DNA of 64,000 bases from positions 21,400,995 to 21,464,994 of the forward strand of contig CP141142.1 in the NCBI GenBank assembly GCA_035235625.1, in the 5' to 3' direction. A program made the translations under genes and the position numbers. Below, piece by piece: positions 1 through 64,000 of this stretch; positions within the stretch are counted from its first letter, which is position 1; each line of letters starts with the position of its first letter. Under the pieces are notes generated by a model, which was not told where the DNA came from, searched no databases, and worked only from the letters and a program-made list of their open reading frames with translations. The DNA comes from Saururus chinensis. Taxonomy: Eukaryota; Streptophyta; Magnoliopsida; Piperales; Saururaceae.

Positions 1-2353
1 AGTTTCAGATCGTCATAAAAAACCCAGAGTTTCTAAAATGACCTTTTTATCATTTGGAAACCATTTACCCAATTTTGGGGCTCCAGTTTAGGGGCCTATG
101 AGTTGATTTAAAAATCAGTAAAATTCTCAATGAGAGTCAAATTGGTTACCTAATTATAGGCTAAACCTCTTAGTGAAGAAAAAATCTCAGTGAGTGGTTA
201 ATTGACCCTTTTGCACTTAGGGTTTATAATGAACTGTTAGTGAAAATCTGGGTCTGTTCAAGGGGTTTACACGAAGTCCATGAAGTCGAGTAGTACGCTT
301 GAGTTCAATTTTGGACCCGCCAGATGTAAATAAGGCTTTAAACCAAATGATAGAAATACCCCTTTGAGTGAACTGCCCACATTGGAGTGAATGCAACCTG
401 AAGTTAGTTTGAGAGTGGAGCCTCCTGAGAGGATTATGACTTAAAATAAATAAATAGGTACTGAGATGACCAAATGACTTAATGGAGGGTAGAATACCCC
501 AAACGGTAGAATTATCGTAATGCCCTTAGGGGGTAGTATGTTCTGTGTCCGCTGAAACAGACAACCTAGCAACCAAGCGTTAGGGTGCCCTAGAATTACA
601 TTAAATTGCTTTAAAAAGAAGGGGTGTGACCAGTAAGAGACACAAAGACCTTGACACATCACAGTGTCATGGGAAACAAGGGTAAGAACCCTAATTCTCA
701 AGGTTTATGGCAGCATATTACACGTGTTTGCAATCGAGTACATTGATCAACTAGAGTGTTATATATGTAACTTGCAGGAGGTATTAGAGGTGTTTACAAT
801 CTCAAGCTTGAACTCACTAAGCCCTAGCCCTGCAAATGAGTGCAATGGGCCTCTATTTATTGTTATGAACTTGAATGACTTAATGTTATTTATGTTGCTT
901 ACTTTAGCGCATACTTTTATTATTGATGTGATTTATATCGTTAACTTAAGATTAATGAAGTGTAATCAAGAGACATGGGTTGCCATTGGATTGGGGGGAG
1001 AATATCTAATTAAGATAAAGACAAAAATAAACTCAATAGGGTTTTGGACCGGTTCATGGAGTGAACAGGACCCTAACATAGAATTTTACCTTGGTTAATG
1101 AACCGAGGGTGGTTACGGGATGCTCTCTTACTCATAGCTCTGTGGATGAGCTATTTGTTGGGCCGATTCACAAGGTGAAATGGACCTAAATGGTTGAGCG
1201 GATACTTGACTGGATCGAAATAATCTAGTCTAAGTTTCAAATGTTTGAGGAGTGAATGGTCATAAGGACCTGAGGCTCCTATGGATACATTATTAATGTC
1301 TTAGAAGACATTCTTCCCAAAGTTGGGGAATGGTGGAGATTGCAATATGCTTCTTCATCGCCATGACGGTTTGGGTATCGACCAGAGGGTCTTTACTGCG
1401 GGTCTCCTGCAGGTCTTCCCAGGACTATTTAGTATGTATGAAAAGCTGAGTTGTATGAGCATCATGGAAGGCTTATGCTTTTCGCTAATCTGTGTCCATG
1501 AGCATAGTTGGGATCCTCTTCTCCAGATTCGTGGCAGGCTATTGAGAGCCCTAGGGATTTGGGTCAAGTTATTATTAAGCAGTCTACTCAAAGGTTGAAG
1601 TACTATGTTTGGAGGTTTCTCAAGAGGTGAGTCATCTTTGAGTTAAAGATTTGATAGTATTAATTATCGAACCAAGGATGTGAGATAATTAATAACATTG
1701 TTTGTCATTGCTTGTTAATTAGACAAGTGGAATGATTAAAGGACTTACTAAAATGTAGGTTGGCTAAAAATACCTAAGCATTGCACATGTGATGCTATGC
1801 TTCTTAGGATAGAGTAGTTTCTAAGCAGAACTACGTTTGGATCCGATCTTGTTTGAAACATTGGAGATGTTGTCTGATGAGTATGTAGGCAACTAACATC
1901 GGGTGATGTTGGCTTGATCTAGAAAGAAATATTAATAAAACCTTTGTCCTTTGGAAGCTCTTCTCCTAAAGGCGGAGAGACTCTATTATTGTTGTTGTGG
2001 TTGTTTCATTTCATTGGCTACAGATTCTCCAGGCGACGACAAGTAAGACCAAGACAGGGGAGCACAAGAAGTTTCTATATTTCTACAACTCCGGTACGTT
2101 AGTGTACCTTTAGAGTGAGAGTCAACTTGTTATTTATTTTTAGACGGATGACAGACTTGTACTTAGATAGATGAGCTGTTGTTAAAATTTTGAGACGTGT
2201 AAATATCATATGAATTGATATCCATATTTGCGAACCCAAGTTATCATGGCTTGGATATTTAATCGAATGATTTGTTTTGTATTCAAGAAAATAAATCTCA
2301 CTACTTACCATTCGTGCTATTTAAAAATACTTTTAAAAATTCGGGTCGTGACA
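1..2353 (+). repeat. Partial long LTR (LTR1), gypsy type, left-truncated by window edge
   Basis: This stretch matches the plus-strand solo LTR at 13546-20342 over most of its length. Shared blocks include the 'ggggctccagttt' region near 77, 'ttcaaggggtttac' near 258, the 'ggatccgatctt' to 'acatcgggtgatgttgg' block (1836-1915) and the end 'cgggtcgtgaca' at 2353. The terminal GGGTCRTGACA is common in Ty3/gypsy LTRs of plants (Tekay/Del-type is my inference). The 5' end lies outside the window. Several open frames of 60-144 codons fall inside it, but they are not conserved in the sister LTR and I do not treat them as genes. Downstream TSD cannot be paired because the start is missing. Confidence 0.75.
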
Positions 2354-2355
2354 AG

Positions 2356-2748
2356 ACAAGGAGGAGAATGTTCAAGTGCTTGGAGAAGGCTTGAAAGCCA
2401 ACAACAACGTTCTAAACAAGAGGAGCTTGTGTCAATCTAAACAAGCTTGGTGGCTTGCATGTGTCAATGTATAGTTATGGTTTCTAGTGCATTAGTTTGG
2501 TTCCTTTGGAACTGTTGTGGTTTTTACCCGTTAGGGTTTTCCACATAAATTGTTGTGTTCATGTGAGGATTGAATGATAGTGCATTGATTGATTCATCAT
2601 GCAAGTGTGCTTTGAGAGAATATTTTCTTGCTTTCATTGAATAAAAAATCTACACAAAGAGGCAAGAACTCTTAATTCTTACTTGTCAAAGTACTCGTTT
2701 CAAGAGTAATTTAGTGTTTTGCTAGGTTGATTAGACAAATATTAAACT
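2356..2748 (+). repeat. Left arm of a ~390-bp inverted repeat flanking the copia remnant
   Basis: The reverse complement of this arm is found at 8041-8428. Matching landmarks are 'caaggaggagaa', 'ggttcctttggaact', 'gattttctacataaatt' (variant here), 'gaactcttaattcttact' and 'ggttgattaga-aaatattaaa'. Similarity looks moderate (roughly 70 percent by eye). LTRs of one element should be direct repeats, so an inverted pair around copia coding sequence points to rearrangement or to two separate insertions. Confidence 0.65.
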
Positions 2749-2769
2749 TACACTTTCAACAAAATTTTG

Positions 2770-3199
2770 TGCTATGGAGCATGAAAATTTTTAACTTGTT
2801 CATGACAAATCTTTGTGTGATAATAAAAATCTTGAATTGCTTGAGAAAATATAAAAGAGTTTGTTAAAGGCAACAAAAAAGTAGATAAAATTCTCTCTTT
2901 TGGACAATTTGGAAGTGATAAAAGTTGTTTAGGATATGTAGGACACGAACACAAATTCCCTAGCATGCACTAAATTTGTTTAGGTTAGATATTTGAATGA
3001 TAATGATGCTACTACCTCAAATTCTAGACCTTTGGTTAGAAAACTATTGGTGAAGAAGAAACTAGTGACTAAATTTGAGTCTAACAAAAACAAATTAGTG
3101 AGGATGCCACAAATTGTGAGAGATGATGTTAAATTTGACTTGCTTAGACATACTACATGGATGGGTAGAAACTTAAGGGAAGTTAATGCAATAGTTTAA
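2770..3199 (+). pseudogene. Copia gag remnant (5' part of the polyprotein)
   Basis: The translated region has the copia-type motif S-D-K-S-C-L-G-Y (about 2914-2937), a form of the conserved DKxGLGY sequence that lies near the gag/protease boundary of Ty1/copia polyproteins. A basic stretch follows (2993-3199; KLLVKKK and a run of Lys/Asn). Reading frames change several times and stops are frequent. Most of gag upstream is missing, since the left inverted arm abuts directly. Domain assignment rests on motif order with the protease and integrase that follow. Not functional. Confidence 0.6.
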
Positions 3200-3361
3200 A
3201 ATCTTAAACATTGGGCTCACATACATGTTTCAATAAGGAACTTTTATAAGTTTAATCTTGAACATTGGGCTCACATACATGTTTCAATAAGGAACTTTTA
3301 TAAGTTTAATCTTGAACATTGGGCTCACATACATGTTTCAATAAGGAACTTTTATAAGTTT
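3200..3361 (+). repeat. 54-bp unit repeated three times in copia gag
   Basis: Three consecutive near-identical 54-bp units start at 3200, 3254 and 3308; unit 1 differs by one base. 54 bp is 18 codons, and in frame each unit would read NLEHWAHIHVSIRNFYKF. The position, just before protease, is where copia elements carry a zinc knuckle. The unit is weakly reminiscent of a decayed knuckle, but the Cys residues are absent, so this is only a suggestion. Confidence 0.85.
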
Positions 3362-3509
3362 ACTCATAATGGTTATCACAAGAAGGAATAAAAGTTGAAT
3401 GCAAAAACACTTGTAAAGTAAAACATGATAAAAAATTTTGTGGTCTTCAAGAATTTGTGAAAAAAAAAAAAATTTACAAACAAAGAGGATGAGAAATGCA
3501 AGGTAGTGC

Positions 3510-3784
3510 ACCCCACTAAGAAAACTCACATTCTAAGATATGGTACCTAGATAGTGGATGTTCAACAAATGAATAATGATAAGTTTAGGTTTACTAAATC
3601 AGTAGAGAAATATGATCACAAAGTTATATTTGGAGATATAAGTACCATAAAAATAGATGAGATAGGCACACTAAGAGTTTCTGGATTACCTAACTTTGAT
3701 AATGCTTTCTATGTGAGTGGTTTGAAAGCTAATCTTTTAAGTAGTCAAATTTATGATAATGGGTTTACTATTAAGTTTACATAG
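3510..3784 (+). pseudogene. Copia aspartic protease remnant
   Basis: TGG at 3541 opens W-Y-L-D-S-G-C-S, the active-site motif (D-S-G) of Ty1/copia protease. After a frameshift the frame continues from 3554 as MNNDKFRFTKS, then FGD, and then the conserved block ending L-K-A-N-L-L-S near 3740. This order (WYLDSG, a VxFGD-like stretch, NLLS) is diagnostic of copia polyproteins. Stops directly after the active site and at 3782 show it is dead. Confidence 0.85.
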
Positions 3785-3954
3785 AAAGCTTCAATTTCAT
3801 TGATAACTTGTAATGACTTGTGTTATAGGTTTAAGAGCTCATGAAAATTTTATTTCCTTGATCTAGTTTACTTTTCAAACTTGTCACTGTTTGATAATAA
3901 TTTTAGAGATTTGACAAATATAACAAAGAATAAGATCATTTGAGGTGCTCTAAT

Positions 3955-4504
3955 TTTTAAAACCCCTAAAAGCCTTGTATGTGATTCTTGTCAAAAGGTT
4001 AAATAATCAAAATCACATCATAAACAACTATATAATGTGAGAATTAAGAGACCATTGGAGTTGATACACATTGACCTTATAGGAGTTGCCAACAACTAGC
4101 TTATGTAGCAAAAGATACATCTTTGTGACTGTATTACGTATCAAGACTCCCTTGGGTAGATTTTCTTAGAGAGAAAGAAGTTTGATGCTTTCAAAGCATT
4201 CAAAATAATTGCCCTTACCATTTAAAATAAAAATGGTCTAAACATCAAAATCATTGCAATGATAGAGGTGGTAAATTTACTATCTATAGGTAACTTTTGT
4301 GTGTCATGAGTTCTCAACCCTAAAGCCCCTCAATAAAATAGAGTAGTTGAAAGGAAGGATATGACTATTTAGGAAATGACTAAGGTGATGCTTGAGGAGA
4401 AAAACAACAAAATATTTTTAGGAAGAAGCTGTGAAAACTTCTGCATATACCCTTAATAGGATTCATTGAAGGCCTGACATAGTCCAAACACCTTATGAGT
4501 GGTG
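3955..4504 (+). pseudogene. Copia GAG-pre-integrase and integrase core remnant
   Basis: Ordered copia motifs are visible: C-D-S-C-Q-K (about 3981, zinc-binding pair of the pre-integrase), P-L-E-L-I-H-I-D-L-I-G (about 4054, first catalytic Asp), N-D-R-G-G-K-F (about 4258, second catalytic region with the acidic residue kept), P-K-A-P-Q then N-R-V-V-E-R-K (about 4321, third catalytic Glu), and M-T-K-V-M-L-E-E. Several in-frame stops and frame changes lie between. The reading breaks at T-P-Y-E-W, where a small LTR element is inserted at 4505; it resumes after 5884. Confidence 0.85.
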
Positions 4505-4709
4505 TGTTATGACTTGCCCTAGGGGCTGGGTCCCGTCATCAAAGTCTACTTAAGTTAGGATTTAGTTATTATTAAAAGATATTTTAGACTCATTAGGATT
4601 ATATTCTTATTAGCTTAGGTTAATGTTAGAAGCCATTTTACTAGAAGTTCTATTAGCATTAGGAATAGGATTCTTAATTGCCTACAAATATGTAGGGGCT
4701 ACACCCTTG
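4505..4709 (+). repeat. 5' LTR (3'-truncated) of the TRIM-like element
   Basis: Aligns to 5567-5771 through 'cattaggattatattcttatt', the 'ttagaagcc' block and 'attgcctacaaatat-taggggct'. Homology then ends abruptly, so the U5 part has been lost by an internal deletion. Confidence 0.75.
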
Positions 4710-5566
4710 CTGGATCCATTGCGGTGCTGGCACTCGTCTCTTTCCTATCTGGCTCACCCTCGGCCGCATGCACCTAGTCTTCTTTTGGCAATTCAAGAAA
4801 AATCCACCTATTTCGACTGCAAGTCTACCCATCCCATCCTTTCCCATGACGCCGCTCACTTCTTTGGCCAAAAGCCGGTCTTGATGCACTGCCACTACCT
4901 GTTCGGCAAGATGCAACTTTGGTTCGCTAGACCCCTAATTTGGCACTCTGCCTACTCTACTCCGATGATATCCATTCTCATCATGCTGGTCATTTTCATT
5001 GTTATTCTTCTATAGTAGATTATTCACAACACCTCCAGAGCCTCGGCCTCCTCTCGATTGTCTCCCAGAACCACTTTGCTTCTCCAAGACTCAGCTCCTT
5101 ATTTCAATTAGGACTCCTCCCTTTTGCATCTTCCGCATTTGGCATGGCTAACTTGTGTAATGTTTGCTTCTTGTCCCATTTCACAAGTGGGTTTAAGCAT
5201 GGATGGCTATTTGGGAGGGACTGGTATCCATTCTTTTTCTAGGGTTTTCACCATTACTCCAGCACTGTGGGTTATCCATCCATATTGCACCTACTTCCCA
5301 CATCTCAAACTTCAATTGATATGTTCGCCAAGTTACCCATCTTCCCTACTCAGTCCTTTTCTAGGTTGAATTCCTTATATCCTCCTTACCTATTTGTGAC
5401 TATGCAAACTCTGCATTATGTGGGCACATGTTGCGTTATTTTGCATCATAGCCTTGGTGGGCTCATGAGCCATCGTTCACATAAGCTACACTTTGTTTGG
5501 ATTCATTATTCTTTCTATGAATCGAAGACAACCTCGAGGATGAGGTGGAGTAAAAGCAAGGTGGAA

Positions 5567-5871
5567 TGTTATGATTTGCTCTAGGGGCAGGTCCCATCTT
5601 CAATGTCTACTTAAATTAAGATTTATCTATTATTATACAATATTTTAGAGTAATTAGGATTATATTCTTATTGGGCTTAGGCTAATGTTAGAAGCCCATT
5701 TTAATTAGAAGTCTTATTAGCATTAGGATTAGGATTCTCAATTGCCTATAAATATTTAGGGGTTAAGCCCTATTTTAATAATTCAAAAATCAAATCCAGA
5801 AGATATTTTATTTTAATTGTCTTTCAGTTATTTTTCTCTCTAATTTAATGTGTAGACATCGGTCTACAACA
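5567..5871 (+). repeat. 3' LTR of the TRIM-like element
   Basis: Begins TGTTATGATTTGC after the purine-rich tract and ends near 'cggtctacaaca'. The end GGTCTACA resembles the ends of the LTRs at 31086-38030, suggesting the families are related. Confidence 0.7.
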
Positions 5872-5884
5872 TTGTAGAGTGGTG

Positions 5885-6126
5885 AAAAACCTGCTGTCAA
5901 ACACTTCAGACACTTTGGAAGTCCTTGTGCTATCTTGAGAGATAGAGAAGCCTTAGGGAACTTTGATAGCAAGAGTGATGAAGAGATCTTCCTTGGATAT
6001 TCTTTGACAAGTAGGACATATAGAGTGTTCAACAAAAGCGCTCAAACTGTCATGGGGTCATCTATTATTGTAGTAAATGATGCAATATTTGAAGATCAAA
6101 AGATTCAGAATGAGAAAGGAAAATAA
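5885..6126 (+). pseudogene. Copia integrase C-terminal segment after the TRIM insertion
   Basis: The copia frame resumes as G-E-K-P-A-V-K-H-F-R-H-F-G-S-P, then C-A-I-L-R-D-R-E and E-E-I-F-L-G-Y-S (about 5980-6003), the conserved block that links integrase to reverse transcriptase in copia elements. It then reads S-R-T-Y-R-V-F-N-K and stops at 6124. This shows the insertion interrupted one continuous coding region. Confidence 0.85.
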
Positions 6127-6254
6127 AAAGTTAATGATTATTATGATTATGATGATTCACCTAATGTTATTAGTGGTGCAGATAAAAATAACATGTAGAT
6201 GTGGAAGTTCATGATGAAGATCATATACATGAAACTCAAGCTCATGAAGAGCAA

Positions 6255-7020
6255 TAACCACAAGTTAAAACTTGTCAAGTACCTAATTGGGTTCAAAAGA
6301 GTCATCTTAAAATGGATGTGATTGTAGATATTAATGGAGTGAGAACAAGAATCAATTGGAAGAACAAATAAAATTTTTATGTTCTGTGTCATTTACAAAA
6401 CCAAAGAAAATTGATGAACCTCTTCAGGATAAAAATTTGATAAATGCAATGCAGGAGGAATTAGGTCAATTCACAAAGAATGATGTTTGGTACTTTGTTC
6501 CTTAACCGAAACAATGTACAATTATAGGTACAAGTGGATCTACAATAGGCGATTAAGGTAATATGGTTAGAAACAAAGCAAGATTGGTTGTTCAAGGCTA
6601 CATAGATGTAAAAGGTGTTGATTTTTATGAAACATTTGCTCATGTTGCTAGACTTGAATCTATTAGATTTATTCTTGTTATGGCTTATCATTTAAAATTC
6701 AAAGTATATCATATAGATGTAAGAGTGCTTTTCTGAATAGAAACTTGGAAGAATAGGTCTATTTCGAACAGTCTAAGGGTTTTGTTAACCCCCACCATCT
6801 TGATTATGTGTATAAGATGAAGAAAGTTTTACATGGATTAAAATATGCTCCAAGGGCATGTTTTGATAGATTGACACAATATCTAATTAAGTATGGCTAT
6901 ACAAGAGGAGGTGTTGGTAAGACATTATTCATCAAAAAAATTTTGAAGCATGTTGTCATGACATAGATCTATGTAGATGACATCATTTTTTATCTATAAA
7001 TGATAAGCTATCCAAAGGTT
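6255..7020 (+). pseudogene. Copia reverse transcriptase remnant (RVT_2 type)
   Basis: Motifs in order: V-P-N-W-V-Q-K-S-H (about 6279), E-P-L-Q-D then A-M-Q-E-E-L (about 6416-6460), N-D-V-W-Y, V-R-N-K-A-R-L-V-V-Q-G-Y (about 6565), Y-E-T-F-A-H-V-A-R-L-E-S-I-R (about 6627), and the catalytic I-Y-V-D-D-I-I-F (about 6967-6990). These are the standard Ty1/copia RT blocks. Frameshifts and stops (for example after 6733) make it non-functional, though the YVDD box is intact. Confidence 0.9.
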
Positions 7021-7079
7021 TTGCAAAGAGGTGAGTGAGGAATTTGAAATTAGCATACAAGGTTAACTTATTTTCTTAG

Positions 7080-7896
7080 CTTGCAAGTATAATAAACTAA
7101 TTCTAGAATCTTCATTTCAATATTAAATTTGCAAAAGAGCTTGTGAAGAAATTTAGACTTCAAGATGCAAAATATACCAAGACACTGATATCCCCTTCTA
7201 TAAAGTTACGTAAGGATGCTTCAAGTAAATCTGCTGAACAAACTCTATATAGAAGCATGATTTGTAGTCTCTTGTACTTAATTGCTAGTTGTCTTGATAT
7301 TTGCTTATCTGTAGGAGTATGTGCTAGATATCAGGCCGATTCTAAACAATGATACATGTTTCTGATTAAAAGAATAATAAAGTATGTGAGTGGCTCTATG
7401 GGATATGTCATATGGTACCTATTTAACATTACATCATAACTAGTAGGATATTCAGATGTTGATTGGGCTAGAATGCAGATTATGGGAAGAGTACCTTGGG
7501 TGGTTCCTTTTATGTAGGTAATTTCTTAGTTTCTTTACACAATAAAAAGTAAACTGTGTTTCTTTAACAACTGTTGAACCTAAATATATAGCTTTTAGTA
7601 GCGGCTCTACAAAACTAATGTGGATGAAAAGAATGATAATTGATTATGAAGTCTATCAGAGAAAAATGATTTTATCCTATGATAATCTAAATTCTATTAA
7701 AATTTTACAAAACCCTATCCAACACACTTATTTAAAACACATTGACATTATACATCATTTTATTGAAGGTTTAGTTGAAGATCAAAATTTTTACTTAGAG
7801 CATAATTCAATAGAGTATCAATTACCTGATTTATTTATAAAACCATTGGATTTCAATAGGTTCAAGAACCTTTGGAAAGCCATTGGACTTGCTTGA
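7080..7896 (+). pseudogene. Copia RNase H and polyprotein C-terminus remnant
   Basis: From 7143 the frame reads K-K-F-R-L-Q-D-A-K, then Y-R-S-M-I-C-S-L-L-Y-L (about 7249) and V-G-Y-S-D-V-D-W-A (about 7443), the copia RNase H region. The final block 7618-7896 contains I-D-I-I-H-H-F-I-E and I-K-P-L-D-F-N-R-F-K, the usual copia C-terminus, ending in a TGA at 7894. Stops split it into at least three pieces. The segment 7897-8040 to the right arm is non-coding. Confidence 0.88.
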
Positions 7897-8040
7897 CTAG
7901 AATAGCTCCATAAAAGATTTTGTCTCCTGTTTGACAAGAAAGTCTTTTGCAACATCAAACACAAAAAAATGTTTCTAATTTCTTTGTAGAAGTTTTTGGT
8001 TGATTGGTTTGCTTTAGGTTTTTTAGTTTTAACTTTATGA

Positions 8041-8428
8041 GTTTAATATTTATCTAATCAACCTAGTAGATCACTATATTGTTCTTAAAAGTAGTACTTT
8101 AAACTAGTAAGAATTAAGAGTTCTAGCTTATTTGCGCATAACTTTTTTATTATGTGGAAACGATTAAAACCTATTTATTCAATCAATCTCTCTCAAATTA
8201 TCAATCAATCCACACATAGACACAATAATTTATGTAGAAAATCCCAACTAGGGTAAATAACCACAGTAGTTCCAAAGGAACCAAATCAATGCACAAAAAC
8301 TCACACTTTACGTGGACATAAGCAAACTACCAACCTTATTTAGACTCTAACACACGCTCTTCTAATTTAGATCGTTGTTGCTGGCCTTGAATTTTGCTCT
8401 AAGTACTTGAAACTTTCTCCTCCTTGCC
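8041..8428 (-). repeat. Right arm of the inverted repeat flanking the copia remnant
   Basis: Reverse complement of 2356-2748. The arm starts 145 bp after the copia stop codon. The sequence beyond it (8429-8786) shows no recognisable coding motif. Confidence 0.65.
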
Positions 8429-8786
8429 TTGTATCTATTTTCTTTTAGTCTTCAATAATTTCCTATTGTTGTCTTGACTTTGGCCTTATTAAAATCTTCA
8501 ATCTCTCATTTAAGGCATGCTGCAACTCCTCTTTAAATACTATGTGCATCAGCTTCTTCAATTGTGAATTTTCTTCTCCTTTCTACCATAGATGCTCAAT
8601 ACAAAGCACAAGTGAATTCTTCATTGGAAAATAATAAGAAAAGGTGTAAACCTTCTTTTCACTTTTGTTATATAGGTTTTTCACTCTTCAATTTGATGAT
8701 TGCATGACCCTTATATAGCACAATAAGTCAAGAGGTGGAATAACACCTGAGACAATAAACATGTTGTTACCAAGTTCAACACTTAG

Positions 8787-8930
8787 CTGAGCAATTTCTC
8801 AAGTTGAATCTTAAGTTCCTTCAACTCTGCTGGAGCCCTCTAGTAGGGAGCTTTCGAAATGGGTAATGTTCTAGCAATTAAATCCATGGTAAAGTCTACT
8901 TCCCTCCTTGAAGGTAGATGATCATTTATA
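8787..8930 (-). pseudogene. Ty3/gypsy reverse transcriptase N-terminal scrap
   Basis: On the minus strand, about 47 codons read L-P-S-R-R-E-V-D-F-T-M-D-L-I, then P-I-S-K-A-P-Y, a stop, and A-P-A-E-L-K-E-L-K-I-Q-L-E. This is the well-conserved gypsy segment just before the RT finger domain (the PPYRMAPxELxELKxQL region). A single stop lies where the family has Arg. No further RT motif follows on either side, so it is an isolated fragment. Confidence 0.8.
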
Positions 8931-10075
8931 ATTAACCTTAGGGATGGATGAATTAATTATTAATCTAAGAAAAGAATTTATTGATTCAAAACTAAAAAGA
9001 ACTTAAAATAAATTAAACAAAGAAAGTAATCAATTAAACTAAATGAAAGAGTGCAATATGATGGAAAATACTTAGGAAATCAAATTCACTATAGAATCAT
9101 AATAATTATTTAACCTTTAATCTAAATCTAGTGTTAATATGAACAAGTATTCTAGTCTAGAAGCTAGAATTACTTTAGAAAAAATTATCAATTAAATCTA
9201 TAGCATGAACTATCTTCGACAATAACACGAATCATCTATACTAAACTAAACTATATGCATAACTCATCTAATCTTAGTATAACTCATCCATTTCATTAAA
9301 CATATGAACATTAAAACTATTACATAACCATCTTATCTAAATTATAGAAATTAGAATTGATGTAAATCTCAAAACCGCATCAATCTATCATCTACATGAT
9401 AATAAATAAACATAGAATTAATATTAAATAAATATGAAAGCTCTTCCATTAAAAATAAAATCATTGTCATGCAATTGTCATTATTCACTACTGAGATATA
9501 AAATAAAAATAAAAAGAAACTAAAATTTATGTATAGTTTTGTCAACTCCTAAGTAAAAGAAAAACCTAACCTTGCATGGGAAAAGAAGGCTTTTGAATCT
9601 CTATTGAAAACTTTCCTTCTCCATCTTCTTCTCCCATTTTCTCTTTAGAATATCTATTAGAATTCATCAATGTTAAGCCCAATATGACTTTATATAACCA
9701 TAAGAGTCGTGGAAGAAGTTCTAGTTAGAAAAGGACTCAAAACCAGCTTAAAACAGGAAAGGATGTGTTATGCCAACACCTTGGCAGCCCATTGGAATAC
9801 CGACACTGTTTTATTATTTTTCAAAATCCTTTGTAGCCATTCGAACACCCATATAGCCCGTTCGAGTGCCAATGAAGATGTTGCATTAAAAATACACAAG
9901 TGAGCCAATTTAATTCAAAACATCATACAAGTAAACCAATCCTTGAGTTGTCTTATTTAGAAGGGTTCATTAATACGAGTCCATTGGTACCAAGAACATA
10001 TAATTCCGATTTATAGTTAAAAAGTTATGTCATTTTAAATCTAAAAATGGAAAAGAAAAAATATATTATTTTTGG
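8931..10075. other. AT-rich non-coding stretch
   Basis: Very AT-rich up to about 9660, with no coding motif in any frame. 9700-9900 is more balanced and resembles LTR or leader sequence, but I cannot pair it with another copy in the window. Confidence 0.5.
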
Positions 10076-10081
10076 TTGGCT

Positions 10082-10306
10082 AACGTAATGCTTGCCTCAG
10101 CGCAACATCGCGCTACTCGGCCGCACAATGTGGCATCACGTGGGTTGTGCATCGGTCCTGCATGATGTAGGTCATCACGCCACACACGGGTCCCATGGTA
10201 CCACATGCAACACCGTGCACCCCATGGGTTCCGCGTGGCGGAACGGCACCATGCACAATGCCAATGCGCGATGCATATTAGACACGTGTCACGCGGTTTG
10301 TCCCTT
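10082..10306. other. GC-rich island with short inverted motifs
   Basis: A sharp 225-bp rise in GC within AT-rich surroundings, full of CATG, GCATG and CACGTG-like words (for example 'tcccatggtaccacatg' and 'ccgcgtggcgg'). Open frames exist on both strands here because of composition; neither resembles a known protein. Confidence 0.55.
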
Positions 10307-11340
10307 CCATATAAATCTTCCATTTTTTTACCCATTTGCATTATATTGTGTGTTAAAACTTTTGACCCTCTGTTATGAGTCATTATAAGTCCAAAACAGG
10401 CTGTTCAAAAGGCATTTCTAATAAATTGATTGTGTCAGACGCTTTATGAGGCTAGTTTTTCTGTTTGAGCTCTCTACAACACGAATTTGCAACCTAAACC
10501 TAAGGTGGGGGTCTTACACTCTAGCTCATGCCCTGCTAGTATCGTTGACTTTTTATGCACCATTTTTTGTTATGCATATTTACTTGAGTTATCTGAAAAA
10601 TGCTATACATGTGCTATGTTTTACCTCCACAAAATAATGTTACAATATGTATATTTTTTGGATAATTCTGGGATTAAACCTAGAATTGTCATATTTTATC
10701 TGGATATCTACCAAGGAAATAATAAGTATCTGGCACACTAACATAGGTGTGGAGTGTCATGGGAAAACTCATAGTCTTCTGAGCTTCTTGTTTCCCAATG
10801 AGCATTAGGAGGAACGCCGTTTGGTATCACGACCCTGGATTTATCGTCATCGGATGAACTAGTATTTTCTTGAATTATTTATGAATTCATTTTTGTAATA
10901 AATTTTGTTTTAGCAAAAATTCTTATCATCATAAGTATTTTTACTTAGCATTAAATTAGATTTTAATTCCACCAACTCAGTATAAAAATACTCACCCACC
11001 TTCAAACTCTACATGTAGTGAAATCAAACCAGAGTGTTTTAGCTAATCTTTATAATAATGTGACATTTATGTAAAGACTTGTTATGCCTATATATTATGA
11101 TCTGATTGCTCTACAAACGGTGTACCCAGAATATGTCCTAATTTGATGATGTTTTGTTAAACAATGAGTTATTGTTTTCTATAAAATTCTAGTTATGCAT
11201 TGGCTCCAGTTTTACTCTAGTTTATGTTATTTTATGTGTCTTTATTTTGTGATGATACATACTAACAACCGCCACATTTGGTTTCACATGTGATGTAACA
11301 CGTGCCGAGCTAAATAATAATTATGCTTATTATATTATAT
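10307..11340. other. Non-coding interval, possible LTR scraps
   Basis: No gene seen. The words 'tatcacgaccctgg' (10835) and 'ctcagtataaaaatactcaccc' (10976) resemble pieces found in gypsy LTRs, the latter like the reverse of 'gggtgagtataaaactcagc' in the LTR at 11663. Borders cannot be set. Confidence 0.35.
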
Positions 11341-11662
11341 ATTATTTAATGGAGATCGTTACAATAAACCCAAAAGATTATGAAACCTAAAATACTAAAA
11401 ATAAGATGTCTTCTTCCTTAAAAATAATACATTGAAAAATGACAACTTCTTTATCATAAATTTAGAGAAGGTTAGTGGATAAAAAATATCACTAGAGTGC
11501 TCATTCGCAAACTAGAGCCAAAAGATTATGGAATCAGATGAAAAAATTGTCAAAGGGTTGTGTAACAAAGTATGGGTATAATACGTATTTTGAACATGAA
11601 GTATGGGAAAAAATAAAATACGGGAAAAAATGTGCAGTACACATTTTTTTAAAGAAGTGAAT
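11341..11662 (+). repeat. Segmental duplication unit 1, left part
   Basis: Matches 27780-28080 in unit 2 ('cccaaaagattatg', 'gtgctcatt-gc-aa', 'aaatgtg-agtacacatttttttaaa'). The alignment breaks at the TSD TGAAT (11658-11662) of the inserted solo LTR and resumes at 21582. Confidence 0.75.
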
Positions 11663-12369
11663 TGTCATGCCTCGGCACCTACCCGACCTGAGCTGAACCC
11701 GGTCCAAGGGATGGTCAAAGCACACGGGGGTGATGAAGTGTTAAATTGTAGAAGACTTGACCCTACTAACAGGTACCACACATACGGAGTAATGCACTGC
11801 TTTATCTTTGTGCAAGAGAAATAAGTAAAAATATAAAGGACATTAAATCTAAATTAGTCCTCACGTCTCAACCTACAAACTTACAACACTAAAGTGACAA
11901 TTATGGCTCAAGTCATAACATCTGAAGCACGTCTAAAGCCACAATGGCAAATAGAGTATGGGACAAAGTCAACCAAATATGAAGTTCTACTAAAATAGCA
12001 GAATAAATCAAAAAAAGATAGTAAGATCTATAGGCTCCCACGCTTACACCCGATCATCATCCACATGCGCCTCATAATGAAGGACCTGATCGTCTACGTG
12101 TCGCACCATGCAACCCCAAAATAAAAAACACAGAGAAAAATGGGGTGAGTATAAAACTCAGCAAGGTTTTGGATGCTAAAACAATAAATTAGAAAACAAC
12201 CATGGCATTCTATATAGTCTATCACATCAACATGTCATATATTATCTCATTTCTAGTTACTTTCCCTTTTCTTAACTATACTTACCCATAAGTAATCATC
12301 CTACATGAAAGTATATCAAAAATACTATTCATAGAATGAATAATCACATTATAACATAAACATCCATTC

Positions 12370-12985
12370 TACATAAAGAGTGTCTCCAACACACCATACA
12401 TATTTATGCATATCCATTCTCCATCATAGACATTCATCCTACATGACAAGTGTCTCAAACACACTATACATATCCACGAATATTCATAAACAACCATCAT
12501 ACATGATAAGTGTCTCAAACACACTATACCTATCTATGTATACTCATAAACATCCATCTTGCATGAAGAGCATCTCTAGCATACCATACCTATTCATGCA
12601 TATCTATTGTCCTTCATCAACATTCATCCTGCATAACAAGTATCTCAAACACACCATACATATCCACGCATGTTCATAATAACCATCTTGAATGAAAAGT
12701 GTCTCAAATGCACTATACATATTATGCATATCCATAAACATTTAACATGCATAAGAAGTGTCTCTAACATACAATCATATCATGCATATCCATAAACATT
12801 CAACCTGTATGAGAAGTGTATCTAACACATAGTCATATCATGCATATCCATAAACATTTAACCTGGATGAGAAGTGTATCTAATGCACAACCATATCATG
12901 CATATCTATAAATATTTATCTTGCATGCAAAGTGTCTCTAACACACTATCACAACCATGCATATCAATGAATCAACCGTACTTAT
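12370..12985. repeat. Minisatellite in LTR3, ~60-65-bp units
   Basis: About nine imperfect units, each built from 'gtgtctc-aacaca-catacatat', 'catgcatatccataaacat' and a spacer. Units at the right end (12740-12910) are the most regular. The open frame across it reflects the repeat, not a gene. Confidence 0.8.
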
Positions 12986-15900
12986 GCAAATTATGCAGTT
13001 TAAGCAAATTCTTTAACAGGGAAGATTAGCCCGTAATAAGCCGGTGCACTCGGCTACACTAGTCTGGATTCTCAAGGTTCATATGGTCTCAATAGTTTTA
13101 TTTCCTTATAACATTGCTGCTCTTCTCAACCCAGGGAGGAAAACTTGTCCTTGAGGGATGTAAAACCTCGTCCTTTCGGACATAAAACCGAATCGATAAG
13201 CCTCCAATCAATTAACCTAGCGAGCAATATCACACAATTGCATCCAATTAATTAACCAAGGCTAATCTCAATAAAATCTCATTTATAAATCCATCTCATG
13301 ATGCATACAACATAGTACATACATGAGCAATAACTACATAAATCTTAATTCTTGAAACATGCTCTCATAAGCCATACATGCATTATTTCTAATCATAAGT
13401 GTCAAACAATCACCATAATTAAACCCACATGTGTGTATACATGGTAGTAGGATTCAATCCTAAGCATATGGATATGCATTATGAACAACTCATCAACATA
13501 CCACACACATGGTATTAAAATTAAATCATGGCTTCTTATTGAAATTGTAATATCCCAAATTTTCTTAGGTTTCAAAAATTAAATACGTGGAAAATAGGGT
13601 GTTTGACCCTTTGACCTTCTTAGTAGAATAAATTATTCCCTAGATGGAATTTGTTGCTGAAATATGTAATTAGAAAGTAGACAGACAGAGCTTCAAAATG
13701 CCACCAAGAACACGTAAATCGGAGTTTGGATGAGGGAGATACAACTATTAGAAGTTGAACATAACGTATAGGGCCCATTTACCCGATTTAAACATGTATT
13801 TGAGCCGTTTAAATCTTTTTGCGAGCCCGATTAATTACAATTCCGAAATTAATTTTTAGTGGCCCAATTAGGTGGCCTAATTGAGGGGGATTAGGAACCC
13901 TAATCCTCATGCTCATAAAAGACTTGATTAGGGCACAATTAAGGGGGCTTTTGACCATTAAGGGGAGGAGGAGCCACCGATAGAATTTTCAGCGATGCTC
14001 CGGCAAGGCTACGGCATGGTTTCGATGGTGGTGGATAGTCGGCAAACCGTCTATGAAGGTAGGATGGCTGCTAATTTTTAAGTTTAAATTACTGTGTGGT
14101 TTGTTAAATAAATTTAGATATATATTACATTATTAGTAATCTCTGCAATTTACCAATTTATGTGTATTGTTCTTGTAATTACGAGGAATAGTGTTCTATG
14201 CAAGACATTGTTCCCATAGTTACGAGGAACAAAGATATGCTTGTTGCCGACCGGCAACTGGAAACATTCTCTCACCAAAACCTTCATGGGCGAGGGGCCG
14301 CCCTGGCCCTAGCCACGGAGGTCCTAACCGTAGTGGCCAGGTCGGTTGCGGTCATGGCGGTGGTAGTTCAGCTACTTAAAAAAAAGAGAACAAGCAGCGG
14401 CACGGTGCAGAACCTGGCGGGTGGCGGGACCGAGGTTCCCAGGATTGCCAGATGAAGGCGATCCCAGTTGAGCTGGGCACCGCCCGGCCATGGTGGCTAC
14501 TGCCACGACCTCTTCGGTCTAACTATAAAAAAAAAGAAGGAAAGTGGCCCTTTTGGCCATCGAACAGTGACAGGACCGACGGGTGTCTGTCCCACCGTGC
14601 GCCAATGATCCGGAAACCCGTGGGCCACGCACCCCTCCACCACTAAAGGCCAAACATCCTCTGGCCGATTGCAAGGAAGATGACCCGCGATGTGGGTCGT
14701 CTGCTCTTGGGACCTGGTTAGGTAACCCGACCCGGTTTGGTTTGGCTAAGAATGTTAAAAAAAACTAACAAAACCTAACTGAACCGGGTCCGACTCATTA
14801 TTTTGTAGATGGGAAATAAATTTGAAAAAAATATAAATGACTATGAGCATATGTTGAGTGTCTTGGCCATGTTTTAGGTCTGGGAAAAATGTCCAAGTAT
14901 GTGAAATGACCAATTTACCCTTATGAATTGATGCATAGACTAATAATGATTAATGACAAGATTTCGGGGCTCCGGTTCAGGGTCCTATGAGTAGATTTGA
15001 AATTGAGAAAAATTTTAATGAGATTTTAGTGTGTATCCTAAATTAAGATCAAGCCATAAATTAGAGATAAATTCTAATAAATAGATAATTGACTATTTTA
15101 CCCCTAGGGTTAATGTAAGACTATTAATTTGAATCGGTTCAAGGGGCTTACAACCCTGTTAAATAGCAAGAAAATTACCTCAGGTTCACAATGTCATGGT
15201 GTACCCCTGACATTAGTTTTACACCCATCAAGGTTCAGGGTGGGCCTGAATAAAAAGATAGAAATTCCCCTATGTAGATTGGCCGGCATTCACGTGAATG
15301 AAATTATCGGGCCAATGTGATACTGAAACCTTTTGAGAGGTTATTGTCTTTCTTGAGAATAGAGAGGACCTTATCAAATGTTGGATAATTACTTTAATGC
15401 CCTTTAATTCATTGTGACTAGTTTTTAGACAGATTTAACAAGTTGACCCAAGGAGGGTTAGGGTGCGTGAGCTCGAACAATTCTAATATCATTATTAAAT
15501 TTTATTATTGATTTTATGATCTATTTGGACTAGTGTGGTTCTAATTGTTTACATTATTGTTTGTTTCGATATTTGATATTGATGTTGTGATAGTAAATTA
15601 TCACTAGCTTAAGATTACTGAAAGATTAATTGATGGGGTTGATAACTTTGGATTGGGCGAGAACACTTAATCAAGATAAAGACTAAAATACATCATACGG
15701 GTTTGGGACTAGTTCATAGAATGAACAAAGCCTTTGACCTGATGATTTTCCTTGGTTGATGAACCGATGGTAGTTTCGAGTTTTAAACCCTTGTCTAAAA
15801 GAAACTAATAGGGTTTAGGATAGTCATTTAAAATCCTGGCTTAATGATGAGCAAAATAGGGTTCAGAATAATTTTTTGAATTTTAGCTCTATTGAAGAGT

Positions 15901-16936
15901 CACTAATTTGACCATGTAGTTGCACCTCCATATTGGAGGGAGCTCTACGTGAGCCGGGTTCACCATAGATCTATTGAGGATCTTTTAGTGTACATGCATT
16001 TAGATTAGCTAACATCCTGCTTGGTTGGCTTTTCCCGCCACTTCTGTTTAGGTGCAGTTGTGGGTCATGCACTCCAGTCAAGTCCGTCGTGGGCTAGGAG
16101 GGGTGATGGTACTTCCTAGTGGATTCCAGGGTGTTTTGTCATAGATTACCTTTGAGGGTGGTCTATGGCGATCATTTGTCACTTAGGTTGACATCTAATG
16201 AGTATGTCTATCGTTGGGACTAGATGAGGATATTAATTATCGAACAATGGTTCGAGAGGTAATTGATAACATTGTTTGATATTGCTTGTTTAATTAGAAC
16301 AAGTGGAACGATTAAAGGACTTGCATAAAATGTAGGTTGCTTTAAAATATTTAAGCATTGCATGTGTGATGCTATGCTTCTTAGTATAGTGTAGTTTTAG
16401 GCAAAACTACATTTGGATCCGATCTTATTGGAAATATTGGAGATGTTGTTTGATGAGTACATAGACAACTAACATCGGGTGATGTTGGCCCAATCCGAAA
16501 AACATTAAATTTTACCTTTGTTCTTTTGAAATGCTTTTCCAAGGGGAGGAGATGTTTTGTTGCCTAATTGGTCTTGTTTGCTTGTAGGTTCTTTAGATGG
16601 GGACGTTGCGAGATCAGGATGTTGGTGGGCATTTGAGGACGACATTGCATTAGTGGGATCTAATTTCTTACTTCTGCAATCATATAAATATTTGTAATTA
16701 GTGACGTGAAAACTAACTTTACTTGGTTGTTTATTTTTGAAAAAATGACAGACTTATACTTAGAGGGTTAACCTGCTATTTATAGAATTTTGACACGTGT
16801 AATAATATCATATGTTTTGATATTCATATTTGTAAACCCTAATTATCACGACTTGGATATTTTAGTTGATTAATTTGATTTGATTTAAAGAAAAAAAATA
16901 TTTTGTGATTTATCGCTTGTCCTTTAATTAAAAAGG

Positions 16937-17287
16937 TGTTGTGAACGTCCTAAGGGCTGCCAGGGGGTGCCACTGGGGCCACGTACTTAGGTATTTAGGG
17001 CTTTTTATATAATATGGGTATTTAGGTAATTTGGTAATTAGTGTTTTATTCTAATTATGTTAACGGGCCTTAGGCATCTATTAGTGAGCCCATTAGTTTG
17101 GTTATTTAAGTGTAAGGGCTATGCCCTCATTTGATTATGAAATGAATGATTAGTTCTCTCTTCTTCTCCTCTGCCTCTCCTCCCTGTCCAGCGGCCATGC
17201 CGCTATCCTTTCCCTTTCTCGGCCTCTCTGCGCCACTGCCATCCCGTTACCGGTTAACCAGGCCGTTGTGCCACTCCGGGCACAACA
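16937..17287 (+). repeat. 5' LTR of the non-autonomous element
   Basis: 351 bp, TGTTGTG...GCACAACA. Its last 164 bp are part of a tandem duplication that runs on into the interior. Confidence 0.93.
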
Positions 17288-17599
17288 TTGGTATCGGAGC
17301 CATTGATCCCCGGACACCACACTTGCCAGAGCCGCCGGATCCCCCTCAGCCATTGCCGCCACCCTCATTTGATTATGAAATGAATGATTAGTTCTCTCTT
17401 CTTCTCCTCTGCCTCTCCTCCCTGTCCAGCGGCCATGCCGCTATCCTTTCCCTTTCTCGGCCTCTCTGCGCCACTGCCATCCCGTTACCGGTTAACCAGG
17501 CCGTTGTGCCACTCCGGGCACAACATTGGTATCGGAGCCATTGATCCCCGGACACCACACTTGCCAGAGCCGCCGGATCCCCCTCAGCCATTGCCGCCA
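17124..17599 (+). repeat. 238-bp tandem duplication spanning LTR end, primer site and leader
   Basis: 17124-17361 and 17362-17599 appear identical. Each holds the LTR 3' part, the end GGCACAACA, the primer site and about 75 bp of leader. As a result the element has two LTR ends and two primer sites in a row. Confidence 0.92.
17289..17300 (+). promoter_or_regulatory. Primer binding site, tRNA-iMet type (first copy; second at 17527-17538)
   Basis: TGGTATCGGAGC lies one base after the LTR end. It resembles the complement of the plant initiator tRNA-Met 3' end (TGGTATCAGAGC), with one mismatch. Confidence 0.85.
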
Positions 17600-18419
17600 T
17601 CAGCTAGAGCTCCGGCCGTCCTCACCGGTCCCCGATCCATCAACCCCGGAAAGCTGCCCTAACGGGGGTGCGTTCTGTTGGATCTGCTCAAAACTGAGAG
17701 CAAGGTGGTGCTCTTCCATGAAGGATCTGTGGTTTCGTCACCCGAGCCGAAGTCATCTCCTCTGCTGTTGTCGACCACTGGCCAAGGCGTGGCTCTGCTG
17801 CTGGCCAAGGTCCAGGGGCCTTCCAAAGCCTCCAGAGATGTGTCTCTGGCAAAATTGTCGCCTCCAACAAAGCACGGCCAGCAACAGGGGACATGTCCGA
17901 CGCCGGAGATCCCACGGGTTGGAATCAGCCCGGCCAACATCTGGTCGGGTTGGGGTCTCTCCTGTGCAAGCCATGACTGTGGATCTCTCACTGGTTCTGC
18001 AGAGGGTGTGGAATGTCCTTGTTCGGCAAAGGAGAAGGTGTTTCTGGAAGGCACGCCGGACTGCACAGCTGGCCGTCACAGACAAAGCTGGCTGCTTTGC
18101 CCCGCCCTCTTGCCGCCGGAGTGGCCTGCGCTCCAGTCGCCGCTCAAGCCAGCAATGGCGAACTCCCAATGGATCTGCCTACCACCCTGGCCGCGCTTGT
18201 GTCCGCATGGCAACCTCCCAGTCCGCTGTCTCACCGCCGTGGGATCAGACCGCAATTCACCGAGGAGGGCAACTCCTTCCGTCTTCGCATCACAGGGAGG
18301 ACCCTTCTGCAACGTCCCCACCATCTCTAGCTCCGGAAATAGGGGATGCATTCTTCAAGCAACTGGGGTCTTAGTGACTACCCCAGTGCCGATGAGCACT
18401 CTCCAGCGCCGCCTGCCGC

Positions 18420-18720
18420 CACTAGTCCAGACGATGGAGCAGCCTGCGCCTCAGATGCCGGAGCGGCCTGCGCCTTAGAAGTCACAGCGGCCCGCGCTCC
18501 AGATGCCAAAGCAGCCCACGCTCCAGTCGCCAAAGCGGCTTGTGCTCCATCACCTGAGCCCCGGTCTCCTCTGCCCACCACCGCCGTCTCCATCCTCTCC
18601 GCCGATCGATTCCACCGTCTCGCTAGCCTTCCATTATGCTCTGCCTCAGAGCCACAGCAGCCTGCGCTCCAGTTGCCGGAGCGGCTTGAGCTCCATCGTC
18701 TACGAACCGGCCTCATCCTC
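18420..18720 (+). repeat. GC-rich short-period repeats in the element interior
   Basis: Words such as 'cctgcgc', 'ctccagatgcc-aagc' and 'ctccagt-gcc-gagcgg' recur at about 27-33 bp spacing. They create long chance open frames rich in Ala and Pro on both strands. Confidence 0.6.
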
Positions 18721-19269
18721 CTCCGCTCATTCACTGCCGCCAGGGATGCCGCCGCTGGTGTGATGCCGGAGGAGCCATCTGGATCGCAATCTCCGGGCCA
18801 GCGAGGTTCCCTGCTCACACGGGATTTTCGGGATTTGCTTTCCCAGTTTGGAGATGCCGCTCAAATGGTGAACCGGGATTTTCTTTCCCGTGTGCTTTTC
18901 ATTGGCAGCTGGACCGCTTGCCATCCTGATTTATGGTGGTTCAACAGCAAAGGGGACTCCAGTCCAGTGGTTGCCCAGGATTTTTGGGATTCGAACACAG
19001 CAACAACCGACGTGCAACCCACCTTCCTTTTATCTTGGTGAAGATTTGGGCCTATACCCTTATTTTCACCAGGATTTTACAAAAAAACGAGTTATGCTTG
19101 CTTTCTTCAATCTGCTGGGCATTTACACCATATGTGTCGGTGTTGAACTTGTATGTGGTACGTGTGTACCCTGGGCTTTACCACAACTTGGCAGTCCGTT
19201 TGGGTGGGCCTTTCATACATCTATCCTACTTCGGTCTATAAGCGGCTATGGGCATGGACTGGGCCTTCT

Positions 19270-19690
19270 ATGGGCTCTAGAATCTGGGTGGTCAGATGGG
19301 TCTAGTATGTCTCCTCTGTCCAAGGTTGTTACATTGCTTATGCCTCTGCTGTCGGCTGCCCTCTCTGGGCAAACCATGGTGCTGTCTGATGCCCTTTATG
19401 GGCTGATCTTAATGTTGTCTCCTGCCTTTTGTGGGCCAACCTTGCTGCTGTCTGCTGCCCTCTGTGCGCCGACCTTCTTTGCTGTTCTTTGCCCTACGTG
19501 GGCCGGCTTTCTTCTTTGCTGATGCCCTCTGTGGGCCAAGTTTATTGCTGTCTAATGCCTTCTGTAGGCCGACCATAGTGTTGTTTGATGCCCTCTGTGG
19601 GCCGACCATGATCTCGTCTACTGATGCCCTCTGTGGGCCCACCATGCTCCTGTCTATTGATGCCCTCTGTGGGCAGTCTTGGGGTGCTCT
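19270..19690 (+). repeat. Minisatellite 'gccctctgtgggcc', ~45-bp spacing
   Basis: 'tgatgccctctgtgggccgacc' variants recur about nine times, with shorter spacing toward the right end. Non-coding. Confidence 0.75.
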
Positions 19691-19962
19691 GTTGTCGTTG
19701 GGATGACCCCGCTTGTTGGAGACCTGTGTGGACCATCTGCTTTGTCCTGCATCCAACAAGTCGAGGCCGCTCCTTTGTCTTGCCCTTGGGTTTCGTAACT
19801 GTACTCCCATCATGTTTGTGCTGGCTTTTACATGTCTCCTTTTGAGTAGCGACCTACTATCTTCATCATTCGGTGTGTCTCAGTGGAGCTTTGGTGGACT
19901 CGATGCCTGGAGTTTTAGGTCACCTCGAGGATGAGGTGATGCGCAAGCGAAGCGTGGTGGAA

Positions 19963-20313
19963 TGTTGTGAACGTCCTAGGGGCTGCCAGGGGGTGCCACT
20001 GGGGCCACGTACTTAGGTATTTAGGGCTTTTTATATAATAAGGGTATTTAGGTAATTTGGTAATTAGTGCTTTATTCTAATTATGTCAACGGGCCTTAGG
20101 CATCTATTAGTGAGCCCATTAGTTTGGTTATTTAAGTGTAAGGGCTATGCCCTCATTTGATTATGAAATGAATGATTAGTTCTCTCTTCTTCTCCTCTGC
20201 CTCTCCTCCCTGTCCAGCGGCCATGCCGCTATCCTTTCCCTTTCTCGGCCTCTCTGCGCCACTGCCATCCCGTTACCGGTTAACCAGGCCGTTGTGCCAC
20301 TCTAGGCACAACA
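19963..20313 (+). repeat. 3' LTR of the non-autonomous element
   Basis: 351 bp and nearly identical to the 5' LTR. Unlike it, this LTR is followed directly by the TSD AAAGG. Confidence 0.93.
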
Positions 20314-23099
20314 AAAGGGTTTTAAAAATCCGGGTCATGACAGAAATAATGGGTTAAAACCATCGAAAAACACAATTTAAGTAGAATACAACCTCATGCT
20401 AGACTTAATTAAGCATATTCATTGTTATGCTTTAAGCTAGACATGGAACCATTATTCACCCATAATTTAAACATAACATGCGAAGTCAAACAAATTCATT
20501 CTCATGTTGTAACATTGCTAGAATCCTAATTAAAAGATGAAGAATCACTCAACATGGATTTAGGATAAAAAATCATAATCTGCTTAACCAAATAACATGT
20601 AATCTACTTTGCTTAATCGTCATTTATCAATTAAAACATGAAGTAATCGCATGAAAAATTAAGCTTTTCATAACCCACCATTAAAGCTCAACTTCATGCA
20701 AACCCATAAAACTTCACCAAACATCAAATCCAAAAATACAGACCTATTTTGGAAGAAAACCCTTACCTTCAGTGAGTTTCTTGGTCTAAAATCGATGCTC
20801 CAACCTCTTCAAATCCCTACCCACATTAGGGTTTTGTTAATACATTGATAAATCCGATTAACGAAGCTTAAATCCCTTAAAAACTCATAAATCTAGGGTT
20901 TATTTAGTTCCAAAATAAAAATCCCTCATTAGAGGTTTAAAATAGAGGTCAAAATCAGAAACTTTAGTAGTAGAAATCAAGATTGAACAATGGAAAAGAT
21001 GAGATTTAAAAAGATTATGAAAAACCCTAGGTGATTAGTGAAGAAATCAAGATAAATTTATCGTAATCGAACTTTCCTCTTCTGGAATGGGGATTAAGGC
21101 CCCTTAGCCTTCCAGATTCCAGCCCTTCCCAAATGGGAATGAGGCTATGGTTTTCAATTTATAATAAGTCATTGGGTATACCTAATAGGATTTTCGGGTA
21201 CGAATAAAATTTAACACTAAAAATGGGTAATTTATTTATTTTGAGTCCAAAATGAAGTTTAAATATTTTGAAACACTTAATTACTTAAATAAAATCTTTT
21301 TAGGGTCTCATGGGACCCATCATCCTAATTTACGAATGTGGGGCCCACGGCGGGACCCACGCCCTAACTTTTTTAGAAAAATAGCCAAAATTCTAAAAAT
21401 TCTAAAAAAATTGAATTGACTTATTTTAACATAAAAACCAATAAAATGAAGGAAATGTAAATTAAAACCATAGTTAACCTTAAATTCCAAAACAAGTCAA
21501 AACCAACCAAATTTAACACTAAACCACACAATAATAATAAAACAAATTAAACAAACCGGTTTAGGATTTGGGGATCTTACATGAATAGTATGACATTTTT
21601 GTGGTATGATGAAAAGATGTGAAGTACGTATATAAAATACTATCACTTAGATTAGCACTAGTGGTATTGGCACTAACGGGCGTTAGCGTGTGCACCGTCG
21701 ATATCAATTATCATGGATTTTCATGAATTCTTACACTAAGCTCATTGTCAGAGTGGAGTATGAAAAACTCTTCTCTTATATTAAATGGGTGTTTCAAAAT
21801 TCGAGATTGAGACTCAACACCAAAACTGTTTCAAAAAAACCCATGGCTCAACCCAAGCCTTCTTAGGGCTGGGCTATGGATTGACTTTTGAAAGCCCACC
21901 CAAAGTTAAGATCGGGCTAGAACCAAGAAATATGCTAACAAGCTAGGCTAGGGCCTAGGCATGGTTTCAACACTATCTAAGACCTCTTGAAGAAGTGCGA
22001 CTACCAAACCAACTTATTATTAAAAACAACTTGGTTGAAAAAATAAACCAAAACATAAAAGACGTAATATTCAGTTCCAATTGATTGAGCTATCTTAATC
22101 AATTGCAATATTGAATAAGTTGTAGATCAGAAAAAGAGAGAAAATGTCATCCACGGGATGACCTCTGAGCTCCGTATCAAAATGATTGGGACTGTAATTT
22201 GAAAACATGGCCTCACTAATCAGTCCTACATATGCCTCTGGTTCTCCAGATTGAAACATAATGTCAATGCGACGTGACATACTAAAGCATCCTCAATTTA
22301 ATTGATATGGATGATATATGCAATTTGTCCAACTAAAGTCAAGTTAGGGGTTTTGTTAGGTAGATTATAACGATTATCATTTTCTAAAGCAAAAAACACC
22401 CATATGTAAGGGTGTTAATGAGTCCCAAGTAGAGCAAGCACCCCTGGATCGAACTAAACATGACTCAAGTTTGGATTAAATTTATTAGTTTGAACTCACC
22501 TCAATTTTACTCGACGTGAATTTAGTTCAAAGTCAGCTCAAATAAAAATCAATCTCAAATATAATTTACAAATTACAATACTTAATTTGTATTAATTAGG
22601 ATAAATTATTATAATAAATATATTTTGGGCTACACCCAAGTTTCTTATATAAGAGATTTGACCTCAAGTTCAAGTTAAGCCTCAAGTTTTCTAATCAAGT
22701 CAAGTTCAAGCTAAAAGGTATAGAGTCTTTCTTAACAATTCAAAATTGGAGTTTAAGTTAAATGAAACTAATACTCAGGTTGGCTAGTTAACACCTCTCT
22801 TAGCCCTTATTGCTCCTGATCCTCCATTTCAGTAGCCTTGGCAAAAGTATAAAGTGCATGCATGCTTCAAGGCGTTCAAGACATGCATAAGAGGATTCCG
22901 AGCTGCAGCAGTGAGTTTTCTTTCTACTTTCACATTGCCAAATGAGGTCATTATGTGAAATTGGTGGAATAGCGGCGCACATTTTTAGGAATAACCATGA
23001 GTTTGATTCCAATTGGTTTTTTTTCATTGTAGGCATACTCTACATAAGCTAGGATCGATGTTCTAAGAGGTTTGAAGAAAATACACGATGAATGAATAC

Positions 23100-24390
23100 G
23101 ATGGCTTAGCTTGTTGGACTAGGGTATGGGCTTGGGACATTTTGGTCCACATTATTCGTGGTCTGGGTGAGCCAGTATGGGCCAGGGGGTCCAAGGTTAG
23201 TAGGGATGGTCATGCCGACCCCACATGAGCCATCGTGATACTAATTTTATTAGGACCCACATTCGTCATACATGCATACTAAGCATGTGAGTAGGATGTG
23301 TATTAACATGTTATGGGGCCCGACTCACAAATTAAGTGTCAATGTGATGTGCCTGATACAGGCACGATCGATATCAAGGAGAATTACGCAGTGAAAGGGG
23401 AGAAGTAATGAAGAAAGGGGAGAAACTGGAATTCAATACTTACATAACTCAAAATAGTGAGGATCGCCCCATATAGGGGATGACCAGTCCCTTAGGGAGT
23501 CGTGCCAACCCAACCCAAGGCTGGCCCAATTCCCTAGGAACGCATGCCAGTTAGTGGTTTGGCTAACCCAGGACACTAACTGAACTAACCCAAATTACAT
23601 CCAATTATCCATAATACTAACTATTACAATAGCAAATCGTCCAAGGCAACTATGAAAATAATAAAGTAAAGTCTAAGCACTAGTCCTTCGCGAAAATGGT
23701 TGAGTCTAGTCATCGTGCACAACACAATGGTCGGACCTGTGGTTAGTGAGGGGTCGACCCTGTTATGGGCTTGGTTGTGTGTAGGGGGTCTAGGCCCCCG
23801 CGGGCTCTGAGAGACAGAGACTGCTCCCATTGTGTCAAAGCTTCGAAGAAAAGCCCAAAAATTTCAGCAAGAAGACCCTTTTCTTAAGCCCAGTGAGAAG
23901 CTCATTTAGGAGGTGATGAAGAAGGGGTACAAAAGGGAGAAGAGAAGCCCTAACAACTGCTGGCCACCGCCCTCTTTTCTCCTCTCTCCCCAATCCGCCC
24001 CTCTCCCAAAGCTTGGTGCGGCCCCATCTTGTTCTTGAAAGAATTAGGGCTGACGTCCCCTTCTCCTTCCTCCTATCCCCTCCTTGGTGCATGGTGCAAG
24101 AGTGGAGGACTTTTGCTTACTAGTTCATGGCTTGAAGGATGTGGTTTGGGGCATTCATTTGCTGAGTTTTTAAGTCAATATCAAGGCTTAAGAAAGATCT
24201 ACACACAAGAAGTAAAATCCTCATCCCTTCTTCTTTTGATTATGTTTAATTTCAAACCAATGATCATGTGAAGGCTTGAGGATATGCTTGGGCTGATCAG
24301 CCCAAGCTTAGTGAGTATTTGTTCCCAATTTTTGTATTGATTACTTGCATGCATTGATTTGGATACATTATTACCGCCATGCTTCCGCTG
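23100..24390. other. ~1.3-kb insertion present in unit 1 but not unit 3
   Basis: In unit 3 'aaaatacatgatgg' is followed directly by 'tccagctagcccacc' (48705-48730), while unit 1 has about 1.3 kb between the matching points. The insert shows no coding motif. Its middle (23940-24070) is pyrimidine-rich and resembles an LTR or leader sequence. Ends and TSD are not clear. Confidence 0.55.
24286..24307. other. 22-bp perfect palindrome
   Basis: GCTTGGGCTGA is followed immediately by its exact reverse complement. It lies in the unit-1 insert, with no matching copy seen elsewhere. Confidence 0.8.
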
Positions 24391-24544
24391 GCCAGCCACT
24401 CTTCACAGCTAGCCCACCTACTCGATGGAGTAAAGTGAATTTTATGACTGAAGCATAGGAAAAGCTATTATTCGTTCTCATTGTGTGGCATCTTGCGGCG
24501 CCCTCCATGGATGGTTATTGTTCTTGGCTAGGGCTTCGGCCTCT

Positions 24545-25045
24545 ATTATATGAACATGGACTCGTCTAGCTTGACTAAGTTTTCTTATTAAGTTTAGGTG
24601 ACCAATAATGAGAAGCTATCATATCAACAACAGAGGAAGGGTGTGAGAGAAACTTGGAAACCCAATCCAGTAGGTTCTTAATTAGTTCCCCCTCCCAGTA
24701 CACAAGGAAACCATTTTCTTTTGAATATGAAAAAGAAGTTTCAATTGCATTGGCTTTTCAAATACTGCTTTTGTCAAATTATTTTATTTTGAAAAACTAA
24801 ACGAAACTATTAATGTGAGATATAGGGAGTAATATATATTGTTTGCCTTTCAAAGTAGACCGCTAGAAAGAGAAATTGTCGAGCAAAGTAAATTGCTTTT
24901 CAGCAAGTTGCCTGCATGTCAACCAACAATACGATGTATCATTGATACAGAACCAATATTGCAAGCAGTTATAAAAAGTAGCTGCACAGTTTAGCAGTCT
25001 TGAGTAATGCATATCTGCATGACAATTATAGTGACCATGAATAAG
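24545..25045 (+). repeat. Partial tandem copy of the 3' flank of the organ-specific gene
   Basis: Matches 25080-25560 ('ctcgtctagcttga', 'gaccaataatgagaag', 'aacccaatccagtaggttct', 'gtcaaccaacaatacgatgta', 'gcatatctgcatgacaattata'). The copy stops just before where the gene body would begin, so it may be the stub of a deleted gene copy or a local duplication. Confidence 0.75.
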
Positions 25046-25690
25046 GACTACGTCTCTTCGTTGGGTCAGGCCGGCCGAACAAGGACTCATCTAGCTTGAT
25101 TAGGGTTTTTTATTAAGTTTAGTGACCAATAATGAGAAGTTATCATATCAACAAAGGAATGGTGTGAGCGAAACTTGGAACCCAATCCAGTAGGTTCTCA
25201 ATTAGTTTCCCCCTCTCGGTATTCACTAGTCATTAGAGTGTGATCATGGCCGGTAGTCAAGAAAAAACATTTTCTAATGAACATGGAAAATAAGTTGTTT
25301 CAATTACACTGGCTTTTTAAATACTGTTTCTGTCACATTATTTCATTTTTGAAAAACTAAATAGAATTATTAATGTGAGAAATAGGGAGTCGTATATATT
25401 CTGTGTTTCAAAGTAGACCGCTGGAATGAGAAATTATAGAGCAAGGTAAATTTATTTTCAGCAAGTTTCCCGCATGTCAACCAACAATACGATGTATCAT
25501 TGATACAAAGTAAATTTATTTATTGCAAGCTGTCTTGAGTACTGCATATCTGCATGACAATTATATTATATCACACACAACAACTTGTCTACATATATCA
25601 GACGATCGACCAATCAGGTTCAACTTATTTTATATATACCCAGGAAACGTGAACTTGATAAATCGACTGCATGCATGCTGCAGGCTGCAG

Positions 25691-26514
25691 CTAGTTACGG
25701 AGAACGATGGCAGCTTCTGGCCTAGGCTCCTTGTACTCTTCAACGGGTTTATCCTGCTTTGCTTCCAAGGAGTCGTCGTGGTAGATACTGATATCACGCC
25801 AAGTGTCGAAATCCTTGAGGAAACTATACTCATATTTCTTCTTGGTGGGTTGATCATCGGATGAGATGAAGTACTTGGCTTTCTCTCCTAAAAAGCCTTC
25901 AGAGTTGGAGGCGATGAAGTTCCGAATGGCCTCCAACATGGGCCGGTTCACCATCACATGCTTCCATTCCTCACCTGGGGCCTCTCTTCCCATGGCTGTA
26001 GGCATGCCCACCTGCACACAATGCAAATATATATTGATTACATGAAAACTGTTTTCTTGACCATGTTTCCTAACCAGCTCCGGGACTAACCTACTAGGCT
26101 TGGGACATAATACATAAGAGGGCAGCTGTGCACAAAAGTTAATGCCCCTTATGTGCTATGTTAAGAGCACCATGTGGCCTGGTCAGGTGTTGCTGGTCAG
26201 GGAGACAGGTCAGGCTATACAAGCCCATTATAGAGCAATGCTAAACGCCATGAAGCAAATCGTCAAACAAACTTGCGGGGCCTTGAGCAACACACACAAC
26301 TCTTTGCATATTGTATGACAATCGCTCATCATGTACTACAATATGACTCGTATGACGTGTAACTTAGAGAAGTCTACGTGAAAAATGTTACAAGGTGGAC
26401 TACCAACAAAGAATTATCTTTCTAATGGATGGCAAGTAAATTGCAAGTGAACTAATTAGTAGTCACCAGGAGAATGGCGATGATCGTGATACTGACGGTA
26501 AAAGGGGCTGCCAT
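25691..26514 (-). CDS. Organ-specific protein (PF10950-type), copy 1, two exons
   Basis: Exon 1 is 26467-26514 (16 codons), exon 2 is 25691-26011, and the intron (26012-26466) has GT and AG borders in phase 0. The protein is 122 aa. Exon 1 and the start of exon 2 encode a hydrophobic signal peptide (MAAPFTVSITIIAILL...), with likely cleavage near the A-M-G-R-E region. The mature part begins G-E-E-W-K-H-V-M, then P-M-L-E-A-I-R-N-F, and later contains F-L-K-D-F-D-T-W-R and I-Y-H-D-D. The (E/Y)W..VM..PM.EAI and DF.....IYHDD blocks characterise the organ-specific S2/P4 protein family of plants, secreted and of unknown biochemical role. The ATG is chosen because it gives the signal peptide and splices in frame. 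A TATA box lies about 70 bp upstream. All parts are intact. Confidence 0.88.
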
Positions 26515-26581
26515 TGCTCGAGTCTTTGTAAGAGTACTAGAAGAATAGAAGGCTGGTTGGTTGAAATTTTATCATGCTCAT

Positions 26582-26594
26582 CCCCTTTTATACT
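26582..26594 (-). promoter_or_regulatory. TATA box of organ-specific gene 1
   Basis: Minus-strand AGTATAAAAGGGG lies 68-80 bp upstream of the ATG, and the same sequence stands at the same place before copy 2. Confidence 0.75.
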
Positions 26595-26676
26595 AAGCTG
26601 TATATATGTGGCATAAATTAAAAATAAAAATGTGTATCGTTCCGAACCAGCTTACATCAACTATCTCACCTAATCA

Positions 26677-26702
26677 ATATATATATATATATATATATAT
26701 AT
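26677..26702. repeat. (TA)n microsatellite
   Basis: About 13 AT/TA dinucleotides upstream of gene 1. The matching site of copy 2 (30882-30893) is much shorter. Confidence 0.9.
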
Positions 26703-26934
26703 CAAGGGTCCCATTTTAAGTTTATTTTGAAATATTAAATGGGACACTTAACGTGAGACGAAAGGAGCATATCTTACAACAATTGTATTATGGAGATATC
26801 ATAAGAGAACGTGTTTATCTAACCCCATCAATCCCATGAGCACCATGTTTCTTATTTAGACCTTCTAACTTCTTTAAATTTTCTAATATATACACACTAT
26901 ATGGTACTTTTTTTACTTGGACCCTACCCCTTTC

Positions 26935-29835
26935 CACTGCCTCTTCTTCTTTAGTGTTCTACGCGCCAATGTTGGCATTGGCAACACGCCAGTGACCTCC
27001 TCCTCCTCCGGCCTCGAACCATGGTTGTGGCCAGAAGAACCTCTAGATGCGGCCAGCTGATCTGCTCTGAGCCAGGCTGGGAGCTCTAGCCAAGTACAAA
27101 TGCTTTGGCTGCAGATAGTTCTCCAACTACCTACGATCAGAGTGACCAAAAATTGCTAGAGGAGAGGGGGAGAAGGATGACCTAGGAGTTGCTGCCGTTG
27201 CCTTGTTGGGGTTGGAGGTATGGGGTTTTGTTGAGGGGGTAAGAAGGGAGAGAAATAATAAAGTGTTTGGGGTTTGAAAGTGAAAAAAATTATTAGAATT
27301 TTTTTGAAAGCAGGGTATTTAAGGCATTAATGGGATGTATATAGATGCATTCGTCATAAGAAAAGAGTTTTTTCTACTAATCACTAACAATGAACCCAAC
27401 ATAAGCTAGTCATGAGAGTTGTTCATTCATGAGTTTGATGATACACAAGCAACAACATATTAGTGTTAGTATTACTTACCTTAATGTGAGCTAGCATGTG
27501 CCATCAATTTAAAATATTAATGACTCTCATGAATAACTTACATTGGGCTTATTGTGAGTAGAAAATATGAAAAACTCTTCACATCTCAAGATATAAGATA
27601 GGAAGTCAAGATTCACATGTGTTAGTAATTATTTCGTGCCCACCCTCTTCCGTGAGTGGAATTCTCAACTTCATCATGAGTTGGCACATTTTAGTTAACA
27701 CAAAAGCTCCATCAACTTTCAAATTCAGGTATATTATCTTAAATTAGGAAGTGTTTTTAATGCTCTCATCTGACAACGAGCCCAATGTAAAGAATATATA
27801 ACCCAAAAGATTATGTAACCTAAAATATTAAAAATAAGGTGTCTTCTTTCATTAAAATAATACAATGAAAATTAATAACTTCTTTATCATAAATTTAGAG
27901 AAGCTCGGTGGCTAAAAAATATCACTAAACTGCTCATTGGCTAATCATAGCCAAAAGACTATTGAATGGGAAGAAAAAAATGGAAAGGGCTATGTAACAA
28001 TGTATAAGTATAATACGCATTTTAAATGCGAAGTATAGGAAAAAATGTGAAGTACACATTTTTTTAAAATGTGAACAATATGGCATTTTTTGTGGTAGGA
28101 AGAAAAAACAAGAAGAACAGGTATAAAATATGTATTATACCTATTTTTGTCACTTAGATTAGCATTAGTGGTATTGGCGCTAGTGCGCACTAGCGTGTGC
28201 ACCGTCAATATCAAATATCAAAGGTTCCCATGCGTTCCTTACGCTGGGCTCATTGTCAGAGTATAAAAAACTCTTCCCCTAAATTAAATGGGTATTTGAA
28301 AACTCATGATTGAGACTCAGTACCAAAATTATTTTAATTGAGTCAATTTATATATAAAAAAATATGTGCCTCAGCCTAAGCCTGCTTAGGGCTGGGCTAT
28401 GGCCTAACTTTTGAAAGCCCACCTAAAGATAAGATCGGGCTAGGACCTAGGACTGAGAAATATGCTAACAGGATAGGCCAGGGCCTAGGCATGGTTTCAG
28501 CACTATCTAAGACCTCTTGAAGAAGAGGTGTGATTAACAAACATAGTTAAAATTAAAAAACAACTTTATTTGAAAAATAAACCAAAATATGAAATATGTA
28601 ATATTCCTTCCAGTTGGTTGAGCTATCTTAATCAATTGCGATATTGAATAAGTGGTAGAAAAGAAGAAAAAATAGAAAATATAATCCACGTGACTAACTC
28701 GGAGCCCTGCATCAAAATGATTGGGACTGTAGTTTGAAAACATGGCCTGATAAATGTTTCTTTAGTTTGAAACATAACATCAATGTGGCGTGATATCCTA
28801 ATTTGTATTAATTAGGTTAAATTATTATAAAAATATATTTTGGGTTAGATTAGCCCAAATTTCATATACTTCCTCCTTCCTATATTAATAGCTCCAACAG
28901 AAAATAACAGTGTTCTATATTAATTGCTCCATTCGACTTAATTTGAGCCTCTCCTGTTCTTCTCATAATTACAACACCTCGACCACTAGCAACCGTGAAT
29001 CAAATCGGATTTTTAGAAACCCAGTTACTTTATCTAGAGCTCTTCATTCATGGTGGGACTAGGCAGGGCCTCTGTTCCTCCATGACTTTTCCTTCACTCA
29101 TGAATCATGATAACTCTAGACTATCGACCTTGGGCATTTAAGTCCCCTCCCTACCTCCAGAATGCAAGTCCCCGACACTACGTCTCCTCATTGGGCCATG
29201 CGGGCTGAACAACGACGATGCATGAACAAGGACTCGTCTAGCTTGAGTAGGGTTTTTTATTAAGTTTAGTGACCAATAATTCGAAGTTACCATATCAACA
29301 AAGGAAGGGTGTGAGCAAAACTTCGAACCCAATCCAGTAGGTTCTTAATTACTTCCCCCCTCTCGGTATTCACTAGTCATAGAGTGTGATCATGGCCGGT
29401 AGTCAAGAAAAACATTTTCTTATGAATATGGAAAAGAAGTTGTTTCAATTACATTGGCTTTTTAAATACTGTTTCTGTCACATTATTTCATTTTTGAAAA
29501 GCTAAATGGAATTATTAATGTGAGAAATAGGGAGTCGTATATATTCTGTGTTTCAAGGTAGACCGCTGGAATGAAAAATTATCGAGCAAAGTAAATTTAT
29601 TTTCAGCAAGTTTCCCGCATGTCAACCAACAATACGATGTATCATTGATACAAAGTAAATTTATTTACTGCAAGCTGTCTTGAGTACTGCATATCTGCAT
29701 GACAATTATATTATATCACACACAACAACTTGTCTACATATATCAGACGATCGACCAATCAGGTTCAACTTATTTTATATATACCCAGGAAACGTGAACT
29801 TGATAAATCGACTGCATGCATGCTGCAGGCTGCAG
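26935..29835 (+). repeat. Segmental duplication unit 2, upstream part
   Basis: Aligns with unit 3 at 38036-39767 and 47015 onward ('ccaatgttggcattggcaacac' 26968 and 38406; 'gatgcattc-tcataag' 27348 and 38791) and with unit 1. Relative to unit 1, about 2 kb is missing near 28800-29220. No gene in 26935-29835. Confidence 0.75.
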
Positions 29836-30709
29836 CTAGTTACGGAGAACGATGGCAGCTTCTGGCCTAGGCTCCTTGTACTCTTCAACGGGTTTATCCT
29901 TCTTAGCTTCCAAGGAGTCGTCGTGGTAGATAGTGGCATCACGCCAAGGGTCGAAATCCTTGAGGAAACTATACTCATATTTCTTCTTGGTGGGTTGATC
30001 ATCGGATGAGATGAAGAAATACTTGGCTTTCTCTCCTAAAAAGCCTTCAGAGTTGGAGGGGATGAAGTTCCGAATGGCCTCCAACATGGGCCGGTTCACC
30101 ATCACATGCTTCCATTCCTCACCTGGGGCCTCTCTTCCCATGGCTGTAGGCATGCCCACCTGCACAAAATGCAAAATATATATTGATATATAGATAGACA
30201 ATTTTACATTAAAACTGTTTTCTTGACCAAGTTTCCCGATCAGCTCCTAGACTAACATACATAGGCTCGAAACATAGTACATAAAGAGCAGCTGTGCACA
30301 GAAGTTAATGCCCCTTATATGCTATGTTAAGAGCACCATGTGGGCTGGTCAGGTGGTGCTGGTCACTAAGACAGGTCAGGCTAAACAAGCCAATTATAGA
30401 GCAATGCTAAACGCCATGGAGCAAAACTTGTGGGTCCTTGCTAAGTAACGCACACAATTCTTTGCATATTGTATGACAATCGCTCACCATGTAATACAAT
30501 ATGACTCGTATAACTTGTAAATGAAAGAAGTCTACGTGAACTAGCTAGACTCTGAGGAGCTCTGTTCATTCAAGCGTGAGAATTTTTAGAAGGTGCACTA
30601 ACACCATGGAATCATCTTTCTAATGGATGGCAAGTAAATAGCAAGTGAATTAATTATTTACCAGGAGAATGGCGAGGATCGTGATACTAACGGAAAAAGG
30701 GGCTGCCAT
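29836..30709 (-). CDS. Organ-specific protein (PF10950-type), copy 2, two exons
   Basis: Exon 1 is 30662-30709, exon 2 is 29836-30159, and the intron (30160-30661) has GT/AG borders in phase 0. The protein is 123 aa with the same signal peptide and W-K-H-V-M, E-A-I-R-N-F and I-Y-H-D-D blocks as copy 1. Differences from copy 1 seen by eye are T6S and I12L in the signal region, A to P in F-I-(A/P)-S-N-S, one extra Phe in K-Y-F-F, and in the C-terminal half T to P, I to A, S to T and Q to K. Copy 2's D-F-D-P-W-R keeps the Pro, which is closer to the family consensus as I know it. No frameshift or stop. It is probably secreted. The function of the family is not established. Confidence 0.88.
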
Positions 30710-30772
30710 AGCTCGAGTCTTTGTAAGAATAGAAGAATAGGAGGCTGGTTGGATGAGATTTTATCATTTCAT

Positions 30773-30785
30773 CCCCTTTTATACT
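30773..30785 (-). promoter_or_regulatory. TATA box of organ-specific gene 2
   Basis: Same 13-bp AGTATAAAAGGGG as in copy 1, 64-76 bp upstream of the ATG. Confidence 0.75.
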
Positions 30786-31085
30786 CAGCTGTATATATGT
30801 GGCGTAAATTCAAAATAAAAATGTGTTTCATTCCAAACCAGCTTACCTCAACTATCTAAACTAATCAATACTTCCTCATCTTATATATATATATCAAGGG
30901 TCCCATTTTAAGTTTATTTTAAAAAATTAAATAGGATACTTAACGTGAGACAAAAGGAGTATAACTTACAACAATTGTATTATAGAGATATCTTAAGAGA
31001 ACTGGTCTATCTACACCCCATTACTCCCATGAGTACCATATTTTTCATTTACACCTTCCAACTTCATTAAATTTTCTCATATATA

Positions 31086-31373
31086 TTATATATCCCACCC
31101 TTATTATAATTAGATTGCACTAGGTTTCAGCTTTTTGAAATTAGGTCTTATTTCCTAGATTAAGTAGAATTTGATATTTTGATTTAATATCAATTCACAA
31201 TTAGATGCTAGTAAGATTAATTTTTAATTCTCTTATAAATTATATTGCACAACCATGTGCTAGGCAATCTATGTAAATATTGCAATTAGTATAGTTAATT
31301 AGTTTTCTTTTTCTCTCATTCTTCTTTCCCCTTTGACCTTAAATTTTCTCTATGTAGACTATGGTCTACATCA
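31086..31373 (+). repeat. LTR A (first)
   Basis: Starts TTATATATCCCACCC (decayed TGATATGTCCCACCC) and ends GGTCTACATCA. Followed at 31375 by TGGTATCGGAAC, an iMet-like primer site. Confidence 0.8.
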
Positions 31374-31428
31374 CTGGTATCGGAACGTTCTCTCCTGTGC
31401 CCTTTACCCTCCCACCCTCCCTCTTAAC

Positions 31429-34300
31429 ACTATGACCGGCCCCTATTGGAAGAGCCCAGACACAATGACAAAGCCCTCCTCCACCGCATTGGACCTGTCA
31501 ACACTTCGAGACATACCTGTCTTAGAGTCCTCTCCTACTTGGCTTTACTCGTATTTCTTAACTCGAAAAAGGCATTAACGACGAGGGTCAAGAACTTACC
31601 AAGGTTAATCGATCGTTGATGTTCCCTGGCCAATAGTCAAATTATGTTGACTATTGCTTTGAGCTCATCAGCCACCACCTTGACCAACTCTTGCAAGCTC
31701 TCCAGCAAGCAACCTCTCTTCTCCGGATTCGGGTTCTCCCCCTCTGCCGCAGAACACCAGCCTCTCCCCAAAGCCTCGTCATCTATCTGAGACTTCTTCC
31801 TCTGGCAGCTCGCAATTGTCACTTGCCTCCCATCTGCTTATGCAAGGCCTCCTTCCAGTCCCGGTCACTCCTACATGAATCAGGCTTGCACTGACTGATT
31901 TCCCTGATCCTCTTCCGCTAGATACCCCTGCCGCCAATACTCATGCGCTCGCCTCTGGCTCTGATTCCAGTGTTGTGCCGCCACCTTTTCTTTCTTCGGC
32001 CACACTCCTTCCGATTGATCCAGTCACCCTGGCTGCTCAGAATTCCTTTGACCAATCACCGACTCTAATTTCTTTGGGCTCTCACTGGCCCATGGTAGTC
32101 AAGGCCCTCTCTTTCCAATTGCACTCACCGCCGATGGCCTCCCTTAATGCGGCCATTGTTTCGTCCACTATCGCTGCCACTCCGACTGCTTCCTCTATTG
32201 CCTCTGCTTTTGCAACCATACTAGCTTCTGGTTCAAGTGGTGCATTGCCGCCTTCTTTATCATCACTACATCGCTTCCACTCAATTGGGTCACCGAAGTC
32301 GCTTTTGTCATCCTAGCTGCCCTATTCAACAACCTTCTTTGCATCCATTGGAGTTTCACCGGCCCACAACTATCAAGGCCATCATTTTCCAGCCTGAATC
32401 GCTAGCGATGAACTCCGCCAGTGCGCACCTCGTCCTATCCGCCGCCACTGCCTCTCTGGAAACTCTATTCCGGTTGGTCATCTCCCAATGGCTGTTCGAT
32501 TTGTTGTTCCTTCACCACATGAAACACGTATCCACATTCTGGTATCGACACTGCATGACTCAACTATTGGGGGGGGATAACTCACCAGACCTCTGATCCC
32601 TGTCGGTAGCTCCTGAGTGATATTGCCCTTCTCTCTCCCAACTTGTTATTGTCCAACATCCGCCACACGCCCTTGTTCCTTTGGCATCCATGACGAGCCC
32701 TTTCCAACATCTTTCGCTACATCCCGCTGCTCGAGCCAGCCGTCATCCACTTGCGGCACCGTAGATTTCCTTTTCTGCCACCATGACTCTGCTCCCCATT
32801 CCTCATGATCACATCACGCAATCGGTTGGGGGAGGTGATTTTGTTCATGATGAATTTCACTCAAGTTTATTTAGACCCGATTCTCCTGTTCATCCGGCTG
32901 CACATCCCTTGGGTAATGTGGGTCACAACCACCCTTTTACCCAACCCGTAGCTTGTTTGCCGCCTCTGAGTTTTTCCCTTGCAACTCTGTCTAATCCAAA
33001 CCCGCCCCAACCAGCTCATGACTTGGCAGTTGCTAACAATTATATAATGCAAACAAATGATCTTCCCGCAAGGCTAATTTCTACCATAGGTTGCTTCCCC
33101 CTCATGCACCAAGCTCTGGGCGTGGTACTCACCGACCTAGCGGGTGACCATTCAGGTATGATATAGAGGCCTACGACTATGAGGGCTTCAACTAACTTTC
33201 CCAATCTTCAAAGGTGATGAGCCAGTGGAATGGATATCTCGCACCCGAAGATTTTTTCCTTTCCATCGGACTCTAGCTCATGAGCGTATTGATCTTGCTT
33301 CCTTTCACATTGAAGGACATGCATTGTAATAGCTCGGGCACTTTCTTTCTCCTACTCTGCATGCTACGTGGGATGACTTGGAGCTAGCCCTCCTCGTTTT
33401 CTTCGAACCGACTGATTATGAAGATTATAATCTCTATCTTTCTCGTGTTCGCCAAACTACCACTATCGAAGCTTACCAGGATGAGTTTGAAAAGTTATCT
33501 AATTGGTTTTCCAACAGGTCAGAAGCCATGCTTTGGTCGACACTTTCCTTGGTGGTTTGCGATCCGACTTGCATGCTTCATTGTGCATTTTCAAGCCCTG
33601 TACCTTAACGAAGACATTCTGTATCGCTCATATGTGTCAAGAGCAACTTCAACATCAACAGCATGTTCCACGGGCCCCACAATCTTCTTCATCTTCAATT
33701 GATTCACACCTCCTAGTTCAACCACTTTGATTCCTCTTAAGAGATTATCCCAGTCTGAAATTGAGGCTCATCATTTAAAGATGTTATAATTGTGATGAAA
33801 GTATGGCCTTAGCTATTGATGCAAGGCCCTTCATGCTAATTTAGTTGAAGATGTGTCTGCCTCAGTGGATTCTCCAAACCCTATGGTTGAGTTTGACCCT
33901 ACCCTAGCTGCCTTGGTGAATGATGTCAACCCATATTTGTCTTTTAATGCCTATAAAAGTTGTAATGTTCCCAACACTATGCACATCAATGGTCAAATGG
34001 AGAAAGAACAAGTCATGGTTCTTATCGATATAGGTAGCACCTATAGTTTTATTATTGAAGTAGCTGCTAAAGAGTTAGATTTGCAAATCCCAAATGTCCT
34101 ACTTTTGATGTCGGAGATAATGCAGAGTGTCGCAGTATGAGGGTTTGTAGTAAGGTGTGTTTGCTTGCTGAAAGCCTTACTATCACATTTGATTTCTACA
34201 TTCTACCTATCAAGGGAGCTGATATCGTTCTTGGCATGGATTAGTTCTGCACTTTGAAAAAGGTTGAAAGAGACTTGAAAACATGTAGATAAGCTTTGTG
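31429..34300 (+). pseudogene. gag-protease pseudogene, first interior
   Basis: The N-terminus near 31465-31550 (S-T-L-R-D-I-P-V-L-E-S-S-P) matches the related gag at 60486. A long Pro/Ser/Leu-rich, poorly conserved part follows (31640-33170). The gag core (about 33196-33610) reads F-P-I-F-K-G-D-E-P-V-E-W, H-R-T-L-A-H-E-R-I-D-L, then Y-E-D-Y-N-L-Y-L-S-R-V. A zinc-knuckle remnant (C-Y-N-C-D-E) is near 33786. Protease (33853-34290) has V-M-V-L-I-D-I-G-S-T-Y-S-F, where the active-site Ser/Gly context is altered (D-I-G-S for D-S-G-S), and I-L-P-I-K-G-A-D-I-V-L-G-M-D. Multiple stops and frameshifts. Confidence 0.78.
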
Positions 34301-34465
34301 ATTAATAGAGTCAAGCACCTCCTTACTGCTCAACCTCTAGATAAGTTGCACATTATTCAACGACAATAACCAAATCATGCTTGGGTTATACAACCATTTG
34401 TAGTTAATGAGAATATTGACACTTCTCGGCCTTGAGGACATGGCCTAGCAAAAGTAATGGTGGAA

Positions 34466-34771
34466 TGATATGTCCCACCCTTATTAGAATTAGATTGCAT
34501 TAGATTTGAATTAGATTTTAGCTTTCCTAAATGAGGTCTGCTTTCCTAGATTAAGTAGGATTTGATATTTTTATTTAATCGGAATTCCCAATTAGACTAC
34601 AATTACTTTCCTTATGCTAGATAAATTTCCAGTTCTCTTATGAATTATTGTGCACGACCATGTTCTAGGTAATATTTGAAAATTCAGCAAATAGTATAGT
34701 TAATTAGTTTGCTTTTTCTCTCATTCCTCTCCCCACATTACCCTTAAATTTTCTATGTGTAGTCTACATCA
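34466..34771 (+). repeat. LTR B (middle, shared)
   Basis: TGATATGTCCCACCC to TCTACATCA, preceded by a purine tract ending 'gtaatggtggaa' and followed at 34773 by TGGTATCAAAGC. It serves as the 3' LTR of the first interior and the 5' LTR of the second. Confidence 0.85.
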
Positions 34772-34853
34772 ATGGTATCAAAGCGTTCCCTCCTGTGCCA
34801 TTTCTCTTTGCCCTTTCCCCTCCCACCCTCTCTCTTGACTCTATGACCAACCT

Positions 34854-37560
34854 TCGATGGAAAGAGCTCAAACACAATGACTGAGCCCTCCTTTGCGGCA
34901 ATATTGGACCCGTTAGCACTCCTAGACATACCCATCTGAGGCTTCTTCCTAAAGCCTCATTGTCCACCTGAAGCTTCTTCCTCCAGTGGCTCGCAGTTGT
35001 CACTTGCCTCCCATCTACTGATGCAAGGCCTCCTTCAACTCCCAGTTGCTCTGGCACGTTTTGAAGCACTATTGATGCATAAATTAGACTCTGCACTGAT
35101 TTGATTTCCCTGCTCCACCTCCATCGGATGCCCCTGCCACCTCTACTAACGCATTTGTCTCAAACCTTTGATTTCGATGGTGTGTCGTTACCTCTTCTTT
35201 CTCCTGTCACACCCCTTATGGCGGATTTAGTCACCCCAGTTGCTTTAGCAACCCATATATCACTTGTCCAATCATTGTCTCCGATTTCTCTAGGTTCTCA
35301 TAGGCCCACAGAAATCAAGGTCCCCACTTTCCAGCAGCTCTTGTCTCAATGTCCTCCACTGTTGCAGCCCTCATTCCGCCAGCCATTGCCACTCTGATCG
35401 CTTCCTTGGACGCCTATGTTTCTGCAATCGTACTAGCTTCTTGTTCCATGGTGCGTTGCCACCTTCTCTGTAGCCAGCCGCAATGCTTCTACCCGATTGG
35501 TTGCTGCTTCCGCCATCCCTATCACCCCATTCAACAGCCTTCTTAGCAGCCTTCGGAGTTTCACTACCCCACGGCCGTCAAGGCCATCATTTTCCAGCCC
35601 AAATTACCAGCGATGAATGCTAGTGCGCACCTTGTCCTATCCGCCACGGCTGCCTTTCCACCATCTCTATGCCAGTCGGTCATCTTCCAACCGTTTTTCG
35701 ATCTACCGTCCCTCCACCCCATGAAATGCGTAGCCATGTTCTGGCAATGGCACTGCATGACTCTGCTATTGGGGGGATGCCTCACCACACCTGCAACTTC
35801 CTGGGCGAGATTGTCGTTCCATCTCCTAACTGGTTACTATCCAGCAACTTCCACATGCCCTTGTTCCTCTCGCATCTATGACGAGCCCTTTCCAGCACAT
35901 TCTGCCACATCCCGCTGCTCTGGCCGACCATTGTCCACCTGTGGCACTGCAGATCGCCTCTTCTACCACCATGACTCTTCTCCCTGTTCCTAAGGAACAC
36001 GTCGGGCAATTGGTCAAGGGAGGTGAGTTTGCTCTCTATGAATTTCACTTGAGTTTATTTGAACCTGGTTCTCTTGTTGATCTGGCTGCACATACCTTGG
36101 GTAATGTGTGTCACAACCACCCTTTTAACCAACCCATGGCTGGTTTTCCACCTCTGAGTTTTTCCTGTGCAACTTTGTCTAATTCACACCCGCCCCCACC
36201 AGCCCGTGATCATATGTGAAAAAACTTTCATAGACAATTTCATAGCTCACTTCTACATTCTGGCACTTGTGACTTGGATGTTTCTAACAATTATATAATG
36301 CAGATAGATGATCTTCCCGTAGCCCCGGACTACAGTAGGGCCAATTTCTACCATAGGCCGCTGCCCCCTCATTCACTAGGCCATGGTTTGGCACTCATTG
36401 ACCTGGTGGGCTTCCATTCGGGTATGATGCAGTGGCCTATGACTATGATGGCATTGTCCAAGCCAATCCAGCTCGACTCACTTTCCCAATCTTCAAGGGT
36501 GGTGAACGAAAGGAATGGATATTTCACGCCCGAACATTTTTTCATTTCCATCGGACTCCAGCTCACAAGTGTATTGATCTTTATTCCTTTCACACGGAAG
36601 GTTGTGTGCTACAATGGCTTGAGCACTCTCTTTCTAATACTCCGCATGCTATGTGGGATGGCATGGAGCAAGCTCTCCTTGTTCACTTTGGACCAAATGA
36701 TTATGAAGATTATAATCTCTATCTTTCCCGTGTTTGCAAGACTACCACCGCTAAAGCTTATTAGGATGTGTTTGAAAAGTTGTCTAATCAGGTTTCTAAT
36801 TGTCCTGAAGTTGCTTTAATCAATACTTTACTTTATGGTTTGTGATTTGATTTGCAAGCTTCGGTAAGCATTTTCAAGCCCAGTACCTTGACAGAGAATC
36901 CATATCGTCCGTATGTGTCAAGAACAACTTAAGAATCAACAGTGTGTTCCACAGGCTCTTCAATCTTCTTTTATTGATCCATACCTCCTATTTCGAGCAC
37001 TATGATTCCTCTTAAGAGGTTATCCCAGGATGAAATGGAGGCTCATTATTGAAAGGGCTTATGTTATAATTGTGACAAAAAGCATGCCCTTGGCCACCGA
37101 TGCTAGATCCTTCATACTTATGTGGTTGAAGATGTGCCTCCCTCAGTGGATTCTCCAGACACTATGGCTGAGTTTGACCCTACCCTAGCCACCTTGGTGA
37201 ATGATGTCGACCCATATTTTCCCATTCATGCCTATAAAGGTGGCAATATTCCCAACACTATGCACATCAATGGCCAAATGGAGAAATAACATGTCATGGT
37301 TCTTATCGATAATAATAGCACCCATAGTTTTATTAATGATGTCATTGCTAAAGAGTTAGGTTTTCAAATCTCTAAATGTCCTACTTTTGATGTTATGATC
37401 GGAGATGGTGCAAAGCTTTGTAGTATGGGTTGTCATCAGGCATTTATGCTTTTTCAAGGCCTTACTATCAAATTTAATTTCTACATTTTGCCTATCAAAG
37501 GAGTTGATATCGTTCTTAGCATTGATTGGTTGTGCACTTTGAGAAAGGTCGAATAGGACT
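34854..37560 (+). pseudogene. gag-protease pseudogene, second interior
   Basis: Same order as the first interior and better preserved. The gag core (36432-36830) reads L-T-F-P-I-F-K-G-G-E-R-K-E-W-I-F-H-A-R-T-F-F, then H-T-E-G-C-V-L-Q-W-L. The knuckle (about 37063-37105) reads C-Y-N-C-D-K-K-H-A-L-G-H-R-C, the CX2CX7HXC-like form seen in plant gypsy gag. Protease (37290-37556) has V-M-V-L-I-D-N-N-S-T-H-S-F-I-N, with the active-site D-S-G changed to D-N-N, and G-V-D-I-V-L-S-I-D-W-L. Stops and frameshifts occur throughout. No RT motif before the next LTR. Confidence 0.82.
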
Positions 37561-37736
37561 TTGAACGCAAGCATATGAGCTTTGAGATTGATGGAGTCAA
37601 GTGCCTCCTTATTGCTCAACCTCTAGATAAGTTGCTCATTATTCAACAAATGCAACCACAGTGTGCTTGGGTTCTATAGCCATTTGCAGTCAATGAGAGT
37701 ATTGACACTTCTCAGCCTTAAGGACAAGGCCTAGCA

Positions 37737-38030
37737 GAATTAGATTGCATAAGATTTGAATTAAATTTCAGCTTTCCTAAATTACGACTACTTTCCTGGA
37801 TTAAGTAGGATTTGATATTTTGATTTAATTGCATTTTACAATTAGACTAGTATTACTTTCCTTATGCTAGTAGGATTAATTTCCAATTCTCTAATAAATT
37901 GTAGTGCACTGTAGTGTTCTAGGCAATCAATGAAAATTCAACAATTAGTATAGTTAATTAGTTTGCACTTTCTCTCTTTCTTCTCTCCCCTTTTTCCATA
38001 AATTTTCTATGTAGACTATGGTCTACATCA
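37737..38030 (+). repeat. LTR C (third, 5'-truncated)
   Basis: Begins at 'gaattagattgcat', which is internal to the LTR. The purine tract and first ~22 bp of the LTR are deleted. Ends GGTCTACATCA at 38030. Confidence 0.82.
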
Positions 38031-38035
38031 ATTTA

Positions 38036-39767
38036 CCCACACGATATGATACTTTTCTTACTGGAACCCTACCCCCTTTCTTCTGGTTCTTTTGATTGGA
38101 CATAATACACAAGGTTTAGGCATACATGTAGCCATTAGAGCCTTCAACCAAGCTTAATCTTCTTAAAGGAGCCTTGTCTCTTCTAATCTTCTTTAGAATG
38201 ACACAATGAGTTTCTGGTTTACAACTTGACAGAGAATAATATTGCTTAAGGCACTGTATTAGGAAGGCTTAATGGGTATTTGGACTCAGGCCCATTACCC
38301 GGACCATTTTAAAAGCCCAAAACAATGTCAATTGAGACAGTTGAGCCACTTGATGTTTTCAATATAAAAACAAGCCCAACATCTTCTTCTCTAGTGTCGG
38401 CAGGCCAATGTTGGCATTGGCAACACGTCAAAAACCTCCTACTCTAGTCGTGGCTAGAGTGGAGAACCATGGCTGTGGCAAGAAAATCTACTCCTAGTCG
38501 GGCTGGGAGCGCTGGTCGGGACCAAAAGCTTTGGTTGTGGCCAATATTCCAGCAGCCTATGTTCAGAGTTCTAACCACAACTCTAGGGAGGAGAGGGGAG
38601 GAGAAGGATGACCAGGGTTGCATTTGTCGATGTTGTCCCTGTCACAGTAGTTGGGGTGGGAAATGTGGGGTTTTGTTGAGGTGGGGTAAAAGGGAGATAA
38701 ATAATAGGTTATTTGTGGTTTCAAAGAGTAAAAAAAATACTATAATTTTTTTGAAAGAGGGGTATTGAAGGGATTAATGGGGTGTAGATAGATGCATTCA
38801 TCATAAGAGAAGAGTTTTTCTTGCTCATCACAGACAATGAACCCAACATAAGCTACACATGGCAAGCATTCATTAATGAGATCAATGTCACACACGCTAC
38901 AACAAATTAGTGTCAGTATCAGTTACATTAATGTTCATGAGCATGTGTGCCGTTAATTTTAAATATCAATGACTCTCATGAGTAACTTACGTTGGGCTCA
39001 TTGTTAGTGGGGAGTATGAAAAATTCTTCCCATCTCAAGATATAAGATAGGAGTACGAGATTCACATGTGTCAGTAATTATTTTGTGCCTGTCGTTTTCC
39101 GTGAGTGCAATTCCCAACTTCCTCATGAATTGGTGCATTCCAGTTAACACAAAAGCTTCATCAACTTTCAAATTTATCTATATTAAATTAGGAACCATAA
39201 TCAGTACTCCCATATGACAGTGAGCCAAGTGTAAGGAACGCATGGGAGCCTTCATCAATGAGATCGACAACACACATGCTAGCGTTCATTAGCACATAAG
39301 GGAACAAGTACGAGTACAACAATAATGTGGTTAGGGGAGACGTATGGAAAACATATAAAAAAAATTCAAAATAAAAAATGTAAAAATTATGGAGAAATAA
39401 TAAAAATAAACAATATATGATATATATATATATATATATATATAATCCAACAGATTAAAAAAGATCACTTGAGTGCTCATTGGCTAAGCAGATCCAAAAG
39501 ATTATGTAACAAAGTACGAGTATAATAAACATTTTACGCATGAAGTTTTTAAAAAATGTGAATAATATGGCATTTTTTGCAGTAGGATGAAAAAATGTGA
39601 ACTACATGTATAAAATACATATTATACACATTTTTTGTCACTTAGATTAGCACTAGTGGTATTGGCACTAATCGGCACTACCGTGTGCACCGTCGATATC
39701 AAATATTATGGTTTCCCATGCGTTCCTTATGTTGGGCTCATTGTTAGAGTAAAATATGAAACACTCT
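38036..39767 (+). repeat. Segmental duplication, end of unit 2 and start of unit 3
   Basis: Resumes unit homology interrupted at 31085. It matches 26890-28280, with an extra ~290 bp at about 38090-38385 of unknown origin. Contains a (TA)n run at 39421-39444. No gene. The CACTA insertion begins at 39768. Confidence 0.75.
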
Positions 39768-40345
39768 CACTACAAGAAAATGGGGTATTAGCAACTGTCA
39801 AAGAGTTGCTAAAGGTTATTTGCAAAGCTTATTGACCGTCGCAATAAGCGTCGCAAATAAACCAGTCGCTACTACTTACTAATGACAGAAAAAAAGAACC
39901 GTCAGTAATAGTACCTTTAGCGACACTTTTGCAAACCGTCACTAATATATGCTTATTAGCGACGGTTACAATATCATTGCTACAATGTCATACATTTGCG
40001 ACAGTTAGATATATGTCGCGAATGAAAGTATGCACAACGCTTTTATTAGCGACGGTTTACATTAGCGTTGCGAATAATGTTTGTATTAGCGATGTTCAAT
40101 TAAATTTTTCATAAATATTTAGAATAGCAATGCTCTCTAAAAGCGTTGCTAATAGAATTGTTAGCGACAATTTGAGAGCATTGCTATTGAATAAAATTAA
40201 AATAAAACAATAGCTTCGCTAATAGAATTGTTGGCGATAGTTCATGAGTGTCACTATTGAATAAAATTAAAATTAAACAATAGTTCCGCTTGTGGAGCAT
40301 CACTAATATAATTATTAGCCATCAGTAGTGTTGCTAATGAACAAA
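39768..40345. repeat. CACTA left subterminal repeats
   Basis: 'ttagcgacggtt', 'gcgtcgcaaat', 'ttgctaata' and variants recur at least 15 times in both orientations, as in subterminal regions bound by TnpA-type proteins in this superfamily. Confidence 0.9.
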
Positions 40346-40496
40346 AAATTTAAAAAAATATATAATAAAATGTTAAATAGAAATAAAGATTATTTTTTTC
40401 ATTTCTAATTATATCCATACAATCATATCTCGAATACAATTAAAAATCTTTACTTACAATACAAGTTGAGTTCTTTCCTATTAATGGCATATTTAA

Positions 40497-42231
40497 AGCA
40501 AAACTATGTTAGGATCCTTGAAGGAATTTTCGTCCTGCAAATCAGAGTCATTTGAGCTGGGAGCATCAACATGTATATGATCAGTTTCATGACACTCACA
40601 TAAGTCTTGAGCAGTTGAGCTTCCTGGCAACTACCTCTGCATTCCAATATTCCTTTCTTTAGCAACAGCCTTCAAAATGTGAGCCATTTTTTATTTGTAC
40701 AGTGGCCTGTTGACCATCAGAGCATGCCCTTTTCTCCAAAGCTCCATCTTAATGGCATTTGAAGTGTCATGGTTAAGTATCCAGGCAAATGTGGCTTTCT
40801 CCTAGTATGTCTCTAGGAAGTTTAGTTGCTCTTTCCATATATCTGTGCTCAAGTCCAGCAGAGCAATGTCCACCACAATCACAAGATATGGAGTTTTCAT
40901 GGTCTGGCTGTTTAATGCGCTAACATGCTCTAATATGTACCCCGCAGAATAATGTGGCCAGCTGCAGGGTGGAAGCTGTAACTATGTAAGCATGATTGGA
41001 TGATAGTAACATCAGTTTTTTTTGTAATAAAATTTGATTATAAGTATTTCATTTCTTGTTCATGTGCAACATTTGCTCCATCTCTTATGATGTCGAGAAA
41101 CTTCTTGGAGGAAAGTACCATGTAAAAACTTAATAATTCTAGACCACCTGCCGATAAACTTTAATGGTAAAAGTAACTTCTACCTAATATGACTGCTTAA
41201 CATATAGAATAAATATAAACCAAAGTGGTACTTACATGAAGTGAACTCAATAGAATTGCTGATCAGGTTTGCAAAAATCTGAACCACTGGGGAAGAGTCT
41301 CCCCGAACAAACTTCGGCATATCATCTAAAAGTATAAACTACAATCTCATCAAAGCTTTTGCCTGAGAAACTGTTAACCTATGCTTTTATCGTGAACAGA
41401 TAATTATTGCTCCCAGAGCTTCATCTTTATGACATAAATTGATAAAATGGCATACCAGAGAGATCTAGAACAGTCCCTGCATTCTGGTTGATGTATTGTA
41501 CAGAGAACATATCCACGATTCCTTCAAGTTCTCGGCCCAAGTCAAATTCAGCCTCTTCCAGTACTAGTTTCCCCGACTCAACCTACCCATTTTGTGAAAC
41601 AGAGCCATAGGATGTTTTCTTATCAAAATAAAATAAATAATTTGACTTTTACCTCATATTTGCCAAAAAATGGCTTTTGTAGTTGCTGGAATCTTCTGCC
41701 CTTCTTCTTGCTTCAAGGTGACTTATCACTTCTGCTCTTAATTTCATTTCTTTTGAAACTCCACTGGTTAATATCATAATGCAAACACACCCAATCACAA
41801 GAATGCAAATAGATGCAGTAATCAATATCAGCAAAGCTGTGAGAGCACTTTCATCAACCTTCCCCTTTATATATTTTCTTGGAATTATAACTACTCCTAC
41901 CTGCAATTCAGACTTTACCAATAAGAATTAACTTCATAAGTTCTTGATCACTAAAGTACAAATTTTCTAACTATTTTTTTTGTTGGATTATCTAAAATGT
42001 TTCGTCACATACATACATTTACTGATTGTGAAAATATTTTAAGTAGAGTTTTCATAAGCCTCTTCACAATATGACTTAAAGAAAGAAAGCTAATGAAATA
42101 CATAATTAGAGAACTCACCAAAGGTAGCCTTTTCAAACCCAGGAAAAAGGAATCAATATAATATTTCTGATGTCCTAGTACTACATTTTCCATATGCAGC
42201 TCATTATTCAGTAGGAATTTATTTTTGTAAG
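40497..42231 (-). pseudogene. Captured AHK1-like histidine kinase gene fragment, exons and introns kept
   Basis: On the minus strand: exon a 42119-42231 (K-F-L-L-N-N-E-L, then Y-Y-I-D-S-F-F-L-G-L-K-R-L-P-L); exon b 41653-41900 (G-V-V-I-I-P-R-K-Y, a membrane helix about A-L-T-A-L-L-I-L-I-T, then S-S-N-Y-K-S-H-F-L-A-N-M); exon c 41456-41582 (V-E-S-G-K-L-V-L-E-E-A-E-F-D-L-G-R-E-L-E-G); exon d 41236-41325 (D-D-M-P-K-F-V-R-G-D, N-box A-N-L-I-S-N-S-I-E-F-T); exon e about 40497-40961 (G-H-I-I-L-R-G, then T-P-Y-L-V-I-V-V-D, L-N-H-D-T-S-N-A-I-K-M-E-L). All borders keep GT/AG and phase. This order matches the plant osmosensor histidine kinase AHK1/HK1 as I know it. The H-box exon (H-E-L-R-T-P) between b and c and the G1/F/G2 boxes in e are missing, and the receiver domain is absent. 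There are stops in exon e. Confidence 0.92.
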
Positions 42232-43500
42232 CTGAACAATGATAGAATAATCATTTGACTGACTGAATAACTACTCAATGTGATGCAGAGATTAATAGGA
42301 AATAGTAACTAGAAGAACACACATTAGACATTTTCAAAGATAAAACATAGAAAGGTGTTATCCTCTGTAGCTACTCAATGCCATTTCTGGCCACAGAAAG
42401 GTGTTACGTAGTAAAAAATCTTATCCTTCAACTACACAAAAAAAAACATAACAAACACAACTAAAGTGGTTGTGTGATCTGTATTTTCAATGCGACTTCT
42501 GGCTACAGAAAGGTGTTGCATTACTTTCAGCGGGGTTAATCTGCAATATAAACAAAGGCAGAAAATTTCCATTTACAATGTTCATCACGGAATCTGCAAA
42601 AATAGTCCTTAAATATTTAAATTTACCAACAAATGTTAATCAACTGATTAGAACAATAACCACCAAGGGAAAGTTCTTCCCTTGTTGGTCTAAAAGTTTC
42701 ACAGCTAGGTATTACAAGTATCCAACTCACAAGTTTGGTACTACATTGCACCAAATACTACCAACAAACAGCCAATCTAGCCTAAGTCTAATTGTCTGGA
42801 TCTCATCCTATTGAGTGAGATGTATGGGGGTAAAATCTCTGTGGCATCATGTGCGTGTGAGGCAGTGGTGGTGCGCGTTTACTATAGAAAAAAAGACATA
42901 TAAGTTATCCAACCAATCATAACCATTGAGTATAATCAACTCCAACTTAATTCAAGAAAAATATTAACTACCCTTCATATAAGTACGTGACCGCTATAAC
43001 AGAGGATGGAAAAATTAAATAGAAGAACACACATTAGACATTTTCAAAGATAAAACTGATTATATTGCCAATTAAAACCAAAATTGACTATAGCTTAAGG
43101 CCGTGAGACGAGCACTATTATTTACTAGTCAGAAACCAAAATCGACTCTGAGAATAAATTTCTGACCTTGAAGAATTTCTGGACTACGAAGAAATTTGGG
43201 CTATGAGAAAACTTGGACGCTGAAAGGATATACAAATTTGCTGTTTTTCTGGCCATTATAGGATATGGAATGAAGATTTAGATTCTACTAATTGAAAAAT
43301 GAAGATTGAAGACAAATTTTCATGAAGACGTAGTCTACTTGCGGTGTTTTCTGGCCGATGTGAAGAAATCCCTCCATGGCGTGTAACTCCTCTTCATCGT
43401 GGGATTCCTAGTTTAGGGTTAAATTTTATTTCACACGATTCTTAAGGATACCATTGCTCAGTAGCATATCTATTTTTAGTAGATCAGTCGCAAAACGCGG
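42232..43500. other. CACTA interior, non-coding, small direct duplication
   Basis: 'agaagaacacacattagac-ttttcaaagataaaac' occurs at 42311-42347 and again at 43021-43057. 'ttctggc-acagaaaggtgtt' occurs at 42388 and 42497. No further kinase exon could be recognised, though the 5' part of the captured gene could be decayed here. Confidence 0.6.
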
Positions 43501-43739
43501 GAGTGGGAGCGGGAGTTGGATTTTTTAGCGAGAAGGATTGCCAGTTTATTTTAGGCTTTATTAAAAAAATTAGGAGCAATTCTACGTGGGCCCATGCATC
43601 ATTATATTAAAATTTGTCTTTTTGATTAAAATCTAACACTTTTAATGCTGAGCTAATTATAATATATGTGAGCCCAGGTCATCCAGGGTCATATGTGATA
43701 TGAGTCTTTATGGTTAATATTTAACCATTCAAGAGAAAT

Positions 43740-44480
43740 TAAACATGAGTAAACGTAGCCCAGCAAATTAAGACTTGAGTAAACGTAGTACAACTCAAAG
43801 CCTAGGGCATACACTCACCTAAACTTTTATTTCCAAAATTTTATGTTTTTAATTTAAAATTTTATCTTATAAATTTTATATGGGTAATAGATAAATTTTA
43901 TAAATTTGAATTTATTTTGGTAATTAGTCAATTAATTTTTAAAAATATTTTAAAAAAAATCTAACTTGATCTTGACCAAAACTTGTGTGCCATACTTTAT
44001 GTATACATCCACCCAATTGTCATCCATACAATTCATATATAGTCGCACATAGGCCCATACATCATAAGTTATCACATCAAAATTTGAAAACATAATTAAG
44101 TGTTCGCGCAGTTGCTTGAGCCCAAGCTCTATAGCCTAGCAAATTTAGATTCAATGATGCATATTACTTTAAGACTTGAGTAAACGTATTACAACTGATC
44201 AGAGCCTAGGGTACTCACGTAAACTTCTTTTACCAAAATTTTATGTTTTTAATTTAAAATTTTATCATATAAAATTTATATGGTTAATAGATAAATTTTA
44301 TAAATTTGTATTTATTTTGGTAATTAGTCAATTAATTTTTAAAAATTCTAACTTGATCATGACCGAATCTTATAGGCCATATTTTATACATCCACCCAAT
44401 TGTCATCCATACAATTCATATATAGTCGCACATAGGCCCATACTTCATAAGTTGTCACATCAAAATCTGACAATATAATT
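43740..44480 (+). repeat. ~310-bp direct duplication inside CACTA
   Basis: 'agacttgagtaaacgta-tacaact' at 43770 and 44172 starts two copies that run through 'tttatgtttttaatttaaaatttta', 'gtcatccatacaattcatat' and 'cacatcaaaat-tga'. They are spaced about 400 bp apart. Confidence 0.85.
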
Positions 44481-44919
44481 AAGTGTACTGCATGTATGAA
44501 CTCATACTTTACGGGTCATTTGATCTAAGGTCTGACGATACAAACATTTTATTTTGATATTTATATTTACTCACAAAAATTTTACAAGTTAATAGGTAAA
44601 ATTAAAAAATTATTTACACTTTTTTTGTATTTATTTCCATAATAAGGTTATTTTTTAAGTTTTTTAAATATTTAAATTAGGTCATGTTTAGGTATGCATA
44701 GATCATGCTCAAGTTACTATATCTAAAATGAAAACATATTCAGGCTTTAGATAACCCAACCCGAGCTCGAAGACCAAACATATGTCAGGTTGGGTTAGGT
44801 CCAACAGATTTGATTCATATCTCAAGTTAGGTCATGCAAAACTCGACCTAACCCGACCCGAGATGTAGCCCTAGTCTTGTAGAGTATTAAAACTCGGACC
44901 GAATATGATACTATTAGCT

Positions 44920-46260
44920 TAATTCCCACCCCAACCCAATGTAGACCGTTTAGGAAAAAATATATATTTTAGATTTTAATATACTATTTAATATAATATT
45001 GAGAGATAAATTGGAATACATCTTGGTGGTTTTTCATAATTCGTATTGTTTATTACTAGTTATTATGTTTTCAAGAAAGAGAAAGAATATCAAATGTATG
45101 TATGACATCGATCATCATAGCTTTTTAAAATTCATTGTTAAGCGGGACATGATATTCCTTTGACAGGAGTCTAGAATTTGAGGCAGTTGTCTGAGCAATT
45201 TTGTAAAAAATTAGTCTTTAGTAACATGTTATAGCACATGACTCGTTGAAAAGGTATAGCAAACAACAAATTAGTTTCACTATGGTCATAAATAGAATAA
45301 GTTGCAAGACTAAATATTAATTACCATATTAGAAATATTTTTTATTATATTTATATAATTTAATATTACTAGCAAATAGTTATTTTTTAAACTAAAAATA
45401 AATTATTATATAATATAATAAATAATTTTTAATGAATTTTATTAAATAATATAATAATTATGTACTTCTTATTTTATATTAATTATTCCAATTTTAATAT
45501 ATAGATAATTAAAATTAATAATAATTTGATACTATTTATAACTACTTTATCATCATTTTTTAAGAGAGAAATAATATTATCAATGCACGATGATGAGGAA
45601 TATCATCAAAGTTTTTCATTATTCAAATTATTTAATTTAGAAGTAAAAATAATATAATATTCCCTAACAGGAGTCGAGAGTTATGTAGGCAATTGTCTGC
45701 TCATGTTAAAACACACTCGTCGAAAGGACAAATTACAACAAATGATTAATAACACTATGGTCCTAAATAAATTAATAAGTTACAAGCTTTTGTGCTAATG
45801 TAGAAGTAATGTTTTTCATGATATTTATATCAATATAATTTAATAGTACTAGTAGATAGTTCATTTTTCAAAATAAATAAATTTATATTATAACATAATA
45901 AATAATTATTTAATTTTTTTTATTAAATAGTATATTAACTTACGTATTTTATAATTAATATTATTTAATTATAATATATAAATTATTAAAATAAATAATA
46001 ATTTATTCATATTTATATAATTTAATAGTACTAATAAATTGTTATTTTTTAAAAATTTATATATAATATAATAAATAATTATTTACTAATTTTATTAATT
46101 TATGTATTTCATAATTTATATTATTCAATTATATTGTATAAATTATCAAATTATCGTAACTTTTTAACAAATTATTTTTAGTATATCAAAACATTATCAC
46201 ATCTTTAAACCTTGGAATAGGTTGGGTTTACATTGTTTTTTTTAAAAAAAAATTAATTTT
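44920..46260. repeat. Very AT-rich tract with internal duplication, CACTA interior
   Basis: Over 80 percent AT by eye. A block with 'ggagtc-aga', 'ggca-ttgtctg' and 'cactatggtc-taaat' near 45165-45310 recurs near 45668-45790, and 'aataaataatta-tta' blocks recur three or more times. No coding potential. Confidence 0.7.
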
Positions 46261-46469
46261 AAAATGAAATCAATAAGAAATTAATTAAGTATCGATTATC
46301 GCAAATTCATGGATGTACCACCCCTTAAACCATATTGTTATTTTTATTTTTTTAAAATTTCAAACAGGTTCTTTGTACATTTGTCAAGTGTCGAGGCAAG
46401 TAACTAATACACCATGCTTTTTATTAAGCGTATTTAATGACCTTTTATTATGGCAAATCTCTACAAGTT

Positions 46470-47014
46470 TTTTTAAAGAAAGTAACTATTAGTGATGGTT
46501 TTGTAAATCGTCGCTACAAGTTTTTTATTAGCGACGCTATTTAAAGAAGTCGCTACAAGTAAAATTAGTAACGATGCTTATTATAGAGCGTCACTAAAAG
46601 TATCCTGAGTAGCGATGCTTCATAAAACTGTCCCTAATAGCTATTTTAAAAAAAATTTAAAATATAACTTATAGTGACGCTTCACAAAAAGTGTCAATAA
46701 TAAGCCAGGAAGCATCACTACTAAGCCAACTTGTCGCGATGGTTCGCAAGAAGCGTTGCTACTAAGCCAACTTGTAGCGACGCTTTCTGTAAAGCATTGC
46801 AAATAAATTATACTTTTCGCCACGTTTTACAAAAGCATCACTAACCTTTCGCGATGGTTTACTAAAAGCATCGCGAGAAGTATATTATTAGCGATGCTGT
46901 TAGTAAAGCGTCGTGAAAAGTATAATTTATTTGTGATGCTTTACAAAGTGTCGCAAATGATAGTTAGTAGCGACGCTTTTAATAGCGTCGTTACTACCCA
47001 GTTTTGTTATAGTG
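46470..47014. repeat. CACTA right subterminal repeats
   Basis: Repeats of 'agcgacgctt', 'gcgatggttt', 'aagcgtcgc' and 'gcatcgc' in both orientations, mirroring the left end. Confidence 0.9.
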
Positions 47015-48941
47015 TCTTCCCTCAAATTAAATGGGTGTTTCAAAACTCGAGATTGAGACACAGCACCAAAACTGTTTCAATTGAGTCAATTTGTATATAA
47101 AAAGACTTGTGGCTCAGTCTGAGCCTGCTTAGGGTTAGGCTATGGCCTGACTTTTGAAAGCTCTAAAGATAAGATTGGGCTAGGACCGATAAATATGCTA
47201 ATAGGCTAGGCCAGGGCCTAGGCATGGTTTCAGCACTATCTAAGACTTCTTGAAAAAGAGGTGTGACTACCAAACCAAATTATTATTAAAAAATAATTTT
47301 GTTAGAAAAATTAACCAAAATGTAAAAGACGAAATATTCCTTCTAATTGGTTGAGCTATCATAATCAATTGCAATATTGAATAAGCCGCATATCAAAAAA
47401 AGGGAAATTGTCATCCACGGGATGACCTCCAAGCCCAGCATCAAAATGATTGGGACTATAGTTTGAAAACATGGCCGGATAAATGGTTCTCTAGTTTAAA
47501 ACATAACGTCAATGCTGTGTTATATGCAAAACATCTTCTATTTAATTGATATGGATGTTGTATGCAGTTTGGCCAACCAAAATCCAGCTAGGGGTTTTGT
47601 AGGTAGATTATAACGATTATTATTTTCCAATGCTAAAAGCACCCATGTGTAGGGGTGTTAAAGAGTCCCAAGGAGAACTAGCTCCGCTAGATCGAACTGA
47701 ACTTGACTCAAGTTCGAATTAATTTTATTAGTTCAAACACACCTCAATTTCACTCGACTTGAATTGAGTTCAAACTCAACTCAAATCAAGACATGCATTA
47801 GAGGATTCAGACCTGCAGCAGTGTGATTTATTTCTATTTTCACATTGCCACTTGACATCAATGGCCAATGATATTAATTTCTTCTGGGTTATTTGAAATT
47901 GGCAGAATAGTGGCATTTTTAGGAATATCAGAGTTAGCCTTGAGTTTGATACCAATTGGCTTTTATTCATTGCAGATAGACTCTACTTAGGCGTTGTTTG
48001 GTTGTGTAATCTAGAAAGCTGCTTTTGGTTGAAATCGATTTTTGGAAAACAAAGTAAAAGTAGGTTATGTTTGGATATACATTATAGAAAATCAGATTTT
48101 CAAAAAAAATTCCAAAAATCTTGTTTGGGTAGCCATTGTATTACATATCATCTTCATTATGAAAAATACATGTTTTGACCTCAAATAATTAGAGGAAAAG
48201 GGGTGGAGTCGACGAGGGTAGTCATCAATGGCAGATGTTGGTGGTCATAGTTGGAGAAGTGGAAGGATGTTTTACTGAAGAGGAGAAAAGGGAAGGGTGT
48301 TAGCACTGGAGAGAATAAAAAAATGTGCATGGTGGGAAGAGAAGGGAGAAGGGTCGTTTATTGGATAGGGAAATGTGCGCATGTAAAAAAAGAAAAAATG
48401 CAAAAGTGTTATAGCAAGAGGGAAAAGAAGGATAAAAATGTCAACTTGTAATATTTTTACCTTTTTTCTATATGCTTTTAGTCTAACCCTCCTCAGGAGG
48501 AGAGTTAGGCAGAAAGCGGATTAAAAGCAAAAGCGAGTCAAAAACGGGGTTGAAGGCGCTTTTGAAACAAAGTGAGGCTGTTGGTCTGCCTAACTAGACA
48601 AGATTTATATGCAAAGCAATAAAAAATAGACAGAAAGCGGTTGTAAAGCATCATCCAAATGATGCCTTAAGCGGGGATCGATGTTCTAAGAGGTTCAAAG
48701 AAAATACATGATGGTCCAGCTAGCCCACCTACTTGATGAAGTAAAGTGAATTGGATGGCTGAAGCTTAAGGAAAGCTATTATTAGTTCTGACTATGGGGG
48801 CATCCGGCCGCGTCCTTCATGGATCTTGATTGTTGTACTTGGCTGAGGCTTTAGCCTCCATTGCATGTCTTTATCAAAAAGAACTCGTCTAGCTTCATTA
48901 GGGTTTTTTTATTATGTTTCAGTGACCAATAATGAGAATTT
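47015..48941 (+). repeat. Segmental duplication unit 3, right part
   Basis: Continues from 39767 after the CACTA element. Shared landmarks with unit 1 include 'cctaagcc/gagcctgcttaggg', 'ggggtgttaa-gagtcccaag', 'gaggattc', 'caattggcttt', 'gggatcgatgttctaagagg' and 'actcgtctagctt'. It ends at 48941, where a minus-strand copia LTR begins, just short of where the organ-specific gene would lie. A MITE is inserted at 47990. Confidence 0.8.
47990..48666. mobile_element. PIF/Harbinger-like (Tourist-type) MITE, 677 bp
   Basis: Left end GGCGTTGTTTGGTTG and right end reversed GGCATCATTTGGATG form imperfect terminal inverted repeats. The TSD TTA lies at 47987-47989 and 48667-48669. The empty site is in unit 1 at 23037 ('ctctacataagctagg'). 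Inner terminal words 'agaaagc' and 'cagaaagcgg' also mirror each other. No transposase. Length, TSD and terminal sequence fit the Harbinger group. Confidence 0.88.
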
Positions 48942-49362
48942 TGTGGGGAATAAAATAGCCCTCTCGAGGCTAATACCAAACAGCAAAAGAATGAATAGTA
49001 GGAATGCCAACAAGAAAGTAAAGAACACAAGGGAATTTAACATGGTTCGGCCTTGCTGCCTACATCTACGGGATCACACAATTCCACTAGATAGAGAAAC
49101 AATTATAAGGGAGAATTACAAAGATTTCTCTCAGCACCTCTCACACAATTCATAGACGAAATAGCAGCCCCTCTTCTTCGCAAAGACTTGCTTTTTTTCT
49201 CTTGGTGCGTAACGGCCTCTTCTCTGGTGCGTGGCGGCTTCTTTCTCCCTAGTTCATCATCCCACGTCTTGCCCTCTCTAATCTCTTTAATTAGGTTTTC
49301 AGGGAAAAGGACTAAACTTCCCTTAATGACTTATAAAAGCCAAATAGGGCTCACCGTTCACA
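48942..49362 (-). repeat. 3' LTR of a minus-strand copia element
   Basis: On the minus strand it starts TGTGAACGGTGAGCCC (49362) and ends TTCCCCACA (48942). Immediately upstream on the minus strand lies the purine tract 'tctcaagtgggagat' (49364-49378), a sequence type that precedes many plant copia 3' LTRs. 421 bp. Contains the 'tacatctacgggatc' region typical of such LTRs. The other LTR is not in the window. Confidence 0.78.
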
Positions 49363-49494
49363 ATCTCCCACTTGAGACCTATTTGCTTGAAATCTTCATC
49401 AACAACTCTCCCACTCAAAATTGATCCCTATCGAATCAATTTTTCAAATAGAGCTAATTGCAAACAAGACAATTACTTCACCCTTTTCTAATGT
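49363..49494 (-). other. Copia purine tract and 3' untranslated stretch
   Basis: Continues at 59013 after the nested LTR4. The two parts connect the copia pol C-terminus (59066-59191) to its 3' LTR. Confidence 0.7.
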
Positions 49495-50094
49495 TGTAAT
49501 GCCCGAGATTTCTCATCACATTTTATCAAAATTTACGAAATTTTTTTGCAATATAACGGCTATAAATTGGGGAAAATGACAAATACAAAACTTGTGAAAT
49601 TAGTTCAAAATTTTAAAACATCACACATCAATCATTTTCCCATCCAAATTTTTGCTCATTCGATCAAGCATCGTACGGCCAAACCAAACATCCTTAGGCA
49701 CTACTTGAAAACAAACATATGAATAAATTGCTTTGATCATAAACTTTAAATACAAATCTCTCCCAAACATCCATGAGTGCAAGTCCCATAATAGTCCATA
49801 GTCTAATCCGAATTACAAGTCCAGAAAGATAAATATTTTAATTCTCATTTCACCCAATACATCATATAGTTGCACAAAATAATACTCGCAGTAAGTCAAG
49901 TATATACCTGAGTCTAAGGGAATCAATCCACCGCAGAAATGAGCATTCATCTCCAGGAGCTCTCCATCACAAACATGAAGTTAACAACATATAATAATCA
50001 TGCACATACATATACAATCATGCATACCATCGTGCTAAAATCACATACCATCAAACCGAACTTGCACAAACACCTTTAATCAGGGTCTTACAAA

Positions 50095-50640
50095 CTTACT
50101 CGTACAATTGTATGCTTACTCATATAACTTACACATATTTGTACGACCTTACTAGTACAATCTTATACTTACTCATATGACCTTACTCATACAGTCTTAA
50201 TCATACTCATGTTCTTACAGTCTTGCTCAGAATCATACTCTTACAGTCTTGCTAAAAAAACTTACACTTATAGTTGTGCTCATACTCATACTCTCACAGT
50301 CGTGCTCATACTCATACTTTTACAGTCGTACTCATACTCATACTCTTACAGTCATACTCATACTCTAACAGTCGTACTCATACTCTTATAGTCGTACTCA
50401 TACTCTTATAGTCGTAATCATACTCTTACAATCGTACTCATACTCTTACAATCGTACTCATACTCTTACAGTCGTACTCATACTCATACTCAAACAGTCG
50501 TATTCATATTCTTATAGTTGTACTCATACCCATACTCTTATAGTCATACTCATACTTATACTCTTACAATCATACTCATACTCTTACAGTCATACTCATA
50601 CTCAAACAGTCGTACTCATACTATCGACCATTGAAGCTTA
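50095..50640. repeat. Minisatellite, ~20-bp unit 'cgtactcatactcttacagt'
   Basis: More than 20 imperfect units, with some expanded by an extra 'actcat'. Gives a Tyr/Ser-rich chance frame. Non-coding. Confidence 0.92.
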
Positions 50641-51790
50641 TTACAACTAATAAGCTCCTGTGTCGAAACGGAAAAGAATGCCACTGGGGCATCACCTTAA
50701 CCTTTGGGGAGTGAATAGATACCATGGACTTTTTTGAAGGCAAGGCACACCAATGCTCATGGGGCACAGGATCAAATAGGTAAAAGCAGGTTCATGATAC
50801 TACTTACCTGAGCACGCAAACATAAACACAAATGCCCACACTTTAGGGGCCATGCAGTTGCCCACCATAATGGGTCTTATAGTGCCATAAAATTGCCCAC
50901 CATTATGGGTCTTATAGTGCCAGTGCCACTCTTGGGCAAAATCATACAACACTCTCAATAGAGCATCAAACGTCTGGGCTTATACAACACACAGACCAAA
51001 ACGAAAACATACATCGCTCTCAACAGAGCATCAGACATCTAGGGCTCAATAGAGCACACAGACAACTTTCCACAAGATAAACATCATGGCAAGACATGAG
51101 AAATGCTCAGCCGACTCATTATCTGCTAGCTCAAACATGAAACTTAATCTGTCGAACCCTCAGGTCTCAAACTCACAATGTTATCATTAGCTTTTCTAAT
51201 AATTCATGTTTGCATGAAGTAAGTTATGTGGTACAATTATGCCACAATGGTACTCAAACATACTGTGCTCCACTGATCAAACCAAAACTGAGCCCGATCT
51301 GAAACCCTAGTTTGTCAGGGCAACAGACTTAACCCGTCCATCTCATAATCATAAATCACCGTACATCAAATCCTTACATAATCATACAATCTTTGCCATC
51401 CACCTTACGACCAAAACATCTTACTCGGAAGTAATCAAACTGAGCTCATCAGAGCCAAACCTAGTTATCACCCTTTTACTAATACCTCACTTATTGAGCT
51501 TACTTTTCACTTCATAATTTGTATGTTATACTTGTATAATTATGCAACACTCTTACTGTCTATCAATCCCCCAACATACACTCTAATCCAAACCAAACAA
51601 ACCGCTCCAATCCTTGCCTTTCAAACTTACCTCCTTTGTTTTTTGTCATAAGCTTACTAATCCACATCCAAATCCATACCAAACACTGTCACTTCTTACC
51701 ATCCATCGCCCAGACATGCCCACATACACATATCCATAGCATAGGAAAATAGCCATCATACATAAGTATGTCTATCACACATACGTATAA
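50640..51790. other. LTR4 body, non-coding
   Basis: Contains two copies of 'ccca-catTatgggtcttatagtgcca' (50870-50920) and 'ctcaa-agagcatca-ac-tct' repeats near 50960-51040. No coding motif. Confidence 0.55.
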
Positions 51791-52145
51791 CATACATATA
51801 CTTCTATACATAGCTCACCAACATACTCGCTAGCCATCACTAGCGCACACACAATCCACATACATTAGCTTACCAGTGTACTCGCTAGCCATCACTAGCA
51901 CATGCATATATATCCACACACATAGCTTACCAACATACTCTCTAGCTGTCACTAGCACAAACATACAAATCCATACTCGCTAGCCATCACTAGCACAAAC
52001 ATACAAATCCATACTCGCTAGCCATCACTAGCACAAACATACACAGCTTACCAACATACACACTAGCCATCACTAGCACATGCATAATCCATATATGTAG
52101 CATACCAACATACACGCTAGCCATCACTAGTACACACATAATTAC
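51790..52145. repeat. Minisatellite 'gctagccatcactagcac'
   Basis: About eight units of 38-65 bp, each holding 'actcgctagccatcactagcac' followed by 'aaacatacaaatccat' or 'cataccaacatac'. Confidence 0.9.
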
Positions 52146-52319
52146 AACCCACATGCACGTCATATGCATTTCAATGTGGCATAATATATCCTATTACATC
52201 ATGCAAACAGATCATGATTTAGCATCCAAAGCATTGAATCATACAATCCTAGCATGGTGCTACTCATTTAAAGCATGCTATCATGAAATTATGAGTTCAA
52301 AGCTCCCCTACCTTGTAAT

Positions 52320-53371
52320 CCATGACATTTGATGGCAAGCACACGACGGTGGCAGTGTCAACGGCAGAGTTGGCAGCTAAAATCATTGCCAAGTTCAGAG
52401 AGCTACTGTACCAAGGGTTTTAGGAAGCGCCAGAAGAAATCACAGCCAAATGGGGTGACACAAATCAATGTAGCAAAATCCGCGATCCACGACAGCACAC
52501 TAAGGGCGGCCAGGAAAAAGTCATGCCAACATAAATGGTGGTGTGACTAGAAGTCGAGGTGTACTCATTGAAGGTCGGCCGACGACTAAGAAGAACTCGG
52601 TCAACCGCAAGACGTTGAAATCGGCCATTGATAGCACCTAACAGCATCAATTTTGCATCATCAAGGGCCCACATAATGGTGGAGGGCATGGGGCTACGCT
52701 TGAAGATAGAAGAGAGGTGGAGGAGGGCTCTAATGTCAACTCTATTCGGTGGCAGAGCCATCTAACGGTCAAACGGCACAAAAGCAGCGCCTAAGCCGTA
52801 AATTGCACGCACGGCTACTTGCACATGCGGCCAAAGGGAATGGGGATGGTGTTGGCCCAAGGCCCACAAAAGGGCAACAGAGCTAGGTCAGGAGGTGGTG
52901 GCTAACCGAAGCGGTGACATTGCCAATCACTACCCATAACCAACACATTTGGTGCGGGCAGCAGTGCATCTCGCACAATATAGGGCAAGAGCAAGCGGCC
53001 AATTCCGAACGGAGGTGTAATTGGCCAAGTGGTGCTGGCCCTCACTGTCGCCGAGCTGGGGCAAAGCCCATGATGGCCAAACGGCTCACAGCTCGCAGAT
53101 GGAAATGACCCAAGACGCACCCAAACCGTCTAATTGGGAGGAGCAAGACAATAGGGGAGAGGCGGGATCGGAAATGGCAACCCCCAACCGACACCAGGTC
53201 AAGGTAGGCTTGACGGAGTTTGTCTAGTGTTTGGACGACAACAAGAAATGCACCAGTGTAAAAAAAATGCATTGGACAGAGATGAAAATAAGAACAAAAA
53301 TTGACCAAAGTACTGGTAGCTCACAGCGGTGTGAAGAAAGCATGGTAGCGGCTCAAGCCAGTGCCTATGGG
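52320..53371. other. GC-rich part of LTR4
   Basis: Several open frames on both strands arise from composition (about 60-130 codons). None carries a recognisable motif and codon context is uneven. I see no gene. Confidence 0.5.
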
Positions 53372-53709
53372 TGTTGTGCACGTACACTTGATTCAGCAGT
53401 TATATTTATTTCAGTACATTATTACTTTATTTCGGTTCATTATGCTAGTTTCCCTTATGTTAGTGGTTAATTGTCATTTGTATTTCGTTATGAAACTGTG
53501 GTAGGCACGCTAGTGGACCACGGGATAGCCGGGCCCACTAGCGGCATGATTCCCAATGTGGGATGGCGCGACTCCCCATAAAGGGTCGTCTCCCTCCTTG
53601 GTTTGGCATGCTAATACAATTCCAGTTATTTCTCCCCTTTCTTCCTACTTCTTTCCTTTTCCATGCGTAGAACTCCTATGTACCGATTGTGCCCACATTA
53701 GGCACAACA
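53372..53709 (+). repeat. Chromovirus 5' LTR
   Basis: TGTTGTG to GGCACAACA, followed by a one-base spacer and TGGTATCGGAGC (53711-53722), an iMet-type primer site with one mismatch. Confidence 0.95.
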
Positions 53710-53739
53710 TTGGTATCGGAGCTCTTACAATCCCCAGCC

Positions 53740-55033
53740 ATGGCTGGAGGCAAACAAACTGCCACAGCCCCGAAAGTTCAGCCCGAGAAGGAGGCTCTCG
53801 CCTCTGCGAATAGTCCGAGAATAGTGCTCGAATCCAGCGGCAAGCTTACTATGGTGCAACTCATGGCTGAGATTAGTACCTTGAGCATGGGTGTAGCCAA
53901 GATCGATGCTCTGGGCTTCAAGCAGAGCGCGCAACACCTCTTTTGTCCAAGCCGCCAACATTGTCCATGGAGAAGGGGGGTCTGTCCCAGGCTCCTGAAC
54001 TGCACCACTTTGACCTCCCGACACCGATGGACCATGATATGCGCTTTCCCCAGGATACTATGCACTTTGGCACTGTCAATCAGGCCATGGATGGGAGTGC
54101 CAGGCTTGGGATTCGCGAGGAACATCAGGTGTTCCAGGAGATGGAGGATGACTGAGAGGAGTACCCAGGGCCCTGTGGAGCACCCCGTGGAGGGGCTGAA
54201 CCTTGTTTGGCCCGCCTACAGTTCCCACGTTACAATGGGGATGACGACTCAGTGGAACGGTTGTACAAGGCAGAGATATTTTTTGCCTACCAGGGAACAC
54301 ATTCAGAGGTTGAAAGACTGCGCATGGTGGCCTTCCACCTAGACGGGGATGCTTCGGTATGGTTTCAAAGTTTTGAGAAGGTGGTGCACCTGCCTTCTCC
54401 AACGAGTTGTGCATCCAGTTTGGCTCAAATGAGTTCCAAGTCTTCAACGAGATGCTCTCCTCTCTGCGATAGACATCAACCATTCGGGCTTATTATACGA
54501 AGTTCATGAAGGTGGCCAACCGCCTCCTTGACTGGCCGGTGGCAGCCTTGGTGGGCACATTCAAAAGGGGGCTCAAACTAGAGATTTCTAAGGAGATGCG
54601 CCATTTTCCCTATTCCATCATGCGGGATGTCATGTGCCACGCATGCATTGAAGAAGAGAAACTGGCTAGACAGTGGTGTGGAGACCGGCTCGGGACTTTT
54701 CCTCGTGCCACTGTGACTACCTCCCCTCTTGCCGCCCCAGCCAATAGCTTAGTGGCTGGCCGCTCTGGCCAACAACCCCCTCAGGCCAGTCCGATTTTCT
54801 GCCATCTCACTTTGGCTCAAATGGAGGAACGTCATTCGAAGGGGCTTTGCTTTCACTGCAATGAGAAGTTCATCCCGGGGCACCGTTGTTCCATCAAGGG
54901 CAGTCTTTTAATGGAGGAGATCAATGAGGAGAGGGAGGTGGCAGACGGGTATGACTCATCGCACTATGATGACATGCTACCATTGATTTCTGTCCATGCC
55001 TTCTCGGGGGCATTCACTCCACGCACAATGTGA
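53740..55033 (+). pseudogene. Chromovirus gag
   Basis: ATG at 53740 opens M-A-G-G-K-Q-T. A frameshift near 53930 moves to the frame from 53943, and another near 54160 to the frame from 54207, where the gag core reads F-P-R-Y-N-G-D-D-D-S, K-A-E-I-F-F-A-Y-Q-G-T and F-H-L-D-G-D-A-S-V-W-F-Q. A third shift near 54400 leads to A-N-R-L-L-D-W-P and F-K-R-G-L-K-L-E-I. The knuckle C-F-H-C-N-E-K-F-I-P-G-H-R-C is intact near 54848-54889. Stops near 54153 and 54468. The gag would coat element RNA in the cytoplasm if intact. Confidence 0.88.
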
Positions 55034-55440
55034 ATACAGGGCTACCTCAAGCAACAACAAGTGGCCATTCTCATTGATAGTGGGTCCACCTACAACTTCA
55101 TTAACGACAGAGTAGCCCAACGGCTAGGCTGCTTCGTGTCTGCTTCGTGCCCTTTGATGTGCTGGCTGGCAACGGAAAGCACCTCCAGAGCTCAGGGGTC
55201 TGTGCCCAGGCAGCGCTCTCCATTCAGGGACACACATTTGTGACAAACCTCTTTCTGCTTCCTATGAAGGGGGTGGATGTGGTGTTAGGGGTGCAGTGGC
55301 TCCAAGAGCTCAGGGACGTGCTATGGAACTTTAAGGACCTGGTGATGGATTTTGCGATTCAGGGGCAGCAAGTGCGCCTCCAAGGGTCTCAGCAAGGCAC
55401 CCACCTTTCTGCTCAACCAACGGGGTCCTTATTTTGGTTT
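55034..55440 (+). pseudogene. Chromovirus aspartic protease
   Basis: V-A-I-L-I-D-S-G-S-T-Y-N-F-I-N (about 55055) holds the catalytic D-S-G. A frameshift near 55140 moves to the frame from 55147, which reads L-L-P-M-K-G-V-D-V-V-L-G-V-Q-W-L, the second protease block of plant gypsy elements. A stop precedes the domain at 55031. Confidence 0.87.
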
Positions 55441-55459
55441 GCCTCCCAGGGGCTACTCC

Positions 55460-56343
55460 TTCAGCAGCGGGCATCGGTGGACGTCCTTCAAGATGAGTTG
55501 CCACAAGATCTCCTTGACTTATTGGCGGAGCATGGTGCAGTGTTTCCTGAACCACTGGGCCTTCCTCTGATGCGGCCACATAATCACTATATCCCTATCC
55601 TTCCAGGTGCCTCCCTAGCCAATGTCCAACCATACCGCTACCCGTACATTCAGAAGGCAGAAATAGAATGTCTTGTAGCTGATATGCTTCAGTCTGGTAT
55701 CATTCGCCTGAGGACTAGCTCATTCTCTTCCCTAGTGAAGGACAAATACCCTATACCGGTGGTTGAGGAGGTTTTGGATGAGCTGGCTGGCACTACTGTC
55801 TTCAGCAAACTCGACCTCTGGTTGGGTTACCACCAGATAAGGGTACAGCCCACCGATGTGCACAAGACCGCCTTTCACACTCATGACGGCCACTTTGAGT
55901 TCCTTGTCATGCCGTTCGGCCTGAAAAACGTCCGCTCCACATTTTAGAGCCTCATGAATGATCTCTTATGGCCCTTCCCTTGCCACTTCATCTTGGTTTT
56001 CTTTGATGATATTCTTGTCTATAACAAGTCATGGGGGGAACACTTGGAGCATCTCAGGTCTATCTTTGCTATTCTGAAAGATAATTCATTGTTTCTTAAA
56101 CATTCGAAGTGTTTGTTTGGGAGCCCACAGGTGGAATATTTGGGCCATATCATCTCTTGTGACAACGTCGCCACTGACCCCTCAAAGGTTACCGCCATGC
56201 TGTCCTGGCCATCCCCTACTTGCATTCGGACGCTTCGGGGTTTTCTCGGCCTTACTGGCTACTATCGGCGATTCATTCACCCCTATGGCAAGATTGCTCG
56301 TCCCCTTAGTGAGCTGTTGAAGAAAGGGGCACTGACACACTGA
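55460..56343 (+). pseudogene. Chromovirus reverse transcriptase
   Basis: The connection and fingers run to S-G-I-I-R-L-R-T-S-S-F-S-S, then jump to V-K-D-K-Y-P-I-P. The usual segment between (including K-K-D-G-S-W-R and D-Y-R-A-L-N) is missing in frame, roughly 25-30 residues. F-S-K-L-D-L (motif A, catalytic Asp kept), M-P-F-G-L-K-N and the catalytic F-F-D-D-I-L-V-Y (about 56002) follow. One stop at 55945, where the family has Gln, splits the frame. It ends with L-R-G-F-L-G-L-T-G-Y-Y-R-R-F-I. Confidence 0.9.
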
Positions 56344-56815
56344 AGAGGGCTATGGTGTCCACCCCTGTTCTTACCCTTCCTAATTTCTGCCAGCCCTTTG
56401 TGGTGGAGACCGATGCTTCTGATACTAGCTTAGGGGCGGTGCTACTACAGGAGGAGTGTCCCATTGCTTATTTCAGCAAAGCTTTCGCTGGCCGCTCACT
56501 GTCCTTATCTGTATATGAGAAAGAGATGCTGGCCATCATCCTCGAGGTCGACAAGTGGTCCCCTTATTTGCTGGGACACCAGTTCTTGATTCGCATTGAC
56601 CACCAACCCCTCAAATGTTTCCTCAAATAGCGGGTGTCCACTCCATCATAGCAGTAGTGGGTTAGCAAGCTTCTTGGCTATGATTATAAGGTTGTGTACA
56701 AGAAGGGATCAGACAACACCGTGGTCGACACCCTTTCTTGCCATGCCTCTCCAGGTTCGTGTTTGGCTCTTTCTAGTCCGACTTGTCCCTTCCTTGCTGA
56801 GTTGAAACAGGCATA
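56344..56815 (+). pseudogene. Chromovirus RNase H
   Basis: P-V-L-T-L-P-N-F, then V-E-T-D-A-S-D-T-S-L-G-A-V-L (catalytic Asp present), Y-S/F-S-K-A-F, Y-E-K-E-M-L-A-I, and R-I-D-H-Q-P-L-K. Stops at 56341, 56628 and in the following WVSKLLGYDY block; continues to K-G-S-D-N-T-V-V-D-T-L-S. Confidence 0.88.
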
Positions 56816-56869
56816 CTAGGATGATCCCCCAACCTGCACTTTAATTTCTTCACTCCAGACTGACCCAGC

Positions 56870-57845
56870 GGCATGGCCATTCTTTGCATGGAAGGATGCC
56901 CTCCTCTTTTGGAAGGACCACCTATGGGTTCCCAAGGTTGCTGATCTTCGATGGCGTATTATCTTCCACTTCCATGACTCTCCCATGGCTGGTCATGTGG
57001 GTGCACTCCGCACTTATAAGCGGGTTAGTCAGAGCTTTCTGTGGCAGGGCATTTACTGGGCTGTTACTACGTATGTGGCCACTTGTGATGTCTATCAGAG
57101 AGCTAAGGCCACCACGGCGTCTCCTGCAGGGTTGCTTCAGCCTTTGCCTATTCTAGATAAGGTATGGGAGGATATTTCTATGGACTTTGTGGAGGCCTTG
57201 ACCCTGGTACAGAGCAAGTCGGTAATTATGGCGGTGATGGACAGGTTGTCCAAGTACGCTCATTTTTGTGCTCTGGGACACCCCTTCACCTCCAAGTCAA
57301 TGGCTGAACTCTATGTTCGGGAGGTGGCCAAATTACATGGTATGCCTTACACTATTGTCTCTGATCGCGATCGGGTTTTAATCTCTTAGTTTTGGTAGGA
57401 GTTCTTCACCTTACAGGGCACTTCTTTGCACATGAGCACCGCGTATCACCCTCAGACGGATGGTCAAACAGAGGTGGTGAACAGATGTTTGGAGCAATAC
57501 CTGCATTGTTTTACTATGTCTCAGCCACGCCGATGGCTTTAGCTTCTTCCGTGGGCGGAATGGTCTTATGACACCGCTTACCACACTTGTGCCAGTTTCA
57601 CTCCTTTTGAGGTATTATATGGGAGGCCGCCCCCGACAGTGTTATTGTATGTTCCTCATCACTCGTCGGTGGCTAAGGTTCTCCACCAGCTTAAGGAGAA
57701 CTTCTCTTCATATGAAGCAAATCTATGATAGTTATCACACTGATCGTGAGTTCGCGGTGGGCGACTTGGTTTATGTCTCTGCCGCCTGGGTCGATGGTCC
57801 ACCCTGTCTTTCATGTATCCAGGCTGCATCGTTGCATAGGTGACA
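56870..57845 (+). pseudogene. Chromovirus integrase
   Basis: The zinc-binding region reads H-F-H-D-S-P-M-A-G-H and, later, A-T-C-D-V-Y-Q, so the second Cys of the usual C-x-x-C is Tyr. The core has all three acidic positions: D in S-M-D-F-V-E-A-L, D in I-V-S-D-R-D-R-V, E in [16 protein letters not shown] and P-P-P-T-V-L-L-Y follow in another frame. At least five stops and three frame changes. Confidence 0.9.
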
Positions 57846-57869
57846 CGTCTTTGGCCACTGATGTTCCAC

Positions 57870-58060
57870 TACCTCCCTTGATGGGCCTAGTTGTTTCTTT
57901 CGACCCGGTTCCTGCCGCAATGCTCAATAAGGGCTGTGTCTGCTGCTCTGGTCATATTATTATGGAGGTTTTGGTTTCTTGGCAGGGGCAGTCACTTGAG
58001 GATGCTACATGGCTGTCTGAGGATGAGTTTATGTCTCGATACCCATCTTGGTCACCTTGA
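57870..58060 (+). pseudogene. Chromodomain-like C-terminal tail
   Basis: E-V-L-V-S-W-Q-G, then E-D-A-T-W and S-R-Y-P-S (57965-58055) match the chromodomain end of plant chromovirus integrases, where W-x-G and D-A-T-W are hallmark positions. The stop TGA is at 58058. It would steer integration to particular chromatin in a live element. Confidence 0.82.
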
Positions 58061-58090
58061 GGACAAGGCGTATGTGGAAGTGTGGTGGAG

Positions 58091-58428
58091 TGTTGTGCAC
58101 GTGCACTTGATTCAGCACTTATCTTTATTTAAGTGCATTATTTCTTTATTTCGGTTCATTAGGCTAGTTTCCCTTATGTTTGTGGTTGATTGTCATTTGT
58201 ATTTTGTTATGAAACTATGATAGGCACGCTAGTGGACCACGGGATAGTCGGGCCCACTAGTGGCATGATTCCCAATGTGGGAGGGCACGACTCCCCATAA
58301 AGGGTCGTCTCCCTCCTTGGTTTGGCATGCTAATAGAATTCTAGTTATTTCTCCCCTTTCTTCCTACTTCTTTCCCTTTCCCTGCATAGAACTCCTATGT
58401 GTCGATTGTGACCACATCGGGCACAACA
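58091..58428 (+). repeat. Chromovirus 3' LTR
   Basis: Preceded by 'gaggacaaggcgtatgtgg' and 'gtgtggtggag' as the purine-rich tract. Followed by TSD ATGGG. Confidence 0.95.
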
Positions 58429-59065
58429 ATGGGTTCCTAGCGGCCAAACAAAGATAAGTCTAGTTGAGGGTAGCAGCAAACAACATCAAATTTGCACCCC
58501 CATGGCCCAAAAACAAATTTAAGTGGGGAGAAAAACCGAAGACAAGTTCGATACCTCATGGATGAGCGAAGAGGACATGGCGATGGTCATAGTCGGTACC
58601 AATAGACTTGTGGCGGTAAGGTGAAGAGAATCCCGACAAGAACTAGTGAAATCCGACGAAAGAGGAGGGAGAATGGAGCGACTAGAAATGAACTCAGGTT
58701 TTCTCACAATGTTACTAAACATGAAATGTTTTTGGAAGAAGAAAGTTTCTAGAATCCGTTCTTGGGGTTCCAAATTTATATAATCTTTTTTTCCACTTAT
58801 ATCCCCATCGCGCGTTTAACTCTTGTTTATGCATTGTATGTCTAAAATTCATTCCGAAAGCGTGCAGCAAGGCCCGTGGCCTGCAACTAATCCTCACACC
58901 CGACTCTACGAGTATAAATATAGGGGAAAATGCACGAATACAAATACACCAAAGCGTCACATTTTCCAGCCAAAATGACTAGAAAAATAGCAGAAAAATC
59001 AGTGACATTACAAATGCAACTATGTGATCACCACCATCCTTCTAATGTAGAAGGCCGATTGCAGT

Positions 59066-59191
59066 TTAGCAAATACTCAATTTCTCCATCGTTTCCACTT
59101 TATTGAGCATATCCGTTGGATTCTCCTTAGTATGTATCTTCTCTAGGAAGACCTTGTCTTCAACAACTTCTCTCACAAAATGATATTTGAT
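59066..59191 (-). pseudogene. Copia polyprotein C-terminus (minus strand)
   Basis: Reads I-K-Y-H-F-V-R-E-V-V-E-D-K-V-F-L-E-K-I-H, then N-P-T-D-M-L-N-K-V and ends at a TAA (59066-59068). This is the conserved end of copia RNase H. The block upstream on the minus strand (above 59191) is lost. Together with 48942-49494 it forms one copia 3' end split by LTR4. Confidence 0.87.
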
Positions 59192-60191
59192 AAAAAAAAT
59201 CTAGATTTTTTTGGAATTTTTTTGAGTAGTATAGACTCCACTGGAGTGAAAATAGGTAATTAGTTAAGTGGCTAGGCAGGCTTGCAAGACTGGGGCTAAG
59301 CAGTAGTTAACCCAAAATTGGAACCGATTTGATCTCCTTTGATTTTGTTTGATGTAATTGGATAAACTTGGAAAAGAAATCAACAAATAAGAAAACTTGC
59401 CTTGTGAAGGCAAATCCCCAAGATAGGCCACCTGCCCTCCCTTTCTCTTTTTCCTCCCCTCTTGGTTGAGCCCTATAATTGCCAGCCTTTCTTGTGGTGG
59501 CCAAACAAGCCCTCCATTGTCTCTTTTATTATTTGCTTCCTCTTCTATTCTAATCCACTATCTTATATCTCTTATTGGCCTAATCCCTTACTACCATTGA
59601 GCCTTCATTTTGGACCTAAGCTTACTTGAGAAAGCATCAGTTTTTTTGGGGGGGGATTCCACTTCGGCTTTGTTCACCATTAGAGAAGCATTCTAATGAG
59701 ATCTTTGAATCGATTTGAGGCAGGTTTTGTGGATCCTTTTTATGGTTTGATTGATTGTGTGATTTCAAGTTCAATTCTTAGTGTTTAAATTCTTGAACTA
59801 GGATTTAAGCAAGAAAGGGATTCTCTTTTTCTCTCTTCTTCAAGATTCAAATTTTGGGATTCGATTTCAAAGTAAGTGACTTCTCACTTTTTGATCCACT
59901 ATTTCATGGCTATTTTCATGTATGATTTGAGAGGATTAATGCTTAGGGTCATGTTTCAAGTAGGGTATTACATGATTTGTGTAGTTATTGAGAAGCCTAA
60001 TTTTGAAAGCATGATGATAGATGTCGTAGCTAATTCTTAGTCCTCTTTCATGTCAATTTTCCTTAGATATGATGTTCTTATTTGTTTTAGTTGATGGTTG
60101 ATTCAGATTCCAGGCTTATGTCTTAATTGTTCTATGCTATGATGTTCCCAAAATTCATTGTGTCTCCGGTTTGGTCAATTTTGTTCAAGGC
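59192..60191. other. Non-coding, LTR- or leader-like
   Basis: No protein motif. 59810-59900 has pyrimidine-rich sequence then 'caaagtaagtgac', like a splice donor after an untranslated leader, similar to the inside of gypsy LTRs. Origin not resolved. Confidence 0.4.
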
Positions 60192-60860
60192 TGATATGAT
60201 CCTAATTAGACTAGATTAATTTCTTCTCCTATATTCAATAAGATTAATGAATTCTTATTGTAGTGCACAATCAATTGTAAGGATGTCAATAAAAATCTAA
60301 AGTTAGCTTATCTGTCTTAATCCTTCTCTTCACTTCCCTTTCTCCTTAATTTTTCATTTGTAGACCCCTTCGTCTGCATCATTGGTAGCTGAGGGAGATT
60401 TTGCTCCCTATGCCCTCCCACCCACCCTATTGCCACCAGGAGTGACCCATAGAAAAGACCACTTGCCTACATCAAGAAGCCCCCCATGGCAGCAGATTCC
60501 TCGACTCTCTATGACGTGCCTTTCTTGGAGTCCTCCCCCACTCGCCTTCACACCTGCACACAACAACTGAAACACCAATTCAAAGTGATAGTTTTCGAGC
60601 TAACTGAATTGAAGGCTGACCTTGCTGCCAACCAAGCTGAGATGTCCCGCCATTTTGACAGGAACAGAGAAGAGAATGTTTGTCGTTTCAATGAGGATAT
60701 AGAAGAAATCGGTCACCACTTTGATGAGGTGATGCGATCCTTATCTTTGTTCGCACTCTCTGTCCACTCGCAATAGTCGCGTTCATCAGAGCCTTTCAGC
60801 ACCTCTTCCTCGATGGCGACTGGCCGACTACTTTTGTAGAGGCATTAGTCGTAAGAGCAT
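60192..60860 (+). mobile_element. Truncated third copy of the gag-type family: LTR plus gag N-terminus
   Basis: A short LTR (60192-60381, TGATATGATCC to GTCTGCATCA) precedes a primer-site-like TGGTAGCTGAGG. An open frame from 60486 to 60776 (96 codons) reads D-S-S-T-L-Y-D-V-P-F-L-E-S-S-P-T-R-L, matching the gag start at 31465-31550, and then is Glu/Lys-rich (E-L-K-A-D-L-A-A-N-Q-A-E-M, likely coiled coil). It stops with TAG and no later gag region follows. Confidence 0.75.
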
Positions 60861-61320
60861 ATGTATCATATGTCTTAGTTTATTGCTAGATTTCTTTGTC
60901 AATAAGAAAGTAGTTACACATTCAATACAAAAACACTAGGCATGCATATATAATCAATTGAAATAATAAAAGTTATCCTTATCATGCTTGAACGTTTATC
61001 ATTAGTGTCTAAATCCATAGAACATGAATTTTAGCAATATCCGTCAACAAACATCATACAAACATGAATTTAAAGTTTTCTTTTGATCTACTTCCCCAAA
61101 TTGGAAACCTATTTGCCGATTTGTTGCAAGATATAGTATGCTGAAATTCGATTGCGCGCTGCCCCTTTCTGCTTGCTCCTACTTTGATCTTCAAAGTTAA
61201 TGTCCTACAAAGACACAAAATAAAAACAAGTTAGAACCCAATGATTGGTAAACTAAGAAAAAACCCTAAAATTAAGAATTATGATAAGTAAAATTATAGA
61301 ACTCGGTTGAATCATCACTC

Positions 61321-61340
61321 AATCCTTGGCAATGGTGCCA
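61321..61340 (-). promoter_or_regulatory. tRNA-Asp-type primer binding site
   Basis: The minus strand reads TGGCACCATTGCCAAGGATT. This is a mutated form of TGGCGCCGTTGCCGGGGA, the primer site of plant Tat/Athila-lineage gypsy elements. It implies a minus-strand LTR to its right and interior to its left. Confidence 0.7.
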
Positions 61341-63652
61341 AAAACATGATGTAAAATTTACTAAATATACTCGCAAGTGGATGAATCAAATGTAGAAAAG
61401 TGGCTAAATGAGGTCGATCTCACTAGGATTGATTCAATTCAACTAAATCTAAAATATTACTTTACTAATTCAAGCAAATAAATTGATTTTAATTAACTAA
61501 AATGACTAAAGTGTAATGAAAAATCAATGTAAAAGAATACCAAGGCATTGAATCCAATTCTATCTTTACTTGAATTTATAAGTCTCAAATTGATGTACCT
61601 GTCTTGTTCCTCTCAGACACATGCATCAAAAATTGCGCATACTCTTTTTGCACATATGCAACTATGACTGTCAAACCAGATTAGAAAAACCTCTCTCTCA
61701 AGCATAGATTTCAAATAAAAAAAATTTAAAACTTCATTCAAAAAGTACCTTAGAGTGCACCCACTCTTCTTTGACACGAGCATTCTTTGGTTCGATTTCA
61801 TCTACTAAACAACCCTACCCTCTTCAAGCGCATAGAATTGAAAAGAATAAAATTTTCATTAAACACATGGAATAAAGTCATACATCAATTCAAAACATAA
61901 ATAAAAACAAAGAAAGAGTAGAATCAAATTTGTTTAGGGCTTCATTTAAGCCTTGGCAATGAATTTAACTAGCCATGAATGTTGGAGAAAAGATTTGATT
62001 CGAACAATAACTCATGAACAGTGTCATCTTCCTCCTCAGGTGCTATAGTAACCACAACTGAGGTTTTTTCTTCTTCTATTTTGGTTCTGAAACTTTCCCT
62101 TTATTAACACTCCTTGGCTATCTCAATCTTCCACACTTCCCTTCTAAATTGTTTCTTCCTTTCTTTCCACACTTCCCTTCTAAATTGTTTCTTCCTTTCT
62201 TTCCTTTGATTCGAACTTGCTATTCCTTGTTTTCCTCTTATTTGAACTTCCACACTTGTTGCTTCATTCCAGCTACTACTCTCCACCTTCATCCACTTAG
62301 TTTTAGCTTAGGAGTTTTTCAACTTTGAACTAGTTTAGGACACTTGCATATAAATTCATCCTGAATGCTCCAAAATGGCAATTTTATCGATTAAGCTCGT
62401 CAAGCCCTATAAAACATAATTAAACTCTAATTAGCCAACAATAATATAAAAAAAAGTCCTAAAATGAATGAAATAAGGATAAATGGTTATATTACATGCA
62501 TATCAAATACTCCAAACCTACATTTTTTTAGTCCTCGAACAAAACTAAAATAAAAAATAAATAGAAAACAAAACTAACAACTCTACTTCTATACGAAATC
62601 TCGATTACAATTAACATATGCAACAAGCCTTTAAACCCCTAGCTTACACTAGTGGATGAGTTATAGTCTTGTGAGGGTTTGCATTAAATGTGCCTACAAA
62701 ATTCAAAACTAGAAAACAAAATTAAAATCAAAACCAATGGAAATTTTGCATATCAGCTCCTCTTAAATATGTGACAACATTTAGCAAATCAGTCATACTA
62801 TGTGCAATTTATAGTAAAACTTGACTTATGAAATAATAATTCATTTTAACAACTTCATATTGGTGGCAAGTACTCATACATAATATAAATATTTTAAAAA
62901 CACAGAGCCAAGTGATTACACAATCCTAATCTCATGAATCTAACAACTCAATGTGTCTCACATCAACTAAGCAATTTAAATTTGACACTTAGAACATACA
63001 TTGGCATCCATTCATCTGAAAGATATCATAATAGAGAAACATGCAAACCATTCCTTGAAAAGTAAAATAACCGAAATCATGATATAACTACATAATGTGC
63101 TACTAGACTTATATGCTCATCTCACATGACATGTATAAGGCTTAGCCTTCTTAAGCTTTCTATAAGATCCATTTAACAAGTGTTAGGCACCCCCAATCTA
63201 GTTGGCTAAGGGCACTAGGTGTTGAAACACCCCTCAGACTTAATAACTTGAACCAAATAGGCTACAATGCTACGCTTGTCATAAATTAGTCAACTTTATC
63301 TTTGGACTTGGACACAGGCACACCAAAGCTTGGTTTACTCAATAGAGATGCTTAGTTAGGCTTGCCCCATAAAAGATGCTGAATGAGATATATATTTTTC
63401 TCTAATTCAATATGCTCTGATCTACTTTACTGTAATCCTATTTGTTTTGATCTATTTTGCTCTATCCAGTGAAAGAAAGAGATGTCTGACTCCTATGACT
63501 CCAATGATTTAATAGATTTTGCCTGACTACAATGATTTATTAGATTTTGTCTGACTATGATGATACGTTAGATTTTGTGACTCCAAATAATTTATCGGAT
63601 TATAAGTATATAAAATATATGATTTAATAATGCCTAGTAAATGTATTAACCA
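61341..63652 (-). other. Probable Tat/Athila-like LTR and unassigned AT-rich DNA
   Basis: Sequence next to the primer site ('actcgcaagtggatgaatc') fits the U5 end of such LTRs. The upper border is not visible. A 36-bp unit is duplicated at 62133-62204 ('acacttcccttctaaattg'). Imperfect 'gattttgtctgacta-gatgat' repeats lie at 63500-63560. No gene seen. Confidence 0.45.
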
Positions 63653-63790
63653 ATAGGCAAAACTAAGTTGGGATCCGATCTGATTAGAATAACATTGGAG
63701 ATGTTATCCAATTAGTACGTAAATAACCAACGTTATGACAATGTTAGCCCGATCTAATTAATAATAAAATATAATTTTATTTTAGTTAGG
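63653..63790 (+). repeat. LTR1/LTR2-type LTR scrap
   Basis: 'aggcaaaacta', 'ggatccgatct', 'acattggagatgtt' and 'gttagcccgatct' match 1818-1925 and 16394-16500. Confidence 0.75.
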
Positions 63791-63935
63791 GCATAGTGAA
63801 GTGTTGAAATATATAATGCCCAAAGGAACATTATAACTCTCGTACAAAGAATTTATTCATGAAAAAAAAAATTGCCCTCATGTTTTTTAAGCCTAGGATC
63901 ACATTAGTCCATTGAGTTTAAGGGCCTCTGGGTCT

Positions 63936-64000
63936 CGGAAGTGTTTTTCATGCTCCCTCTTTAATATGAGCTAAGCGTAAGGAACAACGCATGGGAGCTA
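63936..64000 (+). repeat. Start of a fourth segmental-duplication unit at the window edge
   Basis: 'ggaagtgtttttcatgctcc' matches 27747 in unit 2, and 'gtaaggaac--gcatgggagc' matches 39232-39250 in unit 3. It runs off the window. Confidence 0.6.

Follow-up and report, generated by a model that had tools for sequence, protein, structure and literature searches.

Introduction

The capture of gene pieces with introns by a CACTA transposon has already been published for the soybean element Tgm-Express1, which keeps host gene pieces as exons and introns (PMC1947982). Pack-CACTA (Pack-TYPE) elements are described as elements with CACTA-type terminal inverted repeats (TIRs), a host gene piece between the ends, the source of this piece elsewhere and several copies (PMC8903248). 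For CACTA elements of Chenopodium short host gene pieces, e.g. 80 bp of AP2, are described (PMC8978399). The element of Saururus chinensis investigated here is alike in these points. The sequence source of its captured part is the histidine kinase gene HK1/AHK1. In the preliminary description of this DNA the capture of an osmosensor kinase was regarded as not commonly described. This holds for HK1 itself, as no paper on its capture by CACTA elements was found in the open-licence PMC literature, but not for the kind of event. Among the papers listed there for Saururus together with CACTA (six of 14), no title dealt with transposons.

Results

The window is the whole analysed stretch of 64,000 nucleotides. 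It contains a CACTA transposon of 7,247 bp (39768-47014), whose left end begins with CACTACAAGAAAA at 39768 and whose right end, ...TTTTGTTATAGTG, stops at 47014. TIRs starting with CACTA, a 3-bp target-site duplication (TSD) and short repeats densely packed in the two subterminal regions place it in the CACTA (En/Spm) superfamily. The window holds 93 CACTA and 75 TAGTG words; with a filter for words 300-20,000 bp apart, with equal 3-bp flanks and at least 10 of 13 terminal bases matching, only the pair at these ends remained. GCGAC-like motifs amount to 19/kb in 39768-40350 and 36/kb in 46481-47014, compared to 0.65/kb in the element interior and 0.55 and 0.77/kb outside the element in the rest of the window. 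The window also has two empty sister sites, at which the entire 7.2 kb are missing (Table 1). Ends, duplication and empty sites were thus recovered as previously described.

Table 1 Features of the CACTA element and its empty sister sites (positions in the window)
Feature	Position	Strand	Remark
TSD TCT, left	39765..39767		equals 47015-47017; single in both empty sites
TIR and subterminal region; element 3' end by orientation of family transposase	39768..40537	-	motif density; homologous to many genome places
HK1 exon 12 piece (C11:5931643-5932028)	40538..40923	-	96.4% identity; in-frame stops 40804-40802, 40693-40691, 40633-40631
15-nt filler joining remnant of exon 8 to piece of exon 12	40924..40938	-	alignment to parent
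HK1 exon 8, first 23 nt	40939..40961	-	alignment to parent
HK1 intron 7	40962..41235	-	borders retained
HK1 exon 7	41236..41325	-	alignment to parent
HK1 intron 6	41326..41455	-	1 substitution/130 versus parent
HK1 exon 6	41456..41582	-	alignment to parent
Introns 4 and 5, fused remnant	41583..41652	-	1,053 bp including His-box exon 5 deleted; junction ~41626-41630
HK1 exon 4	41653..41900	-	alignment to parent
HK1 intron 3	41901..42118	-	alignment to parent
HK1 exon 3, last 115 nt	42119..42233	-	alignment to parent
Repeated family sequence upstream of capture	42234..46450	-	no coding evidence found; from ~43.1 kb recurs widely
Subterminal region and TIR; element 5' end by transposase orientation	46451..47014	-	motif density
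TSD TCT, right	47015..47017		equals 39765-39767
Paralogous empty site 1	21582..22546	+	single TCT at 21769-21771
Paralogous empty site 2	28059..28796	+	single TCT at 28272-28274

A TNP2-type transposase (PF02992) was not detected in the window copy, neither in the 8 of 59 listed ORFs scanned with Pfam nor within the window among the matches listed in the genome search. The widely recurring part of the upstream family sequence gave 509 first-look candidates in the genome, the best 40 of which were scored; one match, C5:42459453-42460042, sits inside an element on C5, near the 5' end of this transposase-bearing copy. A second captured gene in 42234-46450 was considered and rejected, as the scanned ORFs (8 from the whole element) were without Pfam match and the stretch is high-copy.

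The window element carries five HK1 exon pieces in antisense to the window, derived from the genome's own HK1/AHK1 gene on C11. Alignment to this parent gave three colinear blocks with 95.6-96.7% identity and confirmed the hybrid histidine kinase segments with introns. The match stops at 40538; 40537-40497, formerly included in the exons, lies outside the parent homology. With the five separate pieces Pfam returned a sub-threshold MadM match and nothing else, and a PDB search with exons 6-7 yielded weak histidine-kinase matches among others.

GT/AG borders are retained at four introns (donors GTGAGT, GTAAAA, GTATGC and GTAAGT; acceptors TTGCAG, GGGTAG, TTTTAG and CTGCAG), and the captured exons of Tgm-Express1 can splice into host transcripts (PMC1947982). 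Both points favour the first proposal of a spliceable, potentially translated piece with codon phase kept. Against it, the join of exons 4 and 6 is out of frame because the His-box exon is absent, and a stop follows after six codons (ANM-RLSRGN-stop). The frame is broken again where exon 8, cut after 23 nt, is joined to exon 12 via the filler, which marks an internal deletion of 1.7 kb (remainder of exon 8, exons 9-11 and beginning of exon 12), and three stops lie in the last piece. The phosphoacceptor-His exon, most ATP-binding exons and exon 13 are absent, and HisKA, HATPase_c and receiver domains do not share one open frame as they do in the C11 parent model. A working captured kinase was rejected for these two joins, the stops and the deleted exons, and a translated piece is highly improbable. 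Judged by these lesions, the copy is a decayed, internally deleted pseudogene predicted to make no kinase; its splicing into non-coding RNA would be possible. The pN/pS of 0.40 against the parent is below 1, which may be explained by constraint on the parent's side.

The full-length parent, expected elsewhere in the genome, was found at C11:5925446-5932901. It has 13 exons and 1,222 codons and is ~96% identical to the window pieces; its open frame requires a GG acceptor before exon 5. HisKA, HATPase_c and Response_reg are all above the Pfam cut-offs. A search with the parent protein gave 409 matches, the best 120 of which all have the same three domains; apart from five without name these are from plants, and many bear the name histidine kinase 1. 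The suggested AHK1/HK1 identity was thereby corroborated. The possibility that the parent locus itself is CACTA-borne was discarded: in C11:5920001-5937500 the terminus CACTACAAGAAA, and with it any full-length CACTA terminus around the parent, was not found, and six subterminal motifs occur only 0-1 times each. Shorter end patterns matched over 8 bases at three points of this region, all of them inside the gene.

Further CACTA copies with the same capture were detected, as had been anticipated. The element C3:23410115-23413543, 2 Mb from the window element, has its own TSD (ACA), the same two deletions and one shared stop; in both cases element and captured piece have moved together. This bears on an alternative in which the kinase exons are at their original locus, flanked by two small elements from which the CACTA ends derive. 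Exons and introns indeed follow the order of those in the gene and are well conserved. However, the TSDs at the outer ends are equal, the two empty sites are without the whole insertion, a full-length parent exists on C11, and the same two deletions recur in a second element. The native-locus reading is refuted by two of these findings, the empty sites and a second copy that has a target duplication of its own, and has practically no probability left; capture by a CACTA element, as initially stated, is retained.

Sister elements retain other parts of the parent. Their outer edges, ~C11:5925094 and 5932609, are 7.5 kb apart on the parent; the first lies ~350 bp before the ATG, the second just beyond exon 12. 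The 5' part was found in elements on C2 and C8. The C8 element shows, on one strand and in this order, the 5' terminus, the 3' part of the transposase and the 5' part of HK1. Since the end flanks of the C2 element are unequal (AGA versus TGC) and the 3' terminus of the C8 element is damaged, both may be rearranged. The 3' edge 5932609 is common to the elements on C6 and at C3:9.44, which also share 1.45 kb past this edge. The parental stretches 5925135-5925339, 5925657-5926176 and 5928214-5928738 were not seen in any copy; the capture is therefore defined by its edges rather than at every base. The parent may have gained some of these stretches by insertion at a later time.

A short HK1 tail, usually with one common end base, is located at at least 34 further places; short tails and longer copies together occur on all 11 chromosomes. 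Exon 12 sequence is present at at least 39 places besides the parent, window included. These counts are lower bounds because the genome searches scored the best candidates only. Of 40 short or medium exon 12 matches, 35 share their end base (query position 387 or 388). Of the other five, two run 14-18 bases further and three stop earlier, which is at odds with a strictly identical junction. In 17 of the 23 distinct tail-bearing places examined (of 39) the tail has a CACTA terminus at a distance of 734-1035 bp; no terminus match was found at four of the 23. A transposase match lies within 15 kb of six of the 39 tails, in all six cases on the expected side and strand, compared to 0.24 expected under even scatter (from 107 of 152 transposase matches). 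Same-family elements with transposase are present on C10 and C5. The C5 element (42448714-42461018) has the TSD ATG, an HK1 tail and a transposase domain with one in-frame TGA. One transposase-bearing tail element also holds Pumilio-23 and PAN_2 pieces.

Two distinct 3' edges, 5932609 (C6, C3:9.44) and near 5932028, with a few exon 12 matches between or short of them, could point to repeated capture of HK1 by related elements. The shorter edge is, on the other hand, derivable by deletion from the longer capture, and the copies carry ends of one family and are about equally distant from the parent (K2P 0.034-0.043). Repeated capture is considered unlikely.

Discussion

The region 39768-47014 is very probably a CACTA element in which no transposase was detected and which holds a host HK1 (AHK1-type) copy, decayed, with internal deletions and in sense with the family transposase gene, and going back to a single capture followed by transposition and deletions. 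A CACTA element would have acquired HK1 once, at a position immediately downstream of its transposase gene. Copies would then have transposed and lost internal parts, plausibly through faulty gap repair following excision, and the window copy would at a later time have inserted into a single unit of a local array of repeats.

Trans effects by small RNAs have been proposed for captured gene pieces. The many near-identical HK1 pieces are consistent with relics acting in this way, i.e. with small RNAs from CACTA-borne pieces targeting the parent gene; such an effect appears improbable. Similarly improbable is a farther-reaching scenario: a CACTA lineage took in almost the whole osmosensor kinase gene with ~350 bp upstream, in sense and directly downstream of the transposase, a stub lasts in transposase-bearing copies, and transcription could yield sense or small RNAs with an effect on HK1. 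If true, transposon activity would be linked to drought or salt signalling via RNAs acting on HK1.

The element and its relatives offer, in one genome, an unusually full record of the uptake of a large host gene by a plant DNA transposon and of its subsequent erosion, with source gene, capture edges, several forms of deletion and a stub in copies with transposase. Surveys of the HK1 family in the Saururus chinensis genome can pick up such relics, and the copies form a defined set for testing their effects on the source gene.

The window element is a well-resolved case of a known kind of event, gene capture by CACTA elements. Like Pack-CACTA, it surrounds a host gene piece without detected transposase and has the source elsewhere in the genome. 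In contrast to Pack-TYPE elements (PMC8903248), the captured stretch, probably 7.5 kb, includes introns; they are called non-autonomous there, whereas HK1 pieces occur here also in transposase-bearing copies. Tgm-Express1 contains pieces of five unrelated genes with splicing shown by cDNA (PMC1947982); the window copy has one identified gene, known from its DNA. The Chenopodium pieces are located in the 5' region and do not belong to the coding sequence (PMC8978399); here the pieces lie downstream of the transposase gene. Compared with HK1/AHK1 itself, the captured copy is without His-box exon, most ATP-binding exons, last exon and open frame.

Element ends and insertion site

In the genome of 516,460,831 bases (11 contigs), the window corresponds to G000:C3:21400995-21464994. 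Among 93 CACTA and 75 TAGTG words found by a word scan of the window, 39768/47014 was the sole pair passing the end criteria (300-20,000 bp spacing, equal 3-bp flank, at least 10 of 13 terminal bases matching). The density of GCGAC-like motifs was 19 per kb in one element end and 36 per kb in the other, compared with 0.65 per kb in the element interior and 0.55-0.77 per kb in the rest of the window. The insertion is absent from two paralogous units of the window, each with a single TCT. Thus, the CACTA ends, the TCT duplication and the empty sister site of the preliminary description were confirmed.

Two further features of the window were observed. Similar ORFs for organ-specific proteins (PF10950; Pfam scan of the first ORF) are present in two repeat units. 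Reverse transcriptase and integrase zinc-binding matches sit between two 343-bp direct repeats (92% identical), so this stretch is read as a retrotransposon.

Coordinates of the elements, the parent gene and further features (TSD, target-site duplication; C, chromosome)
Feature	Position	Remarks
Window element, left end	window 39768	starts CACTACAAGAAAA; flanked by TCT
Window element, right end	window 47014	terminates TTTTGTTATAGTG; flanked by TCT
Kinase part	window 42233-40538, minus strand	three colinear blocks matching C11
Block 1 on parent	C11:5927591-5928199	95.6% identity
Block 2 on parent	C11:5929253-5929944	96.7% identity
Block 3 on parent	C11:5931643-5932028	96.4% identity
Parent HK1 model	C11:5925446-5932901	13 exons, 1,222 codons, stop-free; built by hand
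Second element	C3:23410115-23413543	3,429 bp; TSD ACA
C5 element	C5:42448714-42461018	12,305 bp; TSD ATG; transposase domain and HK1 tail
C10 element, cargo pieces (Pumilio homolog 23, PAN_2)	locus positions 6304-6597 and 7136-7456
Organ-specific protein ORFs	window 25691-26155, 29836-30246
Retrotransposon	window 53371-58432

Parent gene

The full-length parent predicted to exist elsewhere in the genome was found on chromosome C11. Its model requires a GG acceptor before exon 5, all other acceptors being AG. HATPase_c, HisKA and Response_reg scored above the Pfam cut-offs, dCache_1 under its cut-off. A protein search, scoring only the 7,991 candidates with most words in common, gave 409 matches, and the same three domains occurred in all 120 listed. 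The best-scoring listed relatives were from Aristolochia fimbriata (69% identity over 99%), A. californica, Tasmannia (75% over 79%) and Magnolia (73% over 80%), all of them magnoliids. Since neither a full CACTA terminus nor a subterminal motif cluster was detected in C11:5920001-5937500, the C11 copy is taken as the native HK1 gene. The intron preceding its His-box exon ends with CCGG, not AG (C11:5928865-5928871). The captured C2 copy has identical letters (C2:13630873-13631358), which makes a random assembly error an unlikely source.

Decay of the window copy

The window copy has lost exon 5 of the parent, which encodes the histidine box (SHELRTPM). A second deletion runs from within exon 8, across exons 9-11, into the first part of exon 12. 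Exon 13 is missing too. A 15-nt filler joins the exon 8 remnant to exon 12. Over the five exon pieces, window and parent differ by 15 silent and 22 replacement changes (three stops counted among the latter), with pS 0.072 and pN 0.029. A spliceable piece with codon phase kept had been proposed. The borders of all four introns are indeed intact, but the frame is not: joining exons 4 and 6 at the native splice sites leads to a stop after six codons, and exon 12 contains three in-frame stops. In view of the intact borders, splicing into non-coding RNA would be possible.

Sister elements and spread of the tail

Other CACTA copies with the same capture were likewise found. The second element, with its own TSD, has both window deletions and one of the three window stops, the other two being absent; its HK1 part extends further 5', to parental 5927156. 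Exon 2-3 parts occur at five places: parent, window, second element, C2 element and C8 element (5/5 candidates scored). The C2 and C8 elements retain the 5' part of HK1, parental 5925657-5926176 missing from both, and the C8 element contains 41 bp from parental 5925094, 352 bp upstream of the ATG. The 3' part is retained in the C6 and C3:9.44 elements up to parental 5932609 (50 bp inside intron 12), past which both have a common 1.45 kb with 95.5% identity. Hence, on the parent the outer edges are separated by 7.5 kb. In the C6 element TGT apparently stands on both flanks, although the first TIR bases are CACACAAC. Parental 5925135-5925339, 5925657-5926176 and 5928214-5928738 were found in no copy examined. 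A search with C11:5928692-5931444 gave 15 rows, comprising the parent, eight elements already found and three short matches elsewhere (12/12 candidates scored). At C5:5842270-5842414, a stretch 86% identical to the parental exon 11-12 region is more diverged than the captured copies and possibly an older relic.

The search with parental exon 12 returned 43 rows (40/41 candidates scored), counted as 40 places. Apart from the parent, these are 39 places distributed over all 11 chromosomes, window included. Two rows extend to 5932609. In 35 of the 40 further non-parent rows the match stops at query base 387 or 388 (parental 5932028/9); two of the others extend 14-18 bases beyond this common end and three fall short. 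At 34 of the 39 places the query matched over 35-106 bases, in most cases 77 or 90. Of 23 distinct tail-bearing places examined, 17 are accompanied by a CACTA terminus in the right orientation at a distance of 734-1035 bp, with differing flanks; in two it lies further away and four gave no match to the terminus pattern. Three tandem copies of the tail were observed at C5:9294980-9295560.

Transposase-bearing relatives and origin

At least 152 PF02992 matches were detected in the genome (150/231 candidates scored). With 107 of them used, six of the 39 tails have a match within 15 kb, always on the expected side and strand; 0.24 would be expected under even scatter, a value which transposon clustering would increase. 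The transposase domain of the C5 element is interrupted by an in-frame TGA. The C10 element (C10:4.11 Mb), 90-98% identical to the C5 element in long aligned blocks, contains transposase-associated, tnp2, DUF4218 and DUF4216 domains, and pieces of Pumilio homolog 23 (E about 1e-14) and PAN_2 (E 1.1e-9), a domain found in G-type lectin receptor kinases. On one strand of the C8 element the 5' terminus is followed by the transposase 3' part (matching C10:4113792-4116232, including the DUF4216 region) and the HK1 5' part. This order places the HK1 capture on the downstream side of the transposase gene, in the same orientation. Family sequence resembling the 43-46 kb part of the window occurs close to the 5' end of the C5 element, and for this reason the window copy is best interpreted as a product of internal deletion.

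A single capture of HK1, followed by transposition and internal deletion, would account for the common edges and common deletions. Faulty gap repair would suit as deletion route, because the alignments overlap by five bases at one window deletion (about 41626-41630) and a filler is present at the other (40924-40938). For the capture step, fusion of two neighbouring insertions around HK1 would fit equally well, as in the Pack-CACTA capture model described in PMC8903248. As a whole, the interpretation as a CACTA element with a decayed HK1 copy is very probably correct; confidence is slightly reduced by the three parental stretches seen in no copy and by the deviating tail end points.

Comparison with known captures

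A literature search in open-licence PMC papers revealed no case of HK1 as CACTA cargo. Gene capture with introns and short captured pieces alongside transposase are described for CACTA elements (PMC1947982, PMC8903248, PMC8978399). Gene capture by CACTA elements is therefore already known, and the HK1 case stands out by its unusually full record.
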